Source: Prosthecobacter sp. (GTDB lineage Bacteria > Verrucomicrobiota > Verrucomicrobiia > Verrucomicrobiales > Verrucomicrobiaceae). From it: a DNA stretch of 64,000 bases. A program made the translations under genes and the position numbers. Numbering within the stretch: position 1 is the first letter of the stretch; every line of letters begins with the position of its first letter. The stretch covers positions 1-64,000 of the forward strand of contig JABARQ010000009.1 in assembly GCA_019186985.1 (NCBI GenBank), in the 5' to 3' direction. Positions 1 through 64,000 of this stretch are shown piece after piece. The notes below the pieces were generated by a model. It worked only from the letters and a program-made list of their open reading frames with translations, was not told the DNA's origin and did not search any database.

Positions 1-405
<405 letters not shown>

Positions 406-641
406 ATATTGGTGCTGGCATTTTGATATGCCAGCTAAAATGTCCACCTTCGATTTCTCAAAGGTGCTGCGCATTCTTAACGCGCAGCGCACAATTTAGC
501 TTTTGTTTTTCACGATCTGAAGACCGGCATTCCGATCATCAAACCTGTTCTCTTAAAGATCCATTCTGCCTCCACTCTGAACTGCTCACTTCTGTGAACC
601 GCTCGGTTTTGTCAGCCGCTGCTTTTCGCTGGCGGACGAAC
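406..641 (-). promoter_or_regulatory. 16S rRNA leader (pre-rRNA 5' region)
   Basis: This non-coding stretch precedes the 16S gene on the minus strand. It contains a perfect 8-bp hairpin (414-421 with 428-435, loop 422-427) just upstream of the mature 5' end, a likely processing-stem element. Complement of 549-562 reads GGATCTTTAAGAG, which resembles the boxA antitermination element (consensus TGCTCTTTAACA). The boxA call is by eye and tentative. No convincing protein gene lies here. Confidence 0.5.
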
Positions 642-669
642 AGATTAGTACAACTCCCGGAACCCGCAA
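642..669 (-). promoter_or_regulatory. candidate rrn promoter
   Basis: On the minus strand TTGCGG (complement of 664-669) is followed after 16 bp by TAATCT (complement of 642-647), a plausible sigma-70-like -35/-10 pair about 235 bp upstream of the 16S start. Three of six -10 bases match the consensus, so this is only a candidate. Positions 670-827, beyond it, hold A/T-rich and C-rich stretches with no recognisable gene. Confidence 0.3.
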
Positions 670-827
670 CTGCTTTTTGATCTTTTTTGGAGTTTTTTTT
701 CATCTGCCGGGTCCCAAGCCCCTTTTTCCCGCCCGGCCACCACCCCCTTTCCCGGCACCCCGGGCGGCCGTTTTCATTCCATACTTTTTGTTAATCAGAA
801 CAACCCTTTTGTTAGGCGACTAACGAA

Positions 828-1553
828 CTATTTGTTCTTCATGCGCCGCCAGATGGCCCAGCCCGCGATGTTCATCACCGCGGCGGCGGCGCACATCTGA
901 ACCAGCGTCTGGGCGACGCCCCCCTTGCCAAGCCCGCTGCCGACGAGGCTGAAGGCGGCGTTCAGCGGCAGGTAGCCAAGCGCCGTGCCGAGAATGAACA
1001 CGCGGTGCCCGACATCAGACACGCCGAGCATCACGTTGAGCAGCACGCCCGGCAGCATGAGCTGCCTGACCCAGAACACCCGCATCAGCGAAGGCCTTGC
1101 CAGCAGGGGCTTCAGCCAGGGAAGCGCGTCCGCACGCCTTTGGACGGCCGTCCTGCCGCTCAGCCTTGCGAAGACGAACGCGCCATACGAGCCCGTCAGC
1201 GTGCCCGCCAGGGACAGCAGCAGCCCCTCTGCAAAGCCAAACAGCAGCCCGGCGGCCGCACACAGGGGCAGCCTCGGCACACCAAGCATCACGGCGCTGG
1301 CGCACGCTGCGCCGAATCCAAGGTGCGCCAGCCAGCCGGCCTCTCTGATGTACTGCTTCCATGCCTGGATGTTGGTGATCCATGCCTTCAGCGGGGTTTC
1401 ATGTGCGACGAGCATGAATGCGGCGACGCCGATGATGAGGCCGATGATCCTGCGGTTTTCCTTTTTCCAGGAACGGCCGGCCTCCTCCAGGAGATGTGCT
1501 TCGTTTTCGGCGGATGCGGCTTGTGAGAGGTTCTGCTGGGCTTGGGGTTCCAT
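828..1553 (-). CDS. TVP38/TMEM64-like (VTT domain) membrane protein
   Basis: A 241-residue membrane protein of the VTT (SNARE-associated/DedA-like) type. It has a charged N-terminus, a first membrane segment ending near ...FMLVAHETP, then the hydrophobic core with a GLLFGFAEG motif and an FARLSGR motif typical of the TVP38 family, and a last TM before a basic tail (RRMKNK). I chose ATG at 1553. The frame continues upstream to a TTG, but that extension is Cys-rich and looks untranslated. Related proteins are thought to move lipids or ions across the membrane; the substrate here is unknown. It lies directly upstream of the rRNA operon on the same strand. Confidence 0.75.
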   Translation of the reverse strand: MEPQAQQNLSQAASAENEAHLLEEAGRSWKKENRRIIGLIIGVAAFMLVAHETPLKAWITNIQAWKQYIREAGWLAHLGFGAACASAVMLGVPRLPLCAAAGLLFGFAEGLLLSLAGTLTGSYGAFVFARLSGRTAVQRRADALPWLKPLLARPSLMRVFWVRQLMLPGVLLNVMLGVSDVGHRVFILGTALGYLPLNAAFSLVGSGLGKGGVAQTLVQMCAAAAVMNIAGWAIWRRMKNK

Positions 1554-1713
1554 GGATGCCAGAATCAGGCATCCCCGCCCCTGGTTTCTCAAGCAGCATT
1601 TGCAGCGGTGGCACGAACACCGTCGATCCAGCGCAGCCAGGCCGGCTAGGAACGTAGCGACATACCGCTCCGCCTGGCACAAGACTCCTCCCGGCTCCGG
1701 CGCGTGTGCTGTG

Positions 1714-2322
1714 CTAGATCGTTCGTCGGCCGCTCACCGCCTGATACAGGGTGAGTTCATCGGCGTGATCCAGTCCGCCTCCCGCTGGCAGTCCCTGCGC
1801 AAGGCGGCTCACCTGCACGTTTTCCACCCGCAGAACGTCCCCCAGGTAGCTGGCTGTCGCCTCCCCCTCCACATCGGCCCCCACGGCGAGGATGACCTCG
1901 TCCAGGTTTGGCAGGGCCTTCACACGCCTGATCAGCGCTTCAATCCGCAGATCTTCGGGCATGACATTATCGAGGGGGGAAAGACGCCCTCCCAGTACAT
2001 GATACAGACCGTTGTAGGCCCCCGAGCGTTCCAGCTTCAGCACGTCAGCCGCCTGCTCCACCACGCAGATGAGCGTCTGTTGTCTTTTCGGGTCATGGCA
2101 AAGGGCGCATTCTTCACCTGCCTCGATGAAAAAGCCGCAGTCATCGCAGGCATGGATCCGGGATGAGGCCGATCCCAGGGCATCCATCAGCGGCTCAACC
2201 CTGCCGGCCTCCTGCATCAGCCAGAGCATCAGTCTCTCCGCGCTGCGGGGGCCCAGCCCTGGCAGGGACTTCAGCTGGGCGATAAGCCGCCTCAGCGGGG
2301 GAGGATAGTCCAGCGCAGGCAT
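1714..2322 (-). CDS. recR: recombination mediator RecR
   Basis: A 202-residue RecR, the usual length. RecR works with RecO (and RecF) to load RecA on gapped single-stranded DNA in the cytoplasm. Visible features are the N-terminal helix-hairpin-helix with GLGPRSAERL, a four-cysteine zinc finger (CDDC ... CALC, about residues 59-74), and a Toprim domain with CVVE and an AVGADVEGEATA segment. It begins 13 bp after hisI on the same strand, so the two are probably co-transcribed; the pairing has no obvious functional meaning. Confidence 0.97.
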   Translation of the reverse strand: MPALDYPPPLRRLIAQLKSLPGLGPRSAERLMLWLMQEAGRVEPLMDALGSASSRIHACDDCGFFIEAGEECALCHDPKRQQTLICVVEQAADVLKLERSGAYNGLYHVLGGRLSPLDNVMPEDLRIEALIRRVKALPNLDEVILAVGADVEGEATASYLGDVLRVENVQVSRLAQGLPAGGGLDHADELTLYQAVSGRRTI

Positions 2323-2335
2323 GGATGGGGCTGGT

Positions 2336-2755
2336 TCAGGCTTTCGCCAAGGTCACCTGGCCGCCCTGCTCAGGAGTCTGGACTTTCCGATAGAAGCAGG
2401 TGGGGCGATGCGTGTGGCAGCAGCCGCCCCCGCGCTGACGCACCCGCAGGATAAGAGCGTCCTGGTCGCAGTCCGTGAGGATCTCGACAACATCCTGGAA
2501 TTCGCCGCTAGTCTCGCCCTTGTGCCAGCGCTTCCTGCGGCTGCGGCTGTAATAGACGGCCTGACCGAGGGCCAGGGTTTCCTTCAGGGTGTCCTCGTTC
2601 ATGTAGGCCAGCATCAGCGGCTGATGGGTGTCTGCGTCCACCGCCATGGCGGCGATCAGTCCATTTTCATCGAACTTGGGGGCGAAGGCGCTGCCTTCCT
2701 CGATGGAGTCCTTGGAGTCGCGAGGGCCAAATTGAAACGTCTGGGGATCTGTCAT
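2336..2755 (-). CDS. hisI: phosphoribosyl-AMP cyclohydrolase (HisI)
   Basis: A 139-residue HisI that opens the adenine ring of phosphoribosyl-AMP in the third step of histidine synthesis. The signatures are present: WHKGETSG for the substrate phosphate region, the metal-binding DCDQD, and the C-terminal CCHTHRPTCFYR with the zinc ligands. It is the stand-alone cyclohydrolase form with no HisE domain fused. It precedes recR by 13 bp in what looks like a two-gene unit, and no other his gene is in the window. Confidence 0.95.
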   Translation of the reverse strand: MTDPQTFQFGPRDSKDSIEEGSAFAPKFDENGLIAAMAVDADTHQPLMLAYMNEDTLKETLALGQAVYYSRSRRKRWHKGETSGEFQDVVEILTDCDQDALILRVRQRGGGCCHTHRPTCFYRKVQTPEQGGQVTLAKA

Positions 2756-2833
2756 GAGGCCCCTGAAATACCCCCGGGCGGAGTTTTTCCAATGTAAAAG
2801 ATCATCGGAGGCGGCGGCGGGCGCAGGGCCGGG

Positions 2834-3670
2834 TCATTTTTTCCCCTTGTCCCCGCCGTCCAGGAAGGCCAGCGCCTTTTCCAGCCATTCGCGGGCCGGC
2901 GCTCCGTGTCCCTGGCCCGGGATGTCAAAGAGCTTCACATGCTTGAACCCGTTTTCCAGGAAGCCCTGTTCATAGATGGCCTTCGTGTTGTCCTGGTTGA
3001 AGTCCTTGTCTCCGGTCACCAGGACGATGCGCGATTCGTTCTGGGCAAGGGTTGCCAGCTCGGGGTGTGGAATGTAGCGCGCCTCGTAAAAGGTGCCGTC
3101 CTTGCCCTGGGTGGGAAAGAAGAAGTTCACCCCCATGAAGCAGACGGCGCCGGTGAACATGTCCGCATAGGCAACGGCGAGCATGGATGCCACGCGGGAG
3201 CCGCCGGAATGGCCGCTGACGTAGACCCTCGCAGGATCGATGTTGTAAGCCTGACGCATCTGATCGTTGGCGGTGATGGCCAGCTGCATCCGGGAAGAGA
3301 CCTCGCGGTTGTTGCCTGAGCGGAGGGCTCCGACAAAAATGAGCCTTCTGGAAGACAGGACTTCCTCCCAGTCGGCCGGAAGGGCGCATTTGTCGTTGGG
3401 GCTGACCCAGATGAAGAGTCCATGAGGGACCTCCTTCTTGTACGAGCGCGGCACGATCACCTCATAGGATTCAGCCGCCACGTTCAAGGCCCCTGGTGTC
3501 TCGGAGGCTCGCAGCCGTAGCTTGAGCTGCTCGGGCGAAGCCATGGGCGTGGTTTCTTTGAAAACCAGGGGTGAACGCTCCCCAGGCCGAACCCTGGTCT
3601 CCGACGGCTGGGCAAAAACCAGCGCGGGGATGATCAAAGCGAGCAGGGCGGCAATTTTTGGCAGAAGCAT
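2834..3670 (-). CDS. exported alpha/beta-hydrolase (esterase-like)
   Basis: A 278-residue protein with an N-terminal signal peptide (hydrophobic stretch ending VFAQ). The alpha/beta-hydrolase core shows the nucleophile elbow GHSGGS near residue 155, a probable acid in VTGDKDFN and the catalytic histidine in GQGHGAP. This resembles PHB-depolymerase/feruloyl-esterase-like secreted enzymes, but the substrate cannot be told. The C-terminus is Lys/Gly-rich. It is transcribed away from the membrane-protein gene at 3970, so 3671-3969 is a divergent intergenic region. Confidence 0.75.
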   Translation of the reverse strand: MLLPKIAALLALIIPALVFAQPSETRVRPGERSPLVFKETTPMASPEQLKLRLRASETPGALNVAAESYEVIVPRSYKKEVPHGLFIWVSPNDKCALPADWEEVLSSRRLIFVGALRSGNNREVSSRMQLAITANDQMRQAYNIDPARVYVSGHSGGSRVASMLAVAYADMFTGAVCFMGVNFFFPTQGKDGTFYEARYIPHPELATLAQNESRIVLVTGDKDFNQDNTKAIYEQGFLENGFKHVKLFDIPGQGHGAPAREWLEKALAFLDGGDKGKK

Positions 3671-3969
3671 GGCGGGTCATCGAAGCTGCTCGCCTCCGGC
3701 TTGTCGATGCCAAACTGACCAGGGGGGCCCAGGGCTGAAGTCGATCCGCCAGGGTCGCAGCAGGGGAACGGACAAAAAGGTTCATGCCGGCCTGGCACTC
3801 TCCTGCAGTCCACCAGGCCCGTGTCCCGGCGGCAGCGGGAGATTGGCCATCATTTCTGAGGGAGGGGCGGCTCCAACCCAGGCCCTCTATTATAATGGGA
3901 GCAGGAAAACTTCAGATCACGGTTCCAGCTTCCGTTCCAAGGTCCTGCCGGGTTTCTTCAAAAATCACC
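3671..3969. other. divergent intergenic region
   Basis: About 300 bp between the start codons of the exported hydrolase (minus) and the membrane protein (plus). Both promoters should lie here. The plus-strand frame is open through it, but the residues look like translated spacer. I see no strong -35/-10 pair, hairpin or repeat. Confidence 0.5.
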
Positions 3970-5301
3970 ATGCCTTCACTTCGTCACTTTTCAGCCACAG
4001 CCTTGGCCGGGCTCATGCTGGCCAGCGCTTGTTCAGCCTCTTCAGGGGGTCAAAATCAGCCTTTGGCCCCTGAAGCCGCCCAGGCCTTTGAAGAAAAGGT
4101 CTCCAGAATTGCCGGACAAATCCTCCCGGGTGCGACAGTCACCCCCTCCGTCCTGCCCGGCATCGGGCTGGCCGAGGGCATCTCCGAGATCACTGGAGTG
4201 GCCATCAGCCCGCTGCTGGGCGTCAGCTTCATCGGAGCCTGGAAATACTGGCGGACGGCGTCATCCTCCAGAGCTCAACTGCCCTGGTACTGCCAGCCCT
4301 GGGCCTGGGGCACCGGCCTGGGAATCCTCTGCCTCTGCTTTTTGAAGGATCTTTTCGGCTCCGTGCTGCCAGGCATCTTCAAAAAGCCGCTGGACTGGCT
4401 GGAGCTCTTTGAAAACAAGGCCAGCGCCCTGGTCGCCAGCACGGCCTTTGTGCCCCTGGTCGCCCTGGCAATGTCTGAATATCAGCGCATTGAACCGGAG
4501 CAAGCCGGGCTCATGTCCCATGTGCCGGGCCTGGCCCAGGCGCCCATGACAGAAATCCTGGCCTCCGGCATGCAGGCTCCCTGGATCAGCATCCCCCTCT
4601 CCCTGGTGTTGTTTGCCGTGGTCTGGCTCTCCTCCCATGCCATCCATGTCTTGATCGCCCTGTCGCCGTTTGGGCTGGTGGACAGCGCCCTGAAGCTGGT
4701 CAAAATGTCCATCCTGTCTCTGGTGGCAGGCTGTGGGGCCATGATTTCCAGCATCAGCCCAGTTCCAGCCATGCTGGCATGCCTGATGATCACCCTGATC
4801 TCCGCCTTGCTTGCTGGCTGGTCCTACCGTCTGCTGGTGTTTGGCTGCGTGATGGTTGGCGACCTGCTGTTTCGTCGCCAGCCGAGCCGGGAGGAATCCG
4901 AAAAGCAAGGCATTGCGGTTTTCCTGTCACGCCCGCTGAAGGGCCTGCCGGCACGCACCTATGGTCGGTTGCATTTGAGTCCTGCCGGCGACGTGGTCTT
5001 CACGAGACATTTAAGCCTGAAGCCTGTTCCTCAGGTTTTCGTGCTGCCGGTCACGGAGCTCTTGCTTCAAAAGGGATTCCTTTACCCAACCCTGTCCAGC
5101 CTGGACAATCACACGCGAAGCCAGTCGAGACTTGCTTACCTGCTTCCTCGCTATCGAGGCCACGAGGCCATGGCCGCCTCAACCCTTGCCGTGCATCAAA
5201 TCCTGGAAAACCCACTGATCAGGGGCTGCCGGAGCATGAAGCGATGGCTGGTGGATCTGGCTTCTGGGCAGGGAGAACCTTTGGAAGCCGGCCCCTCCTG
5301 A
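3970..5301 (+). CDS. multi-pass membrane protein of unknown function
   Basis: I do not recognise this 443-residue protein. From ATG 3970 it starts with a signal-like stretch ending LMLASAC, similar to a lipobox, then a soluble segment and at least six hydrophobic segments (around residues 105-120, 150-165, 210-225, 230-245, 260-280 and 285-305). The C-terminal third is soluble, with RRQPSREESEK and a domain containing two LSP/LSL strands. The in-frame extension upstream to 3784 looks like spacer translation. It ends 18 bp before the convergent tex gene. Confidence 0.6.
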   Translation: MPSLRHFSATALAGLMLASACSASSGGQNQPLAPEAAQAFEEKVSRIAGQILPGATVTPSVLPGIGLAEGISEITGVAISPLLGVSFIGAWKYWRTASSSRAQLPWYCQPWAWGTGLGILCLCFLKDLFGSVLPGIFKKPLDWLELFENKASALVASTAFVPLVALAMSEYQRIEPEQAGLMSHVPGLAQAPMTEILASGMQAPWISIPLSLVLFAVVWLSSHAIHVLIALSPFGLVDSALKLVKMSILSLVAGCGAMISSISPVPAMLACLMITLISALLAGWSYRLLVFGCVMVGDLLFRRQPSREESEKQGIAVFLSRPLKGLPARTYGRLHLSPAGDVVFTRHLSLKPVPQVFVLPVTELLLQKGFLYPTLSSLDNHTRSQSRLAYLLPRYRGHEAMAASTLAVHQILENPLIRGCRSMKRWLVDLASGQGEPLEAGPS

Positions 5302-5319
5302 ATGGTTAGTGGCTGGATT

Positions 5320-7725
5320 TCAGCGCTTCCCCTTCGCAGAAGCGGCACTGAACCAGTCATTACCCCCGCCCGAACTGGAACTGCCGCCACCCAGGGAGCC
5401 AAAGGGATTGTTGTTGAAGCCGCCGCCGGAGAAGCGTCCGCCACCACCCTGCCCCTGGCCGGGCCGTCCCTGACCGCCTCCTCCCTGACCGCCAGGACGC
5501 GGACCTCCGCCACCCCCACCAGCCTTGCGTTCGAAATCAGGCTTGGACTTGAGGCTCAGGGCGATGCGCTTGCGCTGAAGATCCACCTCCATCACGGTCG
5601 CCATGACCCGCTGACCCACCTTCACCGCCTCGGCGGCATCACGCACAAAGCTGTCGCTGAGCTGGCTGACGTGCGCCAGGCCGTCCTGATGCACGCCGAC
5701 ATCAATGAAGGCGCCAAAGGCAGTGACGTTGGTGACCACGCCCGGCAGCTTCATGCCCACCTGCAGGTCCTTCATGTCATTCACGCCTTCCGCAAACTTG
5801 AACACCTCGAACTGCTTGCGCGGGTCACGGCCGGGCTTCGCCAGCTCGTTCATGATGTCCTGCAGCGTCGGCAGGCCGACGTCCGAGCTGACATACTTCT
5901 TCAGGTCAATCTTCTGACGCAGCTCCGGCTTGGCCATGAGGTCGGCCACGGTGCAGCCCAGGTCGGCGGCCATCTTCTCCACCACCGGGTAGCGCTCCGG
6001 GTGCACCGAACTGGCGTCCAGCGGATTGTCCGCAGCCCGGATGCGCAGGAATCCCGCCGCCTGCTCAAAGGCCTTGTCCCCCAAGCGCGGCACCTTCAGC
6101 AGGTCGCGGCGGCTTTTGAAGGGGCCGTTTTCATTGCGGTAGGCCACAATGTTCGCGGCATGGGTGCTGTTGAGGCCGGAAACATAGCTCAGCAGCTGTT
6201 TCGAAGCCGTGTTCACCTCCACGCCGACGTTGTTCACGCAGCTGATGACAATGTTGTCCAGGCCGTCCTTGAGAAGCTTCTGATCCACGTCGTGCTGGTA
6301 CTGGCCCACGCCGATCGACTTGGGGTCGATCTTCACCAGCTCGGCCAGCGGATCCATCAGGCGGCGGCCGATGGAAACGGCGCCACGAACCGTGACATCG
6401 TGGTTCGGGAACTCCTCACGGGCCACTTCGCTGGCGCTGTAGATCGAAGCGCCGCTTTCGTTCACCATGATGACCGGGATGTGCTTCGGCACGCCGATCT
6501 TGTTGATGAAGGCCTCCGTCTCACGGCTGGCCGTGCCGTTGCCGATGGCGATGACCTCGATCTTGAACCTCTCGATCAGGTTCAAAACCAGCGTCTTGGC
6601 GTGCATCAGGCTGTTGCCCTCACCGAGCAGATAGATCACGTCGTTGAAAAGCAGCTGGCCCTGGGCGTCGAGCACCACCGTCTTGCAGCCGGTGCGGAAG
6701 CCGGGGTCGATGCCCAGCATGCGCTTCTGGCCCAGCGGCGCCGCCATCAGCAGCTCGCGCAGGTTGTCGGCGAAAACCTTCACCGCCTCGGCATCGGCCC
6801 GCTTCTTCGACTCCAGGCGGAACTCGGTCTCCATGCTGGAGCTGAGCAGACGCTTGTAGCTGTCGGCACAGGCCTGCTTCATCTGGTCGGTGCAGGCGTT
6901 GCCACCCTTGGTGAACATCTGGGTGATGATCTGCACGGCGGTCTCCTCCGGCGGCTGGATGCGCATCAGCAGGAAACCCTCCTTCTCACCCCGGCGGATG
7001 GCCAGCATGCGGTGGCTCGGGATCGACTTCAGCGGCTCGCTCCAGTCAAAATAGTCACGGAACTTCTGCGCCTCCTCGTCCTTGTCCTTGCCGAACATGA
7101 CCTTGGAAACCACCGTCCCCTGCTCGGCAAACAGCTTGCGCAGAGCCGCACGCGCCTCGGCGTTGTCGCTGATGCGCTCGGCGATGATGTCACGCGCGCC
7201 GGACAGGGCATCCTGGGCGTCCTTGACGCGCAGTTCCTCGTTTTCGTGGTCAGGATTGATGAACTTGGCGGCCTCCGAGCTGAGATCGACCCCGGCGGTG
7301 AGCAGGTTGGCCTCGATGAAGTCGGCCAGGGGCTCCAGGCCTTTCTCCTTGGCAATCGTGGCACGGGTCCGGCGCTTCGGTCGGAACGGAGCGAAGATGT
7401 CCTCCAGCACGTTCAGCGTCTCTGCCTTCTCGATCTTGGCGCGCAGCACATCCGTCATCAGCTTGCGCTCCTCCAGGGATTTCACGATCGCGGCGCGGCG
7501 GTCGTCCAGGGTCGCCAGCTGCTCCATCCGGTCCTTCACCCCCTGGATCTGCACTTCATCGAGCATGCCGGTGGCCTCCTTGCGGTAGCGGGAGATGAAC
7601 GGCACCGTGGCACCATCGGCCAGCAGCTTCGCGGTCGCCCCGACCTGGATGGCCTTGATGCCCATTTCACGGGCGACTCGTTCAACGTGGGAGATATTGA
7701 TGTTCAGTTCAGCGGCATCGGACAT
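5320..7725 (-). CDS. tex: Tex family S1 RNA-binding transcription accessory protein
   Basis: An 801-residue Tex protein. The order is as in the family: N-terminal helical Tex domain (SRYRKEATG), YqgF/RNase H-like domain (LGIDPGFRTGCKTV), helix-hairpin-helix units (STHAANIVAYRNENG; RRDLLKVPRLGDKAFEQ), and a C-terminal S1 domain (VTNVTAFGAFIDVGVHQDGL). Tex binds nucleic acid and affects transcription and stress fitness. The last 75 residues are an added Gly/Gln/Arg/Ser-rich, RGG-like tail that the usual 720-780-residue Tex lacks; it may add RNA binding. The long antisense plus-strand frame is a GC-rich shadow. Confidence 0.95.
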   Translation of the reverse strand: MSDAAELNINISHVERVAREMGIKAIQVGATAKLLADGATVPFISRYRKEATGMLDEVQIQGVKDRMEQLATLDDRRAAIVKSLEERKLMTDVLRAKIEKAETLNVLEDIFAPFRPKRRTRATIAKEKGLEPLADFIEANLLTAGVDLSSEAAKFINPDHENEELRVKDAQDALSGARDIIAERISDNAEARAALRKLFAEQGTVVSKVMFGKDKDEEAQKFRDYFDWSEPLKSIPSHRMLAIRRGEKEGFLLMRIQPPEETAVQIITQMFTKGGNACTDQMKQACADSYKRLLSSSMETEFRLESKKRADAEAVKVFADNLRELLMAAPLGQKRMLGIDPGFRTGCKTVVLDAQGQLLFNDVIYLLGEGNSLMHAKTLVLNLIERFKIEVIAIGNGTASRETEAFINKIGVPKHIPVIMVNESGASIYSASEVAREEFPNHDVTVRGAVSIGRRLMDPLAELVKIDPKSIGVGQYQHDVDQKLLKDGLDNIVISCVNNVGVEVNTASKQLLSYVSGLNSTHAANIVAYRNENGPFKSRRDLLKVPRLGDKAFEQAAGFLRIRAADNPLDASSVHPERYPVVEKMAADLGCTVADLMAKPELRQKIDLKKYVSSDVGLPTLQDIMNELAKPGRDPRKQFEVFKFAEGVNDMKDLQVGMKLPGVVTNVTAFGAFIDVGVHQDGLAHVSQLSDSFVRDAAEAVKVGQRVMATVMEVDLQRKRIALSLKSKPDFERKAGGGGGGPRPGGQGGGGQGRPGQGQGGGGRFSGGGFNNNPFGSLGGGSSSSGGGNDWFSAASAKGKR

Positions 7726-7957
7726 GAAAAGGAAAGGGGCTGTGGCGCGAGCGCCGGGTTGGATGGAGCTGCCTGTGTTAGCGAGTCCGTTTCAGCGCGG
7801 CAAGGTGAAGAGTTTGGCCGCGGAAAATTTAGTGCCTTGACGCCGTCCAACCCGCAGCCCGCCCCGTAAAATCGTCCTGATTGGAGCCCAAACTGCCGAT
7901 TGCACCCCCCGCAACCCGTGCTCCTATGGGCGCTCCTCAAAACCCTCCCGCACTGAC

Positions 7958-8602
7958 ATGTCCGCTCATTCCTCCCCCTCCTCCGCGAGCTCCGGCTCCA
8001 TCTGGAACCTTCTGAATGTCATCATCGCCGTCTGCGTCGGCGGCTTCGCCCTCTTCTGGGGCTCGGCCTTCCTCGTCGGTGGCTGGATGGAAAGCGCTGG
8101 CCTCCGCAAACCCGCCGCTGAAGCCCCCGCCTCCCCTGCTCCTGCCACCGCAGCCGCCACGGCTCCAGCAGCAGCCCCGGCCGCAGCCGCCACGGCTGCT
8201 CCTGCCGCCCCCGCCACCGTTGCTGAAATCACCATCAAGCCCGACACCGCGAACCCCCTGGCCTACGACACCAAGGAATTCAAGGTGAAGGCCGGCCAGA
8301 AGGTGAAGCTCATCTTCAACAACGTCCATCCCGCCGTCCCCCAGCCCCACAACATCGTCATCGCCAAGGCCGGCTCCAAGGACAAGCTCCTCGGTCTCGC
8401 CATGCAGATGGCCACCGCCCCCGATGGCATGGCCAAGGGCTTCATCCCAGAAGCCCCGGAAATCCTGTTCCACACCAAGCTGCTCCAGCCCAACCAGAGC
8501 GAAACCCTCGAGTTCACCGCCCCCGCCGCCGGCGAATACCCCTACATGTGCACCTTCCCCGGCCACGGCGCGATCATGAACGGCGTCATGAAGGTCGAGT
8601 AA
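7958..8602 (+). CDS. membrane-anchored azurin/plastocyanin-like cupredoxin
   Basis: A 214-residue protein built as short cytoplasmic N-terminus, one TM segment (about residues 17-43), an Ala/Pro-rich linker (about 50-85) and a cupredoxin domain. The type-1 copper ligands are visible: His in PQPHNIV, then Cys and His in YMCTFPGHG, with a following Met (IMNGVM). It probably carries electrons on the outer face of the inner membrane. A strong terminator follows at 8633. The linker composition makes it a tethered rather than soluble azurin. Confidence 0.85.
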   Translation: MSAHSSPSSASSGSIWNLLNVIIAVCVGGFALFWGSAFLVGGWMESAGLRKPAAEAPASPAPATAAATAPAAAPAAAATAAPAAPATVAEITIKPDTANPLAYDTKEFKVKAGQKVKLIFNNVHPAVPQPHNIVIAKAGSKDKLLGLAMQMATAPDGMAKGFIPEAPEILFHTKLLQPNQSETLEFTAPAAGEYPYMCTFPGHGAIMNGVMKVE

Positions 8603-8632
8603 CACGACCTCCCAGCCCATTTCCCCCATCCA

Positions 8633-8664
8633 GAGGAGGCCCCACCGGCCTCCTCTTTTGTTTT
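8633..8664 (+). terminator. rho-independent terminator after the cupredoxin gene
   Basis: Perfect 9-bp stem GAGGAGGCC (8633-8641) with GGCCTCCTC (8647-8655), loop CCACC, followed by TTTTGTTTT. Confidence 0.85.
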
Positions 8665-8733
8665 CCATCTCCCTCTTTGCCAAAGCACGGCGGGCGCTGC
8701 ATATCTGCCCGCTCAATCCATCGCCCCTTCCCC

Positions 8734-9657
8734 ATGCTCGACCTCACTGGCAAAATCATCGCCCTGCTCAAGGGCGGTCCCGGCAGCGAACGCGCCGTCT
8801 CCCTGAAAACCGCCGAGAGCGTCGCCGAAGCCCTCCACAGCATCGGCGCCCAGGTCGTCGAGGTCGATGTCACCGGTCCGGATTTCGAAGTGCCCGCCGG
8901 CACCTTCATCGCCATGAACCTGATCCACGGCACCTTTGGCGAGGACGGTCAGCTCCAGGCCATCCTGGAAAAGCGCGGCATCCGCTACACCGGAGCCGGC
9001 GTCGAAAGCAGCCGCATCTGCTTTGACAAGGCGCTGAGCAAGCAGCGCTTCATCGCCGCCGACGTGCCCACGCCACGTTCCCAGAACTACGTCCTCGACG
9101 GTCCTGAACCCCTCGGCATCGGCCTGCCGCTCGTCTCCAAACCGCCCCGTGAAGGCTCCAGTGTCGGCGTCAGCATCTGCCGCACCCAGGAAGATCTCGA
9201 CAAGGCGCTCGTCGAAGCCCGCAAATTCGGCGCCACCACGCTGGTCGAGGACTTCATCGAGGGCAAGGAGCTCACCATCGGCATCCTGGGCGACCAGGTG
9301 CTGCCCATCATCCACATCGAACCCGTCGAGGGCTTCTATGACATGAACAACAAATACCCGTGGATGACCGGCACCAGCAAGACGCTCTACCACTGCCCCG
9401 CCGACCTCGACGCCGAAACCACGAAACGCGTTCAGGACGCCGCCCTTGCGGCCTTCCAGAGCTGCGGCACCGAGGTCTACGGCCGCGTCGACGTCATCCT
9501 TCGCGCCAGCGACAACGCGCCTTTCGTGCTCGAGATCAACACCATCCCGGGCATGACCAGCAGCAGCCTCCTGCCCAAGGCCGCACGCGCCGTCGGCATC
9601 GAGTTCCCCGAGCTCTGCGCCCGCATCATCGAGCTTTCCATCGCCGCACGCGGCTGA
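8734..9657 (+). CDS. ddl: D-alanine--D-alanine ligase
   Basis: A 307-residue ATP-grasp ligase that joins two D-alanines for the peptidoglycan stem peptide. Seen: N-terminal KGGPGSERAVSL, the GSSVGVSI loop, VEDFIEGKELTIGILG, and the C-terminal metal/phosphate site EINTIPGMTSSSLLPKA. ATG 8734 fits the family N-terminus; the open frame upstream is spacer. The pyrophosphatase gene follows after 13 bp, so the two may share a transcript. Confidence 0.95.
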   Translation: MLDLTGKIIALLKGGPGSERAVSLKTAESVAEALHSIGAQVVEVDVTGPDFEVPAGTFIAMNLIHGTFGEDGQLQAILEKRGIRYTGAGVESSRICFDKALSKQRFIAADVPTPRSQNYVLDGPEPLGIGLPLVSKPPREGSSVGVSICRTQEDLDKALVEARKFGATTLVEDFIEGKELTIGILGDQVLPIIHIEPVEGFYDMNNKYPWMTGTSKTLYHCPADLDAETTKRVQDAALAAFQSCGTEVYGRVDVILRASDNAPFVLEINTIPGMTSSSLLPKAARAVGIEFPELCARIIELSIAARG

Positions 9658-9670
9658 AGCCCCGCCCCCC

Positions 9671-11338
9671 ATGGACCCCATCTACGTCATCGGCCACCGC
9701 AACCCCGACACGGACGCCATCTGCGCCGCCATTGGTTATGCCGCCTACCTGCGCGAAGTGCGCGGTGGCGAGGTCGTCGCCGCCTGCTGCGGCGAGATCA
9801 ACGCCCGCACAAACTGGGTTCTGAAGCTGGCCGGCATGGAGGCCCCCAAGCTCCTGCTCGACGTCCGCCCCACCGCCGGCATCGTCTGCCGCAGGGAGGT
9901 GCTCACCGCGAAGCCCCGCGAGACCTTCCTTTCGGTCTATCGAAAGATGATGGAGCACAGCTTCCGCTCCATCCCCGTCGTGGATGAAAGCAACAAGCTG
10001 CTCGGCATGCCCACCATCCAGGAGATGGCCCAGCTTTTCCTCCCCAGCGAGGCAAGGCACGGCGCCGCCAACCGCGAGGTGACCACCAGCGTGCAGAACA
10101 TGGTCAACGCCCTCGGCGGCCGCCTGATCAGCAGCACGGAAGGCGATGACAAGGTCGAGCAGCTCGTGCTCGTCGTCGCCGCCTCCAGCGTCGAAACCTC
10201 CCGGGAACGCGCCCGTCAGTTCCCGCCCCGCCAGGTCGTCCTGGTCACGGGTGACCGGCCCGAAATTCACGCCCTTGCCATGGAGCTGGGTGTGCGATGC
10301 CTCGTCGTCACCGGCGGCTTCACCCCCTGGGAAAGCCTGCTCAGCCAGGCTCAGGCAAAAGGCGTCAGCGTCATCTGCGCGCCTCAGGACACCGCCAGCG
10401 CCTCCCAGCTCATCCGCTTCTCCCGGCCCATCGCCGAAACGCTCGACCACGCCTTCCTCTCCTTCACGACCCGCACGCCGCTGCGCGAAATCATCCACGC
10501 CGTCCAGGACTCGCACCAGCCCCTGTTCCCGGTGATTGATGAGGAAACGGGCCGCCTCGAAGGTGTGTTCTCCAAGTCGGACCTCGTCGAAGTGCCGCGC
10601 ACCCGGCTGGTCCTCGTCGACCACAACGAGTTCTCCCAGGCCGTCGCCGGCGCCGATGAAGCCGACATCCTCGAGGTGCTCGACCACCACCGCCTCAGCG
10701 GCAACCTGCGCACCAAGGAGCCCGTGCGCTTCATCAACGAACCCGTCGGCAGCACCAGCACCATCGTCGGCATCATGTTCCGCATGCGCGGCCTGACTCC
10801 GGACAAGGGTACCGCCATCTGCCTCTGTGCCGGCCTGATCTCCGACACCCTCCACCTCACCAGCCCCACCACCACCCAGACCGACCGTGAGATCCTAGAA
10901 TGGCTCTCCAAAGTCGCCTGTGTCGATGCCGCGCAGTTTGTGAAGGACTTCTTCGCCGCCGGCTCCCTGCTCCGCGAAGCCACCCCGGCCCGCGCCATCG
11001 AGGGCGACCGCAAGGTCTTCGAGGAAAACGGCTGGCGCATCAGCATCAGCCAGATCGAGGAGATGGGCCTCGACGAGTTTTGGAAGAAGGAAAAGGACCT
11101 GCACGAGGCGCTCTCCTCCCTCTGCAAGGCGCACAGCCTGCACTTCGCCTGCCTCATGGTCACCGACATCACCATGCATCACAGCGTGCTGCTGGTGGCC
11201 GGTGACAAGCGTGTCGCAGCAGCGATCGACTACCACGAGCGCAGCCCGCAGGTCTACGACATGCCGGGCGTCGTCAGCCGCAAGAAGCAGCTCTTCCCCT
11301 ACCTCAGCAACCTGGTCGGCAAGCTCACGCCGCCCTGA
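9671..11338 (+). CDS. CBS/DRTGG-type manganese-dependent inorganic pyrophosphatase
   Basis: A 555-residue family II pyrophosphatase with regulatory insertion. The N-terminal DHH domain begins IGHRNPDTDAICAA, then come a CBS motif (SIPVVDESNKLLGM), a DRTGG-like domain, a second CBS motif (LFPVIDEETGRLEGVFSKSD), the DHH catalytic motif LDHH and the C-terminal DHHA2 domain. It hydrolyses pyrophosphate in the cytoplasm. In this subclass adenine nucleotides (and diadenosine polyphosphates) bound at the CBS pair tune activity. Length matches the CBS-DRTGG class rather than the 310-residue basic enzyme. Confidence 0.93.
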   Translation: MDPIYVIGHRNPDTDAICAAIGYAAYLREVRGGEVVAACCGEINARTNWVLKLAGMEAPKLLLDVRPTAGIVCRREVLTAKPRETFLSVYRKMMEHSFRSIPVVDESNKLLGMPTIQEMAQLFLPSEARHGAANREVTTSVQNMVNALGGRLISSTEGDDKVEQLVLVVAASSVETSRERARQFPPRQVVLVTGDRPEIHALAMELGVRCLVVTGGFTPWESLLSQAQAKGVSVICAPQDTASASQLIRFSRPIAETLDHAFLSFTTRTPLREIIHAVQDSHQPLFPVIDEETGRLEGVFSKSDLVEVPRTRLVLVDHNEFSQAVAGADEADILEVLDHHRLSGNLRTKEPVRFINEPVGSTSTIVGIMFRMRGLTPDKGTAICLCAGLISDTLHLTSPTTTQTDREILEWLSKVACVDAAQFVKDFFAAGSLLREATPARAIEGDRKVFEENGWRISISQIEEMGLDEFWKKEKDLHEALSSLCKAHSLHFACLMVTDITMHHSVLLVAGDKRVAAAIDYHERSPQVYDMPGVVSRKKQLFPYLSNLVGKLTPP

Positions 11339-11459
11339 TCACTTCTGGGCTTTCCCGACCCAAAAGACATCGAACGGCCCCACCTCCGCGCCAAGCGGAT
11401 CGTGATTCCCCAGAAAGTTTTGCTTTCCTGCCTGCCTTCCCAGCCAGCAAGGTTGAGGC

Positions 11460-12542
11460 ATGCCCAAAAGAAAAAAGCCAGCAATCCCCAAAGCTGCATC
11501 CATGGATTTCCTCAAGGAGAAGGAAGCCATGCTCAAAGCCGTCAGCCGGCTGCTCGAGGATAAGAACTTCAAAAGCCCTGAGGAAGCCAACCAGTTCCTC
11601 AGCCAGTTCGTCGGCATGCGCATGGAGGACGTCACGCAGGCCCTCAGCCCACGACGGAAGGCCGATGCAGGCGAAAGAGCCGACGATCTCTTTTTCGAGG
11701 CGATGGAGTCACGCTCCGGCGTCACCGCCAAACGAAAGCTCAAGGAGGTTCTCAAGCTCGACCCTGATCATGTGCGGGCCCGGATCGCCCTGGCCCTGAT
11801 GGAGACCAGCCTGGACAAGGTCGAGAAGCTGCTGCGCGAAGCAGTGGCTGCGGGGGAAAGGCGCCTTGGAAGCATGTTGGAGGAGGAGTGCGGGCGCCTT
11901 TGGTGCTGGCATGAAGCCCGCCCCTACATGGAGGCACGGGCTGAACTGGCCCGGCACCTTGCCTTGCAGGAATCACGAATCGACGAAGCCATCGTCGAAC
12001 ATCAGGAACTGCTGCGCCTCAATGAAAACGACAACCAGGGAATCCGGAACCCCTTACTCGGCCTTCTTCTGGAAGTCGGCCGTTTCGATGACGCCCGGGC
12101 GCTGGTGAAGCGGTATGACACGGAATACGCCGCCACCTGGTTGTATGCCAAGGCCTTGCTCGCCTTCGAAAAACATGCCCGCAAGGCTGGATGGGGCCCG
12201 CCTCAGCAGGCGCATGATCATGACTGGCTTCAGGAACAGATGCGCCTGATGGCATCCGGCGTCCGTCCAAAAATCCCTGCGGAGGTCCACAAGGCCGACA
12301 AGCTCCTGATCAAGGCGCTCAAGTTCAATCCCTGGTGTGCCATTTACATCATCAAGTGTGGCACCTATCTCCAGATGGAGCCGCCTCAATCCTACAGCCC
12401 GGGCAGCCCGGAGGAGGCACGGCTTTTTCTGGATTCCCAGCTCAGCGCCTGGACCTCCCATCCCGCCTCCCTACTCTGGCTGATGTGTGTCGCCCTGCCC
12501 TGGCTGATCCAAAACGGCTACGAAAAGGAAGCCGCGCCGTGA
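11460..12542 (+). CDS. ST7-like/TPR-like helical protein
   Basis: A 360-residue soluble, mostly helical protein. The middle (LRLNENDNQGIRNPLLGLLLEVG followed by an ALVKRYDTEYAATWLYAKALLAF-type segment) resembles bacterial proteins related to eukaryotic ST7, which are TPR-like. The N-terminus is basic and lysine-rich (MPKRKKPAIPKA). No catalytic motif is visible and the role is unknown. The gene stands alone on the plus strand and converges with the M23 peptidase gene. Confidence 0.6.
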   Translation: MPKRKKPAIPKAASMDFLKEKEAMLKAVSRLLEDKNFKSPEEANQFLSQFVGMRMEDVTQALSPRRKADAGERADDLFFEAMESRSGVTAKRKLKEVLKLDPDHVRARIALALMETSLDKVEKLLREAVAAGERRLGSMLEEECGRLWCWHEARPYMEARAELARHLALQESRIDEAIVEHQELLRLNENDNQGIRNPLLGLLLEVGRFDDARALVKRYDTEYAATWLYAKALLAFEKHARKAGWGPPQQAHDHDWLQEQMRLMASGVRPKIPAEVHKADKLLIKALKFNPWCAIYIIKCGTYLQMEPPQSYSPGSPEEARLFLDSQLSAWTSHPASLLWLMCVALPWLIQNGYEKEAAP

Positions 12543-12582
12543 AGCACTCCCCCTGACAGCCCCCCGGAAACACCTGCCGTCC

Positions 12583-14067
12583 TCACTCCCCCACCCGCAC
12601 CCAGAGATGAGCCACGGCGCGCTCGCCGCGTTCGTTCGTGCGCTCGACGGTCACCAAATGGTCGCCCGCCCTGGCAAAGACATGCTCGGTGACGGCATAA
12701 CCTTCTTTATCGAGAGGCTTGGCGTTCCCGTCCGAGGTCACCTTCACCGGCGGCGTGCCGTCGCCAAAATCCCAGGTCTCACCGCCCCGGTCCCGGAAGG
12801 TGCGGACCTTGAAGGTGATGGGCTGCCCGGGCTTCAGATTCTGCGTCGGCCAGAAACTCGGGTGAATCGTCGGAGGGATGTTCTTTTCATCCGGCCCGAT
12901 CACCTGCACGACGGCAAAATCATAACTCACCCGCCCGGCGTCATCGGTGACCTTGAGGATCTCGCTGTAGCTGCCGGGCTTCTCATAGGTTCGGCTGACC
13001 CTGGCCTGGCTGGACCTGCCACCGTCCGTGAAGGTCCACTCATGGCTCGCGATCTTCCCTGAGGCCGCCCAGGACTTGCCGCCGTCCAGGGTGATCGTCT
13101 CGCCGGCACGGATGAAGTGATGCGGTCGCGCCACCGCGATCACCGCAGGCTTCTGCTCCTGCACATAAGCCTGCCAGGCAAACGCATAGGCCTCCTGCGT
13201 GCCCCACCTGCCCGATGGCTGCCGGCTCTTGATGCCAAAGTGCAGGTGCGACCAGCCCCCGCTCGCCCCCTCCTTGCCCAGGATGCCGATCTTCTGACCC
13301 ATCTTCACCCGCACCCCGAGCTGGATCGCCGGGTCAATCGTGTGCAGATGACTGTAGCGGTAGTACCAGCCACGGCGGTCGAGCAGGTAGACGACGTCAT
13401 ACCTCGGCCTGACCGGCGTGAGTGAATGGCCGTCCAGGATCTTGTCGGCCACGCTGACCACCAGGCCGTCCGTGGCTGCGATGACCTCGGTCAATCCCTC
13501 ACAGCCGCCGAAATCGAGGTCGTTGTGATAGTAGATCTTCTTCCGGTCCGGCTTGTCGCCGCCGTCCACAAAGGTGGGCTCGTTGGAAAACTGCGTCATC
13601 GTGGCAAACCAACGTTGCTTCAACGGATAAACAAAGGTCCCCGGCTCGATCCAGGGCGACCCTGCGGGCCAGAGCCGCAGCCGGGCGTCCTTTTCCAGCC
13701 CCCAGGAATCCTCTCCGCTGTTGGTGTTGTAGCCCCGGGTGATGGGGCAGTCCACCTGCACACCGCCGACAGCCTGGGGAAGATGGTAGTTCGCGCTCGA
13801 AAGCACCGCCTTCTCCCCATTCACCTCCACTGTCACCTTCGCCTCACGCACCGCCCCGGCCATTGAGTCGATCTTCTCCTGCAGGTCCAGCAGCCGCACC
13901 TTTGCCACCGTCCCATCCGCCAGCCGCACCTCCGCTGCCTCCCCCAGTTTCAGATCCACCGCCCGCAATGTCGGCTCCAGGCTGGCCTGGGGCAGTTCCG
14001 CAAGCAGCACCTGAAAGCAGCCAAGACAGATCCAGACCAGGGCACGGGGAAGAAAGGAGCGATTCAT
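12583..14067 (-). CDS. exported M23 (LytM-like) metallopeptidase with PKD domains
   Basis: 494 residues from ATG 14067, starting with a signal peptide (FLPRALVWICLGCFQVLLA). A LytM/M23 domain in the middle shows the zinc motif HNDLDFG, a tyrosine-rich YYRYSHLH segment and the second motif HLHFG. Two PKD-like beta-sandwich domains follow (HEWTFTDGG and ETWDFGDG motifs), ending at ...VRVGE. Likely a periplasmic or secreted cell-wall or protein endopeptidase. Transcribed divergently from the ATPase pair, so the 129 bp containing the palindrome at 14143 separate the two starts. Confidence 0.85.
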   Translation of the reverse strand: MNRSFLPRALVWICLGCFQVLLAELPQASLEPTLRAVDLKLGEAAEVRLADGTVAKVRLLDLQEKIDSMAGAVREAKVTVEVNGEKAVLSSANYHLPQAVGGVQVDCPITRGYNTNSGEDSWGLEKDARLRLWPAGSPWIEPGTFVYPLKQRWFATMTQFSNEPTFVDGGDKPDRKKIYYHNDLDFGGCEGLTEVIAATDGLVVSVADKILDGHSLTPVRPRYDVVYLLDRRGWYYRYSHLHTIDPAIQLGVRVKMGQKIGILGKEGASGGWSHLHFGIKSRQPSGRWGTQEAYAFAWQAYVQEQKPAVIAVARPHHFIRAGETITLDGGKSWAASGKIASHEWTFTDGGRSSQARVSRTYEKPGSYSEILKVTDDAGRVSYDFAVVQVIGPDEKNIPPTIHPSFWPTQNLKPGQPITFKVRTFRDRGGETWDFGDGTPPVKVTSDGNAKPLDKEGYAVTEHVFARAGDHLVTVERTNERGERAVAHLWVRVGE

Positions 14068-14142
14068 GAGCGGACAAATCGTCCCGCCCTCCCAGACTCT
14101 TGCGCTCTGTGCAGGTGAGGCGTCATGTCGATTAAGCGGCCC

Positions 14143-14190
14143 AAAAAAGGCCAACAAAAATGTTGCACAACAATATTGTTGGCCTTTTTT
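14143..14190. promoter_or_regulatory. 48-bp nested palindrome upstream of the ATPase pair
   Basis: Perfect 15-bp arms, AAAAAAGGCCAACAA (14143-14157) and TTGTTGGCCTTTTTT (14176-14190), enclose a smaller inverted repeat TGTTG-CA-CAACA (14161-14172). It has the shape of a two-way terminator, with A and T runs at both ends, yet it sits in a divergent promoter region 6 bp before the proposed GTG start at 14197. It could be an operator, an attenuator, an insulating terminator or a mobile-element end. Confidence 0.85.
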
Positions 14191-14196
14191 AAATCT

Positions 14197-15456
14197 GTGA
14201 GAACACCCAAACTAGCACGGCCGACCCCAGACTTTTATGTTGGTTCCGTCGTTCCTTCTGAGGACTTGAGGTTTCGGGACGCCTTCATCGAGGAGCTCTG
14301 GGAATCCATCGCCAGCCACCATTTGATCCTCAAGGCTCCCCGCCGCTGCGGAAAAACCAGTGTCATGGAGCATCTTCGTGCCTCGCCGCAGCATGGCTAT
14401 TCCGTGATCTACGAAAACGTCCAGGACCTTGTGCATCCGGCGGACCTGTTCCTCGCCATCCTCGACAACTTCCGCGACCAGCATCCAGGGCTGTTTCACA
14501 CGCTCGTCAAGGGGTGGCAGACCGTCACCTCATGGCTGCCAAAAGTGGAGGAGATCGAATGTGGTGAAGTGAAGACCAAGTTCCGGGAGAATGTGAAGGA
14601 CTACCGCGAACACTGGCGGGAGCATGGTGATGCCCTCTTCCGCCAGCTTCGATCCCTGAAGCGCCCCGTGCTCATCATCGTGGATGAACTGCCGGACATG
14701 CTTCTCAACCTCAGGCAGGAGGATCCTAAGCTCCTGCGGGATTTCCTCTCCTGGTTCCGGGACAAGCGTTGTGACCCCCTGCCGAAAAACGACACCGTGC
14801 GCTGGCTGCTTGGCGGCTCGATCAACCTGTCCTCGACGCTCGACGGCATGTCGCTGCTGGATCGCATCAACGACCTCAAGGACATGCCGCTGCCCGATCT
14901 CACGCCACACCAGATCGAAACCTTTGTGAACGAGATGCTGACAGCCCGTCATGTCGAGTTTGAAAAGAAGCTGCCTGAAAGGCTGAGGGAGCTGCTTGGC
15001 CGCCCGATACCCCTCTTCCTGCAAATGCTCACGCAGGACCTCTATCGCTCCTGGCGGAACAGGCCGCGCAAGCTCAGGAAGGCGGACGTGGAGGCGGAGT
15101 TCTCACGCTTTGTGACCAGCACCGCAGCCCAGGACAAGCTTCAGCACTATTACACACGGCTGGCCAAATATTACGAGGAGCCGGCGCTCAGCCAGGCTCA
15201 TGAAATCCTGAACCACCTCTGCCAGACCGCGGAGAAAGATGGCAGGGACGAGGGTGCCAGCCGGGCCACGCTGATGCATCTCGTTGAAGGCACCTGTCCA
15301 TCCGGCAGGCTGCCCGCCGCCCATGAACGGAAAAGGCTTTTCCTCCAGCTCATGCGGGACCTGGAGAATGACTTTTACATCACCGAAACCACCCCGGGCC
15401 GCTACGGCTTCGCCAGCGGCATCATGAAAGCCTGGTGGAGGAAGCATTATGCCTGA
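14197..15456 (+). CDS. P-loop (AAA/STAND-type) ATPase, first gene of a two-gene system
   Basis: 419 residues from GTG 14197. The frame is open back to ATG 14125, but that stretch translates the palindrome, so the GTG is preferred. Visible: Walker A APRRCGKTS (47-55), Walker B VLIIVDE (158-164), and a sensor-like strand WLLGGS (about 203-208), as in archaeal-type ATPases of the MNS/STAND group. The remainder is helical with no nuclease, protease or TM segment that I can see. Its stop overlaps the next gene's start by 8 bp (ATGCCTGA), implying translational coupling. Exact function unknown; a conflict or signalling role is inferred from context. Confidence 0.7.
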   Translation: MRTPKLARPTPDFYVGSVVPSEDLRFRDAFIEELWESIASHHLILKAPRRCGKTSVMEHLRASPQHGYSVIYENVQDLVHPADLFLAILDNFRDQHPGLFHTLVKGWQTVTSWLPKVEEIECGEVKTKFRENVKDYREHWREHGDALFRQLRSLKRPVLIIVDELPDMLLNLRQEDPKLLRDFLSWFRDKRCDPLPKNDTVRWLLGGSINLSSTLDGMSLLDRINDLKDMPLPDLTPHQIETFVNEMLTARHVEFEKKLPERLRELLGRPIPLFLQMLTQDLYRSWRNRPRKLRKADVEAEFSRFVTSTAAQDKLQHYYTRLAKYYEEPALSQAHEILNHLCQTAEKDGRDEGASRATLMHLVEGTCPSGRLPAAHERKRLFLQLMRDLENDFYITETTPGRYGFASGIMKAWWRKHYA

Positions 15457-18082
15457 AAACAACCGTCACTCCCACTTTGGCTTCTACCGCACCGGCCTGA
15501 TGACGCCGGAGCACCGCCGCTTCGTGACCGTCGGGCGCGGACATGTCCTGGAGGACCTGCTGGATGCCCTGAGAAAAAACGCCGGCCGCGCCGCCAGGCA
15601 TCACGCCCTCTTCATCGGCCTGCGTGGCATGGGGAAAACCCACCTGCTCTCGCTCATTGAGGATGAGATCCATCATGACCCCGGGCTGGCAGCTCACTAC
15701 ACGGTCGTCCGCTTCCCCGAGGAAAGCCTGCGAACCTTGTCTTTCGCCGACTTCCTGCTCGGCATGCTGGAGATCCTTGCCACGAACCACCCCGAGGAGC
15801 CGGAATGGCGGACGCTTCATGAAAAGCTGCGCGAGGAGGAGGATGACGCCCGAATCGTGGACACCGTGGTGGCGGCGGTTCGAAAGGCCGCCCAGCAGCA
15901 CCGGCGCACCTTCCTCATCATGATGGAGAACATGGGCGAGGTTTTCACGAAGCAGATCAGGAACAAGCGGGAGATCGCGGCGCTGCGGAAGTTCCTCATG
16001 GACTCCAAAAACGGCTGCCTCTTCATCGGCACGGCCACTCAGAGCTTCGCCGGACTGACCAGCGTGGACGAACCCTTTTACGACTTCTTTGACGTCCAGC
16101 ACCTGGAACACCTGTCCGAGGAGGAGGCCTCCAGGCTTGTCCACCGCACCCTTGAATGGGAGAAACGCGGGGACCTCCTCGCCCAGTGGGAGGACCTGCA
16201 TCCACGCATCCTTGCCCTCTACCGCATGACCGGCGGCAGTCCGCGCCTCACCGTCATGCTGGCCGAGTTGATCGCCAAGGATTCCGTCATCGAGGTGAAG
16301 GAGCAGTTCCGCATCCTCATGGACCGCATCACGCCTTTCTTCCAGGACCGGCTGAAGGCCATCAGCGGCTCCCAGGAATGCGCCGTGCTCGAAACCATGG
16401 CCACCATGCGCGATCAGGACAAAACCCCCGCCAGCATCGCCAGACGCATGCGCATGAAGGCCTCGCAGGTGTCCGCCTTGCTGGGACGACTCGCGGACCA
16501 GCGGCTGGTGCGCTCCAGCCCGCATCCTGAGGACAAGCGGGTGCGCCGCTACACGATCAGCGAGGGGCTTTTCGACCTCTGGCTCTACATGAACGTCTCC
16601 CGCGGAGCCCGGGAGCGGCAGCCCTTCCTGCTCGACTTCTTCGCCACTTTTTATCCCAGCTACCTGGCGCGTGAAAAAAAGCGCGCCGAGCTGCTGGAGG
16701 ACGCCGGGAGGCAGGAAAAACGTGCCAACGCCCTCGCCGCGCTTGATACGCTCAGCCAGATCGGCACGCCCATGGAGCGGGCGCGGTCTAAAATGGTCCT
16801 GGCGACGGCCTACAGCTGCAGCGGACACGAGACCGACGCCCAAAACGTACTTCGGGAGGCCGCAGACGAGCCCCTGGATCGACTGGGGGGCTGGATTGCC
16901 CACAGCGCCATGGCAGACGCTTACCCGGACTATCTCACCGAGATTCAGGAGCTCATCACGCTCTGGGATGAGCACCGGAGCGGCAACCTCGAAGCCTTTG
17001 TGCGAAAGATGCGGGAGATGGGGGAGGCCTTCACCCCGTTCGCCTATTCAAAGGCCAAGCTCGCCTTTCTTGAGACCCACCTGGAAGAGGTGCCCCCAGG
17101 AGACGATCGTATACGACTGCGGCTGAAGATCGGAAGGCTTCACCGGGATCTGGCGCATTGGAAGGAAGCTGAAACTCAAACCCGCCTTGCCGTCGAAGAG
17201 GCAGAAGCACATGCACCGTCCCTGAGTTCCTGGGCGCTCAATGATCATGCGCAACTGCTAAAAGCCACGAACCGGCTGGCAGAAGCCGAACCCCTCATGC
17301 GCCGTGCCCTCGATCTGGTCGAAAAGAGCTCCGGCCCCGATCATCCCAACGTCGCCATCCACCTCAACAACCTTGCACAATTGCTGCAAGACACGAACCG
17401 GCTGGCAGAAGCCGAACCCCTCATGCGCCGTGCCCTCGATCTGGGTGAAAAAAGCTTCGGCCCCGATCATCCCAACGTCGCCATCCGCCTCAACAACCTC
17501 GCAACACTGCTGCAAGCCACGAACCGGCTGGCAGAAGCCGAGCCGCTCACACGCCGTGCCTTCGATCTGGTCGAAAAGAGCTTCGGCCCAGATCATCCCA
17601 ACGTCGCCACCTGCCTCAGCAACCTTGCAACACTACTGCAAGCCACGAACCGGCTGGCAGAAGCCGAACCCCTCATGCGCCGTGCCCTCAATCTGGTCGA
17701 AAAGAGCTTCGGCCCAGATCATCCCAACGTCGCCATCCACCTCAACAACCTTGCACAATTGCTAAAAGCCACAAACCGGCTGGCAGAGGCCGAACCCCTC
17801 ATGCGCCGTGCCCTCGATCTGGACGAAAAGAGCTTCGGCCCAGATCATCCCAACGTCGCCATCCGCCGCAACAATCTCGCAGTACTGCTGCAAGCCACGA
17901 ACCGGCCGGCAGAGGCCGAACCCCTCATGCGTCGAGCTGTCGCCATCCTCCGGCTTTTCGAGAAAGCCACCGATCACCCCCATCCAGAACTCGACAAGTT
18001 CACCAGCAACTACCGGCTACTCCTGGAAGACATGGGCCAAACCCCTGGGCAAATCGAGCAATCGCTGGCATCTTTGAATTGA
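15449..18082 (+). CDS. P-loop ATPase with winged helix and C-terminal TPR array
   Basis: An 877-residue STAND-like protein. Walker A GLRGMGKTH spans 57-65. The Walker B strand is unusual, FLIMMEN (155-161), with Glu/Asn where Asp/Glu is normal. A sensor strand LFIGTAT (191-197) and a GGSPR motif (262-266) follow. A MarR-like winged helix covers about 310-375 (IARRMRMKASQVSALLGRLA). Degenerate helical repeats lead into six 42-residue TPRs of the kinesin-light-chain type (GPDHPNVA in each), from about residue 607. Such arrays usually sense a ligand in STAND proteins. No separate effector domain is visible. Partner of the ATPase at 14197. Confidence 0.75.
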   Translation: MPENNRHSHFGFYRTGLMTPEHRRFVTVGRGHVLEDLLDALRKNAGRAARHHALFIGLRGMGKTHLLSLIEDEIHHDPGLAAHYTVVRFPEESLRTLSFADFLLGMLEILATNHPEEPEWRTLHEKLREEEDDARIVDTVVAAVRKAAQQHRRTFLIMMENMGEVFTKQIRNKREIAALRKFLMDSKNGCLFIGTATQSFAGLTSVDEPFYDFFDVQHLEHLSEEEASRLVHRTLEWEKRGDLLAQWEDLHPRILALYRMTGGSPRLTVMLAELIAKDSVIEVKEQFRILMDRITPFFQDRLKAISGSQECAVLETMATMRDQDKTPASIARRMRMKASQVSALLGRLADQRLVRSSPHPEDKRVRRYTISEGLFDLWLYMNVSRGARERQPFLLDFFATFYPSYLAREKKRAELLEDAGRQEKRANALAALDTLSQIGTPMERARSKMVLATAYSCSGHETDAQNVLREAADEPLDRLGGWIAHSAMADAYPDYLTEIQELITLWDEHRSGNLEAFVRKMREMGEAFTPFAYSKAKLAFLETHLEEVPPGDDRIRLRLKIGRLHRDLAHWKEAETQTRLAVEEAEAHAPSLSSWALNDHAQLLKATNRLAEAEPLMRRALDLVEKSSGPDHPNVAIHLNNLAQLLQDTNRLAEAEPLMRRALDLGEKSFGPDHPNVAIRLNNLATLLQATNRLAEAEPLTRRAFDLVEKSFGPDHPNVATCLSNLATLLQATNRLAEAEPLMRRALNLVEKSFGPDHPNVAIHLNNLAQLLKATNRLAEAEPLMRRALDLDEKSFGPDHPNVAIRRNNLAVLLQATNRPAEAEPLMRRAVAILRLFEKATDHPHPELDKFTSNYRLLLEDMGQTPGQIEQSLASLN
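17270..17945 (+). repeat. 126-bp tandem repeats encoding TPRs
   Basis: The phrase AACCGGCTGGCAGA, or a one-base variant, recurs at 17270, 17396, 17522, 17648, 17774 and 17900, exactly 126 bp (42 codons) apart. Units are nearly identical at DNA level, including silent positions. This is coding repeat inside the ATPase/TPR gene, not a CRISPR. Confidence 0.95.
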
Positions 18083-18083
18083 A

Positions 18084-18113
18084 AGAAAAAAGCGGCTGAG
18101 TCGCCTCAGCCGC
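18084..18113 (-). terminator. terminator hairpin in the gnd-end duplicate
   Basis: Stem GCGGCTGAG (18092-18100) with CTCAGCCGC (18105-18113), loop TCGC. The A-rich run at 18082-18091 gives a T-tail on the minus strand. It is the counterpart of the gnd terminator at 20086 and lies just past the stop of the ATPase/TPR gene. Confidence 0.7.
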
Positions 18114-18240
18114 CTTCGCGTTGATTGGAGGATGCGGACAGGAGTGTCCGCGGTCCTTGTGGATTACCCGATCACCTCTGGCCATTCCGTGTGGAAGAAC
18201 TGGCCTTCGGGCTTGTCGGTGCGCTCGCAGGTGTGGGCAC
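18084..18240. repeat. duplicate of the gnd 3' end (direct repeat, left copy)
   Basis: This segment repeats 20081-20239 in the same orientation: terminator hairpin, the shared GACAGGAGTGTCCGCGG spacer, and the last ~26 codons of gnd, including its stop. The minus strand reads AHTCERTDKPEGQFFHTEWP... against AHTYERVDKPEG... in the intact gene. Similarity stops abruptly at 18240/18241. Several differences are silent or conservative, so this is a homologous but diverged copy, not a recent exact duplication. It looks like an att-type scar of insertion at the gnd 3' end. Confidence 0.85.
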
Positions 18241-18284
18241 TGGCATCTATGCGCGGATCCACAGCGACGAATTCCGGAACAAGC

Positions 18285-19076
18285 TCAATCGTAAATGCCG
18301 AGAAATGTTTCCAACTCCTCGTCAGGCTGGCAGAGAATCACGTCGAAGGGCAGCAGATCCCCATCCTTCAGGTAGCAGTTCCTCGGCAGGGCATCGATGG
18401 CGAGCGTCTGGAAGGCATGGTTGAAGAACAGAAGGTGCTGGCCCGTGGGATCGACAATCCGAGTCCAGCCGGAGGCGATGAAGTGCTGCTCGATCTCGCG
18501 CTCCGTCGCCGGTTCACCATGATACTGCGGCTGGCTGATGGCGAAGGAGACCTGCCCATCCGCCCATTGCACCACGGCGGTGAGCTTCACGTCATCGCCA
18601 AAAACCTCATTGGCCGCGATCCAGCGCTCCAGATACTCCATCGGCGTGGCATGAATGAACTCGATGGCCTTCCGCCTGCCGGGTTCTCCACGCAGGTTTG
18701 GCACCGGATGCGTGATCACTTTCGGAATCAGGCCGAATTTCGGCGGGAGGGTCAGTTTGCCCACTCGCCCGCCTTCATCCATCAACTCGACGATGTGCTC
18801 GGTTCCAGCCTGTCGGTCGGGTTCGGAGTCGCGAAAGGTTTCCCAAGTCGTGTCTGCCTGAATCAGGAAGCCAAGTTCATCAGCGAGAGCAACCGCTTGT
18901 TCGGCCTGGTCTTTCGCGAGGCGAGCCCGGACGTGCCCAGCACCTTCGAGGTGGTGGCCACAAAGGTCGCGTAGTCGGTCACGGAAGGCTTCAAGCGAAT
19001 GGCCTTCGTGACGGGCTGCGGACTGTTTTTTTTCGGATTCACGACGTTGGGAGTATCGGGCAAGTCCGTGCTGGCG
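18285..19076 (-). pseudogene. 5'-truncated hypothetical protein
   Basis: An uninterrupted frame of 263 codons from after a TGA (19077-19079) to the stop at 18285. It has normal-looking codon use but no ATG or GTG in the first two thirds; the first TTG is at 18785 and gives only 166 residues. The upstream part is helical (for example EAFRDRLRDLCGHHLE). The C-terminal part contains IEFIHATPMEYLERW, QHFIASGWTRIVD and GDLLPFDVIL. I cannot name the family; it looks like the tail of a larger mobile-element or phage-type protein whose 5' end is missing. Confidence 0.5.
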
Positions 19077-19099
19077 TCAATCGGGGCGTTGCAATCACA

Positions 19100-19330
19100 T
19101 CACAAGTTCACTGCGGTGTTCTCAAACTCCTCGCGGTGGAGCCACCAGCCGTACTTTTTGATGAGGCCGCCATTCGCAACCGTGCTCTGGACGAAGCGCA
19201 GCGGATCGCCGAGCGAGGCCCCATGCCACTCTGCCTCGCCGCTGTGGTAGAAGCAGCGAGCGCGATGCGCAGTTGCCGACTCGAAAGCCTCGTCCGAGCA
19301 AATGCATGGTGCAAACGATGACTTTGTCGT
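19100..19330 (-). pseudogene. start-less C-terminal gene fragment
   Basis: A frame of 76 codons between a TAA (19331-19333) and a TGA ending at 19100 translates to a convincing protein end (RARCFYHSGEAEWHGASLGD ... GLIKKYGWWLHREEFENTAV) but contains no start codon. It abuts the other truncated gene on the same strand. Probably debris of an inserted element. Family not recognised. Confidence 0.45.
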
Positions 19331-19351
19331 TTATGAGGTAACAAGATAACC

Positions 19352-20035
19352 ATGAGCCAAAACACAGGCACATATACCGCAAAATCTTTCAAAGACGACT
19401 TTGAAAGCGCAAGCCTACAGACCCTTTATCGAAAGATGAAGAAGACGTCGAAAGCGAGGTTTAACGCAGCAGCTCGGCTGATAAGGCATCAGACTTTCTC
19501 TTTATGGACTATGTCTTTGTTCTCTGCGGGCCTCATAGTCCTTCAGCTTCTCGGTGCATACAAGATTCCGATAGGTTTCACCGACAGCACATACCAGTTC
19601 ATTCAAATGGCGCTGGGATTACTGGTTCTCGTGCTCTCTCTCTTGCTCACTTCAAACAAGTTTAGTGAGCGTTCAGAAAAGATGCACCGGTGCGCTCTGG
19701 AGATAAACAACCTTTGCCATAAAATTCTACCAAAGTGCAAAGACGATAACGATTCGGCCCTCTACAATAAGACGTTGACCGAGTACAATACGATTCTGGA
19801 TGCGAACGACAATCACGAGCAAATCGACTTTGCATATGTGAAGTTATCTTTGCCGGAAGATTATCAGTTCACAAAAACGCAGCGTTTCTGTGTGCATGCA
19901 AGGTACTGGCTGGGATATTGGGTATATGGCCTGCTGGCTTTGCTCCTGCTGACAACCTTTATTGCTACTTTTGCCCGTAAGCCTGTCGATTCGCCATCAA
20001 GCGCCCCGACGCCGGTTGGCTCGGTGGAACCTTAA
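19352..20035 (+). CDS. SLATT-like two-TM protein (candidate pore effector)
   Basis: 227 residues. An N-terminal basic helical segment (LYRKMKKTSKARFNAAARLI) leads into two adjacent TM helices (about 53-72 and 84-102), then SNKFSERSEKMHRCALEINN. This pattern, a RFNA.RL motif, two TMs and an E.(L/M)HRCALE(I/L)N helix, is typical of the SLATT family, proposed to form membrane pores in anti-phage systems. A third hydrophobic segment (about 183-205) lies near the C-terminus. No CD-NTase, SLOG or reverse-transcriptase partner is adjacent. The DNA is visibly richer in A/T than its neighbours, pointing to transfer. The family call is from memory of the motif, not a search. Confidence 0.65.
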   Translation: MSQNTGTYTAKSFKDDFESASLQTLYRKMKKTSKARFNAAARLIRHQTFSLWTMSLFSAGLIVLQLLGAYKIPIGFTDSTYQFIQMALGLLVLVLSLLLTSNKFSERSEKMHRCALEINNLCHKILPKCKDDNDSALYNKTLTEYNTILDANDNHEQIDFAYVKLSLPEDYQFTKTQRFCVHARYWLGYWVYGLLALLLLTTFIATFARKPVDSPSSAPTPVGSVEP

Positions 20036-20080
20036 TCAAGCCTCACGGCGCGCATTCTTGGCGGGAGTTCTGCAACATCG

Positions 20081-20239
20081 AAACGAAAAAGGCGGCTGGA
20101 AGTTCCAGCCGCCTTTGTGTTGATTGGATGAGGCGGACAGGAGTGTCCGCGGGCCTTGTGGATTACCCGATCACCTCCGGCCATTCCGTGTGGAAGAACT
20201 GGCCTTCGGGCTTATCGACACGCTCATAGGTGTGGGCAC
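20081..20239. repeat. gnd 3' end and terminator (direct repeat, right copy)
   Basis: Native copy of the repeat at 18084-18240, belonging to the intact gnd gene and its downstream terminator. The two copies bracket about 2.0 kb. Confidence 0.85.
20086..20113 (-). terminator. gnd terminator
   Basis: GGCGGCTGG (20091-20099) pairs with CCAGCCGCC (20105-20113), loop AAGTT, with AAAAA at 20086-20090 giving a T-tail on the minus strand. It sits about 50 bp past the gnd stop codon. Confidence 0.8.
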
Positions 20240-21605
20240 CAAAGAAGTCGCGCTGGGCCTGGAGCAGGTTCGCCGGCAGACGCTCGGCGCGGTAGCTGTC
20301 GTAGTAGCCGAGCGAGGCGCTGAACGCAGGCACCGGAATGCCGTTGAGCGTCGCGAGGCTCACCACTTCGCGCCAGCTCTGCTGGGTCTTGCTGAGCACG
20401 TCCTTGAAGAACGGGTCGAGCATGAGGTTCGCGAGCTGCGGGTTGGTGCGGTAGGCGTCGGTGATGCGGTTGAGGAAGCGGGCGCGGATGATGCAGCCGC
20501 CGCGCCAGATGGCGGCGATGCGGCCGAGGTCGAGGCCCCAGTTCTTCTTCTCACCCATGGTTTTGATCAGGTCGAGACCCTGGGCGTAGCTGATGATCTT
20601 GGAGGCGTAGAGGGCGTCGTGCACCTTTTTGACAAGCTCCTTCTTGTCGGTGGTGATGTTCACCTTCGGGCCGGTGAGCTGCGTGCTGGCGGCGACGCGC
20701 TGCTTCTTCTGGCTGGACAGGATGCGCGCCTCGACGGCGGCGTTGATGGTGCTGATGACGACGGCGTTTTCAGCGGCGTTGAGCAGGGTCCACTGGCCCG
20801 TGCCCTTCTGGCCCGCCTTGTCGACGATGAGCTCGACAACCGGCTTGCCGGTCTCCGGATCCTTCTGCTCCAGGGCCTTGCCGGAGATCTGGATCAGGTA
20901 GCTGAGCAGGTCGCCCTCGTTCCACTCGTTGAAGATCGCGGCCATCTCGTCGGTGGTGAAGCCGGCGTGCTTGAAGATGTTGTAGGCCTCGCAGATGAGC
21001 TGCATGTCGCCGTACTCAATGCCGTTGTGGATCATCTTCACATAGTGACCGGCGCCGCCGGGACCGATGTGGATGACGCAGGGCTCGCCATCGACCTTGG
21101 CGGCGATGGATTCAAAGATGGGCTTCATGACCTCCCAGGTGCTGGCAGGGCCGCCGGGCATGATGGAGGGGCCTTTGCGGGCGCCTTCCTCACCGCCGGA
21201 AACGCCCGCGCCGATGAAGCGCAGACCCTTGCCCGCCAGGTAGGCGTCGCGGCGCTCGGTGGTCTGGTAGAAGCTGTTGCCGCCGTCGATGACGATGTCA
21301 TCCTTGTCGAGAAGGGGGATGAGCTGCTCGATCACGGCGTCCACGGCATCGCGGTCGCTGTCCTTCACGGCGGTGGACTTCACCATGATGTGAATCTTGC
21401 GCGGGGTGGCCAGGGACTGGACGAAGTCTTCCAGGGTGTGGCAGCCGACGAGGTTCTTGCCCGGGTGCTTGGAGACGAATTCGTCGGTGACGCTGGTGGT
21501 GCGGTTGTAAACGCTGACCTGGAAGCCGCGGCTTTCGACGTTGAGAACGAGGTTTTGGCCCATCACGGCAAGGCCGATCAGACCGAAGTCACTTTTTTTG
21601 CTCAT
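20163..21605 (-). CDS. gnd: 6-phosphogluconate dehydrogenase (decarboxylating)
   Basis: 480 residues, the length of the long homodimeric class. It oxidises and decarboxylates 6-phosphogluconate to ribulose 5-phosphate with NADP in the pentose phosphate pathway. Seen: N-terminal Rossmann motif GLIGLAVMGQNL, NRT for the cofactor phosphate, IDGGNSFY, the substrate loop VSGGEEGARKGPSIMPGG, and the catalytic lysine/asparagine region GHYVKMIHNGIEYGDMQ. Start set at ATG 21605 (MSKKSDFG); 15 residues of upstream frame are spacer. The 3' end is duplicated at 18162-18240, which suggests it is an insertion target. Confidence 0.97.
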   Translation of the reverse strand: MSKKSDFGLIGLAVMGQNLVLNVESRGFQVSVYNRTTSVTDEFVSKHPGKNLVGCHTLEDFVQSLATPRKIHIMVKSTAVKDSDRDAVDAVIEQLIPLLDKDDIVIDGGNSFYQTTERRDAYLAGKGLRFIGAGVSGGEEGARKGPSIMPGGPASTWEVMKPIFESIAAKVDGEPCVIHIGPGGAGHYVKMIHNGIEYGDMQLICEAYNIFKHAGFTTDEMAAIFNEWNEGDLLSYLIQISGKALEQKDPETGKPVVELIVDKAGQKGTGQWTLLNAAENAVVISTINAAVEARILSSQKKQRVAASTQLTGPKVNITTDKKELVKKVHDALYASKIISYAQGLDLIKTMGEKKNWGLDLGRIAAIWRGGCIIRARFLNRITDAYRTNPQLANLMLDPFFKDVLSKTQQSWREVVSLATLNGIPVPAFSASLGYYDSYRAERLPANLLQAQRDFFGAHTYERVDKPEGQFFHTEWPEVIG

Positions 21606-21814
21606 AGATTTAGGGGGGACGAGCCTTACCCCCCCAGCCGGGTTTGGCAAAGGGGATTTTCCTCATGGCGGCCATGAGCCGGGCTGATGCACACCGGGCC
21701 GCCCCTGACCTCCTCCTGGTTAGGCCGGCCCGTCCCCCGGCTCTGTTTTTGACAGATTGGAAGATGCCCCTGGCTCAGGCCGTGCTATGTTCCCGGCCGA
21801 CCCCGTTCCTGAGC

Positions 21815-22906
21815 ATGTCCCTGATCACCAACTCCCCCGGCTGGACCAGCACCCCGCGCGCTTCGTTTCGCGCCCGGGACGACTGGAGCCTGAAATGGTG
21901 GGTCATGTTCGCCGTCATCCTCTCCTTCGGTTTCCACGGCCTGCTCTACATGAGCTTCGACAAGATCAGCATGGTCTTCGGCAGCGTTTCAAAGCCGGTG
22001 GTGCAAAACAAGGTGCCTGAGCGCATCAAGATCGACCCCCGCCTCCTCCAGGAGCAGAAGGCCATCCAGGAGATCCCTGAGATGATCGCCCCGGGCAACC
22101 AGCCTGACATCAAGGCCTTCGAGGCCGACCTCGACAACTTCGACAAGGCCCAGATGATCGCCGAAAACCAGGAGATCGACCTAACGCCCAACGTCAAGGA
22201 GGTCACCAACTTCCTGCGCCAGACCGACCCCGGTGACGGCCGCACCCCGGGCGGCGCCCGCATGAACGACCTGGCCGCCCTGCTCGCCCCCCAGGCCGCC
22301 ATGGCCGCCCCCGATCTCGCCAGCGCCATGGCCGCGGTTCGTCGCGACGTCCTCTCCAAGCCGGTCTCGGAAAAGCAGATGCTGCTCGACGCCGGGGCGC
22401 TTGAGCCCAAGGACGGCGCGGGCAGCATCGACGCTGACCTGCTCGGCGAGGTGAAGAAGCAGGGTGACGGCGATGCCGCCGGTACGCGGGTCAAGGGCTT
22501 CAGCAACCTCGACGACCTGCTCGGCGGCGGCGGACGCCTCGGCGGCAGCACGGCCCCGATCCTCATGCCCACCGACCTCCTGTTTGAATATGGCAGCGAC
22601 CAGCTTGCCGAGGGCGCCCGGCTCAGTCTCATGAAGCTCGGCTTCCTCATTCAAAAGAACCCCGACAGCCTCTTCATCGTCGAGGGCCACACCGACAGCT
22701 TCGGCGGCGAGGACTTCAACCTCGACCTCTCCCTGCGCCGCGCCAACGCGGTGGTCGAATGGCTGCGCAATTCGTTACGCCTCGGCACTGACCGCATCCA
22801 GGCCGCCGGCCTGGGCAAGAGCAAGCCCATCGTCAGCACCACCGGCACGGTCGAGGAGCAGGGCCTGAACCGTCGCGTCGAGATCAAGGTCCGCGCGAAG
22901 AAATAA
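21815..22906 (+). CDS. OmpA-family (peptidoglycan-binding) envelope protein
   Basis: 363 residues from ATG 21815. One TM segment near the N-terminus (WWVMFAVILSFGFHGLLYMSF, split around residues 29-49) anchors it in the inner membrane. A long charged, Ala-rich periplasmic region follows. The C-terminal OmpA-like domain (from about 255) shows the peptidoglycan-binding signature EGHTDSFGGEDFNLDLSLRR and NRRVEIKVR at the end. Likely links envelope and peptidoglycan, in the manner of MotB/TolR-associated proteins. It ends 11 bp before the convergent thioredoxin gene. Confidence 0.85.
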   Translation: MSLITNSPGWTSTPRASFRARDDWSLKWWVMFAVILSFGFHGLLYMSFDKISMVFGSVSKPVVQNKVPERIKIDPRLLQEQKAIQEIPEMIAPGNQPDIKAFEADLDNFDKAQMIAENQEIDLTPNVKEVTNFLRQTDPGDGRTPGGARMNDLAALLAPQAAMAAPDLASAMAAVRRDVLSKPVSEKQMLLDAGALEPKDGAGSIDADLLGEVKKQGDGDAAGTRVKGFSNLDDLLGGGGRLGGSTAPILMPTDLLFEYGSDQLAEGARLSLMKLGFLIQKNPDSLFIVEGHTDSFGGEDFNLDLSLRRANAVVEWLRNSLRLGTDRIQAAGLGKSKPIVSTTGTVEEQGLNRRVEIKVRAKK

Positions 22907-22917
22907 AGCCATGCCCC

Positions 22918-23376
22918 TCAGGCCTGGCGCATCCAGGCCAGCAGACGCGCCGCAGGTTGGAATCCGCTCGACTGGGCCGCCACGCGCCCCTGGCGGACCA
23001 GGGCAAAGGCAGGGATGCCCTGGACACGGAACTGTCCCGCGATCTCCGGCTGCTCGTCCGTGTTCACCTTGACGAACAAGGCCTCGCCCGCCGCCTGGGC
23101 GGCCGCCTTGGCAAACTCGGGCGCCATCATCTGGCAGGGACCGCACCAGGGCGCCCAGAAATCGATCACCACGGGCAACGAACTTTGTGACAGCAGAGCG
23201 GCGAAGGCCTGGATGTCCGCAGCCTCCACCGGTCCGGCCACCTGCGGCAGGTCCGCCTTGCAGGTGCCGCAGCGCCCCTGCTGCCCAAGCCGGGCATAGG
23301 CGATGCGGTTGGCTGTGCCGCAGCCGGGACAGCATTGGATGACACCTCGCGGGTCGGCTTCAAGATGGGCGCTCAT
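22918..23376 (-). CDS. trxC: thioredoxin 2 (zinc-ribbon thioredoxin)
   Basis: 152 residues. An N-terminal zinc ribbon with CCPGC and CGTC pairs (about 15-39) precedes a thioredoxin fold with active site WAPWCGPCQM and the cis-proline segment GIPAF. This is the TrxC type, a cytoplasmic disulfide reductase often linked to oxidative stress, zinc-modulated in E. coli. It is divergent from the sulfide-quinone reductase gene, with 91 bp between starts. Confidence 0.93.
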   Translation of the reverse strand: MSAHLEADPRGVIQCCPGCGTANRIAYARLGQQGRCGTCKADLPQVAGPVEAADIQAFAALLSQSSLPVVIDFWAPWCGPCQMMAPEFAKAAAQAAGEALFVKVNTDEQPEIAGQFRVQGIPAFALVRQGRVAAQSSGFQPAARLLAWMRQA

Positions 23377-23391
23377 GGGAACAAGATCGGA

Positions 23392-23429
23392 TTGACGTTA
23401 ATTCTTGCATATACGCATACGCTCATATA
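23392..23429 (+). promoter_or_regulatory. candidate promoter/operator for the sulfur cluster
   Basis: TTGACG (23392-23397) followed 18 bp later by CATACG (23416-23421). The same stretch holds three CATA words at 8-bp spacing (23408, 23416 and 23424: CATATACG, CATACGCT, CATATAG), possibly a regulator site. The -10 match is weak. Confidence 0.3.
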
Positions 23430-23467
23430 GTTGGAGCGCAAAGGAAACATATTCCTTCCAACCCACC

Positions 23468-24697
23468 ATGAGCAAGCACCTCCTCATCCTCGGCGGCGGC
23501 ACCGCCGGCACCATGATGGCCAACCATCTCCGCCGCCGCCTGCCGCGCTCCGAATGGACGATGACCGTGGTGGACCGCTCCGAACTTCATCTTTACCAGC
23601 CCGGCCTGCTGTTCCTGCCCTTCGGCACCTACCACGAGTCCCAGATCATCCGGCCGACCCGGGACTTCATCCCGCGCGGAGTCGACTTTGTTCAGGCCGA
23701 GGTGGAAAAGCTCAGCCCGGACCAGCGCTTGGTGCTGTTGAAGGACGGACGCGAGCTCAAGTATGACGTGCTCATCGTGGCCACCGGCTGCCGCACCGCC
23801 CCGGAGGAGACCGAAGGCATGCTCGGCCCGAAATGGCGGGTCAACATCCACGACTTCTACACCCTCGACGGCGCCCGTGCGCTGCGTGACAAACTGGCCG
23901 CCTTCGAAGGCGGACGCGTGGTTGTCCATGTGAATGAAATGCCCGTCAAATGCCCGGTGGCCCCGCTGGAGTTCACCTTCCTCGCCGACTCCTTCTTCCG
24001 CGAACGCGGCATCCGCGACAAGGTTTCGCTCGCCTACGTCACACCCTTGTCCGGAGCCTTCACCAAGCCCAAGGCCTCGAAGAAGCTCGGCCACCTGCTC
24101 ACCGACAAAGGCATCGAGATCGTCAGCGAGTTTGTCGCGGAAAAGGTGGACCAGGAAAACAACCGGCTGGTCTGCTTTGACGGCCGCGAGGTGCCCTACG
24201 ACCTGCTCGTCACCACGCCCACCAACATGGGTGATGAAGCCGTGCGCCGCAGCGCCCTCGGCGACGACCTGGACTTCATCCCGACGCACAAGCACACGCT
24301 GCAGTCGCTTCAGCATCCCGACGTCTTTGTCATCGGCGACGCCACCAACCTGCCCGCCTCGAAGGCCGGCTCCGTGGCGCATTTTGAAAGCGAGACCCTG
24401 GCCGACAACATCCTCCGCCACATCCGGGGCGAGCCGCTGAAGGAGGAGTTCGACGGCCACTCAAACTGCTTCATCGAGTCCGGCAACGGCAGGGCGCTGC
24501 TCATCGACTTCAACTACGAGTACGAGCCCCATGAAGGGAACTTCCCCTTTGCCTTCGGCCCCATGAAGCTGCTGGAGGAAAGCCGTCTGAATCACCTCGG
24601 CAAGCTGGCCTTCCGGCACATCTACTGGAACGTGCTTCTGAAGGCCTGGCCGCTGCCGGGCATCAGCCGCCGGAAGGCCAGGCCCGCCGATGCCTGA
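23468..24697 (+). CDS. sulfide:quinone oxidoreductase-like flavoprotein
   Basis: 409 residues from ATG 23468. Two-dinucleotide-binding flavoprotein: FAD motif LLILGGGTAGTMMA, then IVATGCRTAPEE, and the second FAD contact VFVIGDATNLPASKAG. Cysteines at the ATGC and VKCPVAP positions match those used by SQR enzymes, which oxidise sulfide and pass electrons to quinone at the inner membrane. The C-terminus has an aromatic, amphipathic stretch (AFRHIYWNVLLKAWPLPG) suited to membrane contact. Followed by DsrC- and DsrE-like genes, which supports a sulfur role; SQR subtype is not assigned. Confidence 0.85.
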   Translation: MSKHLLILGGGTAGTMMANHLRRRLPRSEWTMTVVDRSELHLYQPGLLFLPFGTYHESQIIRPTRDFIPRGVDFVQAEVEKLSPDQRLVLLKDGRELKYDVLIVATGCRTAPEETEGMLGPKWRVNIHDFYTLDGARALRDKLAAFEGGRVVVHVNEMPVKCPVAPLEFTFLADSFFRERGIRDKVSLAYVTPLSGAFTKPKASKKLGHLLTDKGIEIVSEFVAEKVDQENNRLVCFDGREVPYDLLVTTPTNMGDEAVRRSALGDDLDFIPTHKHTLQSLQHPDVFVIGDATNLPASKAGSVAHFESETLADNILRHIRGEPLKEEFDGHSNCFIESGNGRALLIDFNYEYEPHEGNFPFAFGPMKLLEESRLNHLGKLAFRHIYWNVLLKAWPLPGISRRKARPADA

Positions 24698-24741
24698 ACC
24701 GCCGCTCCAGCCCCATCCACAACCCAACCCCAAGCATCCCC

Positions 24742-25053
24742 ATGAAGAAAACCATCGCAGGAACTGAAGTCGACGTGAACGAGGAGGGCTACCTCACCGA
24801 CATGTCGCAATGGAACGGCCAGATCGCCGCGGCCATCGCCGTGGAGGAAGGCATCGGCACGCTCACCGACGCCCACATGAAGGTCGTGAACCACCTTCGC
24901 GACCAGCAGGCAAAGGGCGCGGCGCTCACCATCCGCAGCATGGGCAAAAGCGGCGTCGTGACCACCAAGGAACTTTACGACCTCTTCCCCGGCGGCCCGC
25001 TGAAGAAGTCCTCCAAGATCGCCGGCATTCCGAAGCCGGTCGGGTGCATCTGA
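24742..25053 (+). CDS. DsrC/TusE-family sulfur carrier protein
   Basis: 103 residues, the usual length. It begins with the family strand pattern (VDVNEEGYLTDMSQWN) and keeps the C-terminal arm with the penultimate cysteine (GIPKPVGCI) that carries sulfur as persulfide. The second DsrC cysteine, about ten residues upstream, is not present (LKKSSKIAG), so it is more like TusE/RspA-type carriers than true dissimilatory DsrC. Its place after SQR suggests it accepts sulfane sulfur. Confidence 0.88.
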   Translation: MKKTIAGTEVDVNEEGYLTDMSQWNGQIAAAIAVEEGIGTLTDAHMKVVNHLRDQQAKGAALTIRSMGKSGVVTTKELYDLFPGGPLKKSSKIAGIPKPVGCI

Positions 25054-25100
25054 GGTGAAGTCCGAAACTCGAAACCTGAAACTCAACTACCTGAATCCTC

Positions 25101-25622
25101 ATGTCCGACGACAACCTACCTGTGAAAAAGATGTCCATCATCGTGAGCCGCGGCTCGCTGGATGGGATCTACCCGGCGCTGATCATGGCGAACGGCGCGC
25201 GCATGGAAGGCATCGAAGCCTCGCTCTTCTTCACCTTCTTCGGCCTGAACGCCCTGGCGAAAAACACCATGGATCACCTCAAGGTTGCCACGGTCGGCAA
25301 CCCCGCCCTGAACATGGCGATGCCCATGCTCGGCATGCCGATGACCCTGCCCTTCCCCACCGTCATGGGCGCCCTGCCCGGCGTGTCCGCCTTTGCCACC
25401 CACCTCATGAACAAGGAGATGGAGAAGCTCGACATACCGCCGGTGCGCGAGTTCCTGGAGCTCATCTCCGACTCCGGCGGGAAGATCTATGCCTGCAAGC
25501 TGGCGATGGACATGTTCAAGCTGAAGAAGGAGGACCTCTGGGAGCGTCTCGACGGCGTGCTGACCGTCGGCGACTTCTACCAGGAGTCCGCCGGCGCCGG
25601 AACCCACATCCTTTTCACCTGA
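25101..25622 (+). CDS. DsrE2-like sulfur relay protein
   Basis: 173 residues of the DsrE/DsrF-like (DsrE2) type: ...KKMSIIVSRGSLDGIYPALI at the N-terminus, a membrane-prone Met-rich middle (NMAMPMLGMPMTLPFP) and a cysteine in KIYACKLAMDMF that aligns with the active cysteine of the family. DsrE2 proteins are sulfurtransferase partners in sulfur oxidation. The leader contains the short GAAAC repeats described in the findings. The next gene starts 3 bp after its stop. Confidence 0.82.
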   Translation: MSDDNLPVKKMSIIVSRGSLDGIYPALIMANGARMEGIEASLFFTFFGLNALAKNTMDHLKVATVGNPALNMAMPMLGMPMTLPFPTVMGALPGVSAFATHLMNKEMEKLDIPPVREFLELISDSGGKIYACKLAMDMFKLKKEDLWERLDGVLTVGDFYQESAGAGTHILFT

Positions 25623-25624
25623 GC

Positions 25625-26008
25625 ATGGCCGCCCTGTGCAACGACGCCGCGCGCTGTGAGGTGATGAACCTGGGATGGGCCTCCGGCGGCCACGGCCCCT
25701 ACCTCGTCCGGCAGGAGGGCTACGTCCCCGGCGGCACCGACTTCCGCCCGCAGCGCTTCATCCTGCAGAAGGACGGCCGCTGGCTGCTGAACCTCGCCTT
25801 TGTGATGCTGCCGGAAGCCGAGCAGGAGGCGCAGTTGTTTCACAGCCTGGGCGAACTCTCAGGCTTCATCGACCGCCTGGCCGGGAAGCCGGTGATCGCC
25901 GACGCCACCCTGCCGGAAGGCGCCGATCCGGAGGAAGTCCTGCGTCATTTCGAAAGCTGCACGCACCGCATCCTGCGCGGAATGAGGAAGCATGACGAAG
26001 GCGGATGA
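25625..26008 (+). CDS. small protein of the sulfur cluster, unknown function
   Basis: 127 residues, starting 3 bp after the DsrE2 gene and almost certainly translated with it. No family recognised. It has two cysteines near the start (CNDAARCEV), a conserved-looking core (FILQKDGRWLLNLAFVMLPE) and a late HFESCTHRILRGM motif. The DNA is open in this frame further upstream across the DsrE2 gene, but that part is a shadow. Confidence 0.65.
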   Translation: MAALCNDAARCEVMNLGWASGGHGPYLVRQEGYVPGGTDFRPQRFILQKDGRWLLNLAFVMLPEAEQEAQLFHSLGELSGFIDRLAGKPVIADATLPEGADPEEVLRHFESCTHRILRGMRKHDEGG

Positions 26009-26041
26009 CTGCGGCACGCTCCGTGCATCCGTCTCCCAAAC

Positions 26042-27940
26042 CTAACGATCTTTGCTTCGCAACTCCCGGAAGGCAGCCTCCCAGGACGGGGCTGATGTGA
26101 CCTCCAGCTCCGGCGGCCAGCCGGAAACCGGCAGGTTCGCAGCCACCCGCAGCCTGCGCAGCTCCGGGCAGACAGAGCGGGCGGCCTCCACCAGCTCCGC
26201 GGTCAGGGCGGGCTGTTCTTCCGGGCTGCGCAGCCGCCCCCGGCCCGTCCTTCGCCCTGACGATGACTGCACGATCCAGCTGTACCTGCCGCCGCCCGCT
26301 TCACCACGAAACACCAGGCTGACCCACACCTCCTCCGCCATGGACTCCCGGCTTCTCAGCTCGGCGGCCACCGACCACAGCTCCACGGCGCGCTGATGCT
26401 CGATCGACTGCATCCAGCGCGGATCGGCATCGAGGGCCTGGATCAGTTCCGAAGGACGGCGTTCAGCGGCAGGATGCCTGGCGGCGAAGGTCCGCAGTTC
26501 CTCAGGCAGGCAGCCGGCCAGCGTGGCTTCGCGGTCCAGCAGGGTTTCGTGAAGAAAAAACAGCGCCTCCTCGTCCTCAATGGCGATTTCCTCCAGCCTG
26601 CCCCAGGCCTGCCTCAGGCATTCCGTGCAGCGCTGCCAGGCGGTCCAGTCCCTCAGCACCGGCATCAGCCTCTGGCTGTCGCGCAGCGCCCTGGCCAGGG
26701 CCGTCACCTCCTCGGCGGACCCGGGAAACTCGGCCCGGATCCTGGCCAGCGTGCCCAACAAATGATGCCGGATGGCCAGCCGCGCCGCCGCCCTGAGCAG
26801 GTCGTGCTGCTTTTTCAACGCATACGACTGCGCCCGTCTGCCGATCCAGGCCAGCGCCGCCAGCGGATGATGCAGCACGACGCCCGCCGAGCGCAGCACC
26901 TGCCAGTCGGGATCCGCCTCGACCTCGGCGAGCAGACTCGCGCGTGAAACGTCCGCCTCATCCAGGAAGATGCGCGCGGCTTCGAGACCCTTGTCGCTGG
27001 ATGGCGGATCCCCTGGAAAGGGCAGCTGGTCCAGGTTCACCTTCATGGCCGCTGGCGGCTCCACACCTGCTTCGGCGAGAAACCAGGCCGCCGCCTGCGC
27101 GCGCTGACGCAGGGCTTCGGGAGCACGGTCCGGGAGCAGGTGCAGGGCCAGAGCCGTGAGTCGCACCGCTTCCGGAAACTTCGCCTCCGCCTTGGCCTGG
27201 CAGGCCGCCTGCATCAGCAGCTCCCACTCCTCCGGACGGATCAGAGCACCATCAGGCCTCAGGGAGCGCTGGACACGCCAGATCGTCCTTGCCCAGGCGG
27301 CGTCGCCCCCGGCAGAGGTCATCGCCGTCACCAGCCAGCGGGTCCAGGTCCTTGACGGCACAGGCACCCAGCGGGGCTGCGGCGGCTGGAGGTCGCGACC
27401 GGGCTTCCAGGACGGCTCAATCCGCTGGCACAGCGCCAGCCAGGCTTCACGCCAGGCCTGGGGCGTCGATTCCTCCAGGGCCCGGGACGCCAGCAGCCGA
27501 ACCAACTCTGCTCCAGGATCGCCCCGCAGCTCGGCGTCACGACGCTTCACCGCCTCGCGCAGCACCGGGCGCAGCCTGCCTGCGGCCTCGCCCGCCCTGC
27601 CGCCCAGCAGCCATCCGGCCACCAGCGCGATGACCGGCAGCACCTGGACGGGTTCCTTCAGGCGCAGGGCCTGCGCGGCCAGCTCGGCCACGTTTTGAGT
27701 TTTTTCCGGCGGGCAGTCGGCGCCGTGAAGATGACGCCAGAGCAGGTAGTCCGGACGCGGGCCATGCCGGGCGTCCACAGGCTTCCAGTGGGCCCTCAGG
27801 ACGGAGCGCCCCGGCTTGCCGGGCTGGGCCTTGCGCCAGGTTTCATGCTCCATGAAAACCTCCGCCAGCGGCACGCTGGAGACCGGGGAGGGTTTGGCAG
27901 GACGATGAGGAGGGCGGCGCGGCCCGTGCTGATGACGCAT
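26042..27940 (-). CDS. large helical protein of unknown function
   Basis: I do not recognise this 632-residue protein. The first 30 residues are basic, with His/Pro/Arg; MEHETW at residue 30 is a possible alternative start. Most of the chain is Ala/Leu/Arg-rich helices that look like an alpha-solenoid. The last ~100 residues are different: beta-rich, with VWVSLVFRGEAGGGRYSWIV and a final LRVAANLPVSGWPPELEVTS segment. No catalytic motif or TM segment is evident. Confidence 0.6.
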   Translation of the reverse strand: MRHQHGPRRPPHRPAKPSPVSSVPLAEVFMEHETWRKAQPGKPGRSVLRAHWKPVDARHGPRPDYLLWRHLHGADCPPEKTQNVAELAAQALRLKEPVQVLPVIALVAGWLLGGRAGEAAGRLRPVLREAVKRRDAELRGDPGAELVRLLASRALEESTPQAWREAWLALCQRIEPSWKPGRDLQPPQPRWVPVPSRTWTRWLVTAMTSAGGDAAWARTIWRVQRSLRPDGALIRPEEWELLMQAACQAKAEAKFPEAVRLTALALHLLPDRAPEALRQRAQAAAWFLAEAGVEPPAAMKVNLDQLPFPGDPPSSDKGLEAARIFLDEADVSRASLLAEVEADPDWQVLRSAGVVLHHPLAALAWIGRRAQSYALKKQHDLLRAAARLAIRHHLLGTLARIRAEFPGSAEEVTALARALRDSQRLMPVLRDWTAWQRCTECLRQAWGRLEEIAIEDEEALFFLHETLLDREATLAGCLPEELRTFAARHPAAERRPSELIQALDADPRWMQSIEHQRAVELWSVAAELRSRESMAEEVWVSLVFRGEAGGGRYSWIVQSSSGRRTGRGRLRSPEEQPALTAELVEAARSVCPELRRLRVAANLPVSGWPPELEVTSAPSWEAAFRELRSKDR

Positions 27941-28101
27941 GGAAGGTTGGATTCTTTAACGAAGGGGCGGGTGATGGGAACTCAAAACGACGCCGGACGA
28001 CCTGCGGCGCAGGCTTCTCCTGAACATCCCAGACTCAGGGTCCTGCCCGCCGGCGGGAACCAGCGTCCCGGACGGCGGCCCGACGACACAGCCTGCAGGG
28101 C

Positions 28102-28638
28102 TCAAAGCACATGGGCATCATCCCCATGATCCACGTCCATCTCGCGGACACGCTTGCGGTCACGCTCGGCCTGCACGGCCGTGCGCAGCTTCTCGCGCAC
28201 CTCCTCGACGTTGGCGATGGCGCGGATGTAGACATGCGGCGAGGTGGCGTCGCTGGTGATCAGGGTCAGGTTGCCCAGCCCGACGATGCGCAGGAACAGC
28301 GGCTGGTCCATGCTGTAGTCCTTCACGCGAAAGAGCTCCAGCTCGTCCAGCTTCCGGTTGAGGATGCCGCTGCCGATCTTGAGGCGCTGGCTGGTGAGCT
28401 CATACGAGGTGCAACGGGTGATCCACCAGCGCACCAGCCACATGATCAGGGGCACCAGAAGGCCCAGGTAGGAAAGGCCTGCCGTGGGCAGCGCGGTGAC
28501 CGTCGCGGCGAAGCTGATGCCGCAGGCCAGGGCCAGGCAGAAGAAGTAGTACCAGAAGTGCACCCACTGCGAGGTGTGCCCTTTCCAGAGCGACGTTTCG
28601 ACAGGGGCGGCGGAGGGAGGAGCGGCTTCGGAGTTCAT
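28102..28638 (-). CDS. bacterial PH-domain (bPH2/YdbT-like) membrane protein
   Basis: 178 residues from ATG 28638. A short Pro/Ser-rich N-terminus, two adjacent TM segments (about 29-75) and a cytoplasmic PH-like beta domain with TSYELTSQRLKIGSGILNR, LELFRVKDYSMDQP and GNLTLITSD, which are typical of the bPH2 family. The tail is charged. Function of the family is mostly unknown; some members affect envelope stress. The frame upstream of ATG 28638 is open but looks like spacer. Confidence 0.85.
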   Translation of the reverse strand: MNSEAAPPSAAPVETSLWKGHTSQWVHFWYYFFCLALACGISFAATVTALPTAGLSYLGLLVPLIMWLVRWWITRCTSYELTSQRLKIGSGILNRKLDELELFRVKDYSMDQPLFLRIVGLGNLTLITSDATSPHVYIRAIANVEEVREKLRTAVQAERDRKRVREMDVDHGDDAHVL

Positions 28639-28756
28639 GTCGGGGAGGATTCGCTGAACGGAGGTGAAACGAGGCTTGGCATCAGGCGGCCCGCAGGCCT
28701 CCCGCACCGCCTCAAGCGACATCAAGCGCCCGGATTTGCAACCACGAGATGCGCCC

Positions 28757-28891
28757 TCAATGCTTCGGAAGATGGAAGCTTTCGCCAAGGCAGGTGCAGT
28801 CCTGGATCAAAGGCTGGGGTGCAGCACCCATCACATCGTCAAAGCGGCCGTCGACCCGCCATAAGCCGCTCAGTTCGTTGTTCGGATCCAT
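28757..28891 (-). CDS. possible 44-residue ORF
   Basis: A short frame, MDPNNELSGLWRVDGRFDD... to ...ESFHLPKH, starting 17 bp after the stop of the Cys-rich gene on the same strand. It could be a real small gene or chance in GC-rich DNA. No known family. Confidence 0.2.
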   Translation of the reverse strand: MDPNNELSGLWRVDGRFDDVMGAAPQPLIQDCTCLGESFHLPKH

Positions 28892-28908
28892 CTGCCCTGG
28901 CGCAGCCC

Positions 28909-29085
28909 TCAACGGCACACGCTGCACGTGCCGCCATGCTTGGAGCAGTTGGCGCAGTATTTGCAGTTCTTGCAGGCCACGCAGATTCCCACCGGGCTGC
29001 AGGTGGCGCAGACGGGCACCGCCCTCACCAGCGGCACAAGCACCAGGGCCAGGGGAATCAGGGCGAGCAAAAAGGCGGCTTTCAT
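28909..29085 (-). CDS. 58-residue cysteine-rich exported protein
   Basis: ATG 29085 gives a clean signal peptide (MKAAFLLALIPLALVLVPLV) followed by about 35 residues with ten cysteines, spaced CATC, CVAC, KNC, KYC, ANC, TCSVC, and an Arg stop end. It is too short for usual gene callers. The pattern suggests a metal-binding or disulfide-rich periplasmic peptide. I know of no assigned function. It lies between the PH-domain gene and another tiny gene on the same strand. Confidence 0.65.
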   Translation of the reverse strand: MKAAFLLALIPLALVLVPLVRAVPVCATCSPVGICVACKNCKYCANCSKHGGTCSVCR

Positions 29086-29157
29086 GACCGGAAATCCGGC
29101 CCGGCGGAAACCTCAAGCTGCACGGGCCTCCCATGAAACGCCCCCTGCCGGGAGAGT

Positions 29158-29340
29158 CTAACAAACTTCATGATATCCACCGTCGGGAAAACGGATCTCG
29201 ATGATCCTGGACGCGAAGGTTCGGCGCCAGCGGTAAACGCCGGCGGGCACGGCACGAGGGCGAAACACCAGCACTTCATCCGGCTGGGTGCGGCGCCCGG
29301 ATTCAAGGATCAAGCCGGAGGCTCGCGGGAATTTAGACAT
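29158..29340 (-). CDS. 60-residue hypothetical protein
   Basis: MSKFPRASGLILESGRR... to ...PDGGYHEVC. Basic, with alternating hydrophobic beta-like strands and GC-rich third positions as in real genes here. A longer start 8 codons upstream is possible. Not recognised. It precedes the Cys-rich peptide gene by 72 bp. Confidence 0.4.
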   Translation of the reverse strand: MSKFPRASGLILESGRRTQPDEVLVFRPRAVPAGVYRWRRTFASRIIEIRFPDGGYHEVC

Positions 29341-29742
29341 GGTGAAGCGAGGCTCGGCGAGCAAGAACCACCGGTTTCAAGCGACCTAATCATCACCGGC
29401 CCGGCGTGCACTTTGGACAGGGGCGAGAAGGGGGCGGTTGGGGCATGGCGGTTGCAAAGGCTTGGCGATGGCTTCTCGCGTTCTTCCAGGACGCGGTGAA
29501 CGTGGAACGCGGGTCTGTGGTGGAATCCGGTGGTTCTCACTTGCTGCGCTCGTTCCACCACCGGCTTGTCTCTCTCGAGCCTCCGGCTCGGAGGAACCGG
29601 ATGTGTGCATCCTTGCGGGAAAGCGAAAAAGGCTCGAGGCGAAGGGGCATGACGCCGAGGAAGGAGTGGCTTCCGGCACTTGGAAAACCAGTCAACCTCA
29701 CCCTGAAATAAGAGTGATCCCGTGTTCTGTCATGTTGCCGCG
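29341..29742. other. intergenic region with a REP-like repeat
   Basis: About 400 bp with no convincing gene. 29470-29572 carries an inverted copy of the composite repeat seen at 48056-48129: a GCGTTC-TTCCA-GGACGC hairpin with flanking CTTCTCGCG, then, after about 29 bp, a CCGGTGGT ... CCACCACCGG hairpin with a longer loop. Confidence 0.55.
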
Positions 29743-30288
29743 TTAATAGTTCCCGTCACGCAACTGCTGAAGCGACTGCGCCAGATTCTCTCTAGCCTGG
29801 TGCTCCAGGGCGTTATGCAAGGGGGTCGTGTTGTATATGGGTTCACGAGCAAGAAACTCCGCGAGCACCTCCGCCCTCTTTTGCCGAAAGATCAGCTCGG
29901 GCACCCAAGCGTACTCTGCCCGCACCTGGACTTCATATTCCTCGAAACGTGCCCGATTCGCCCCCAGGATGGCCAAGTCGATGTCCACGAGCAGTTGCTG
30001 ATCCTGGCCCTTGGGCAATGTCGAATGGCGCGTTGCCAGTATGTGCTCCCGGACTTGCGCTACGCGCTCAGTGGAAACCCCTGCGGCGGACAGTTCCTCA
30101 ACCGCTGCAGGCTCAACGGCAAGACGGCGGTGCTGCTCGAGGAGATCGAGACACTCAGACAAATGCTGGAGCGCATGGTATTTGCGTTGCGGATCCGCGT
30201 AGGCGGCGAGCAACTGCTGCATCAAAGCGGCCCCATCGCCATGTGCCCCAATCTCAACCCACCATCTTTTCCATGATGATTTCAGCAT
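29743..30288 (-). pseudogene. HD-superfamily hydrolase-like gene with the HD motif deleted
   Basis: 181 residues from ATG 30288. Clearly one of the predicted metal-dependent HD phosphohydrolases of about 205 residues: KYHALQHLSECLDLLEQHRR, then ILATRHSTLPKGQDQQLLVD, IDLAILGANRARFEEYE and EYAWVPELIFRQKRAEVL. Between AVEPAAVE and ELSAAGVS the segment that should carry LALWFHDAVYD and the DNE..SA helix is missing, about 27-30 residues, in frame. The metal site would be lost, so the product is probably inactive although the frame is open. The longer upstream frame crosses the tRNA gene and is not real. Confidence 0.65.
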
Positions 30289-30477
30289 GTTTTCCCTAGA
30301 TGACGAACGTTGTTTGGCCACACTTAACTGCTGCCGAGTCAGGTTCGTCCATTGTTTTCCATGGATCAACAAGACTGGGGTGAGTTCAAAGAGCTTTTGG
30401 CGCGTTTCGACGCGCCTGCGTGCAGAGTGACCCAATGGCCCTTCCGAATCCAACCTTTGATCATCAACGCTTTCAAG

Positions 30478-30562
30478 TGCCGATGGCGGGACTCGAACCC
30501 GCAAGGAGGTTGCCCTCCAGCGGATTTTAAGTCCGCTGTGTTTACCATTTCACCACATCGGC
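30478..30562 (-). tRNA. tRNA-Leu (anticodon UAA)
   Basis: 85 nt. Acceptor GCCGATG pairs with CATCGGC. The anticodon stem-loop is GCGGA-CTTAAAA-TCCGC, giving anticodon TAA. The long variable arm (GGAGGGCAACCTCC) is as expected for a class II leucine tRNA. T-arm GCGGGTTCGAGTCCCGC. Discriminator A at 30478; the 3' CCA is not encoded. Confidence 0.97.
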
Positions 30563-30735
30563 ATCCCAAGGATGCAAGGCATCACCTAAGGCTGGATTCA
30601 GTGGAATGGCAAGGCTTCTGACAGGGGCTGGCCGTGAACAACCGGCCTTCCTGCTGCAAACAATTCCGCCACTTCCCCTTGCCGGCTGCAGGCGGACTTG
30701 AAACGCACAAGGGAGTGCGCCCTGCCGGGCGCACC

Positions 30736-30769
30736 ACAAAAAACCCGTACCGCAGACGCGGCACGGGTT
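30736..30769 (-). terminator. terminator of the oxidoreductase gene
   Basis: Minus-strand stem AACCCGTGCCGC with GCGGTACGGGTT (30758-30769 and 30742-30753, one mismatch), loop GTCT, followed by a T-run (30736-30741). It lies 25 bp past the stop at 30794. Confidence 0.85.
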
Positions 30770-30793
30770 TCCTGAATGCCTGGACGCGCTCGA

Positions 30794-32338
30794 TCAGCTG
30801 ATGACCGGCAGTTCGAAGCCGGCGGCGTACTCCTCGGTGGCGATCTTGTTGGCCTCGTCAGCGAACTCACCGATGAACTTCTCGCTGACAGGGTCGAACT
30901 CGAGCATCGGACCGCAGGCGGCGAGGTCGGCCTTCACGTCGATCTGGTTGTCCACGAGGTTCTGCACGAAGTGGTCGAAGGTCTCCTGGGCGGCCTTGTT
31001 GACGCTGAGGCGCTCCTTGATCTCCTCGTTGCTGATCTTCTTGCCGAGGCGGTAGCTGACGTTGGCCATGTGGGCCAGGGCGGCGGCATGGTGGCCGTGG
31101 GCGACGTTCAGCACGTCCTTGGTGATCTTGCCGGCGCGGACGGAGTCGATGAAGTTCTTCATGTGATCCGGACCGTCCTGGAAGTTGTCGAACTTCTCGA
31201 TGGCCTTGCCGTCGTTGTCATAGGCCTTGGACTCGGCGATGAAGCCGCCTTCGCAATGAACGACGTTGCCGATGCGCGGGGCGGCGACCTTGCCGTTGAT
31301 GCGGTAGACGGGCTCGTAGCCCTTGGTCCAGTTCATGTTCTTCATGGGCAGGCCGCGGTTGTCGAACAGCAGCGGGGCGCCTTCGGTGAACTCATAGTAG
31401 GCCATCTGGTTGTTGGCGGTCTCGCCGTCATCCTGATAGCCCCAGCGGCCGCCAAAGCTCATGACGCGCTTGGGCAGAAGGTCGGGGTTGCCGAGCGCCC
31501 AGCGGGCCACGTCGAGCTGGTGAGGGCCCTGGTTGCCGATGTCGCCGTTGCCGTAGGCCCACTGCCAGTGCCAGTCATAATGGAACTGGGTGCGGTGAAC
31601 CGGCAGGATGCCGCGCGGACCGCTCCAGAGCTTGTAGTCGACCGTGCCGGCAAGGGCCTTGCCGCTGGCGTCCGTGAGGGTGCCGGGCTTGAACTGGCCG
31701 TCGGCGTCCGGGGAAAGCGGGGCGGCGATCTTGCCGATGCTCTTGCGGGCCTTGTAGTTGATGCCGCGGCTGAGGGTCACCTTGCCCAGCTTGCCGCTCT
31801 TCACATACTCCATGGCGGCGGCCCAGCCGAGGTCGGAACGACGCTGCATGCCGTGCTGGACCACAAGGCCCTTCTTGGCCGCCACAAGGGAGGCTTCAAT
31901 CAGCTTGCGGCCTTCCATGATGTTGTGGGACACCGGCTTCTCGACATACACATGCTTGCCGTTGGCGATGCCGGTCAGGGCGATGAGCGTGTGGGTGTGG
32001 TTCGGGGTGGCGATGGTGATGGCGTCGATGTCAGGATCGGCGCAGCATTCGCGGTAATCCTTGTAGGCCTTCACCTTGATGTCCTTCTTGGCCAGTTCGG
32101 CGACCTTTTTGTCGAGCACGTCACTGTCCACATCGCAGAGGGCGACCAGGCGCACGCCGGGGATCTTCAGCAGGCTGCTGATGTGGCCCGAACCGCGGGA
32201 CTTGAAACCGATGACGGCGACGCGGACGTCACCATTGGCTCCGATGGGGGCCGCCCAGGTGGGCAGCGTGGCGAGACCGGCGGCGCCGGCGACGGTTCCG
32301 CGCAGGAAGGTGCGGCGGGAGGTGTGGTTTGTGTTCAT
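30794..32338 (-). CDS. Tat-exported Gfo/Idh/MocA family oxidoreductase
   Basis: 514 residues. It starts with a twin-arginine signal (SRRTFLRGTVAGAAGLATLP). The NAD-binding Rossmann motif VAVIGFKSRGSGH, then ATPNHTHT and the catalytic-type VEKPVSHN place it in the family. The C-terminal domain has NGDIGNQGPHQLDVARW, matching the long Verrucomicrobia/Planctomycetes subfamily that probably acts on sugars in the periplasm with tightly held cofactor. Substrate unknown. The gene stands alone with its own terminator. Confidence 0.88.
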   Translation of the reverse strand: MNTNHTSRRTFLRGTVAGAAGLATLPTWAAPIGANGDVRVAVIGFKSRGSGHISSLLKIPGVRLVALCDVDSDVLDKKVAELAKKDIKVKAYKDYRECCADPDIDAITIATPNHTHTLIALTGIANGKHVYVEKPVSHNIMEGRKLIEASLVAAKKGLVVQHGMQRRSDLGWAAAMEYVKSGKLGKVTLSRGINYKARKSIGKIAAPLSPDADGQFKPGTLTDASGKALAGTVDYKLWSGPRGILPVHRTQFHYDWHWQWAYGNGDIGNQGPHQLDVARWALGNPDLLPKRVMSFGGRWGYQDDGETANNQMAYYEFTEGAPLLFDNRGLPMKNMNWTKGYEPVYRINGKVAAPRIGNVVHCEGGFIAESKAYDNDGKAIEKFDNFQDGPDHMKNFIDSVRAGKITKDVLNVAHGHHAAALAHMANVSYRLGKKISNEEIKERLSVNKAAQETFDHFVQNLVDNQIDVKADLAACGPMLEFDPVSEKFIGEFADEANKIATEEYAAGFELPVIS

Positions 32339-32540
32339 GGTAGTGAGTGGGAATTCCTTGGTTTAAGGGGGGACGCAGGTTCCGCAGGCAGGGCACCGGC
32401 AGGAAAGGAAGGCTACCAAGTACGAAGGAGCGCCTGCAACCTTTCTTTTGCATTCGAAGCCACCAGGAACCTGGATTGAAATGACTTCCACCCCGCCCCA
32501 GCAAGACAGCGCTGGCAAACCGCCGCCCGCCGTCTAACCG

Positions 32541-33506
32541 ATGGGCATGTCCGTCACCCACGCGTCGCAGATGCCAGCCCCGCCCTCAGGCAGCCCGGAG
32601 CCCTCCTCCGGCTTTTCCCTGAAGGACCTGCTGGCACTGACCAAGTTCCGCCTCAGCGCCCTGGTGATCGTCACCACGCTGGTGGCCTTCTGGCTGCGGG
32701 CCGGAACCCGCATGGATCTCTGGCTGCTCGTCCACACCATCATCGGCAGCACACTCGCCGCCTTCGGTTCCGCCGTTTTCAACCAGCTCATGGAGATCGA
32801 GCCGGATTCGCGCATGAAGCGCACCGCCGACCGCCCCCTGCCCGCCGGGCGCATCAGCCCCAGCGCAGCCTTTGGCATCGGCTGGCTGCTCAGCGCCCTG
32901 GGCCTGATCCACCTCGTCCACCGGGTCAACGCCGAGGCCGCCGCCCTCACGGCCATGACCCTCGCCACCTACCTTTTCATCTACACACCCCTGAAGCGTC
33001 AATCGACGCTCAACACCCTGGTCGGCGCGGTTTCCGGTGCCCTGCCGCCGCTCATCGGCTGGGCGGGTGCGGCGGGACCTGCCACGGCAGGAGGTGCCTA
33101 CTTCCGCTGGAGCCTGCTGGTCGAACCCGGTGCCATCTACCTTTTTGCCCTGCTCTTCCTCTGGCAGTTGCCTCACTTCCTGGCCATCAACTGGATGTAT
33201 CGAGATGAATATGTGCGCGGTGGCTTTGTCATGCTGGCCAACGAGGACGAAGAGGGTGCCCGCACCTCCAAGCACGCCCTGGCCTGGTCCGTGGCCATGC
33301 TCCTGCTGATGTTCCAGCCGGTGCTCCATGGTCTGGTGAAAACCTGGCTCTTTCTGCCCCCCGCCCTGTTCCTGAACCTCTGGCTCTGCCAACGCGCCCT
33401 GGTTTTCCAGAAACAGCCCGAGCGCAGCACGGCTCGCAGCCTTTTCTTCGGCACCCTGATCTACCTGCCGGTCATCCTGATCGTCAGCGTCATTGCCTGG
33501 AAGTGA
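32541..33506 (+). CDS. ctaB: protoheme IX farnesyltransferase (heme O synthase)
   Basis: 321 residues of the UbiA-type prenyltransferase fold with about nine TM helices. The prenyl-diphosphate motif is visible as FNQLMEIEPDSRMKRTADRP, and the second polar loop as YTPLKRQSTLNTLVGAVSGA. It adds a farnesyl group to heme B for heme A/O cytochrome oxidases. A second ATG at 32547 is equally possible. The SCO-like gene follows with overlapping or near-adjacent start, so the pair forms an oxidase-assembly unit. Confidence 0.95.
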   Translation: MGMSVTHASQMPAPPSGSPEPSSGFSLKDLLALTKFRLSALVIVTTLVAFWLRAGTRMDLWLLVHTIIGSTLAAFGSAVFNQLMEIEPDSRMKRTADRPLPAGRISPSAAFGIGWLLSALGLIHLVHRVNAEAAALTAMTLATYLFIYTPLKRQSTLNTLVGAVSGALPPLIGWAGAAGPATAGGAYFRWSLLVEPGAIYLFALLFLWQLPHFLAINWMYRDEYVRGGFVMLANEDEEGARTSKHALAWSVAMLLLMFQPVLHGLVKTWLFLPPALFLNLWLCQRALVFQKQPERSTARSLFFGTLIYLPVILIVSVIAWK

Positions 33507-33532
33507 CTTCCGACGTAACCAACCCAACCTCC

Positions 33533-34270
33533 ATGTCCGCCGAATCCCCCCAAGAATCCCCGCCTCAGCGCCAGATCAACCCCTGGACCCTCTGGGTGCC
33601 CATCATCATCATCGCCCTGGGCGTGGTGGTGCTCTACAACTACCTCATTTTCAACTCCATGCAGGCCAAGGAGGACAAGATCACCCTTCAGGATGGCACG
33701 GTCATCAAACGGCCTCCGTTCCTTGGTCGCCTGGAAAAGGACATGGAGTTCACCGAACGCAGCGGCAAGAAGGTCAACCTGGCCGAACTGAAGGGCAAGA
33801 TCCTCATCACCTCCTGGGTCTTCACCCGCTGCCCACGAGGCTGCGCCGGTGTCATCGCCAAGCTGAAAAAACTCTACGACGAATTCGGCGGCAACCCGGG
33901 CATCCAGTTCGTCTCCTTCACCCTCGACCCCGAGGACACGCCTGAAATGATGCAGAAATTCGCCCGTGGCATCGACATCAAGGACACCGACCACTGGTGG
34001 TTCCTCAACGGCGACAAGGAAGTCGTGCGCAACTTCATGACCTTCTCCCTCAAGTTCCGCCCCGTCCAGGACCTGCCTGAAGCCGACCGCCTCACGCCGG
34101 ACGACAAGTACATCCATGACCTGAGGGTCGCCGTGGTCGACCACCAGGGTCATGTGCGTGGCCTCTATGACGTGATGAACGCCGACGCCGACACCCAGAA
34201 ATTCTACGACGAGACCCTTAACAAGGAACTTCGCTACTTCCTGGAGGAGCAGAAAAAGGACGCCAAATAA
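33533..34270 (+). CDS. SCO1/SenC-like copper chaperone
   Basis: 245 residues from ATG 33533. A GTG at 33503 that overlaps the ctaB stop (GTGA) is an alternative, coupled start. One TM helix (NPWTLWVPIIIIALGVVVLY) anchors a periplasmic thioredoxin-fold domain with the copper-binding CPRGC motif and the distal histidine in YIHDLR. SCO proteins deliver copper to the CuA centre of cytochrome oxidase or reduce its cysteines. Placement behind ctaB fits that job. Confidence 0.92.
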   Translation: MSAESPQESPPQRQINPWTLWVPIIIIALGVVVLYNYLIFNSMQAKEDKITLQDGTVIKRPPFLGRLEKDMEFTERSGKKVNLAELKGKILITSWVFTRCPRGCAGVIAKLKKLYDEFGGNPGIQFVSFTLDPEDTPEMMQKFARGIDIKDTDHWWFLNGDKEVVRNFMTFSLKFRPVQDLPEADRLTPDDKYIHDLRVAVVDHQGHVRGLYDVMNADADTQKFYDETLNKELRYFLEEQKKDAK

Positions 34271-34318
34271 CCTGCTTTCCTCCCGCCCAGGCCGGGTAAA
34301 TTTCCCGGCAACGCGCAT

Positions 34319-34346
34319 TTGAGTCTGGCGCGGGACTCGCTAGTCT
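34319..34346 (+). promoter_or_regulatory. candidate promoter for the E2 gene
   Basis: TTGAGT (34319-34324), 16 bp, TAGTCT (34341-34346), about 48 bp before the start codon. By eye only. Confidence 0.33.
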
Positions 34347-34393
34347 CGAAAGCTCCCCGACACCCCCGAACCCCGTTTTCATCCCTGCCCGCC

Positions 34394-35680
34394 ATGCCGA
34401 AGATCATCGAAATGCCCAAGCTCAGCGACACCATGACAGAGGGCACCCTTGCCAAATGGACCGTCAAGGAAGGCGACACGGTGGAAGTGGGCAAGGCCAT
34501 CGCTGATGTCGAAACTGACAAGGCCACGATGGAGTACGCCAGCCCGTTCGAAGGCAAGATCCTGAAGATCATCGTCAGCCCCGGCACCAAGGTGCCCCTC
34601 GGCAGCCCGATGGCGGTCGTCCTGGAGGACGGCGAAGAAGCCCCCGCCAACCTCGATGAACTGATCGCCAAGGCCCAGGCCGCCGCCGCTCCGGCTCCGA
34701 AGGAGGAGAAACCCGCCGGTGGTTCCGCCAAGAAGGTTTCCGCCCCCGGCCCCCGCCTGCCCACGGCTCCCCAGCCAGCCCGCCGTGCTGCCGCCGCCAG
34801 CAATGTCCGCGTCAAGGCCAGCCCGCTCGCCCGCAAAATCGCCGAAGAAAAAGGCGTGGACCTCACCACCCTCGTGGGCAGCGGCCCCGGCGGACGCATC
34901 GTGCGCGCCGACGTCGAAAACGCTCCGGTCGGTGGTGGCAGCGCCCGTGTGGCCGCCACTCCCGCCATCCGCCCCACCTACGGCCCTGAGGATGAACGCG
35001 TGGTCACCAGCACCATGCGCAACATCATCGCCGAGCGCCTCCTGGCCTCGAAGACCCAGATCCCGCATTTCTACCTCCAGGTCGAGGTCGATGCGGCGCC
35101 GCTCATGGGTTTCCGCGCCCATCTCAACGCCAGCGCCGAGAAGACCGGTGGCGTGAAATACACCGTCAACGACTTCATCCTGAAGTCTGTCATCCGCGCC
35201 GCCCAGGCCCAGCCCGCCATCAACGCCGCCTGGGATGGTGATGCCATCGTCAAATACAAGTCCGTCGGCCTCAGTGTCGCCATCGCCATCGACGACGGCC
35301 TCGTCACCCCGGTCATCAAGCAGGCCGAGAAAAAGACCCTTGCCGAGATCAGCGCCGCCGTGAAGGACCTCGCCGGCAAGGCCAAGAACAAGAAGCTCAG
35401 CCCCGACGACTTCGCCGGCGGCACCATCACCGTCTCCAACCTCGGCGCCTACGGCATCGACCAGTTCTCCGCCATCATCAACCCGCCCCAGGCCGCCATC
35501 ATCTCCGTCGGTGGCATCCGCAAGGTGCCGGTGGTCGATGACAAGGGGGCGATTGTCGCCGGCCAGCGCATGTGGGTCGGCCTCAGTGGCGACCACCGGG
35601 TCGTTGACGGCGCCGTTGCCGCCACCTTTCTCCAGGAAATGCGCAAGCTCCTCGAAAACCCGGCCCTGATGCTGGTCTGA
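34394..35680 (+). CDS. pdhC: dihydrolipoamide acetyltransferase (pyruvate dehydrogenase E2)
   Basis: 428 residues from ATG 34394. One lipoyl domain (MPKLSDTMTEG; lipoylated lysine in ETDKATMEY), a Pro/Ala linker, the E1/E3-binding domain (VKASPLARKIAEEKGVDL; GSGPGGRIVRADV) and the trimer-forming catalytic domain with the active-site HRVVDGAVAA near the C-terminus. It transfers acetyl groups to CoA in the pyruvate dehydrogenase complex. The mitochondrial-like long form is typical of this arrangement. E1 and E3 genes are not in the window. Confidence 0.93.
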   Translation: MPKIIEMPKLSDTMTEGTLAKWTVKEGDTVEVGKAIADVETDKATMEYASPFEGKILKIIVSPGTKVPLGSPMAVVLEDGEEAPANLDELIAKAQAAAAPAPKEEKPAGGSAKKVSAPGPRLPTAPQPARRAAAASNVRVKASPLARKIAEEKGVDLTTLVGSGPGGRIVRADVENAPVGGGSARVAATPAIRPTYGPEDERVVTSTMRNIIAERLLASKTQIPHFYLQVEVDAAPLMGFRAHLNASAEKTGGVKYTVNDFILKSVIRAAQAQPAINAAWDGDAIVKYKSVGLSVAIAIDDGLVTPVIKQAEKKTLAEISAAVKDLAGKAKNKKLSPDDFAGGTITVSNLGAYGIDQFSAIINPPQAAIISVGGIRKVPVVDDKGAIVAGQRMWVGLSGDHRVVDGAVAATFLQEMRKLLENPALMLV

Positions 35681-35704
35681 TGGCCGGGGCTGCGGCAGAG
35701 CGGG

Positions 35705-36925
35705 CTATTTCAGGTAACGGGCCAGGGCTCTGGCCAGGCCTGCACCCGCTTCAAGGTAGCCTTCGACGGTGCTTGCCGGCGTGTTCCAGGCCGTCTCCAA
35801 GGTGACGGAGATGGCGGCTTCGCCCAGATGCTCGCGAGCCCAGCCGCTGCTCATGCGCGCTCGTTCCTCGTCGGTCTTCACATAGGTGGCGAAACGGTAG
35901 CGGGGCTCGACCTTCAGCCCGCCGCTGATGTGCTCGGCGGCCAGTTCAATCCAGCGCTGGTAGTTGTGCCGACGCAGGCCGCTCATGCTTTCGAAGCCGA
36001 AGGGGCCAAAAAAAAAGGGGGCCTTGTCACCGGCGGCCGGATTGTGCAGATCGATGAAGACATCGACGCCCTGCCGGGCCTGGATTTCCTTCAGGCTCTT
36101 CTGGGCGGCGGCGACTTCGGGGTAAACCGGCGTGGCCGACCAGTCACGGTTGTGATCCTGCGGCAGTGCCTCCTTGCCACCCGCACCCAGGGCGGCGTTG
36201 TCGACGTCCATGATGGGGATGAAATGAACACAGGTGGTCCGGCGCATTTCAACGGCCTCAGGATCATCGCCGGCCAGCCATTCAATGAAGCCTCGGCCCA
36301 CCCACGAGCCCCCGGCTTCCCAGGCGTGCTGCCGGGCCTGGACCCAGGCCTGACGCGGGCTGTCCGGAGGGCCGATGCGGATGCCCTTCACCGGGCGGCC
36401 ACCACGGGTCCGGGCGAGTTCAAAGCAGGCAGCGGAACCGGTGCCGGCGAGCTTTTCCTCGAGGGTGGTCAGCAGACGGGCGGCGTCAGCCGGGACAAAG
36501 GGAGGCCCCCAGGCCAGATGCAGCACCGGAGCGGCGGCGGTGACCTTGTAAATGAAGGCTTTGTCCTCGGCCTTCGTGGCCGGGTCCGTGTGCCGCCATT
36601 CGCGGCCGTCATGGCTGAATGCAGCTCGCGTCGGCTGGCACCAGGTGGCGCTGAGGATTTGCTCAGGCCGGAAGGGGCGGGTTTGCGCCTGAACCTCCAG
36701 GGTCACCAGCTGTCCAGCGGTCAGTCCTTCCAGGCGCAGGCTCCACCAGCAGGGCCAGCCGCGTCCTTCATGGAGAGCTGGCATGATGCGGATGCGAACC
36801 GGATTCTGCTCAAGCAGGATCACCTCGGCATTGCCGCCTTCAAAGTCGGTGCGGACACTGACCTCGGCGTGCAGATGAAAGCCCCCGGTGGCCAGGGCAA
36901 ACAGGCAGATGAACAGGAATCGCAT
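35705..36925 (-). CDS. exported M14-type zinc carboxypeptidase
   Basis: 406 residues from ATG 36925, with a signal peptide ending HLHA. An N-terminal beta-sandwich domain (ATWCQPTRAAFSHDGREW) precedes the M14 domain, as in cytosolic-carboxypeptidase-like enzymes. The zinc site reads ARQHAWEAG (His and Glu) and later VFIDLHNP; DHNRDW carries the substrate Arg, and VTLETAW the catalytic Glu. Substrate unknown; possibly peptidoglycan or protein tails. The DUF2062 gene lies 89 bp upstream on the same strand. Confidence 0.85.
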   Translation of the reverse strand: MRFLFICLFALATGGFHLHAEVSVRTDFEGGNAEVILLEQNPVRIRIMPALHEGRGWPCWWSLRLEGLTAGQLVTLEVQAQTRPFRPEQILSATWCQPTRAAFSHDGREWRHTDPATKAEDKAFIYKVTAAAPVLHLAWGPPFVPADAARLLTTLEEKLAGTGSAACFELARTRGGRPVKGIRIGPPDSPRQAWVQARQHAWEAGGSWVGRGFIEWLAGDDPEAVEMRRTTCVHFIPIMDVDNAALGAGGKEALPQDHNRDWSATPVYPEVAAAQKSLKEIQARQGVDVFIDLHNPAAGDKAPFFFGPFGFESMSGLRRHNYQRWIELAAEHISGGLKVEPRYRFATYVKTDEERARMSSGWAREHLGEAAISVTLETAWNTPASTVEGYLEAGAGLARALARYLK

Positions 36926-37014
36926 GCCGAAAGGAACGCCGCACGAGGAGGGGTTCACACAGCACGAGGGACGGAGACGAAACCAGAAACCAGAAACTCG
37001 AAGCGGGGATCGCC

Positions 37015-37608
37015 TCACCTGTCCTGATCCTGCCCGTCCTTTCCGAGGGGGAGTACGGGCTGTCGGCGGCGCTGGTTCCACTGTTCGAGCCAGCCCCAGC
37101 TCAGGTAGCTGACGATGTAGGAGGCCGGGGCCAGCACGGCGCCGAGCACCACCCCGCCGAAGAGCATCACCGGCGCATGTTCCTTGAGGGCGAGCCAGAG
37201 GCCGGCGACATCGGCGGGCAGCTTGGAAGGAAAGGGCGTGGTGGGCACGACGGTGAGGAAGGCCAGGGCCCATTTGCCGACGGCGTATTCGAGGGGGACG
37301 AGGGCGGCGATGGTGAGCGGGTTGCTCAGCCAGCACATGACCAGGGCGATGGGGATGTTGACGCGGAAGATGGCGGCCAGGATGGTGGCCGAGGGCATCT
37401 GGATGGGCAGGAGCTGGAGGGTGATGAAGGTGCCGATGGCGAGGCCGCCGGAGAAGGTGTGCTGGGTGGGTTTCCAGACACGCTTGTTCAGGAAATGCAG
37501 GGCGAACCAGCGCATCACGCCGCTGTGCTTGAGCTTCCGGGGATGCTTCAGAAACCGGATGGTCTTGAAGACGGTCCTGCGGAAGTAGCCTCGGGCGAAA
37601 TCAAGCAT
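37015..37608 (-). CDS. DUF2062 membrane protein
   Basis: 197 residues. Basic N-terminus, then WKPTQHTFSGGLAIGTFITLQLLPIQM and CWLSNPLTIAALVPLEYAVGK split by TM segments; these are the DUF2062 signature. Three to four TM helices and a charged C-terminus (GKDGQDQDR). Function unknown; family members often sit beside lipid or cell-wall genes, and uppP is the next gene upstream here. Confidence 0.88.
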   Translation of the reverse strand: MLDFARGYFRRTVFKTIRFLKHPRKLKHSGVMRWFALHFLNKRVWKPTQHTFSGGLAIGTFITLQLLPIQMPSATILAAIFRVNIPIALVMCWLSNPLTIAALVPLEYAVGKWALAFLTVVPTTPFPSKLPADVAGLWLALKEHAPVMLFGGVVLGAVLAPASYIVSYLSWGWLEQWNQRRRQPVLPLGKDGQDQDR

Positions 37609-37633
37609 GGCTGGGCGGGTGCAGGGCGAAAGT

Positions 37634-38434
37634 TTAATGGCCGTTCATGGCCGCCATCACCAGCAGCAGCACGCCGAGGGCGATGCGGTACCAGGCGAAG
37701 CCGGTGAAGGTGTGGCTTTGGACAAAATGGACCAGCCAGCGCACGACCACAAAGGCGGAAACGGCGGAGACGGCCGTGCCGAGGAGGATGAGCGCCCAGT
37801 TCTCACCGGCGGCGGCGCCCTCGGCAAAGGCGGACAGGATTTTCAAGCCGCCTGCGGCCATGAGCGTGGGGATGCCCAGCAGGAAGGAAAACTCCGTGGC
37901 GGCGGGCCGGGCGATGCCGAAGGCCATGGCCATGAGGATGCTGGCTCCGGAGCGCGAGGTTCCGGGAAAGACGGCGGCGATCAGCTGCGCGACCGCAACG
38001 GCGACAACCACGGCCCAGGTGATCTGCGCCACGCTGCTGCGGCCGTGATAGAGGCGCTCGAGGATCAGGATGAGGATGCCGCCGATGAGGGTGGCCCAGG
38101 CCACCGGCTGAATGGTTTCAGGAAGCTCAATGCCCGCCTTTTTAATCACGAGCCCGCCAAAAACGGTGATGAGAAAGGCTCCGGCGAGCTTCTTCAGGTA
38201 GTCCTGCGTCTCCGCCTCGCCCAGGGTGGCCATGAGGTGCTTCAGGCGCTTCATGAAAACCGCGAGCACGGCCACGACGGCGCCGCTTTGAATCACGACG
38301 TCAAAGAGGTCGCCCTGCCTGGGCAGCCAGCCCAGGTTCTGAGGGATGAGCAGATGCCCGGTGGACGAGATGGGCAGGAACTCGGTGACGCCTTCGATGA
38401 TTCCAAGGATGATGACGGCGAGCCAGTCGGGCAT
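37634..38434 (-). CDS. uppP: undecaprenyl-diphosphatase
   Basis: 266 residues from ATG 38434. Integral membrane phosphatase that recycles undecaprenyl diphosphate for peptidoglycan synthesis. Seen: N-terminal GIIEGVTEFLPISSTGH and the second motif FPGTSRSGASI, which together form the BacA/UppP active site; eight or so TM helices. Upstream frame to 38653 is non-coding. It is followed 25 bp later by the DUF2062 gene. Confidence 0.97.
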   Translation of the reverse strand: MPDWLAVIILGIIEGVTEFLPISSTGHLLIPQNLGWLPRQGDLFDVVIQSGAVVAVLAVFMKRLKHLMATLGEAETQDYLKKLAGAFLITVFGGLVIKKAGIELPETIQPVAWATLIGGILILILERLYHGRSSVAQITWAVVVAVAVAQLIAAVFPGTSRSGASILMAMAFGIARPAATEFSFLLGIPTLMAAGGLKILSAFAEGAAAGENWALILLGTAVSAVSAFVVVRWLVHFVQSHTFTGFAWYRIALGVLLLVMAAMNGH

Positions 38435-38596
38435 GTGGTGGGTAAAAGGCGGAAAAGGGGATGGGCGGGCGCAAACTGTCGGGAGGGCGGCGTTGAATGC
38501 AAGCCCGCCGGCAGGGAGGGTCGATGTTTTGACGAACCTCTTGTCAGAGACGCCCGGCGTTGCGTATGTTTTCCTGTTTGAGCCCTTTATCCTGAC

Positions 38597-40111
38597 ATGC
38601 ACCTCCGCCGTTTTCTGCCCGTCTTCAGCCTGCTGTGCGGGCTTTGTTTCCATTCATCCGCAGCGGCCGAAGAGACGCCGGGCGCGAGCCAGGTGATCGA
38701 CATGAACTCCGGTGAATGGGACGGCATCGTCAACATCGATGTGTCGGTCCTGTTTCCCGACTACCGGGAGCCGTGGAACGCGGGCCAGCCCTCCGGCGGC
38801 AGCGGCACGGGCTTCCTGATCGGCAAAAACCGCTTCCTCACCAACGCGCACGTCGTCAGCAACGCCACCAAGATCGTCATCCGCACCACCAACGACCCCC
38901 AGCCGCATCCGGCGCGCATCGTCCATGTGGCGCATGACTGCGACCTGGCCATCATCGAGGCCGAGGACGGAGCGCCGTTTGAAAAGATGCGCCAGCTCAC
39001 CTTCGGCGGCATTCCCAAGCTGAACACGGAGGTCATCGCGGTGGGCTACCCCATCGGCGGCGACCGGATTTCCGTGACGCGCGGCGTGGTCTCACGCATC
39101 GACTTCCGCACCTTCAGCCACAGCGGCGTGGACCAGCACCTGGCCATCCAGGTGGACGCGGCGATCAACCCGGGCAACTCGGGCGGGCCGGTGCTTCAAG
39201 GCGGCAAGGTCGTGGGTGTCGCCTTCCAGGGCTACAGCGGCAGCGTCGCCCAGAATGTCGGCTACATCATTCCGGTGCCCGTCATCCAAAGGCTGCTGAA
39301 GGACGTGGAGGATGGCCGGTATGACCACTATGTGGACCTGGCGATCACCGACTTCCCGGTGGAGAACGTGGCACAGAAGAAGGCTTTGAAGCTTGGCGAT
39401 GACGGCGTGGGCGTGATGATCGCCGATGTCGAGCCTGCTGGCTGCGCCTCAGGCGTGCTGCAGCGCGGTGATGTGCTGCTTTCCATGGACGGCAATCCGG
39501 TGCTCAACAACGGCCTGATCCGCTTTGAAGGCGAGCTGATGGACATGAACGAGGTGGTCGAGCGCAAGTTCGCGGGAGACACGCTCAAGGTCAGCCTGAT
39601 GCGCGATGGCAAGAAGTCTGACAAGGAGATCAAGCTGACCCGCTTCGCCCCCTATGTCCGGCTCGGCTCCACCTACAACCAGCGCCCGCGCTACCTGGTC
39701 TACGCCGGGCTGGTGTTCCAACCGCTGGACCGCAACCTCATGGACGCCCATCAGGTGCGCGACCCGGTGGCAAACTATCTTTTCGACAACTATCTCACCG
39801 ACAAGATCTACGTCGAGCGCCCGGAGCCGGTGATGCTGACCACCGTACTGTCGGACGAGGTGAACACCTACTTTGCCGCCTACGCGCAGAGCGTCATCGA
39901 CGAGATCAACGGCATGAAGATCCGCAACTTCCAGGACGTGGCCGAAGCCCTGAAGAAGGAGGATGCCAGGAAGGACTTCATCGTCATCAAGCTCGTCGAA
40001 AAAGGTCGGCCGCTGGTGCTCCGACGCGACCTCGCTGAAGCCGCCCATCCACGCATCATGAAGACCTACGGCATCCCCGAGGACTCCTACATCGGCAGCG
40101 AAGAAGAATGA
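38597..40111 (+). CDS. exported DegP/Deg-like trypsin-fold protease with PDZ
   Basis: 504 residues with a signal peptide (FLPVFSLLCGLCFHSSAAA). Catalytic triad in place: His in LTNAHVV, Asp in HDCDLAII, Ser in NPGNSGGPVL. A PDZ-like domain follows (about 255-350; GVMIADVEPAGCASGVLQRG), then a long C-terminal region with a second PDZ-like part (SVIDEINGMKIRNFQDVAEA). The build resembles plant/bacterial Deg7/Deg9-type proteases acting in the periplasm. A catalytically dead relative follows 39 bp downstream. Confidence 0.92.
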   Translation: MHLRRFLPVFSLLCGLCFHSSAAAEETPGASQVIDMNSGEWDGIVNIDVSVLFPDYREPWNAGQPSGGSGTGFLIGKNRFLTNAHVVSNATKIVIRTTNDPQPHPARIVHVAHDCDLAIIEAEDGAPFEKMRQLTFGGIPKLNTEVIAVGYPIGGDRISVTRGVVSRIDFRTFSHSGVDQHLAIQVDAAINPGNSGGPVLQGGKVVGVAFQGYSGSVAQNVGYIIPVPVIQRLLKDVEDGRYDHYVDLAITDFPVENVAQKKALKLGDDGVGVMIADVEPAGCASGVLQRGDVLLSMDGNPVLNNGLIRFEGELMDMNEVVERKFAGDTLKVSLMRDGKKSDKEIKLTRFAPYVRLGSTYNQRPRYLVYAGLVFQPLDRNLMDAHQVRDPVANYLFDNYLTDKIYVERPEPVMLTTVLSDEVNTYFAAYAQSVIDEINGMKIRNFQDVAEALKKEDARKDFIVIKLVEKGRPLVLRRDLAEAAHPRIMKTYGIPEDSYIGSEEE

Positions 40112-40150
40112 TCCGCCCGAGGCCTGAACCCCACACCCTTCCTTCCTGAC

Positions 40151-41758
40151 ATGAAGATTTTCACCCTCCTCGGCCTGGTCGGCATCGCCAGCCTCGCCGG
40201 TGCGCAGTTGCCGTCGAACATCGACAACTCCAAGGCGCCCGCCGCTCCTGGCAAACCCAGGGCTGGATCACCCGGCGTCCCCATGGGCACGATCGCTCCG
40301 CCGCCGGACAGCCTGAAGAAGCCGCTGGTCCAGCCGCAGATCATCAGCTCCAGCTCCCTGCTGAAGGTCAACGCCACCTATCAGTCCTACAACCTGCAGA
40401 TCCCCTGGCAGAAGGAAAGCGCCGGAGGCCGTCGCGGCCTGGGCGTTGTGCTGCCGGGCAACCGTGTGCTGGTCACCGCCCAGATGGTCGCCGACGCCAC
40501 CTACATCGAGCTCGAGCTTCCTGAAAGCGGCCAGAAGATTCCCGCCACGGTGCAGGCGGTGGATTATGAGGCCAACCTGGCTCTGCTGGCGCCGAACTCA
40601 CCCACCAAGGAGAAGGAGTTCTTCGCCGGACTCAAGGGCGTGGAGGTGGATGATTCCGCCCGGATCGGCGACTCCCTGGCCGTCTGGCAGGCCGGTCGCG
40701 TGGGCGACCTCATTGTGACCCCCATGCGCATCAGCAAGGTGATGACGCAGGGTTATGTGGTCGATAACGCCGCCTTTCTGGTCTATGAAGCCACCGGCAT
40801 CATCCGCAGTGAATCCAACAGCTTCACCCTGCCCGTCGTGAAGGGCGGCAAGCTTGCCGCCCTGCTGCTGCGCTACGATTCAAAAAACCAGGTGGCGACC
40901 CTGCTGCCCGCCCCTATCATCCAGCACTTCCTGAAGGACGTCGCCGATGGCAGGTATGACGGATTCCCTTCCCTGGGCATCGAGTTCCAGGTGACCCAGG
41001 ACGAGCAGTTCCGCGACTACCTGGGCCTCAAGGCCGGGGCGCCCGGCGTTTTTGTCAGCAAGATCATGAAGGGCGGCAGCGCCGACAAGGCGGGCATGAA
41101 GGCCGGAGACATCATGATCTCCATCGACGGCCATGAGGTCGACGCACGCGGCGACTACCAGGACGGACAGTTTGGCGCCGTCAGCGCCAGCCACCTGATC
41201 CGCGGCAAGGGCTTTGTCGGAGACAAGGTGGAGATCAAGGTGCTGCGTGAAGGCAAGGAAGTCGTGCTCAAGGGCAGCCTGGCCCGCAAGGAGCCCGACG
41301 ACTACCTCGTCCGCCCCTACCTCTTTGACCACGGCCCGAAATACATTCTCAGCGGCGGCATTCTCTTCCAGGAACTGACCTCGGCCTACCTGAACTCCTT
41401 CGGTCGTGAGCAGCGCGGGGGTGCCATCCTGCGCCTCCAGCGCATCGCCAGCAACCCGGAGGAGTTTGAGAAGGACGGCCGCAAAAAGATCGTCTTCATC
41501 GGCGCCATCCTGCCCACCGCCAGCACCCAGGGCTACGAACGCATGAGCGGCCAGGTCGTCGAGGAGGTCAACGGCAGGAAGATCAACGAAATCGCCGACG
41601 TGGCCGCCGCGCTGAAGGAGCCCCAGGACGGCCTGCACACCCTCAAGCTGCGAGAGTTCCCCTACCTGCTGCACCTCGATGCCCTGCGGGTGGAACGCGA
41701 CAACATGCAGCTCATGAACGGCATGTTCCGGGTGAGCGAACTTTCGCGCCTGGAGTAG
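40151..41758 (+). CDS. exported Deg-like pseudoprotease with PDZ
   Basis: 535 residues, signal peptide MKIFTLLGLVGIASLAGA. Same plan as the preceding protease, but the triad is broken: the His position reads VTAQMVA (His to Gln) and the Asp position YEANLALLA (Asp to Asn). Around the Ser position it reads SNSFTLPVV in place of GNSGGPVV. The PDZ domain is well kept (GVFVSKIMKGGSADKAGMKA). It is probably a non-catalytic partner or substrate adaptor for its neighbour, arisen by duplication. Confidence 0.85.
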   Translation: MKIFTLLGLVGIASLAGAQLPSNIDNSKAPAAPGKPRAGSPGVPMGTIAPPPDSLKKPLVQPQIISSSSLLKVNATYQSYNLQIPWQKESAGGRRGLGVVLPGNRVLVTAQMVADATYIELELPESGQKIPATVQAVDYEANLALLAPNSPTKEKEFFAGLKGVEVDDSARIGDSLAVWQAGRVGDLIVTPMRISKVMTQGYVVDNAAFLVYEATGIIRSESNSFTLPVVKGGKLAALLLRYDSKNQVATLLPAPIIQHFLKDVADGRYDGFPSLGIEFQVTQDEQFRDYLGLKAGAPGVFVSKIMKGGSADKAGMKAGDIMISIDGHEVDARGDYQDGQFGAVSASHLIRGKGFVGDKVEIKVLREGKEVVLKGSLARKEPDDYLVRPYLFDHGPKYILSGGILFQELTSAYLNSFGREQRGGAILRLQRIASNPEEFEKDGRKKIVFIGAILPTASTQGYERMSGQVVEEVNGRKINEIADVAAALKEPQDGLHTLKLREFPYLLHLDALRVERDNMQLMNGMFRVSELSRLE

Positions 41759-41841
41759 GCCACGCATTCTTCCATTTATCGCACGCTGTTGGGCGAGGCT
41801 GACCTTTGTCAGGCTGAGTCGATGCCTCCGCCAAATTTCCT

Positions 41842-41876
41842 TTGTTATTTTCTATAGCAAACTCTAATATTTAGAG
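41842..41876 (+). promoter_or_regulatory. promoter with overlapping palindrome for the histidine kinase
   Basis: TTGTTA (41842-41847), 17 bp, TAATAT (41865-41870) in an A/T-rich stretch unlike its surroundings. A perfect inverted repeat CTCTAA-TAT-TTAGAG (41862-41876) covers the -10, suggesting repressor or self-control. The start codon is at 41901. Confidence 0.5.
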
Positions 41877-41900
41877 CTAGTTTGGATTTATTAGTCCGAA

Positions 41901-44213
41901 ATGACCGGTTTTGACCGACTCCGCATCCTCATCGTCGAGAACGAAGGTCTCGTCGGGTGTGACATGGCCGCGTTTCTGAACGATCTGGGCTATCGAGTCA
42001 TCGGCACCTGCTCGACCAGCGAGGACGCTCTCCGGCTTTATGACGACCTGCGTCCCGACCTGGTGCTCATGGACGTGCATCTGGACGGGACGGTGGATGG
42101 CATTGAAACCGCCCTCCGCCTGCAAAAACGCGGCCCCGTAGCCATTGTGTATGTCACGGCCTGCGCTGACCTGGAAACCGTCAACCGCGCCCGCGAAACG
42201 CACCCGCAGGGTTATCTGCTGAAGCCCTTCAGCCACGACGAACTCCGGCTCACCGTCGAAGTGGCCGCCGCCCGGGTGCAGGAGGAAATCGAGCGTCGCA
42301 AGCGCGAGCAAAGCTACTTCGAAACCTTCGAAAGCCTGGCGGACGGCGTCATCGTCGCGGACCTGGCCGGTGTCATCGTCTTCAGCAATCCGGCGGCGGC
42401 ACGCATCAGCGGCTGGCCTCAGCCCGACTGCGTGGGGCGTTCCCTGCATGAAGTCTTCCGTATTTATCAGCCCAGCGGTGAACCGGCGATGGTGGAGCTG
42501 GCAAGCCCCGCCCAGCCGAGCCAGGAGCGCACCGTGTGGCTGACCACGCGTGAAGGTCAGCGCGTGCCGGTCCAGGACCGATCCACGCCCCTCCGTGACC
42601 AGAGCGGCCAGCTCACCGGAGTGGTCATTCTTTTTCGTGCCCAGAACGCATCGTCTGAAGGCGAGCGCGGCACCTCGGAACCTTCCCCGGAGGCCTCCGC
42701 CGCCCAGGCTCCCCTGGTCGACGTGGTGGAAAGCATCTCGGACCCCCTGCTGGCCCTCGACGGCCGCTGGGGCATCACCTATGCGAACGCCAGCGCCCAG
42801 CAGCTTTTCGGGCGGCATGTCGGCAAGCTCCTCGGGGTCAATCTCTGGGACCTTCTGCCTGCAGCGACGCGTGAGGAGCACTATGGCTCCCTCAGCCATG
42901 CCATGCTGCACCGGGAGACGGTGAGCCGGGAGATCTACCTGGAGGAAAAACAGACCTGGATCGAGCTGCGCGGCTATCCCTTTGCCGAAGGCCTGCTGCT
43001 GCTCCTTCAGGACATCACCTCGAAACGCGAGGAGGCCGAACGCCGCAGCCGCCTGGACCGCCTGGAGTCACTCGGACTGCTGGCACGCGGCTTCGCCCAC
43101 GAGTTCAACAACCTGCTCACCGTCCTGCTCGGCAACCTTTCCCTGGCCGAGATGCGCCTGCGCTCCGTCATCCAGCTTCCGGAACTGCACACGGCCAAGC
43201 AGGCGACGCTGCAGGCGCAGGGCCTGGTTCAACAGCTTCTCACCTTTGCCCGTGGCGGAGCCCCCATCAAGCGCCCGACCCAGCTTGGCGAGCTGATCGA
43301 GCAGTTCTTCCTTCATCACAGCCGGGCGCCCCGGATCGAGTACCGTCTGGAGATCTCCCCTTCCCTGCCGACCATCGCCCTGGATCCCGCCCAGGTCCGC
43401 CGCCTGCTGGGCAACCTGGTGCGCAACGCCGAACAGGCCCAGCCCAACGGCGGCGTCATCACCATCCGCTGCCAGCCCCACGACCCCGGCGAAAGCTACC
43501 CGCACGAGATCACCAGCGATCATCCGACCGCGCCGGCGGGCATTGTCGTCGAGGTCGCCGACCGTGGCGAAGGCATCCCTGCGGAGAACCTGGCTCACAT
43601 TTTTGAACCCTACTTCAGCACGCGCAAATCCGAGAACGCCACCGGCCTCGGCCTGACCGTGTGCGAATCCATCGCCAAGGCCCATGGCGGCTCCATCTCG
43701 GTCCGCAGCGAGCCGGAAAAGGGCACCAGCGTCAGCCTTTACCTGCCCGTCGACGCCGATGGCGAGGAGGTGGACGCCCTGGGCATCAGCCATGCCTTTG
43801 AAGGCGCCCCTGAACCGGCCGTCACCCGCATCCTGGTGCTGGAGGATGATCCGCTGGTCCGCGCCCTGATCGTGAGAAACCTCACCAGCCAGCAGTATGA
43901 AGTCACGGAGACCGCCGAGGGCAGCGAGACCGTGCGCGCCTACCAGGAGGCGCGGCAAAACGGACGCCCCTTTGACCTGGTCATCCTCGACCTCAGCATT
44001 CCCAACGGCATGGGCGGCGTCCGCGCCATGGAGAAGCTTCGTCAGCTGGACCCCGAGGTGCTGGCCATCGTCTCCTCCGGCTACAGCGACGACCCCGTGA
44101 TGGCGAAGCCCGCCAGCTACGGCTTCGCCGCCGTGCTGCCCAAGCCCTACGAGCCCGCCGACATGATCCGCCTGGTGAAAAGCGTTCTCGCCCAGCGCGC
44201 CGTCGGCCGCTGA
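41901..44213 (+). CDS. hybrid sensor histidine kinase: REC-PAS-PAS-HK-REC
   Basis: 770 residues, no TM segment. An N-terminal receiver domain (LILMD-type site; phospho-acceptor Asp58 in VLMDVHLDG), two PAS domains (about 140-250 and 275-375), a HisKA domain with phosphorylatable His400 in RGFAHEFNNLL, HATPase with VRNAEQAQPNGG, DRGEGIP and TGLGLTVC, and a second receiver at the end (Asp697 in VILDLSIPNG). Likely a cytoplasmic phosphorelay hub fed by another kinase and feeding an unknown output protein. No response regulator with an output domain is adjacent. Confidence 0.92.
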   Translation: MTGFDRLRILIVENEGLVGCDMAAFLNDLGYRVIGTCSTSEDALRLYDDLRPDLVLMDVHLDGTVDGIETALRLQKRGPVAIVYVTACADLETVNRARETHPQGYLLKPFSHDELRLTVEVAAARVQEEIERRKREQSYFETFESLADGVIVADLAGVIVFSNPAAARISGWPQPDCVGRSLHEVFRIYQPSGEPAMVELASPAQPSQERTVWLTTREGQRVPVQDRSTPLRDQSGQLTGVVILFRAQNASSEGERGTSEPSPEASAAQAPLVDVVESISDPLLALDGRWGITYANASAQQLFGRHVGKLLGVNLWDLLPAATREEHYGSLSHAMLHRETVSREIYLEEKQTWIELRGYPFAEGLLLLLQDITSKREEAERRSRLDRLESLGLLARGFAHEFNNLLTVLLGNLSLAEMRLRSVIQLPELHTAKQATLQAQGLVQQLLTFARGGAPIKRPTQLGELIEQFFLHHSRAPRIEYRLEISPSLPTIALDPAQVRRLLGNLVRNAEQAQPNGGVITIRCQPHDPGESYPHEITSDHPTAPAGIVVEVADRGEGIPAENLAHIFEPYFSTRKSENATGLGLTVCESIAKAHGGSISVRSEPEKGTSVSLYLPVDADGEEVDALGISHAFEGAPEPAVTRILVLEDDPLVRALIVRNLTSQQYEVTETAEGSETVRAYQEARQNGRPFDLVILDLSIPNGMGGVRAMEKLRQLDPEVLAIVSSGYSDDPVMAKPASYGFAAVLPKPYEPADMIRLVKSVLAQRAVGR

Positions 44214-44286
44214 GCAGACCGGCACTCAAGGAAGCGAATTCCCAAATCCATAGCACGGCTGTTCGCCCCTGCGTTTCGACACCTCC

Positions 44287-44347
44287 AAAAAAAGAACGGA
44301 CTGGAGAGTCGCCTCTCCAGCCCGCTCGTTGGGGGTTTGGGTTTTTT
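44287..44347. terminator. terminator-like hairpin after the histidine kinase gene
   Basis: CTGGAGAG (44301-44308) pairs with CTCTCCAG (44313-44320), loop TCGC. An A7 run on the left (44287-44293) and a T6 run on the right (44342-44347) lie a few to about 20 bases off the stem, so direction is uncertain; the genes on both sides converge. Confidence 0.5.
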
Positions 44348-44420
44348 ATTCTGGCTTCCTTCCCACCAGCTCCCGGCAGGTGGTCCAGCCGCCTGGAACA
44401 AAAAGATTTGGGTTTTAAAG

Positions 44421-44456
44421 GGCGGCCAGGAAGGAGTTTAACCGTTCCTGGCCGCC
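44421..44456 (-). terminator. groL terminator hairpin
   Basis: Perfect 12-bp stem GGCGGCCAGGAA (44421-44432) with TTCCTGGCCGCC (44445-44456), followed on the minus strand by CTTTAAAA. It lies 40 bp past the groL stop. Confidence 0.75.
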
Positions 44457-44495
44457 GTGGTAAGAAGCTTTTCGTGCCTCTTTATTCACCTGGAA

Positions 44496-46133
<1,638 letters not shown>

Positions 46134-46166
46134 TCAGGTTTAAAGTTTCGGGTTTCTTGTCGGGGA

Positions 46167-46463
46167 TCAGGCGATGATGCCGAGGATGTCGGTTTCGTTG
46201 ATGATGAGGACGTCTTCGCCGTTGAGCTTCACTTCGGTGCCGCCGTACTTGGAGATGAGCACCTTGTTGCCGACCTTCACGGTGAAAAGCGTGCTGACAT
46301 CCTTGCCTTCGTCATCCTTGCCGGTGCCGAGGGCGAGAACTTCAGCTTCCTGGGGTTTCTCTTTTGCGGTGTCGGGCAGGAAGATGCCGCCAGCGGTTTT
46401 TTCTTCGCTGGAGGAGCGCTTCACGAGGACGCGACGACCGAGCGGGGTGATGGAGGTAGCCAT
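46167..46463 (-). CDS. groS: 10-kDa co-chaperonin GroES
   Basis: 98 residues from ATG 46463. Typical start ([12 protein letters not shown]), mobile loop ([20 protein letters not shown]) and C-terminal [16 protein letters not shown]. It caps GroEL. First gene of the groS-groL operon. The frame upstream is open to 46535 but covers a leader with AACC-rich repeats. Confidence 0.98.
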
Positions 46464-46687
46464 ATTGGTCTGGATTCTGCTAACTAGGTTTTGGGTTCTG
46501 GTTTGGTTTGGTTCATCTGCCCGGCCTGCTGACACACGGGAATGTGGCGGCTGGCCGGGCGGAAAGTTTTTCAGGAGAAGGGGAACGTCCGAAACAGGGC
46601 CGCCGCATTCGGCTCACCGGCTGGATTCAAGATGTTCAAAAGGCTGGGCATTCGGGTTTCGGTTTCGGATTTCGGGTTTGACCCCTG

Positions 46688-47335
46688 TCATTTCGTGGGA
46701 GGAGGCGTCTCCTTGATCGCCACGCCGTTGCTGGCGCGCTGGACTCCCCCATAGGTCAGCTCAGGCGCGGCCTCGCCGACCTCCTCGGTGACAAAGCGGA
46801 CGATCTGCTTCGGATCCTCGGACAGGACGGCCTGCAGCATCCGGGCCTTGCGGGCGTGGTCATAACCCTTGATGTCGAGATCAAGCCCCACGGTTCCCGG
46901 CTCGCCGGAAAGCCCCTGCATCTTCGCCACCATGGCGGCGCTGTTGTTGATCTGGTCCTGGAGCCGCTTGTCCTTGCTCAGCCGGGTCAGACCGACTTTC
47001 AGCGCTTCGTTCACCTCGGGCACGTTCAGGAGTTCGGCGGCGTTCTTGTCCGGGTATCGGGCCAGGATGTCCTCCGCCTGGGTTTCAAGGCCGGCCTGAA
47101 GCTCAGCCTTGGATGACTTTCTGGATTCAGCGGGTGCCAGGGCTTCGAGGGCCATCGACTCAATCTTGGAATCCGAAACGGCGGCGGACTTCGGAGCTTC
47201 AACAGCAGGCCTGGCAGGCTCCTTATTGCCGCAGGCGGTGAAAGCCGCAGCAGCCAGCATGGCCGGGGCAATGCCGAGGAGGCGGTGGAACCGACCTGTC
47301 GTCGGCGTTCCGGAGGATGAAGCGGAGACGTTCAT
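46688..47335 (-). CDS. putative lipoprotein, unknown function
   Basis: 215 residues. The signal ends AAAAFTACGNKE, a lipobox-like site, so the protein is probably lipid-anchored. The rest is hydrophilic and helical, rich in Glu/Ala/Lys, with no family recognised. It begins 2 bp after the stop of the gene at 47338, so the two form an operon. The 46464-46687 spacer after it leads to groS and carries GAAAC-type repeats. Confidence 0.7.
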   Translation of the reverse strand: MNVSASSSGTPTTGRFHRLLGIAPAMLAAAAFTACGNKEPARPAVEAPKSAAVSDSKIESMALEALAPAESRKSSKAELQAGLETQAEDILARYPDKNAAELLNVPEVNEALKVGLTRLSKDKRLQDQINNSAAMVAKMQGLSGEPGTVGLDLDIKGYDHARKARMLQAVLSEDPKQIVRFVTEEVGEAAPELTYGGVQRASNGVAIKETPPPTK

Positions 47336-47337
47336 GG

Positions 47338-47925
47338 TCAGGGTGCGCGCGGGGCGACGGCGGCGTTGGAAATTTCGCGGAGCGCCGTCTTCATGGCGTC
47401 CTCAAAGGTGGCGAAGGAGTCGTACTGGGCCAGCGGCGCCTGACCGGCGGCGGTGCGGATCTCGGAGGTGCTCTCCATCCGGCCGACGAGATACCACTGG
47501 TCGCCGCCATGGCTCTGGATCATCGATTTCAGATATTCGATCTCGAGCTTCTTGTTGGTGATCTGGTCGTTGGTGTCGGAGCTGCCGTTGGTGAAGTCGG
47601 CCATCGGCTGGCGGCAGAGCAGGATGCCATAGGCTTTGTTAGGCGCGAGGGAGCAGGTGACGGTGTACTTGGCGTGGGCGTCCACCAGCATGTGGGAGGG
47701 GTCGGTGCCGGCGATCACCAGCTCCGTCTGGTCCAGCTTGGCCGTGGCGCCCATGGGATCGCGGATCACCTTCAGGCCCTCACCCTCCATCATGCCGCTG
47801 AAGCACTCGATGACCTTGTTCAGGAAGCGGCGGCGCGTGGCGAGGAGCATCTCGTCATAGCGGTGCAGGAGGTTTTTCACCTCAGCATCCAGCGCAGACA
47901 ATTCCCTGAGGGCTTCCAAACTCAT
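47338..47925 (-). CDS. hypothetical protein paired with the lipoprotein
   Basis: 195 residues. A long amphipathic N-terminal helix (LREL...HRYDEMLLATRRRFLNKVIE) is followed by a mixed beta region (LDQTELVIAGTDPSHMLVD) and a second helix (IEYLKSMIQSHGGDQWYLV). No signal peptide and no known motif. Two bp separate it from the lipoprotein gene downstream. Confidence 0.6.
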   Translation of the reverse strand: MSLEALRELSALDAEVKNLLHRYDEMLLATRRRFLNKVIECFSGMMEGEGLKVIRDPMGATAKLDQTELVIAGTDPSHMLVDAHAKYTVTCSLAPNKAYGILLCRQPMADFTNGSSDTNDQITNKKLEIEYLKSMIQSHGGDQWYLVGRMESTSEIRTAAGQAPLAQYDSFATFEDAMKTALREISNAAVAPRAP

Positions 47926-48055
47926 CGCGGCGAAAGAACGGGGTTGAGGTTGGAAATGGCCTGCCTTTTCACGGAGGCAGGGAAAACGCCGGAGATGGGC
48001 GAACCCCAGGCGGGCGCACCCATGACAAACGTGCCGGAGGCACGAAAGACATGAG

Positions 48056-48123
48056 CCGGTGGTGCAACCACCGGATGAGCATGGTCAACCCACGCGTTTT
48101 CAGACAGCGCCCTGGAGGGGCGC
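48056..48123. repeat. REP-like composite repeat, copy 1
   Basis: Hairpin A: CCGGTGGT-GCA-ACCACCGG (48056-48074). After 32 bp comes hairpin B: GCGCCC-TGGAG-GGGCGC (48107-48123), flanked by GAGAAGCG. The same A-spacer-B-GAGAAGC order occurs, inverted, at 29470-29572. Confidence 0.75.
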
Positions 48124-48231
48124 GAGAAGCGTCCGAACGCACCCGGCAGCACCGCAGACGTGGGATTCGCGCAGGCTTCTCGCGCACCTGCCGGAGCGCG
48201 CCCCTTGGCCACATCCACGACGGCGGATGAA

Positions 48232-48277
48232 CCGGTGGTTTCACCACCGGCTAATCTCGCGCGTCCCTCCAGGACGC
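48232..48277. repeat. REP-like composite repeat, copy 2
   Basis: Hairpin A: CCGGTGGT-TTC-ACCACCGG (48232-48250), then CTAATCTCGC, then hairpin B: GCGTCC-CTCCA-GGACGC (48261-48277). Only 10 bp separate A and B here. Confidence 0.75.
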
Positions 48278-48381
48278 CGTTCATCGGCGACCCGGAGCGG
48301 GAATGCGGCTGCCTGGATGGCAGGGGCTGGAACATGCGGATACTCACGACTAGCTGGTTCGTTCAGGAACAGTCCGGACGG

Positions 48382-50316
48382 TCACTTGTCCTTGTCCACG
48401 ACCTCGAAGTCGGCATCGACGACCTTGCCTTTGTCCTGGGACTTCGGCTCGGCGGCGGGGGCCTCAGGACCGGCTTCAGGTGCGGCCCCGGGCGCTCCGG
48501 CTCCGGCTCCGGCGGCGGCAGCGGCCTGGTAGGCGGCGGCGAAGAGCTTCTCGATCTCCTCGGTCTGCGTCTTCATCTTGTCAGTGTCGTTGGCTTCAAC
48601 GGCGGCCTTGAGGGTGGCGAGCTTGTCCTTGATCGGGGTGAGCTGGTCGGCGGAAACCTTGCCCTCCCACTCCTTCAGGGTCTTCTCGATCTCGTAGCTG
48701 AGCGTCTCGGCCTTGTTCTTGATTTCGACGGACTCCTTGCGCTTGCGATCTTCCTCGGCGTGCTCCTCGGCGTCGCGCTTGGCCTTCTCGATTTCGTCCT
48801 GGGTGAGGCCGGAGCTGCCCTGGATGGAGATCTTCTGCTCCTTGCCCGTGGTCTTCTCCTTGGCGGAGACATGCAGGATGCCGTTGGCGTCGATGTCAAA
48901 CGTGACCTCGATCTGCGGAACGCCGCGCGGCATGGGCGGGATGCCGTCGAGCTTGAAGGTGCCGAGCACCTTGTTGTCCTTCGACATCGGACGCTCGCCC
49001 TGGAGGACGACGATCTCGACGCCAGGCTGCTGGTCGGCGTAGGTGGAGAAGATCTGCGAGTGCTTCTTCGGGATGGTCGTGTTGCGGGCGATCATCGGGG
49101 TGGCGACACCGCCGGCGGTCTCGATGGCGAGGGTGAGCGGGGTGACGTCGAGCAGGAGCACGTCCTTCACGTCGCCCTTGAGGACGCCGCCCTGGATGGC
49201 CGCGCCGATGGCGACGACTTCATCCGGATTCACGCCCTGGTGCGGGTCCTTGCCGGCGAGCTTCTTGGCGGTCTCGACCACCTTGGGCATGCGGGTCATG
49301 CCGCCGACGAGCACGAGTTCGTCGATCTTGCTGGCGTCCAGCTTGGCGGCCGCGAGGCAGTCACGCACGGGCTTCATGGTGCGCTCAAAGAGGGAGTCGC
49401 AAAGCTGCTCCATCTTGGCACGGCTCAGCGTCTTCATGATGTGCTTCGGCCCGGTGGCGTCGGCGGTGATGAAGGGCAGGTTGAGGTCGTAGCTCTGGCT
49501 GGAGCTGAGGGCGATCTTCGCCTTCTCGGCCTCCTCCTTGATGCGCTGGAGCGCGTCGGGCTGGCCGCTGAGGTCGATGCCGCTGTCCGCCTTGAACTCG
49601 TTGACGATCCAGCTGATGAGCGTGTTGTCCCAGTCGTCACCACCCAGGTGGGTGTCGCCGTCCGTGGCGAGCACCTCAAAGACGCCGTCGCCGATTTCCA
49701 GCACGCTGATGTCGAAGGTGCCGCCGCCAAGGTCATACACGGCGATCTTTTCATCGCTCTTGGACTCGAGGCCGTAGGCGAGCGAGGCGGCGGTGGGTTC
49801 GTTGATGATGCGGCGCACGTTCAGACCGGCGATTTCACCGGCGGCCTTCGTGGCGTTGCGCTGGCTGTCGTTGAAGTAGGCCGGAACGGTGATGACGGCC
49901 TCGGTGATGGCCTCGCCCAGCTTGGCTTCGGCATCGGCCTTCAGCTTGCTGAGGATCATGGCGCTGACCTCCTGGGGGGAGTAGGTCTTGGTTTCACCGC
50001 CGACCTCCACCTGGACATGGGCGTCGCCGTTCGAGGCCTCGACAATCTTATAAGGCATGCGCTTGTCGGCCTCGGTGAGTTCGGAGAACTTGCGGCCCAT
50101 GAGGCGCTTCACGGAGAACACCGTGTTGCGCGGGTTGGTGACGGCCTGGCGCTTGGCGGCCTGACCCACCACGCGTTCGCCGCTCTTCGTGAAGGCGACG
50201 ACGGAAGGGGTGGTGCGGGCGCCTTCCGAGTTTTCGAGGACCACGGCCTTGCCGCCTTCGAGGACGGCCATGCAGGAGTTGGTGGTGCCGAGGTCAATGC
50301 CGAGGATTTTGCTCAT
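48382..50316 (-). CDS. dnaK: chaperone DnaK (Hsp70)
   Basis: 644 residues from ATG 50316 ([18 protein letters not shown]). ATPase signatures [17 protein letters not shown] and [12 protein letters not shown], the linker ([16 protein letters not shown]), the peptide-binding domain and a helical lid with a short Gly/Ala/Pro segment near the end. Cytoplasmic ATP-driven protein folding. No dnaJ or grpE is adjacent. The large plus-strand frame opposite it is a GC shadow. A TGGCACG palindrome lies in the leader at 50372. Confidence 0.98.
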
Positions 50317-50371
50317 GGTAGTGGGGTTGGGGGAAAGGTTGGAACAGAGGGGTTGATTTGATCGCGTTAAT

Positions 50372-50388
50372 TGGCACGAGACGTGCCA
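50372..50388. promoter_or_regulatory. palindrome in the dnaK leader/gltB upstream region
   Basis: Perfect inverted repeat TGGCACG-AGA-CGTGCCA, 56 bp before the dnaK ATG. Each strand also reads like an imperfect sigma-54 site (TGGCACG-N4-GTGC). Could be an operator or a weak second promoter. Confidence 0.5.
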
Positions 50389-50474
50389 GGAGGCTGGGTT
50401 GATTTTTAAACCATTGATAGAGAACGAATAACGATTACTTCGATAACAAAGCATCGAGGCTGAACCGACAGCTA

Positions 50475-50496
50475 AAAGTGCCAATTATGGCACTTT
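50475..50496. promoter_or_regulatory. palindromic activator-site candidate upstream of gltB
   Basis: Perfect inverted repeat AAAGTGCC-N6-GGCACTTT. A further half-site GGCACTTT lies at 50521-50528. The palindrome centre is about 100 bp before the sigma-54-type promoter, the usual range for an enhancer-binding protein such as NtrC, although the word differs from the classical NtrC box. Confidence 0.5.
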
Positions 50497-50584
50497 GAAG
50501 GCGAATGCGCCATGTCACTTGGCACTTTGGATGACACATTGGGGTCAAGATTCTCACGAAGGAAGCCATTCCGCCCCGGGCAGG

Positions 50585-50600
50585 TGGCACCATCCTTGCT
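50585..50600 (+). promoter_or_regulatory. sigma-54 (RpoN)-type promoter of gltB
   Basis: TGGCAC-CATCC-TTGCT matches the -24/-12 consensus TGGCAC-N5-TTGC(A/T) at every fixed base. It lies 78 bp before the gltB start, predicting transcription from about 50611. Nitrogen control of glutamate synthase by RpoN fits the gene. Confidence 0.7.
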
Positions 50601-50677
50601 TTATTGGCCTGCGTCATTCGTAACCTCCTCACCCCATCGGCCGGGGCCAGCCTGGCGATGGGGTTTTCCAACCCCCC

Positions 50678-53600
50678 ATGAAACACCCCTTTTACGACCT
50701 GGACATCCCCAACGAGGGATCGCTGCACCGCATGGACCTGGAGCGTGATGCCTGTGGCGTCGGCTTTGTGGCCAGCATCGAGGGCAGGCGCAGCCGGGAC
50801 ATTCTCGACATGGCCCTCTGCGGCGTGTGCAGCGTCCAGCACCGCGGCGCGGTGGACGCTGACCGGGTCACCGGCGACGGCGCGGGGGTGCTGACCCAGA
50901 TCCCGCACAAGATCTTCCAGCCCTTCATCGATGAGATGCACTTCGAGCTGGAGCACCCGATGGACCTCGCCGTGGGCGTGTTTTTCATGCCGTCCGACCA
51001 GACCGAGCGCATGAAGATCCACCTCCTGGCCGAGGGCCTGCTGCGCAATCGTGACATCCAGGTCATCGGCTGGCGTGACGTGCCGGTGAACCCGAACGAG
51101 CTGGGTCACAAGGCCCGCATGACCATGCCGGTGATCCAGCACCTCCTGGTGGCAAGGCCCGAAGGCATGGACGACGCCCCGTTTGAGCGCCAGCTCTACC
51201 TGATCCGGCGGGAGATGCGCCTGAAGGCCCGCATCCACAAGCTGGCGGACTTTTACATCGCCTCCTTTTCGCACCGGACGATGGTTTACAAGGCACTGCT
51301 CCTGCCCTCCTCCCTCCAGAAGTTCTACACGGATCTTCAAAATGACGATTTCGAGACCGCGCTGGCCGTCTTCCACCAGCGCTTCAGCACCAACACCTTC
51401 CCCACCTGGGCGCTTTCACATCCCTTCCGCACCCTCGCCCACAATGGTGAGATCAACACCGTGCGCGGCAACCGCAACTGGCTGAACAGCCGCGCCAGCG
51501 ACTTTGAAAACCCGGTCTGGGAGGGCGAGGAGCAGCTGCTCAAGGAACTCATCGCCAAGGGCCAGAGCGACAGCGCCAGCCTGGACGCCGCGCTTGATCT
51601 GCTGATGCAGAGCGGACGCGACCCGGTGCATGCCATGGCCATGCTTGTGCCCAGCGCCTATGGCATTGATCCGACGACCTCTCCAGAGCTGAAGGCCTTC
51701 TACGAATACCATGAATGCTTCAGCGAACCCTGGGACGGCCCCGCCGCCATGGTGCTGACCAACGGCCTGAGCGTGGTCGCCAGCCTGGACCGCAACGGCC
51801 TGCGCCCCAGCCGCTGGAAGCTCACCGCCGACGGGGTCTTCGCGCTCGGTTCCGAAGTCGGCATCGTCCACATCGACGACGCCCGGGTGCTGCGCAAAGG
51901 GCGGCTCGCCCCGGGGGAGATGCTGGAGATCGACCTGCTGAAGAAGCGCATCCGCTTCAATGACGAGATCAAGGCCGACCTCGCCAGCCGCCAGCCCTAC
52001 GGCGAGTGGCTGAAGAACCGCACCAGTCTCACCACGCTGGCCCCGGAGTCACCGAGCGGTGACCTCGATCTTCTGGAGCTTTCCCGCAAGCAGGCCGCCT
52101 TCGGCTTCACCAGGGAGGAACTGGAGATGTCCCTGACGCCGGCCCTGGCCAGGGGCGAGGAGGCCATCTACTCCATGGGCGATGACGTGGCGCTGAGCGT
52201 GCTTTCCACCCGCCCCCGGCTGCTGACGAGCTACTTCCGCCAGCTCTTCGCCCAGGTCACCAACCCGCCGATCGACCCGATCCGTGAACGCGCCGTCATG
52301 AGCCTGGAGGTCGTGCTCGGCCCGCAGCGTAATTGGTTGGGCCAGACGCCCGAGCATGCCCGCGTGGTGCACCTGAACTCCCCCTTCCTGTTTGAAAACG
52401 AGCTCAGCTCGCTGAAGGCCCTGGCCGGGCATCCCCACCGCATCCTCGACGCCACGTGGCCAGTTCATGAAGGCCCCGAGGGCATGAAGCGCGCGCTGGA
52501 CCAGCTTTGCGTGGATGCTGAAGCGGCGGCGAAGGAACGTGTGCAGATCCTCATCCTCAGCGACCGCGCCGTCAGCCCCGAACGTGCGGCCATCCCCGCA
52601 CTGCTCGTCACCGGGTCAGTGCATCATCACCTGAACCGCCGGAAGATCCGCATGCGGCTCAGCCTGGTCATCGACACCGGCGAGGCGCGTGACACGCACC
52701 AGATGGCCTGCCTGTTCGCCTTTGGCGCCAGCGCCGTCTGCCCCTACCTGGCCTTTGAAACCATCCGCGAACTCGTCGAGTCCGACAAGACCGCGCGCAA
52801 GCCGCAGCTCGACGGCATGGGCTATGACAAGGCCGCGCTGAACTACCGCAAGGCCCTGGAAAAGGGCGTGCTCAAGATCATGAGCAAGATGGGCATCTCG
52901 GTGCTCAGCAGCTACATCGGCGCACAGATCTTCGAGGCCGTGGGCATCGGGGAGGAAGTGATGCAGCATGCCTTCACCGGCACGCCCAGCCAGATCAGCG
53001 GCATCGGCTTCAAGGAGATCGCCGAGGAGGCCCTGGCCCGCCACGCCACCGGCTTCGGCGTTCAAGCGCCCGAGGGCGGCGGCATCGACCTGGGCGACCC
53101 CGGCTACTACCGCCCGCGTCAGAAGGGTGAGATGCACGCCGTCACCGGACCGGTGATCAAGAACTTCCACACCTTCGTGAAGAGCGGCAGGGCCGAGGAT
53201 TACGCCGCTTACGTGAAGGCCTCGCTGGAGAACACCCCGACGGCGCTGAAGGACCTTTTCGAATTCGTGCCAGGCCCCGAAGGTCCGATTTCGATCGATG
53301 AAGTCGAGTCCATCGAGGACATCCGCGTGCGCTTCACCACCGCGGCCATGTCGCTGGGAGCGATTTCACCCGAGGCTCATGAGGCCCTGGCCATCGCCAT
53401 GAACCGCATCGGCGGCAAGTCCGACAGCGGCGAGGGCGGCGAGGATCCGAGGCGCTTCAAGCCCTATGAAAACGGCGACTGGGCGAACTCCAAGATCAAG
53501 CAGGTGGCCAGCGGACGCTTTGGCGTCACGGCCGAATACCTCGCCAACGCCTGGGAGCTGGAGATCAAGATGGCCCAGGGCGCCAAGCCGGGGGAGGGCG

Positions 53601-55249
53601 GCCAGCTTCCGGCCATGAAGGTGAACCGCATGATCGCCCGCCTGCGCCACACCACGCCCGGCGTCATGCTCATCAGCCCGCCGCCGCATCACGACATCTA
53701 TTCGATCGAGGACCTGGCTCAGCTCATCCACGACCTCAAGGAGGCCAATCCACGCGCCCGCGTCTGCGTCAAGCTGGTCGCTGAATCCGGCGTCGGCACC
53801 ATCGCCGCCGGCGTGGCGAAGGCGAACGCCGACATCATCCTCATCTCCGGGCATGACGGCGGCACCGGGGCCAGCCCGCTCAGCTCCATCAAGCATGCCG
53901 GCCTGCCCTGGGAGCTCGGCCTGGCCGAGGCCCAGCAGGTGCTCATGCTCAACGGCCTGCGCGAACGTGTCACCCTGCGCACCGACGGCGGCCTGCGCAA
54001 CGGCCGCGACATCGCCATGGCGGCCATCCTAGGCGCGGAGGAGTTCAACTTCGGCACCATCGCCCTCATCGCCCTCGGCTGCGTCTATGTGCGCCAGTGC
54101 CATCTCAACAACTGCCCCGTCGGCGTGGCCACCACCGACCCGAAATTCCGCGCCAAGTTCAAGGGCAGTCCGGACATGATCGTGAACTTCTTCAACGCCG
54201 TGGCGCAGGAGGTCCGTGAAATCATGGCCGAACTCGGCGTCCGCACCCTGGATGAAATGATCGGCCGCCCCGAGTTCCTGCGTCAGCGCGAGGTGCCTGG
54301 CCATCCGAAGGCCAACCTCGTCAAGCTCGACCGCATCCTGCGCGATGTCGGCAAGGATCTCGGCCAGGATGCCGCGCGCACCTGCCACATGAACCGCAAC
54401 GACGGCCTCGACCAGCATCCCCTGGACGACCGCATCATCCAGGAGGCCCAGTTTGCCATCAGCGACAAGATGAAGGTCCGCCCGCTGCGCTACAAGGTGA
54501 GGAACACCTTCCGCAACATCGGCACCAAGCTCAGCGGCCAGATCGCCTTCCATCACGGCAACCATGGCCTCGCCCCCGGCACCGTCGATGTCACCCTGGA
54601 GGGCAGCGCCGGCCAGAGCTTCGCGGCCTTTGCCTGCGGCGGCGTGAAGCTGACGCTCATCGGCGAGGCGAACGATTATGTCGGCAAGGGCCTGTGCGGC
54701 GCGGAGATCATCCTCAAGCCCGGACCGCGCATCCGTCCGGATTATCAGACCTGGGAGAACAGCATCCTCGGCAACACCGTCATGTACGGCGCCACCAGCG
54801 GCAGCCTGTTCGCGGCCGGCCGGGCGGGCGAGCGCTTCTGCGTGCGCAACTCCGGCGCCACCGCCGTCGTCGAGGGCATCGGCGACCATGGCTGCGAATA
54901 CATGACCGGCGGCGTGGTTGCCGTGCTCGGCAGCTTCGGCAAGAACTTCGGCGCCGGCATGAGCGGCGGCGTGGCCTACCTGCTTGATGAAGCCGGCCTG
55001 TTCGCCAGACTGCACAACCCCGAGATGATCAAGGGAGGGCCAGTCAGCGACCCCGAGGACGTCAACCAGCTCAAGAAGCTGATCTATGACCACCTCGACC
55101 GCACTGACAGTGCCCGTGCAAAGATGATCCTGGAAAACTGGGCCGACTATCAGCCGAAGTTTGTGAAGGTCGTGAGCAAGGCCGAGCCGGTCGCCGTCCC
55201 GCCCGAGGAGGAGGCGCCCTCCGCCAAATCCGAGTTGGCCGCCGCCTGA
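50678..55249 (+). CDS. gltB: glutamate synthase, large subunit
   Basis: 1523 residues, full length. It makes glutamate from glutamine and 2-oxoglutarate. Cys26 (ERDACGVGF) is the nucleophile of the glutaminase domain and implies removal of a 25-residue propeptide. Further on: the central domain, the FMN domain with ISGHDGGTGASPLSSIKHAG, the 3Fe-4S cysteines in CVYVRQCHLNNCPVG, and the C-terminal beta-helix with repeated G-X-X-G-X-X-G units (for example MTGGVVAVLG). No gltD small subunit follows; the next gene is a transporter. Preceded by a sigma-54-type promoter. Confidence 0.98.
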   Translation: MKHPFYDLDIPNEGSLHRMDLERDACGVGFVASIEGRRSRDILDMALCGVCSVQHRGAVDADRVTGDGAGVLTQIPHKIFQPFIDEMHFELEHPMDLAVGVFFMPSDQTERMKIHLLAEGLLRNRDIQVIGWRDVPVNPNELGHKARMTMPVIQHLLVARPEGMDDAPFERQLYLIRREMRLKARIHKLADFYIASFSHRTMVYKALLLPSSLQKFYTDLQNDDFETALAVFHQRFSTNTFPTWALSHPFRTLAHNGEINTVRGNRNWLNSRASDFENPVWEGEEQLLKELIAKGQSDSASLDAALDLLMQSGRDPVHAMAMLVPSAYGIDPTTSPELKAFYEYHECFSEPWDGPAAMVLTNGLSVVASLDRNGLRPSRWKLTADGVFALGSEVGIVHIDDARVLRKGRLAPGEMLEIDLLKKRIRFNDEIKADLASRQPYGEWLKNRTSLTTLAPESPSGDLDLLELSRKQAAFGFTREELEMSLTPALARGEEAIYSMGDDVALSVLSTRPRLLTSYFRQLFAQVTNPPIDPIRERAVMSLEVVLGPQRNWLGQTPEHARVVHLNSPFLFENELSSLKALAGHPHRILDATWPVHEGPEGMKRALDQLCVDAEAAAKERVQILILSDRAVSPERAAIPALLVTGSVHHHLNRRKIRMRLSLVIDTGEARDTHQMACLFAFGASAVCPYLAFETIRELVESDKTARKPQLDGMGYDKAALNYRKALEKGVLKIMSKMGISVLSSYIGAQIFEAVGIGEEVMQHAFTGTPSQISGIGFKEIAEEALARHATGFGVQAPEGGGIDLGDPGYYRPRQKGEMHAVTGPVIKNFHTFVKSGRAEDYAAYVKASLENTPTALKDLFEFVPGPEGPISIDEVESIEDIRVRFTTAAMSLGAISPEAHEALAIAMNRIGGKSDSGEGGEDPRRFKPYENGDWANSKIKQVASGRFGVTAEYLANAWELEIKMAQGAKPGEGGQLPAMKVNRMIARLRHTTPGVMLISPPPHHDIYSIEDLAQLIHDLKEANPRARVCVKLVAESGVGTIAAGVAKANADIILISGHDGGTGASPLSSIKHAGLPWELGLAEAQQVLMLNGLRERVTLRTDGGLRNGRDIAMAAILGAEEFNFGTIALIALGCVYVRQCHLNNCPVGVATTDPKFRAKFKGSPDMIVNFFNAVAQEVREIMAELGVRTLDEMIGRPEFLRQREVPGHPKANLVKLDRILRDVGKDLGQDAARTCHMNRNDGLDQHPLDDRIIQEAQFAISDKMKVRPLRYKVRNTFRNIGTKLSGQIAFHHGNHGLAPGTVDVTLEGSAGQSFAAFACGGVKLTLIGEANDYVGKGLCGAEIILKPGPRIRPDYQTWENSILGNTVMYGATSGSLFAAGRAGERFCVRNSGATAVVEGIGDHGCEYMTGGVVAVLGSFGKNFGAGMSGGVAYLLDEAGLFARLHNPEMIKGGPVSDPEDVNQLKKLIYDHLDRTDSARAKMILENWADYQPKFVKVVSKAEPVAVPPEEEAPSAKSELAAA

Positions 55250-55353
55250 GCTTTCTGACAGGATGACGCCTGATCCGCCCGGATTCGACGAATGGTGCCG
55301 TCCGCGTGACAGAGCCGCGTCGTGAGGAGCGACTTCAGGCAGCCATCCTCCGC

Positions 55354-56628
55354 ATGTCCCAGCCTAACAACATCCGCCGAGTCGTCATCGCCAGCTTCAT
55401 CGGCACCACGATCGAGTGGTACGACTTCTTCCTTTACGGCACGGCGGCGGCGCTGGTGTTCAACAAGCTGTTCTTCCCCACCATCGACCCGATGGCGGGC
55501 ACCATGGCCGCCTTCGCCACCTACGCCGTCGGCTTCTTCGCCAGGCCCCTTGGCGGCATCGTGTTCGGGCACTTCGGCGACAAAATAGGACGCAAGTCCA
55601 TGCTCGTCACCACGCTCATGATGATGGGCGTGGCCACGGTGCTGATCGGCCTGCTGCCCACCTATGAGCAGATCGGCGTCGCCGCCCCCGTTCTGCTCGT
55701 CGCCCTGCGGTTCATCCAGGGCTTTGGCGTCGGCGGCGAATGGGGCGGAGCCGTGCTGATGGCCGTGGAGCATGGCCATGAGGGCAGGCGCGGCTTTCAT
55801 GCCAGCTGGGTGCAGGCGGGCGTGCCGGTCGGCCTGCTGCTGGCCAACGGTGTCTTTCACCTCGCCTCGTCCATGGAGGAGAAGGCCTTCCTGGCCTGGG
55901 GCTGGCGCGTGCCCTTTTTGCTCGGAGTCCTGCTGCTCGCCGTCGGCATGTTCATCCGCATGAAGATCATGGAAAGCCCGGTCTTCACCGAGGCGAAGAA
56001 GGCCGACCCCGGACCGCGGGTGCCCATCCTCGCTGTGCTCCGCGAGCATCCGAAAAACGTCCTGCTGTCGATGGGCGCGCGCTTTGCCGAAAACGCCTTC
56101 TTCTACATCTTCACCGTCCTCGTGCTCAGCTTCGGCTCGCAGCAGCTCGGCATGAGCAAGGGCTCTCTCCTCAATGCCGTGCTGCTCGGCTCGGCCGTGC
56201 AGCTGGTGGCGATCCCCTGGTTCGGTGCGCTCTCTGACAAGCACGGACGGCGGCCGGTCTATCTCGGCGGCGCGTTGTTTCTGACCGCGTTCGCCTTCCC
56301 CTTCTTCTGGCTGCTGGAAACCCGGCAGGAATCCCTGGTCATCATGGCCGTCGTCATCGGCCTGGTCGGCCATGCGGCGATGTATGGACCTCAGGCGGCG
56401 TTTTTCTCCGAACTCTTCGGCACCCGCGTCCGCTACAGTGGTGCATCCCTGGGCTACCAGCTCGCCTCGCCCCTGGCCGGCGGACTCGCCCCCCTGATCG
56501 CGACCTGGCTGCTGAACCAGAGCGACGGCAAACCCTGGCCGGTGGCGGTCTACCTCATCTTCATGGCCGCCATCACGCTGGTCTCGGTCTGGCTGGTCGA
56601 GGAAACCAGCCGGAAAAAGCTGGGCTGA
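55354..56628 (+). CDS. MFS transporter of the MHS (ProP/ShiA-like) family
   Basis: 424 residues from ATG 55354, twelve predicted TM helices. Family marks: TIEWYDFFLYGTAAAL in helix 1, the loop motif GHFGDKIGRKSMLV, GFGVGGEWGGAVLM and the second-half loop SDKHGRRPVY. Members are proton-coupled importers of osmolytes or organic acids (proline/betaine, shikimate, citrate, 2-oxoglutarate). The substrate here cannot be read from sequence; a dicarboxylate would suit the gltB neighbour, but that is a guess. Confidence 0.9.
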   Translation: MSQPNNIRRVVIASFIGTTIEWYDFFLYGTAAALVFNKLFFPTIDPMAGTMAAFATYAVGFFARPLGGIVFGHFGDKIGRKSMLVTTLMMMGVATVLIGLLPTYEQIGVAAPVLLVALRFIQGFGVGGEWGGAVLMAVEHGHEGRRGFHASWVQAGVPVGLLLANGVFHLASSMEEKAFLAWGWRVPFLLGVLLLAVGMFIRMKIMESPVFTEAKKADPGPRVPILAVLREHPKNVLLSMGARFAENAFFYIFTVLVLSFGSQQLGMSKGSLLNAVLLGSAVQLVAIPWFGALSDKHGRRPVYLGGALFLTAFAFPFFWLLETRQESLVIMAVVIGLVGHAAMYGPQAAFFSELFGTRVRYSGASLGYQLASPLAGGLAPLIATWLLNQSDGKPWPVAVYLIFMAAITLVSVWLVEETSRKKLG

Positions 56629-56646
56629 CCCATCGTTCCCGCAGCC

Positions 56647-58158
56647 ATGCCCCTGCTTTGTCGCATTTTGGGTTCGCTCCTGCTCAGCCTCGCCGGCATG
56701 GGGGCCGCCACCTCCCCGGACATCATCCTGATCCTGGCCGATGACCTGGGCTACGGCGACCTGGGCAGGCATGGCAACCCGGTGCTGAAGACGCCGAACC
56801 TGGACGCCTTCCATGATCAAAGCGTCCGCTTCACCGATTTCTGCGTGTCGTCCTCCTGCTCGCCGACACGTGCCTCATTGCTGACGGGCCGCGACCACCT
56901 GCGCCTCGGCGTCACCCACACCGTCACTCCGCGCGAGCATCTTAGCCGGGACGCCGCCCTGCTGCCGCAGGTGCTGAAGTCGGCAGATTATGAAACCTGC
57001 ATCATTGGCAAGTGGCACCTTGGCGACGGACCGGGCTACAATCCGCAGGACCGCGGCTTTGACCTCAACATCACCAGCCAGAAGGGCGGCTCCGCCCACT
57101 TCAACCCGGTGATCGGCCGCAACGGCGTCTGGGAAAAGCAACCCCGCCAGGGCTACCGCGAGGACATCTACTTTGACGAGGCGATGACGTTCATCCGCGA
57201 ACGGCGGGTGGATTCCGCCGGAGCCAGGAAGCCCTATTTTCTCTACCTCGCCACCTACTCGCCCCACGCCCCGCTGGCGGCTCCGCCGGACTTCATCGCG
57301 CCCTACAAGGGCCGTGTGGACGACAAGACCGCCGCCTTCCTGGGCATGGTCGCCAACCTCGACTGGAACGTCGGCCGCCTCATGAGCTTCCTGAAGCAGC
57401 AGTCGCTCGACCAGGACACGCTGGTCATCTTCATGAGCGACAACGGCGGCACCTATGGCATCGACGTCCACAACGCCGGCATGCGCGGCTGCAAGTGCAC
57501 CGTCTGGCCGGGCGGCACCAGGGCCGTCTCGCTCTGGCGCTGGCCTGCTCGCTGGCAGCCGCGGGAAGTCGGCGCCCTGACCGCCCATCTGGATGTGCTG
57601 CCCACCCTGGCGGAACTGGCGGAGGCACAGGTGCCCGAAGCCTTGAAGCCGGAGCTGGAGGGACGCAGCCTCACGGGTCTGCTTGAAACCGGCCGGGACG
57701 ACTGGTTTGCCCAACGAATGTTGTTTCAACACGTCACCCGCTGGCCGGGGGGCATGGCCGCCGCCCACAGGGAGGTGCAGGGCGCCGTCCGCTGGCAGCA
57801 GTACCTCCTGGTCCGCAACCGTCCCTGTGAAGATCCGGAAGGCCTGTGCCGGGCCGACAGGCAGAACCGCTGCAACAGCCTGCGCCGCGTGATCAACGGG
57901 CAGAACAACGACATCTACACCCGCAACGCCCTCTTCCACTGGGGCTCCACACCGGGAAGGGGCTGGGCGCTTTACGACATCAGGACCGATCCCGGCTGTC
58001 ACGCCGACCTGGCGGAGGTGCGAGCTCCGGTGGTCCAGAAGCTCCTGCCCGCCTACCTGAAATGGTGGGATTCAGCCTATCCAGAAATGCTTTCAGCCGG
58101 AGGCGACGCCGCCCTGAAGCCGTCCAGGCGCCCCGGTGTGGAGGCGGAAAAACCCTGA
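56647..58158 (+). CDS. exported sulfatase (FGly type)
   Basis: 503 residues with a signal peptide (RILGSLLLSLAGMGAATS). Metal site LILADDLGYGDLG, and the sulfatase signature CSPTRASLLTGR with Cys71, the residue converted to formylglycine. HLGDGPGYNPQDRGFD and FMSDNGGTYG complete the active site. It removes sulfate esters in the periplasm or outside, most likely from polysaccharides, a common trade in this phylum. The maturase gene is not in the window. Confidence 0.94.
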   Translation: MPLLCRILGSLLLSLAGMGAATSPDIILILADDLGYGDLGRHGNPVLKTPNLDAFHDQSVRFTDFCVSSSCSPTRASLLTGRDHLRLGVTHTVTPREHLSRDAALLPQVLKSADYETCIIGKWHLGDGPGYNPQDRGFDLNITSQKGGSAHFNPVIGRNGVWEKQPRQGYREDIYFDEAMTFIRERRVDSAGARKPYFLYLATYSPHAPLAAPPDFIAPYKGRVDDKTAAFLGMVANLDWNVGRLMSFLKQQSLDQDTLVIFMSDNGGTYGIDVHNAGMRGCKCTVWPGGTRAVSLWRWPARWQPREVGALTAHLDVLPTLAELAEAQVPEALKPELEGRSLTGLLETGRDDWFAQRMLFQHVTRWPGGMAAAHREVQGAVRWQQYLLVRNRPCEDPEGLCRADRQNRCNSLRRVINGQNNDIYTRNALFHWGSTPGRGWALYDIRTDPGCHADLAEVRAPVVQKLLPAYLKWWDSAYPEMLSAGGDAALKPSRRPGVEAEKP

Positions 58159-58248
58159 GCCGTCGAAGCCCCTGAAAAAGCTGCGGGCAGGCTGGCGTTG
58201 AGATCGCCCCCCGGCACATGGCGCAACAAATTACATCGAAAGCAAGTC

Positions 58249-58277
58249 TTGCGGTTTTTTGCGCCGCTCCCTAGTTT
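58249..58277 (+). promoter_or_regulatory. candidate promoter for the isomerase gene
   Basis: TTGCGG (58249-58254), 17 bp, TAGTTT (58272-58277), ending 15 bp before the ATG, so the transcript would have a very short leader. Confidence 0.35.
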
Positions 58278-58292
58278 GCCGTCCCCCATCTC

Positions 58293-59144
58293 ATGAAAAT
58301 TGGCTTCAACCTCCTCCTCTGGACCGGTCATGTGACCGAAGAAAACTTCGCCACCCTCGAAAAGCTCAAGGCCGCCGGCTACGACGGCGTCGAGCTGCCG
58401 GTCTTTGACGTCAGCAATCCGGCGCACTTCGCCGGCATCGGACGCGTGCTGAAGGACAACGGCCTGGAATGCACCGCCGTCACCGTCCTGCCGGACGAGG
58501 CCCACAACGCCATCTCGAACGTCGCCGCCAACCGCCAGGGCGCCATCGACCACCTCAAGCGCGTGCTCGACTGCGCCCACAACGCCGGTGTCCAGACTCT
58601 CTGCGGCCCCTACTACCAGGTGCTCGGCCAGTTCTCCGGCAAGTTCCCCACGGAGGAGGAGTTGAACAACGCCGCCGAAGTCCACCGCGCCATCGCCCCC
58701 GTCGCCGAGGCCGCCGGCATCAAGTGCGCCATCGAGGCCCTGAACCGCTTCGAATCCCACCTGCTCAACACCATGGAGCAGGCCTCCAGCTACGTCCGCC
58801 GAGTCAACCATCCGAACTTCGGCACGATGTACGACACCTTCCACGCCAACATCGAGGAGAAGAATCCCTTCGCCGCCATCGACACCGTCTTTGCCACCGG
58901 CAAGCTGAACCACGTCCACATCTCCGAAAACGACCGCGGCACGCCCGGCCGAGGCCACATCAACATCGTCGAGCAGATCCAGCACCTGAAAAAGATCGGC
59001 TACAACGGCTGGATGACCATTGAGGCCTTCGGCTCCGCCCTGCCCGACCTCGCCGCCGCCACCCGCGTCTGGCGTGACTTCTTCCCCAGCACCGAGCAGG
59101 TCTACACGGAAGGCATCGCCCTCATCAAAAAGGCGCTCGCCTGA
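58293..59144 (+). CDS. TIM-barrel sugar isomerase/epimerase (tagatose-3-epimerase/hydroxypyruvate-isomerase type)
   Basis: 283 residues, AP-endonuclease-2-type TIM barrel. Metal-binding Glu in IEALNRFES, Asp in MYDTFHANIEE, His in VHISENDRGTPGRGHI, and Glu in MTIEAFG match D-tagatose 3-epimerase relatives. It interconverts ketoses in the cytoplasm; exact substrate unknown. It is followed by an oxidoreductase gene after 120 bp, a common pair for unusual-sugar catabolism in this phylum. Confidence 0.88.
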   Translation: MKIGFNLLLWTGHVTEENFATLEKLKAAGYDGVELPVFDVSNPAHFAGIGRVLKDNGLECTAVTVLPDEAHNAISNVAANRQGAIDHLKRVLDCAHNAGVQTLCGPYYQVLGQFSGKFPTEEELNNAAEVHRAIAPVAEAAGIKCAIEALNRFESHLLNTMEQASSYVRRVNHPNFGTMYDTFHANIEEKNPFAAIDTVFATGKLNHVHISENDRGTPGRGHINIVEQIQHLKKIGYNGWMTIEAFGSALPDLAAATRVWRDFFPSTEQVYTEGIALIKKALA

Positions 59145-59264
59145 CCGGATGACAAGATCCGAACGACGATTGCCGAAAGAACCGACGCCTGACCCAGCTT
59201 TCGTCATTCCGGCACCTGCCTCCGGATTTCTGACCTCAGCTCTCCAGCTTCACCCCAAACTACC

Positions 59265-60650
59265 ATGACCCCGACATCCACCACCCCAACCACCCGCCGT
59301 GACTTCCTCGGCAAATCCGCCGTCACCGCCGGCGCCCTCACCGTCGCCCAGTCCGCCTGGGCGGCCGGCAGCGACCAGATCAAGGTCGGCCTCATTGGCT
59401 CCGGCGGCCGCGGCTCCGGCGCCGCCAACCAGGCCCTGAGCACCAAGCAGGAAGGCGTCGTCCTTCATGCAATCTGTGACGCCTTCAAGGAAAAGGCCGA
59501 AGGCGCCCTGTCCAACCTGCGCACCAAGCACGCCGACAAGGTGAAGGTGGACGACTCCCGCATCTTCGCCGGCCTCGACGGCTACAAGAAGGTCATCGAC
59601 AGCTGCGACCTCGTCATCCTCACCACCCCTCCCGGCTTCCGCCCCTACCACTTCGAGGCCGCCATCAACGCCGGCAAGCACGTCTTCATGGAGAAGCCCG
59701 TCGCCGTTGACGCCCCGGGCGTCCGCAAGGTGATCGAAATGGCCAAGGTCGCCGATGAGAAAAACCTCAAGGTCGTCGTCGGCCTCCAGCGCCGCTACCA
59801 GAACTGCTACCTCGACGCCCTCAAGCAGGTGAAGGAGCAGAACATCATCGGCGACATCGTCTCCGGCCAGGTCTACTGGAACGGCGGCGGCATCTGGTTC
59901 CGTGACAAGCAGCCCGGCCAGTCCGAGCTCATGTACCAGATCAACAACTGGTACTTCTTCACTTGGCTCTGCGGCGACCACATCAACGAGCAGCACATCC
60001 ACAACATCGACGTCGCCAACTGGTTCATCGGCGGCCATCCGGAGAGCGCCCAGGGCATGGGCGGCCGCATGCAGCGTGTCGACAAGAAGTACGGCCAGAT
60101 CTACGACCATCACTACGTCGAGTACACCTACGCCAACGGCGTCCGCGTCAACAGCCAGTGCCGCCACCAGCAGGGCGTCTACAACGCCGTGCGTGAGGAG
60201 TTCACCGGCACCAAGGGCAAGATTTACCTCAACAACAGCGGCGCCTGCTACGCCGTCGACCACAAGGGCAACACCATCTGGAAGTACCGCCCCTCCGGCG
60301 GTGCCGCCGCAGGTGCTGAGGGCGAACAGAAGGGCAAGAAATCCCGCCGCAGCGGTTCCGATCCCGATCCTTACCAGGTCGAGCACGACACCCTCCAGGC
60401 TGCGATCCGCGACAACAAGCCGCTGAACAACGCCTATTACGGCGCTGAATCCACCATGACCTCCGTCCTTGGCCGCATGGCCACCTATTCGGGCAAGGAG
60501 ATCAAGTGGGATGAAGCCTTCAACAGCAAGGTTCAGCACATGCCTGCCATCGTCACCGCTGAAACCGAGCCTCCGGCCAAGCCAACCGCCGATGGCGGCT
60601 ACCCGGTCGCCATCCCCGGCCAGCAGATTCCGGGAGCCGAAGTGCTCTGA
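59265..60650 (+). CDS. Tat-exported Gfo/Idh/MocA family oxidoreductase
   Basis: 461 residues. Twin-arginine signal TTRRDFLGKSAVTAGALTVA, cleavage near AWA. NAD(P)-binding VGLIGSGGRGSGAANQAL, VILTTPPGFRPYHFEAA and MEKPVAVDAPGVRK mark the dehydrogenase fold. The C-terminal half has DHINEQHIHNIDVANWFIGG. Likely a periplasmic sugar oxidoreductase. A strong terminator follows. Together with the isomerase and sulfatase genes it suggests a saccharide-use segment, though no shared promoter was shown. Confidence 0.88.
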   Translation: MTPTSTTPTTRRDFLGKSAVTAGALTVAQSAWAAGSDQIKVGLIGSGGRGSGAANQALSTKQEGVVLHAICDAFKEKAEGALSNLRTKHADKVKVDDSRIFAGLDGYKKVIDSCDLVILTTPPGFRPYHFEAAINAGKHVFMEKPVAVDAPGVRKVIEMAKVADEKNLKVVVGLQRRYQNCYLDALKQVKEQNIIGDIVSGQVYWNGGGIWFRDKQPGQSELMYQINNWYFFTWLCGDHINEQHIHNIDVANWFIGGHPESAQGMGGRMQRVDKKYGQIYDHHYVEYTYANGVRVNSQCRHQQGVYNAVREEFTGTKGKIYLNNSGACYAVDHKGNTIWKYRPSGGAAAGAEGEQKGKKSRRSGSDPDPYQVEHDTLQAAIRDNKPLNNAYYGAESTMTSVLGRMATYSGKEIKWDEAFNSKVQHMPAIVTAETEPPAKPTADGGYPVAIPGQQIPGAEVL

Positions 60651-60698
60651 CCCAAACTTGAGACCCGGTGAAGGGCCTCTCCTTCACCTCAGGCTCAC

Positions 60699-60734
60699 GC
60701 CCCGGTCCGCCTCATGCGGTCCGGGGCTTTTTTT
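60699..60734 (+). terminator. rho-independent terminator
   Basis: GCCCCGG-T-CCGC (60699-60710) pairs with GCGG-T-CCGGGGC (60716-60727), one T-T mismatch, loop CTCAT, followed by T7. It ends the oxidoreductase transcript. Confidence 0.92.
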
Positions 60735-60860
60735 GTCCAGCCGTGGGCAAAGTGGCGATTTCGTCACGCAGACCCGGCTGCCTGCGGAAAAAATCTTCTC
60801 ATGGCACGGGGAATGATCTTGTCGTGCAACTCGTATGCATGAGATAGTGCCAGCCTACCC

Positions 60861-61454
60861 ATGAAAGAGTACGCCTATATTCACGAAGAAGGCAGCCTTC
60901 CGGCGCCTCTGAAGGCGGTGCCGTTCCTCAACAGCTTCACCGACGACCAGCTCGACGAAGTCCTCAATTCCTCCTCCCTCCTCCAGTGCGACCCGGGGGA
61001 CACCATCATCCAGGAAGGCACCATCGACAGCCGCATCTACGTCCTCCTCAGCGGCGAGCTCGAAGTCCGCGTCGGCGGCAAAAAAGTCGCCGCCATCTCA
61101 CGCATCGGTGATGTCTTTGGCGAGCTGGCCCTGGTGAACCAGGACAAGCGTGCCGCCTCAGTCATCGCCGGCAGCCGTGCCCTCTGCCTCGCCGTGGATC
61201 AAAAATTCCTCCAGGACATGCATCCGCGTGAGGAAGACCCCGCCTTCCACGCCGCCCTGTTTGAATTCGTCGCCCGCCTGGTCGCCAAAAAGCTCGACGC
61301 CACCTCCCGACGCCTCGCGGAAGTGGAAAAGGAGCTGCGCGCCCTCAAGGAATCGACAGCCCCGGCACCCACCGCTGTACCAGCTTCCCCTCCTGCCCGC
61401 ACCCGTCCGGCAGGAAAAGCCCGGCCACCCGTGCGCCGAAAGGTGATGGCTTGA
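60861..61454 (+). CDS. cyclic-nucleotide-binding (CNMP-like) domain protein
   Basis: 197 residues with one CNMP beta-barrel (about 20-115: GDTIIQEGTIDSRIYVLLSG; FGELALVNQDKRAASVIA, the phosphate-binding cassette). There is no helix-turn-helix, so it is not a CRP-type regulator. A coiled-coil-like helix (LVAKKLDATSRRLAEVEKEL) and a Pro/Arg-rich basic tail follow. Possibly a small signalling or scaffold protein binding cAMP or cGMP. It stands alone, convergent with the next gene. Confidence 0.85.
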   Translation: MKEYAYIHEEGSLPAPLKAVPFLNSFTDDQLDEVLNSSSLLQCDPGDTIIQEGTIDSRIYVLLSGELEVRVGGKKVAAISRIGDVFGELALVNQDKRAASVIAGSRALCLAVDQKFLQDMHPREEDPAFHAALFEFVARLVAKKLDATSRRLAEVEKELRALKESTAPAPTAVPASPPARTRPAGKARPPVRRKVMA

Positions 61455-61540
61455 GCTGTTCCCTGGGCTGACTCAACCAACCCTCCAGCTTGCCCTGCAC
61501 TGACCTGCTGGGAAAACCTGTTTGGTTCCATTGTGGACAA

Positions 61541-61577
61541 AAACAAAGGCGGCCCGGTGACCCGGACCGCCTTGTTT
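61541..61577. terminator. bidirectional terminator
   Basis: AAACAAAGGCGGCCCGG (61541-61557) against CCCGGACCGCCTTGTTT (61561-61577), with minor mismatches and a TGA loop, between converging genes. Confidence 0.7.
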
Positions 61578-61600
61578 CACGGTGAAAGTGGAAAATGGGT

Positions 61601-62686
61601 TCAAACCCAGGGTGGCATCGGCTGCTCACGCGGCGTTCCCAGGGCGTCGAAGGGACGATCTGGCCCCGGGGGGTTCCCACGACGAGGTTCAGCATGACGC
61701 CTCTCCGGCTCGCGCCCCTGCGGAGGGGGGCCGCCTTCAGGACGATGTCCCTTGGGTGGCAGACCTCTGGGTGCGTGACCAGGACCACGGCGGCCCTCCA
61801 TTCCCGGAGGCGGCATCCCTGGAGGTCCGTCGTGACGACCACCTCGGTACTGCGGACCGCGAGGCCCCTGGTGATGACGTTCATCCGGACCGCGCCCCAG
61901 CATCGGCCCACGGGGATGGCCCGGACCATTGCCAGGCCCGGAAGGCTGGCGGTCAAACCCATGACCACGGTGCATCGACCTCGGCCCCTGATGTGACCTT
62001 CCCGGGCCACGATGGGCAAAGCCATGCCGATGGTGACTTCCACGGCCCCGGCCATCATTCATTTCGGGCCGACGCCCCTCGGCATGGAACCGGCCTTCCT
62101 CCGGGCGATGTTCCGGCCCCCTGGCCTCTCCATGTGGCTCATGGCCCCGCTGCATCGAATCCGGCGGACCTCCACGATGCCCAGGGCCTTCACCACGCTC
62201 ACCGCCACGACCCTGCGGAGGCGGGCCTCCGGGTCTGTGGTCTCCTTCATGCCTTCGGCCCGGACCGTGATCTCCGTCGCGAGGGCTGCGGGCATGATGC
62301 TCGCGATCCCCGTCCCGATGCATCTTGGGACCGCGCTCATCGCCATGCGGCCCACCACGCCTGTCATCCCGGGGGGCAGGACCTCGATCATGCTCCGGAT
62401 TGCGGCCGGCATCACGCTCACGACCGGCCCCTGGATTCGGAGCACGATGGGTCTCCTCGCCACGCGGCTTTTCAGCTTCAGGGCGTGGGCGACCGGGTTC
62501 GGCGTCCGGGCGACGACCCTCAGGCGGGGGAGCCGGGCGCTCGGCCTGCGGTTCCGGACGACGCTCCGGGCTGGCGGCCTGAGGAGCGGGTGCCGCCGGG
62601 GGAGGAGCGGCATTTTGAGCGGCGGATGTGCCGCCAAGGGCGGCCAGGGCCAGCAGCATCAGCAGGGTGTGACGGGTGGGTTTCAT
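61601..62686 (-). CDS. exported low-complexity Pro/Gly/His/Arg-rich protein
   Basis: 361 residues from ATG 62686, with a clear signal peptide (TLLMLLALAALGGTSAAQ). The remainder is nearly all P, G, R, H, E and D: first acidic/proline-rich (APPPEGRRPDAEPGRPRPE), then histidine-glycine-rich (HRHGFAHRGPGRSHQGP). No fold can be expected; metal or polyanion binding is possible. The G+C of the region allows long frames on both strands, but the signal peptide and the clean stop favour this one. Extra in-frame residues upstream are unlikely. Confidence 0.6.
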   Translation of the reverse strand: MKPTRHTLLMLLALAALGGTSAAQNAAPPPAAPAPQAASPERRPEPQAERPAPPPEGRRPDAEPGRPRPEAEKPRGEETHRAPNPGAGRERDAGRNPEHDRGPAPRDDRRGGPHGDERGPKMHRDGDREHHARSPRDGDHGPGRRHEGDHRPGGPPPQGRGGERGEGPGHRGGPPDSMQRGHEPHGEARGPEHRPEEGRFHAEGRRPEMNDGRGRGSHHRHGFAHRGPGRSHQGPRSMHRGHGFDRQPSGPGNGPGHPRGPMLGRGPDERHHQGPRGPQYRGGRHDGPPGMPPPGMEGRRGPGHAPRGLPPKGHRPEGGPPPQGREPERRHAEPRRGNPPGPDRPFDALGTPREQPMPPWV

Positions 62687-62856
62687 CGTGGGTTGGGGAC
62701 GGGATGGCGCCGGAGCGCGGGTTCGACGGCCTAACGGCACCGCCTGCGGGCCTTGTGTGCCGGGTTCCTGAAAAAGAGGCCCCGCCCCGAAGAAATCTTG
62801 TCCGGCGCACGCTTTTAAAGTGGACTACCTGGCTCCTTTCACCCCCAAACCGCCCC

Positions 62857-64000
62857 ATGCTCCGATCCTGCCTCCTGCCCATCGTGCTGGCCGCCGTCAG
62901 CGGCTTTGCCGCCAACAACGACGCACCGGCCAACGCCTCCCACGCCATCATGCCCGTGCCGGATGCCGCGTCGACCAGGCGTCCCCAGAACGTGACACCC
63001 CCGGAAAAGGGCGAGCGTATCGTCCTCATCGGCAACGGGCTGGCCGAACGCGACGTGCATTACAGCCGCATCGAGACCGAGCTGCATCTGCGCTACCCGG
63101 ATCGTGACCTCTTCGTGCGCAACATGGGCCATGTCGGCGACACCCCGGGCTTCCGCCCGCATCCCTCCCGCAAGTCCCCCTGGGCCTTCCCTGGCGCGGA
63201 AAAGTTCCATCCCGACAAAAAGGTCCACAACGGCAAGGGCTTTTTCCCCATGCCGGACGAATGGCTGACCTTCCTGAAGGCCGACACCCTCGTGGCCTTC
63301 TTCGGCTACAACGAATCCTTCGACGGACCGGACAAGGTGAAGAACTTTGAGGATGAACTCGATGCCTGGGTGCAGCACAGCCTCGGCAGGGCCTACAACG
63401 GCAAAGCAGCTCCGCGCATCGTGCTTGTCAGCCCCGTTGCCTTTGAAAACCAGTCCGCCAGCCGCGACCTGCCCAACGGCGAAAAGGAAAACGCCAACCT
63501 CATCCTCTATGCCGCCGCCATCGAAAACGTCGCCAAGAGGCACGGCCTCACCTTCATCGACCTCTTCACCCCCACCAAGGCCCTCTACGCCACCGCCAGA
63601 CAGCCGCTGACGACCCTCGGCTTCGTGCCGAACGAAAAAGGCTACCAGGAGATCGCCGGCATCCTCGCCACCGGCCTGTTCGGCCATCAGAGCCACGAGT
63701 CCAAGGCCGACCCGGAGCTGCTGAACGCGGCGGTGAGGCAGAAGGACTGGTTCTGGAACAACGACTACAACCTCCTCAACGGCGTCCACACCCACGGCCA
63801 GCGCTATGAGCCCTTCGGCCCTCAGAACTACCCTGACGAGGTCAAAAAGACGCGCGAGATGGCCGCCCTGCGCGACCAGCTCATCCATGACGTCGCCGCC
63901 GGCCGGAAGAAGGACCTCGCCGTCGACGACAGCGGCACGCACAAGCTCCCGTCCGTCCCAACCAATTATCAGCCCAGCGCCAAGAACGGCAGCAAGGAGT
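62857..64000 (+). CDS. SGNH-hydrolase-type exported protein, N-terminal part (probably a large PVC heme-binding protein)
   Basis: 381 codons without a stop up to the window edge. Signal peptide LPIVLAAVSGFAA. An SGNH-like domain begins RIVLIGNGLAERDVHY (block I, with Asn-Gly where GDS is usual) and contains FFGYNESFDGP and a late DLFTPTKAL. The segment DWFWNNDYNLLNGVHTHGQR is familiar from large Verrucomicrobia/Planctomycetes membrane-bound dehydrogenase-like proteins that carry a C-terminal CxxCH heme site. That C-terminal part is outside the window, so the heme link is inference. Confidence 0.75.
   Translation, partial: MLRSCLLPIVLAAVSGFAANNDAPANASHAIMPVPDAASTRRPQNVTPPEKGERIVLIGNGLAERDVHYSRIETELHLRYPDRDLFVRNMGHVGDTPGFRPHPSRKSPWAFPGAEKFHPDKKVHNGKGFFPMPDEWLTFLKADTLVAFFGYNESFDGPDKVKNFEDELDAWVQHSLGRAYNGKAAPRIVLVSPVAFENQSASRDLPNGEKENANLILYAAAIENVAKRHGLTFIDLFTPTKALYATARQPLTTLGFVPNEKGYQEIAGILATGLFGHQSHESKADPELLNAAVRQKDWFWNNDYNLLNGVHTHGQRYEPFGPQNYPDEVKKTREMAALRDQLIHDVAAGRKKDLAVDDSGTHKLPSVPTNYQPSAKNGSKE

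Follow-up and report, generated by a model that had tools for sequence, protein, structure and literature searches.

The 64-kb window, by which we mean the whole stretch of DNA that was analysed, carries at 14143-14190 a 48-bp inverted repeat, AAAAAAGGCCAACAAAAATGTTGCACAACAATATTGTTGGCCTTTTTT, whose sequence and coordinates, as given in the preliminary description, are exact. On one side of the repeat a divergent gene for an M23 peptidase/PKD protein starts at 14067 on the minus strand; on the other side follows an operon of two genes encoding a pair of ATPases, P1 and P2 (Table 1), which overlap by 8 bases (ATGCCTGA). The GTG start codon of P1 comes 6 bases past the palindrome. This start, proposed earlier, is supported by comparison, as the distance between P-loop and start agrees with that in relatives. 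The ATG at 14125, with which the palindrome would become intragenic, was rejected as the true start, since two relatives (L028 and L029) have no start codon at all upstream of the equivalent of GTG-14197.

Table 1. Coordinates of the inverted repeat, its proposed operator units and the ATPase genes in the window
Feature	Position	Strand	Remarks
Whole inverted repeat, A6/GGCC...GGCC/T6 outer arms	14143..14190	.	A6/T6 ends vary among relatives
Putative operator unit 1, CCAACAAAAATGTTGC, half-sites CCAAC and GTTGC	14151..14166	.	Conserved core AAC-N6-GTT
Inner palindrome TGTTGCACAACA, junction of units 1 and 2 (GTT-GCAC-AAC)	14161..14172	.	
Putative operator unit 2, ACAACAATATTGTTGG, half-sites ACAAC and GTTGG	14167..14182	.	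Conserved core AAC-N6-GTT, exactly 16 bp past unit 1
P1, 419-aa P-loop ATPase (AAA_22; P-loop PRRCGKT, Walker B DELPD), ORC/Cdc6/RuvB-like fold	14197..15456	+	
P2, 877-aa AAA/STAND-like ATPase with MarR-type winged helix and kinesin-light-chain-type TPRs	15449..18082	+	
MarR-like winged helix, P2 residues 309-372, proposed DNA reader	16373..16564	+	MarR_2, E 6e-9
Predicted recognition helix, P2 residues 338-350, including Q340	16460..16498	+	

According to Foldseek the fold of P1 resembles ORC/Cdc6, RuvB and RFC; the protein also has a winged-helix-like region at its C-terminus, and its profile matched no solved structures. In P2 the segment 309-372, located between the ATPase and the TPRs in a part where the structure model is confident, passes the Pfam cut-offs of MarR_2 (36.3 bits, cut-off 27) and HTH_27 (33.2, cut-off 22.2) and matches Rv0880 in the PDB with an E value of 0.004. 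The ATPase region of P2 is similar in fold to Apaf-1, which ranked first, to NLRs and to ORC/Cdc6, and a TPR_MalT match was found in the same protein. Nothing specific to the pair was present in NCBIfam, no viral relatives were found, and in the open-access papers searched neither the pair nor its operator is described.

In P2 (15449-16888) residues E160-N161 (LIMMENMG) stand in place of the acidic pair of Walker B and are invariant across the nine closest P2 proteins, while P1 has DELPD; judging by these residues, P2 may bind ATP without hydrolysing it and rely on P1. Near-identical 126-bp DNA repeats at 17300-17930 code for the TPR units of P2 and differ in copy number among orthologues, which suggests fast expansion and contraction of a putative sensor part.

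The repeat at 14143-14190 is the top-scoring inverted repeat of the window, and the chance expectation for perfect 15-bp arms with a loop of up to 20 nt is about 0.003 in such GC-rich DNA. Its outer arms (14143-14157 and 14176-14190) are 15 bp long, perfect and 18 nt apart, and pairing extends over 21 of the 24 half-positions, with mismatches at 14158, at 14160 and at the central CA. The earlier wording, a long nested perfect palindrome, is thus right about the nesting, while perfection is limited to these outer arms and to the 5-bp inner ones (TGTTG/CAACA). The predicted RNA fold has an energy of -24.9 kcal/mol (z -4.5). A search of the 5.88-Mb genome for more copies of the 48-bp element, which had been advised, revealed none, also when three mismatches were allowed; a looser pattern gave one additional match in the whole genome, inside an ORF elsewhere, and no regulon of such sites was found.

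Judged from its sequence, the repeat is best read as two tandem 16-bp palindromic units, CCAACAAAAATGTTGC and ACAACAATATTGTTGG, rather than as a hairpin. The units are arranged head to tail and give the pattern AAC-N6-GTT-N4-AAC-N6-GTT. Their centres are 1.5 helical turns apart, so that opposite faces of the DNA would be taken up by two dimers or by a dimer of dimers.

Orthologous P1-P2 pairs are present in three genomes of the same genus, at about 85, 75-76 and 68-69% identity, and in all three the double site stands right before the P1 start, once per genome and with zero control matches. It also precedes more distant orthologues from an Opitutia bin, a Pseudomonadota bin, Binatota, Opitutaceae, Gemmatimonadota and another Verrucomicrobiota family; the loci come partly from metagenome bins and such taxon labels may be wrong, as with L029, which is labelled Akkermansia and whose contig was placed in the window's genus. 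The 12 core positions match completely in five loci, 11 match in four and 10 in one, and the distant orthologues often have two double sites around -35/-10. The terminal A6/T6 is not conserved among relatives. A Pirellulaceae pair (L034) bears the word ACACC/GGTGT instead, which the AAC pattern does not pick up. The occurrence of P1-P2 is patchy, and its placement changes from genome to genome: left and right neighbours differ in all nine loci under comparison, and these AAC-subfamily loci have no third gene in common, hence the site belongs to the P1-P2 pair. The preliminary description had held that loss of the palindrome from relatives keeping the genes would speak against it, and the opposite was found. 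The palindrome at 14143-14190 is very probably a real DNA control site.

Among distant P1 homologues (about 20-29% identity) a P2 homologue adjoins P1 in every locus read out, the starts being set by the P-loop distance. Down to roughly 20-25% identity, the 16-bp dyad geometry recurs across about forty loci of the pair, while the half-site word differs by subfamily (CAAC, CACC, ATAC, ATTC, CGTC and CAAT). Many of the distant loci have arrays of this pitch with other words: TAC/GTA occurs in L050, L053 and L075, TTC/GAA in L051, GTC/GAC in L057, L058 and L022, and CAAT/ATTG in L056, L011 and L080. When 121 geometries were compared over 40 loci, the best five all had period 16 and shared one common dyad frame (z 3.7-4.6). 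Lag-16 autocorrelation reached z 5.4 over the same number of loci, the next best lag giving 0.5, and nothing comparable was seen at lag 16 in the zone further upstream. Because some loci are near copies (L057, L058, L022), a set of 19 subfamily representatives was scored too, with z 5.0. Low scores with the strict four-half-site pattern were obtained for L061, L066, L069, L078 and L081; L078 has three 16-bp units, as does L021, and in the remaining four, sites of the GCAAC/GTTGC or CCAAC type can be seen, differently spaced.

Predicted promoters at the site were noticed in several relatives: TTGACT-16-TATACT in L035, TTGCCG-16-TATAGT in L034, TTGACG-16-TATGTT in L057, L058 and L022, TTGACG-16-TATAAT in L068 and TTGACA-17-TACTAT in L066. 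In all of them the -35, the spacer or both lie under a unit, a position as for a repressor. In the TAC subfamily (L052, L074, L075) the array ends just before the -35 (TTGACA/TTGACG), an arrangement which would be compatible with repression or activation. No consensus sigma-70 promoter was detected in the window or at the site in the three nearest relatives. The distance between operator core and GTG in the window is only 16 bp; no downstream promoter fits into it, so the site has to overlap the promoter or lie past it, which is a repressor's position.

We consider it probable, from these comparisons of sequence, that the repeat functions as a double operator, placed at the promoter of an ATPase operon of two genes that is complete in itself, and that it is bound by a product of that operon, likeliest by P2 through its MarR-like winged helix, and autorepressing. 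The "operator for autoregulation" of the preliminary description is in this way well supported by the conservation of the site with the pair, by a geometry that would suit DNA-binding proteins acting as dimers and by the promoter overlap in several relatives. Two other suggestions made there fared worse. One was an RNA hairpin of the 5' leader, a terminator or attenuator keeping the pair off, to which the stable fold, the T6 after the stem (14185-14190, a T run that is at the same time part of the arm) and compensating changes in the outer arms of L029 (ATCC/GGAT) would lend some weight. However, the U-tract is lineage-specific, being missing in L027 (GGCTATTG), L028 and L029, and a single hairpin needs neither halves that are themselves palindromic, nor a direct 16-bp repeat, nor the three units of L078 and L021. 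The array moreover lies upstream of the -35 in the TAC subfamily and contains it in others, so it need not be transcribed at all, while in the window the hairpin would end 6 bases ahead of the start codon. A terminator scan reported no site, and we regard this reading as improbable. Still less credible is the end of an inserted unit, in the sense of a terminus, target or recombination site of an element. The patchy occurrence of the pair and its different placement in each genome could be expected of such an element, but no matching copy exists at its other end or elsewhere in the genome, and the position is fixed to the P1 start instead of an insertion boundary; being single-copy, the site was likewise rejected as a member of a repeat family. 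The double site might also be a platform for the main activity of the ATPases, an ORC- or iteron-like assembly with only secondary effect on transcription. For P1 as well as P2, ORC/Cdc6 proteins of archaea and eukaryotes are among the best structural matches, including the Cdc6/Orc1 heterodimer of archaea on origin DNA, and two or more tandem units occur; these Foldseek matches are, however, remote (TM mostly 0.3-0.5) and common to many AAA proteins, and the array is found at the P1 promoter or start codon and nowhere else in the genome, which leaves such a platform little likelihood, about as much as the hairpin.

A stronger competitor, although still an unlikely one, accepts the operator as real and assigns its reading to P1 or to an unlinked host regulator. 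P1 has the ORC-like fold and the C-terminal winged-helix-like region mentioned above, and the winged helix of Apaf-1 and other STAND proteins has a regulatory role and does not bind DNA, which counts against P2. A host regulator is opposed by the fact that the site travels with the pair across phyla into different neighbourhoods and that its word follows the subfamily of the pair, not the host: a single genus harbours AAC (the window), CAAT (L056) and GTC (L060). Site and word following the pair fit a regulator carried by the operon, be it P2 or possibly P1. A host SOS/LexA box, which in Verrucomicrobia has GAAC half-sites, is made less likely by the same word changes within one genus, which speak against a single host regulator. 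As regards P2, the words were grouped by eye ahead of the residue comparison, and the recognition-helix residue two before the conserved Ser is Q, H, K or E in 21 of 21 loci of the CAA/CAC type and T, S or G in all 18 others. The helix thus appears in step with the word, as a P2-operator pairing predicts, and this is suggestive at most, since it is confounded by descent: word and helix classes follow the phylogeny, with two changes and one or two independent contrasts, and 8 of 421 columns split the two word classes as cleanly, six of them outside the winged helix. We have therefore discarded the covariation as proof of P2 as the reader, and its phylogenetic non-independence leaves room for a host protein or P1.

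Taking the double site as an operator of the pair, we infer P2, in preference to P1 or an unlinked host protein, as the binder, repression as the sign, and a release signal. The winged helix of P2, alone or with P1, would read the 16-bp units. Bound P2 or P1-P2 would then shut out RNA polymerase and hold the level of the pair down; a change in the STAND/ORC-like ATPase, driven by a nucleotide or a ligand, would free the operator. A bolder possibility, which we put forward tentatively and think rather unlikely to hold in full, is that the pair forms a hitherto undescribed ATPase switch of bacteria, ORC/Apaf-1-like in kind, in which the built-in winged helix is also the switch's transcriptional repressor; one conformational change would activate the machine and open the promoter, the 16-bp pitch would be set by the P1-P2 assembly, and the word would evolve per subfamily.

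The nearest functional analogue found would be the ZitR/AdcR type of MarR operators, in which the -35 and -10 of the regulator's own operon are covered by two TTAACYRGTTAA palindromes, ZitR being a 145-aa stand-alone zinc-responsive dimer (PMC6372160). Both cases share two palindromes, AAC/GTT-type half-sites and location at the promoter of an operon with a MarR-type winged helix (PMC6372160). Unlike in ZitR, in our case the winged helix is inside an 877-aa ATPase-TPR protein, the pitch is fixed at 16 bp and the half-site word varies by subfamily. P2 thus has the MarR-type winged helix and, as far as can be read from the DNA, the palindromic operator at its own promoter that are typical of MarR autoregulators, and is not a small stand-alone dimeric protein; with this domain inside a large ATPase we do not file it as a MarR protein, and its working would be MarR-like at most. 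The order of P-loop NTPase, winged helix and superstructure-forming repeats (TPR) in P2 is that of STAND/AP-ATPases (Apaf-1, NLRs and, as another example, MalT), which differ from it in lacking a constant partner ATPase such as P1, a MarR-like winged helix and ..MEN.. for ..DE.. at Walker B. ORC/Cdc6 initiators are likewise paired ATPases with winged helices and give the best folds for P1, whereas the sites described here are at the pair's own promoter and the likeness is in fold only. Regulators with a WYL domain in defence islands, encoded by a separate gene, resemble the pair in the possible self-control of a conflict system (PMC9122601). In contrast to them, no separate regulator gene was found with P1-P2. 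The pair is not among the anti-phage defence systems catalogued in PADLOC, in which no model fits P1 and P2 gave only weak TPR, CARF/Csa3 and Mad8 matches.

Autoregulatory operators are common; what distinguishes this putative one is the tandem 16-bp dyad geometry, fixed across distant relatives of a paired ATPase while the word varies, a combination pointing to control built into a STAND/ORC-like ATPase and not to a separate regulator gene. The site offers a sequence handle with which an uncharacterised, widely scattered gene pair can be found and annotated, and its natural variants make the DNA-binding part of the pair directly testable. Should the proposed switch exist, the subfamilies would constitute a natural set of orthogonal repressor-operator pairs.

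Further along the window, a minus-strand ORF of 166 aa without Pfam match lies downstream of P2 (18285-18785), and a gene for a SLATT_5 two-transmembrane effector is located just downstream of the ATPase pair (19352-20035; Pfam E 1.5e-41, PADLOC RTasSLATT models), so the region of P1-P2 and SLATT_5 may be a small defence island. The interval between the SLATT gene and a 6-phosphogluconate dehydrogenase gene contains a 13-14-bp perfect inverted repeat with a loop of 1-3 nt (AAAGGCGGCTGGAA/TTCCAGCCGCCTTT, 20088-20116), an ordinary terminator-like hairpin. A perfect 12-bp inverted repeat at 44421-44456 (GGCGGCCAGGAA/TTCCTGGCCGCC) ranks third in the window.

What the first reader, a model, noticed from the sequence alone, without database searches (positions are those of the whole stretch)
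14197..18082. Overlapping pair of P-loop ATPases, the second with winged helix and TPR sensor: candidate undescribed STAND-type system
Two adjacent genes overlap by 8 bp (ATGCCTGA). Each has its own Walker A and B, so two different ATPases are made together. The second has the nucleotide-binding domain, winged helix and superstructure-forming repeats of STAND proteins. Neither shows a nuclease, TIR, protease or TM effector that I can recognise, unlike Avs, bNACHT or CapRel-type systems. The pair sits beside a duplicated gnd end and a SLATT-like gene. The architecture is seen; the defence or conflict role is inferred from context.
Basis: partly seen in the sequence, partly recalled or inferred. 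Interest (0 to 1): 0.85.

Follow-up and report, generated by a model that had tools for sequence, protein, structure and literature searches.

The report
Autoregulated pair of NLR-like bacterial ATPases
Two different switch-type ATPases, one with a repeat-built sensor arm, are made from one two-gene unit that seems to carry its own control site and is found patchily in distant bacteria; it looks like an undescribed two-part relative of immune-receptor switches, but what it senses and does is not known.

Summary
P1 (14197-15456) and P2 (15449-18082) overlap by 8 bp. P1 is a bare nucleotide switch (ATPase plus winged helix); its predicted fold is closest to archaeal STAND-like ATPases (Z 24), then plant NLR and CED-4 cores. 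P2 is an ATPase with MarR-like winged helix and kinesin-light-chain-type TPRs. The pair is nearly obligate: of 41 loci with a P1 above 100 bits, 40 have P2 beside it, and P1 and P2 searches picked the same 6 of 398 and 9 of 294 genomes. P1 keeps Walker B 'DE'; P2 has '[D/E]N' in 41 of 43. Distribution is patchy across phyla. New here: a palindromic array just upstream of P1, unique in the 5.9-Mb genome and recurring at the same place in relatives, so the unit is probably self-regulated. The defence role is not shown: flanking genes were no richer in defence families than controls, and the SLATT gene came by a separate insertion. Best reading: an autoregulated two-component STAND switch, P2 sensing and DNA-binding, P1 its partner ATPase; output unknown. 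New variant of a known kind.

The parts
14152..14181 (.). Operator-like array: two dyads CAACA-N4-TGTTG spaced by 2 bp, inside a 48-bp imperfect palindrome 14143-14190
   Evidence: Unique in own genome even with 3 mismatches; 0 in 100 shuffles of the window; best forward-strand composite site of the whole locus lies just upstream of P1 in 10 of 12 close-relative loci; palindrome
14197..15456 (+). P1: 419-aa ATPase (AAA_22/ATPase_2-like NOD with C-terminal winged helix); GTG start; no repeats or effector domain recognised
   Evidence: Pfam; alignment; AlphaFold pLDDT 83.2; VIA-align Z 24.0 to 2qen and 2fna, 19.6 to plant NLR 9h2l, 17.1 to CED-4 4m9s
15449..15456 (+). 8-bp overlap ATGCCTGA (P2 start / P1 stop); translational coupling inferred
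   Evidence: Sequence; an ATG at the same 8-bp overlap in 11 of 12 close loci (window, L023-L031, L047; L094 has CTG there)
15449..18082 (+). P2: 877-aa STAND-like ATPase + winged helix + helical arm + TPR sensor
   Evidence: Pfam; alignments; model; fold
15608..15649 (+). P2 Walker A stretch (aa 54-67, LFIGLRGMGKTHLL)
15905..15946 (+). P2 Walker B stretch (aa 153-166, RTFLIMMENMGEVF): E160-N161, catalytic acid replaced by Asn
   Evidence: [DE]N in 41 of 43 family members
16373..16564 (+). P2 MarR-like winged helix (aa 309-372)
   Evidence: MarR_2 E 6.3e-9, HTH_27 E 6.3e-8; D362 and R364 invariant in 10 close relatives
17225..17950 (+). P2 TPR array, about six 42-aa units; units 2-5 are 88-93% identical in DNA
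18078..18240 (.). Copy of the gnd 3' end, left edge of the SLATT insertion (not part of the pair)
20077..20239 (.). Original gnd 3' end, right edge of that insertion

Best explanation
An accessory, horizontally moving, autoregulated two-component STAND switch. P2 is the sensor: its fast-changing TPR arm holds the NOD closed until a ligand binds, and its MarR-like winged helix (alone or with P1) sits on the palindromic array in the shared promoter and holds expression low. P1 is a bare NOD with an intact catalytic centre that P2 recruits or seeds into a mixed NLR-like assembly when P2 is loaded with ATP; the same change frees the promoter, so the response amplifies itself. SHOWN: near-obligate pairing, overlap, fold class of P1 and of the P2 TPRs, different Walker B classes, co-evolution, patchy distribution, conserved position of the array. 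INFERRED: that P1 and P2 bind each other, that P2 binds the array, repression rather than activation, ligand sensing by the TPRs, mixed assembly. NOT KNOWN: trigger and output. I think a stress- or invader-triggered response more likely than metabolism, but only weakly.
For: Pairing: 40 of 41 P1 loci above 100 bits have P2 adjacent on the same strand (one of the 40, L039, has P1 in two frames). P1 and P2 profiles select the same 6 of 398 genomes (the P1 search also gave G711, weak, E 7e-11), and the 9 strong P1 genomes of 294 equal the 9 P2 genomes (7 further genomes had weak P1-like hits only). Co-evolution: identity matrices of 36 pairs, r 0.96, 0 of 2000 permutations as high. Division of labour: P1 Walker B DE in 39 of 39 covered, P2 [DE]N in 41 of 43. 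Folds. Array. Accessory: pair absent beside gnd in 6 of 6 same-genus genomes with readable flank; the nearest relative of a Proteobacteria MAG's pair (L027) is a Gemmatimonadetes one (L031). Sensor evolution: dN 0.228 in TPR vs 0.081 in NOD and 0.098 in P1 against L023.
Against: No direct evidence of a complex or of DNA binding. The same composite palindrome occurs in 4 viral contigs without P1/P2 in the DNA held, once just upstream of a hicA-like gene, so an unrelated regulator can use such a site. L047 and L094 lack a good site. TPR dN/dS is 0.21, not above 1. P2-like proteins without P1 exist on Agrobacterium, Sphingobium and Mycobacterium plasmids. G321 (L041) has P1 without P2, and a Methylomonas plasmid has an open P1 with P2 cut to a 93-residue frame. 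No defence enrichment nearby.
Confidence: 0.5

Rival explanations
1. Anti-phage or abortive-infection system: TPRs detect a phage product, the assembly kills or halts the cell through the ATPases or an unseen activity.
For: Patchy, on plasmids and in several phyla. Faster-evolving sensor. One Moraxella plasmid copy lies near QatD and a kinase; solo P2 relatives lie near Pycsar and AbiE genes or cyclase and ThiF genes. One P2 is fused to NACHT-FGE, with NACHT-FGE genes on both sides of the pair.
Against: PADLOC neighbours 57 families vs 59 in controls at 1e-15; no effector domain recognised; P2 residues 1-560 have no match in the phage collection at E 0.01, and no close P1 relative was found in viral contigs (exact peptide patterns only).
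Confidence: 0.3
2. Transcription factor of MalT type: P2 reads a small molecule and the pair controls host genes.
For: TPR superhelix matches MalT domain III (Z 27.8, rmsd 3.5 over 346); winged helix related to MarR, Csa3 and CasR models; array at the promoter.
Against: The composite site occurs once in the genome. Single dyads occur at 10 places, 2 of them here; of the 8 others I inspected 4: 3 lie inside ORFs and 1 (G000:C15:37490) ends 34 nt before an ORF. Neighbouring genes are not conserved.
Confidence: 0.15
3. Toxin-antitoxin-like unit: two genes, autoregulated by palindromes, one protein restraining the other.
For: Overlap, array at the promoter, P1 hardly ever without P2 while P2 relatives can stand alone; the same site type precedes a hicA-like gene in a viral contig.
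Against: Both proteins are large ATPases of one broad class; no toxin family recognised.
Confidence: 0.12
4. ORC/Cdc6-like DNA-handling or element-maintenance pair (initiator or partition), with the array as its DNA site.
For: P1 also matches ORC2 (Z 19.5, rmsd 5.3) and TnsC (Z 13-15); weak PF24389 ORC-CDC6-like matches in P2 relatives; both proteins have winged helices.
Against: Most loci examined are on chromosomal or unassigned contigs, with no conserved neighbour; the TPR arm is unusual for that role (recalled).
Confidence: 0.08
5. Two unrelated ATPase genes that happen to be neighbours.
For: None beyond P2-like genes alone on some plasmids and one P1 alone.
Against: Co-occurrence and co-evolution.
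Confidence: 0.01

Closest known systems
Archaeal STAND-like ATPases SSO1545 (2fna) and PAB2304 (2qen)
   Same: Nearly whole-length fold of P1: Z 24.0, rmsd 3.9-4.0 over 324-335 residues
   Different: 14-16% identity; I know of no obligate partner for them (recalled)
MalT
   Same: STAND switch with TPR sensor and arm; P2 TPR matches MalT domain III; arm-switch mechanism from passages of PMC4381067
   Different: MalT acts as one protein with a C-terminal DNA-binding domain (recalled); here the winged helix lies between NOD and TPR, and a second ATPase goes with it
Plant paired NLRs and NRC helpers; NAIP/NLRC4
   Same: Two NOD proteins acting as a pair, one as sensor (search listing and abstract starts only); the P1 core resembles NLR cores
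   Different: Analogy only: no CC, TIR or CARD domain recognised in P1; no complex shown
Avs (AVAST) systems
   Same: STAND ATPase with C-terminal repeats as sensor (passages of PMC12931631)
   Different: Avs1-4 use nuclease effectors and Avs5 a Sir2 effector (same passages); none recognised here
Mad8 of MADS
   Same: Most frequent weak PADLOC match: 16 of 22 P2 NODs, 5 of 24 P1, best E 4.5e-7
   Different: MADS has eight genes (recalled); the window's adjacent genes are none of them
MNS clade of STAND NTPases, Npun2340/2341 family
   Same: Named in passing as an MNS-clade family in PMC8195603 (passage); a possible earlier sighting of such ATPases
   Different: I did not obtain those sequences; relation untested

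Membership tests
STAND NTPases | P-loop NOD with winged-helix subdomain | tested here: met
   P1 by fold. P2 by Pfam: AAA_16 just below its cut-off plus MarR_2 above, weak nSTAND matches in relatives; the P2 NOD fold itself was barely tested, as TPRs filled the search
STAND NTPases | C-terminal superstructure-forming repeats | tested here: met
   Met for P2; none recognised in P1
Avs/AVAST | Nuclease or Sir2 effector domain | tested here: not met
   No such domain matched in P1 or P2
MADS | Full set mad1-mad8 beside each other | tested here: not met
   Only weak mad8-like similarity. The window's adjacent genes (DHH/CBS protein, TPR protein, M23/PKD protein, 166-aa ORF, SLATT, gnd) are not mad genes; genes further away were not scanned
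bacterial paired-NLR (proposed) | Obligate genetic pairing of two NOD proteins | tested here: met
   exceptions L041 and the cut P2 of L176
bacterial paired-NLR (proposed) | Mixed oligomer on activation | not testable with these tools
   The structure tool takes one chain; needs biochemistry
Toxin-antitoxin module | Autoregulated operon with palindromic operator | tested here: inconclusive
   Operator-like array present; binding untested
Toxin-antitoxin module | One product toxic, the other neutralising | not tested
   Needs expression
Anti-phage defence system | Protection against phage, or clear association with defence islands | tested here: inconclusive
   No enrichment in 112 vs 112 genes; plasmid anecdotes only

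The most novel reading that the evidence does not exclude
Bacteria carry a widespread sensor/helper pair of NLR-like proteins encoded as a two-gene, self-repressing unit: a TPR sensor that is also its own repressor (P2, catalytic acid missing) and a bare NOD ATPase (P1) that it recruits, with no separate effector domain, so that the mixed NOD assembly or its ATPase/DNA-binding is itself the output.
Probability: 0.25. Interest if true: 0.85.

Novelty: new variant of a known kind. Interest (0 to 1): 0.62.

Why it matters
It defines a near-obligate pair of different STAND ATPases, found in 14 of 387, 6 of 398 and 9 of 294 genomes sampled in three phyla, with what looks like a dedicated operator. 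If the pair forms a mixed assembly it would be a simple bacterial counterpart of sensor/helper NLR pairs, and would make testable how a switch without an attached effector produces an output. The operator gives an immediate, cheap assay: what releases it is a candidate for what the TPR arm senses.

Tried and rejected
Defence-island argument: tested with 112 flanking genes of 32 loci (up to two per side; 108 of the 162 listed plus four of the window, its SLATT gene included) and 112 of 144 control genes from 19 loci of the same genomes, 13 on the same contig. 57 vs 59 families at 1e-15, so no excess; dropped as evidence. Only the first 25 families are shown, families overlap, and no count per gene is given, so this is a coarse test.

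SLATT as a component: rejected, as it is absent between pair and gnd in L023.

gnd 3' end as an integration hotspot: homology among same-genus genomes stops at or shortly after the gnd end, but the genes beyond that I scanned are ordinary (esterases, a MoxR-like ATPase, an oxidoreductase, RuvA, EF-G), so not proven.

A third conserved gene: none seen; the same-strand close downstream genes of L043, L054, L093 and L099 differ from one another.

Known RNA element for the 14143-14190 hairpin: none in Rfam at gathering threshold, 9000-25000. As RNA it folds well in the window (z -3.74), but upstream regions of relatives do not fold consistently better than shuffles while the DNA dyads persist, so I read it as DNA.

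Overlap of the dyad with the best promoter-like match: 28 of 35, but both were sought in the same stretch of about 120 nt and no control was run; not used as evidence.

Equal lengths (1748 aa) of two ORFs in L039 and L043: coincidence, no similarity. gnd row: misframed (24 codons), not used.

Paper searches for such a pair: no listing that describes it; the library lacks most subscription journals. The viral fold search of P1 gave mostly general AAA and clamp-loader-like matches. Families not listed by fold searches are not taken as absent.

Rows left out of counts: P1-like ATPases under 100 bits (L044, L045, L046, L048, L070, L079-L085, L088, a second one in L099, and three minor hits in G390, G393 and G395), and fragment L087 (surroundings not fetched); L006, L063 and L104 are the same place as L029, L001 and L003 the window. 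L176 was examined after the count of 41. The 41 include three related Moraxella plasmids. In one search, L054 (near-copy of L050), loci with broken or partial P1 (L039, L049, L101, L102) and L041 were left out.
Full report
WHAT IS THERE. Two genes on the + strand overlap by 8 bp, ATGCCTGA. P1, 14197-15456, is a 419-aa P-loop ATPase: AAA_22 (E 1.4e-6) and, below cut-off, ATPase_2. The frame is open from ATG 14125, but close relatives align from about GTG 14197. P2, 15449-18082, is 877 aa: AAA_16 (just below cut-off), a MarR-type winged helix at 309-372, and TPRs of the nephrocystin-3/kinesin-light-chain kind. In the own 5.9-Mb genome no second copy of either was found; the other hits are weak or cover only the TPRs. 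Named close relatives of the window are Verrucomicrobiaceae and Prosthecobacter MAGs.

FOLD. A model of P1 (pLDDT 83.2) matches over nearly its whole length the archaeal ATPases 2qen and 2fna (Z 24.0); then follow, tied, plant NLR cores (9h2l, Z 19.6; 9cc9, 19.4) and ORC2 (1w5t, 19.5), and CED-4 (4m9s, 17.1). So P1 looks like a bare NOD with its winged helix, without sensor repeats or a recognised effector. The P2 model (pLDDT 77.5) gives a TPR superhelix like APPBP2 (Z 36.7), MalT domain III (Z 27.8) and kinesin light chain; its NOD was modelled less well and its fold was barely tested.

THE PAIR IS NEARLY OBLIGATE. Scanning the fetched loci with local profiles, 41 loci carry a P1 above 100 bits and 40 have a P2 NOD next to it on the same strand, overlapping or at most 41 bp away (in L039 and L049 P1 is broken, in L101 and L102 partial; the three Moraxella plasmids are related). 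The exception is L041 (genome G321). Fifteen of these loci (L089-L103) were in neither local profile, and all 15 have both genes. A further locus seen late, a Methylomonas plasmid (L176), has an open P1 followed by a P2 cut to a 93-residue frame. The 8-bp overlap with an ATG is kept in 11 of 12 close loci; L094 has CTG there.

Whole-genome searches agree. In 398 genomes of the phylum of G391 (a MAG titled Proteobacteria), the P1 profile hits 7 and the P2 profile 6, the six shared, the seventh weak. In 294 genomes of the phylum of G394 (Pirellulaceae), the P2 profile hits 9, exactly the 9 with strong P1 hits; 7 more had weak P1-like hits only. The P2 profile A7 contains some of these same loci (L030, L090, L095, L098, L099, L102), which were found through P1, so the finding of P2 there is not independent; what is informative is that no further genome had P2 at E 1e-15. 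In the window's own phylum 17 of 387 genomes have a P1-like hit at E 1e-3, and 14 of them have the pair. The first look scores only a few candidates per genome, so these are lower bounds. Identity matrices of P1 and P2 over 36 pairs correlate at 0.96, with 0 of 2000 permutations reaching it.

TWO DIFFERENT CATALYTIC CLASSES. P1 has Walker B 'DE' in 39 of 39 members where the site is covered. P2 has '[D/E]N' in 41 of 43 (exceptions L092 DS, L097 ED), and a Glu after the second strand (first Glu of F-x-E-E) in 42 of 43. I infer that P1 is the committed hydrolase and that P2 either hydrolyses slowly or uses the displaced Glu. This was not tested.

ACCESSORY AND MOBILE. Relatives 48-82% identical to the window's P1 occur in MAGs titled Verrucomicrobiaceae, Prosthecobacter, Akkermansia, Opitutia, Opitutaceae, Proteobacteria, Binatota, Pirellulaceae and Gemmatimonadetes, whereas two same-genus genomes have only 24-25% identical ones and a third has none. 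Beside gnd, where the pair lies in the window and in L023, no P1 or P2 was found in six same-genus genomes whose flank could be read, from 2.2 to 12 kb; in two more (G1091, G1093) the contig ended. These eight were not searched genome-wide for the pair. Copies lie on three Moraxella osloensis plasmids, in one P1 is interrupted by an IS5 element. P2-like proteins without P1 occur on Agrobacterium, Sphingobium and Mycobacterium plasmids (a P1 search of one Agrobacterium and the Sphingobium plasmid was empty; their chromosomes were not searched).

THE OPERATOR. Upstream of P1 the window has CAACA-N4-TGTTG twice, 2 bp apart (14152-14181). With up to 3 mismatches this composite occurs once in the whole genome and never in 100 shuffles of the window. 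I wrote the motif from the window and L023-L025, after looking at the other upstream regions too. In 10 of 12 close-relative loci, and 6 of the 8 not used to write it, the best forward-strand match of the entire locus (4-64 kb) begins within 85 nt upstream of P1; in L030 the margin is one position, and L047 and L094 fail. More distant subfamilies show other palindromes in the same place, for example TAACTATAAAATTATAGTTA and variants before the Moraxella pair. Scored without any motif, 15 of 35 P1 upstream regions hold a dyad of at least 10/13 against 9 of 133 other intergenic upstream regions of the same loci (Mann-Whitney p 5.5e-6; 1.1e-4 for the 31 loci without the four used to write the motif); the loci are related, so these p values are too small. 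Since pair and array recur together in several phyla while neighbours do not, the binder is most likely P2 or P1. Caution: the composite also occurs in 4 viral contigs without the pair in the DNA held, in one just upstream of a hicA-like gene.

THE SENSOR. Against L023 the TPR part has dN 0.228, the NOD 0.081 and P1 0.098, with dN/dS 0.21, 0.10 and 0.05 (dS is 0.8-1.9, so ratios are rough). TPR units 2-5 of the window are 88-93% identical to each other in DNA, while the first four units of L023 are 61-67% identical: I infer recent re-amplification of the array in the window's lineage. C-terminal parts vary over the family: several TPR kinds, no repeat family matched in L033, L037 and L054, and NACHT-FGE in L043.

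CONTEXT AND DEFENCE. The PADLOC scan of 112 flanking proteins gave 57 families at 1e-15; the 25 shown are PD-T4-6, mad6, MkoA and a kinase model, each matched by 2 or 3 members, which I take for the same few protein kinases (recalled). 112 control proteins gave 59. Flanks sampled by Pfam include gnd, RF3, Omp85/TamB and TrkA/RyR genes. The SLATT gene and a 166-aa ORF lie between two copies of the gnd 3' end (18078-18240, 20077-20239), while in L023 the pair lies next to gnd: a separate insertion. Defence is thus possible but unproven.

MECHANISM. I propose a self-repressed sensor switch as set out under Best explanation, by analogy with the MalT arm mechanism (passages of PMC4381067) and with NLR pairs (search listing with abstract starts only). 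Steps shown and inferred are separated there.

KNOWN OR NEW. PADLOC, PHROGs and NCBIfam gave only weak matches to P1 and to the NOD of P2; the strong NCBIfam match of P2 (FxSxx_TPR, below its cut-off) covers the TPRs. Mad8 is the nearest named defence relative, weakly. Passages of PMC7159879, PMC8195603, PMC13092281 and PMC12931631 concern related STAND or defence systems; the passages I saw do not describe this pair. The Npun2340/2341 family mentioned in PMC8195603 could be a relative; I did not have its sequences.

Noticed in passing
window 18078-20239: A 2-kb segment with a 166-aa ORF (no Pfam, NCBIfam, PADLOC or PHROGs match) and a SLATT_5 gene is inserted between two copies of the gnd 3' end (163 bp, 87% identical).
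   Followed up: partly
L173 567-596 and 636-815: A viral contig carries the same double CAACA-N4-TGTTG site just upstream of a small ORF that I read as hicA-like (by eye, no family search).
   Followed up: partly
L043 1600-14947: P2 fused to NACHT and FGE-sulfatase domains, with further NACHT-FGE genes on both sides; a cluster of NLR-like genes around one pair.
   Followed up: partly
L050 10037-15560 (and L049): On two Moraxella plasmids the pair is followed by a dUTPase, an ORC-CDC6-like protein (PF24389, E 1e-136) and an N6 methylase; possibly another defence-like operon, with QatD and a kinase upstream in L050.
   Followed up: no
L176 3761-5195: On a Methylomonas plasmid P1 is open but P2 is cut to a 93-residue frame.
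   Followed up: no
window 13631-13704 (-): ARAGORN calls tRNA-Gln inside the M23/PKD protein gene; probably a false call.
   Followed up: no
G000:C15:37490-37503 (L160): A single CAACA-N4-TGTTG dyad ends 34 nt before an ORF of at least 488 aa: the one candidate second target among the four other sites inspected.
   Followed up: no
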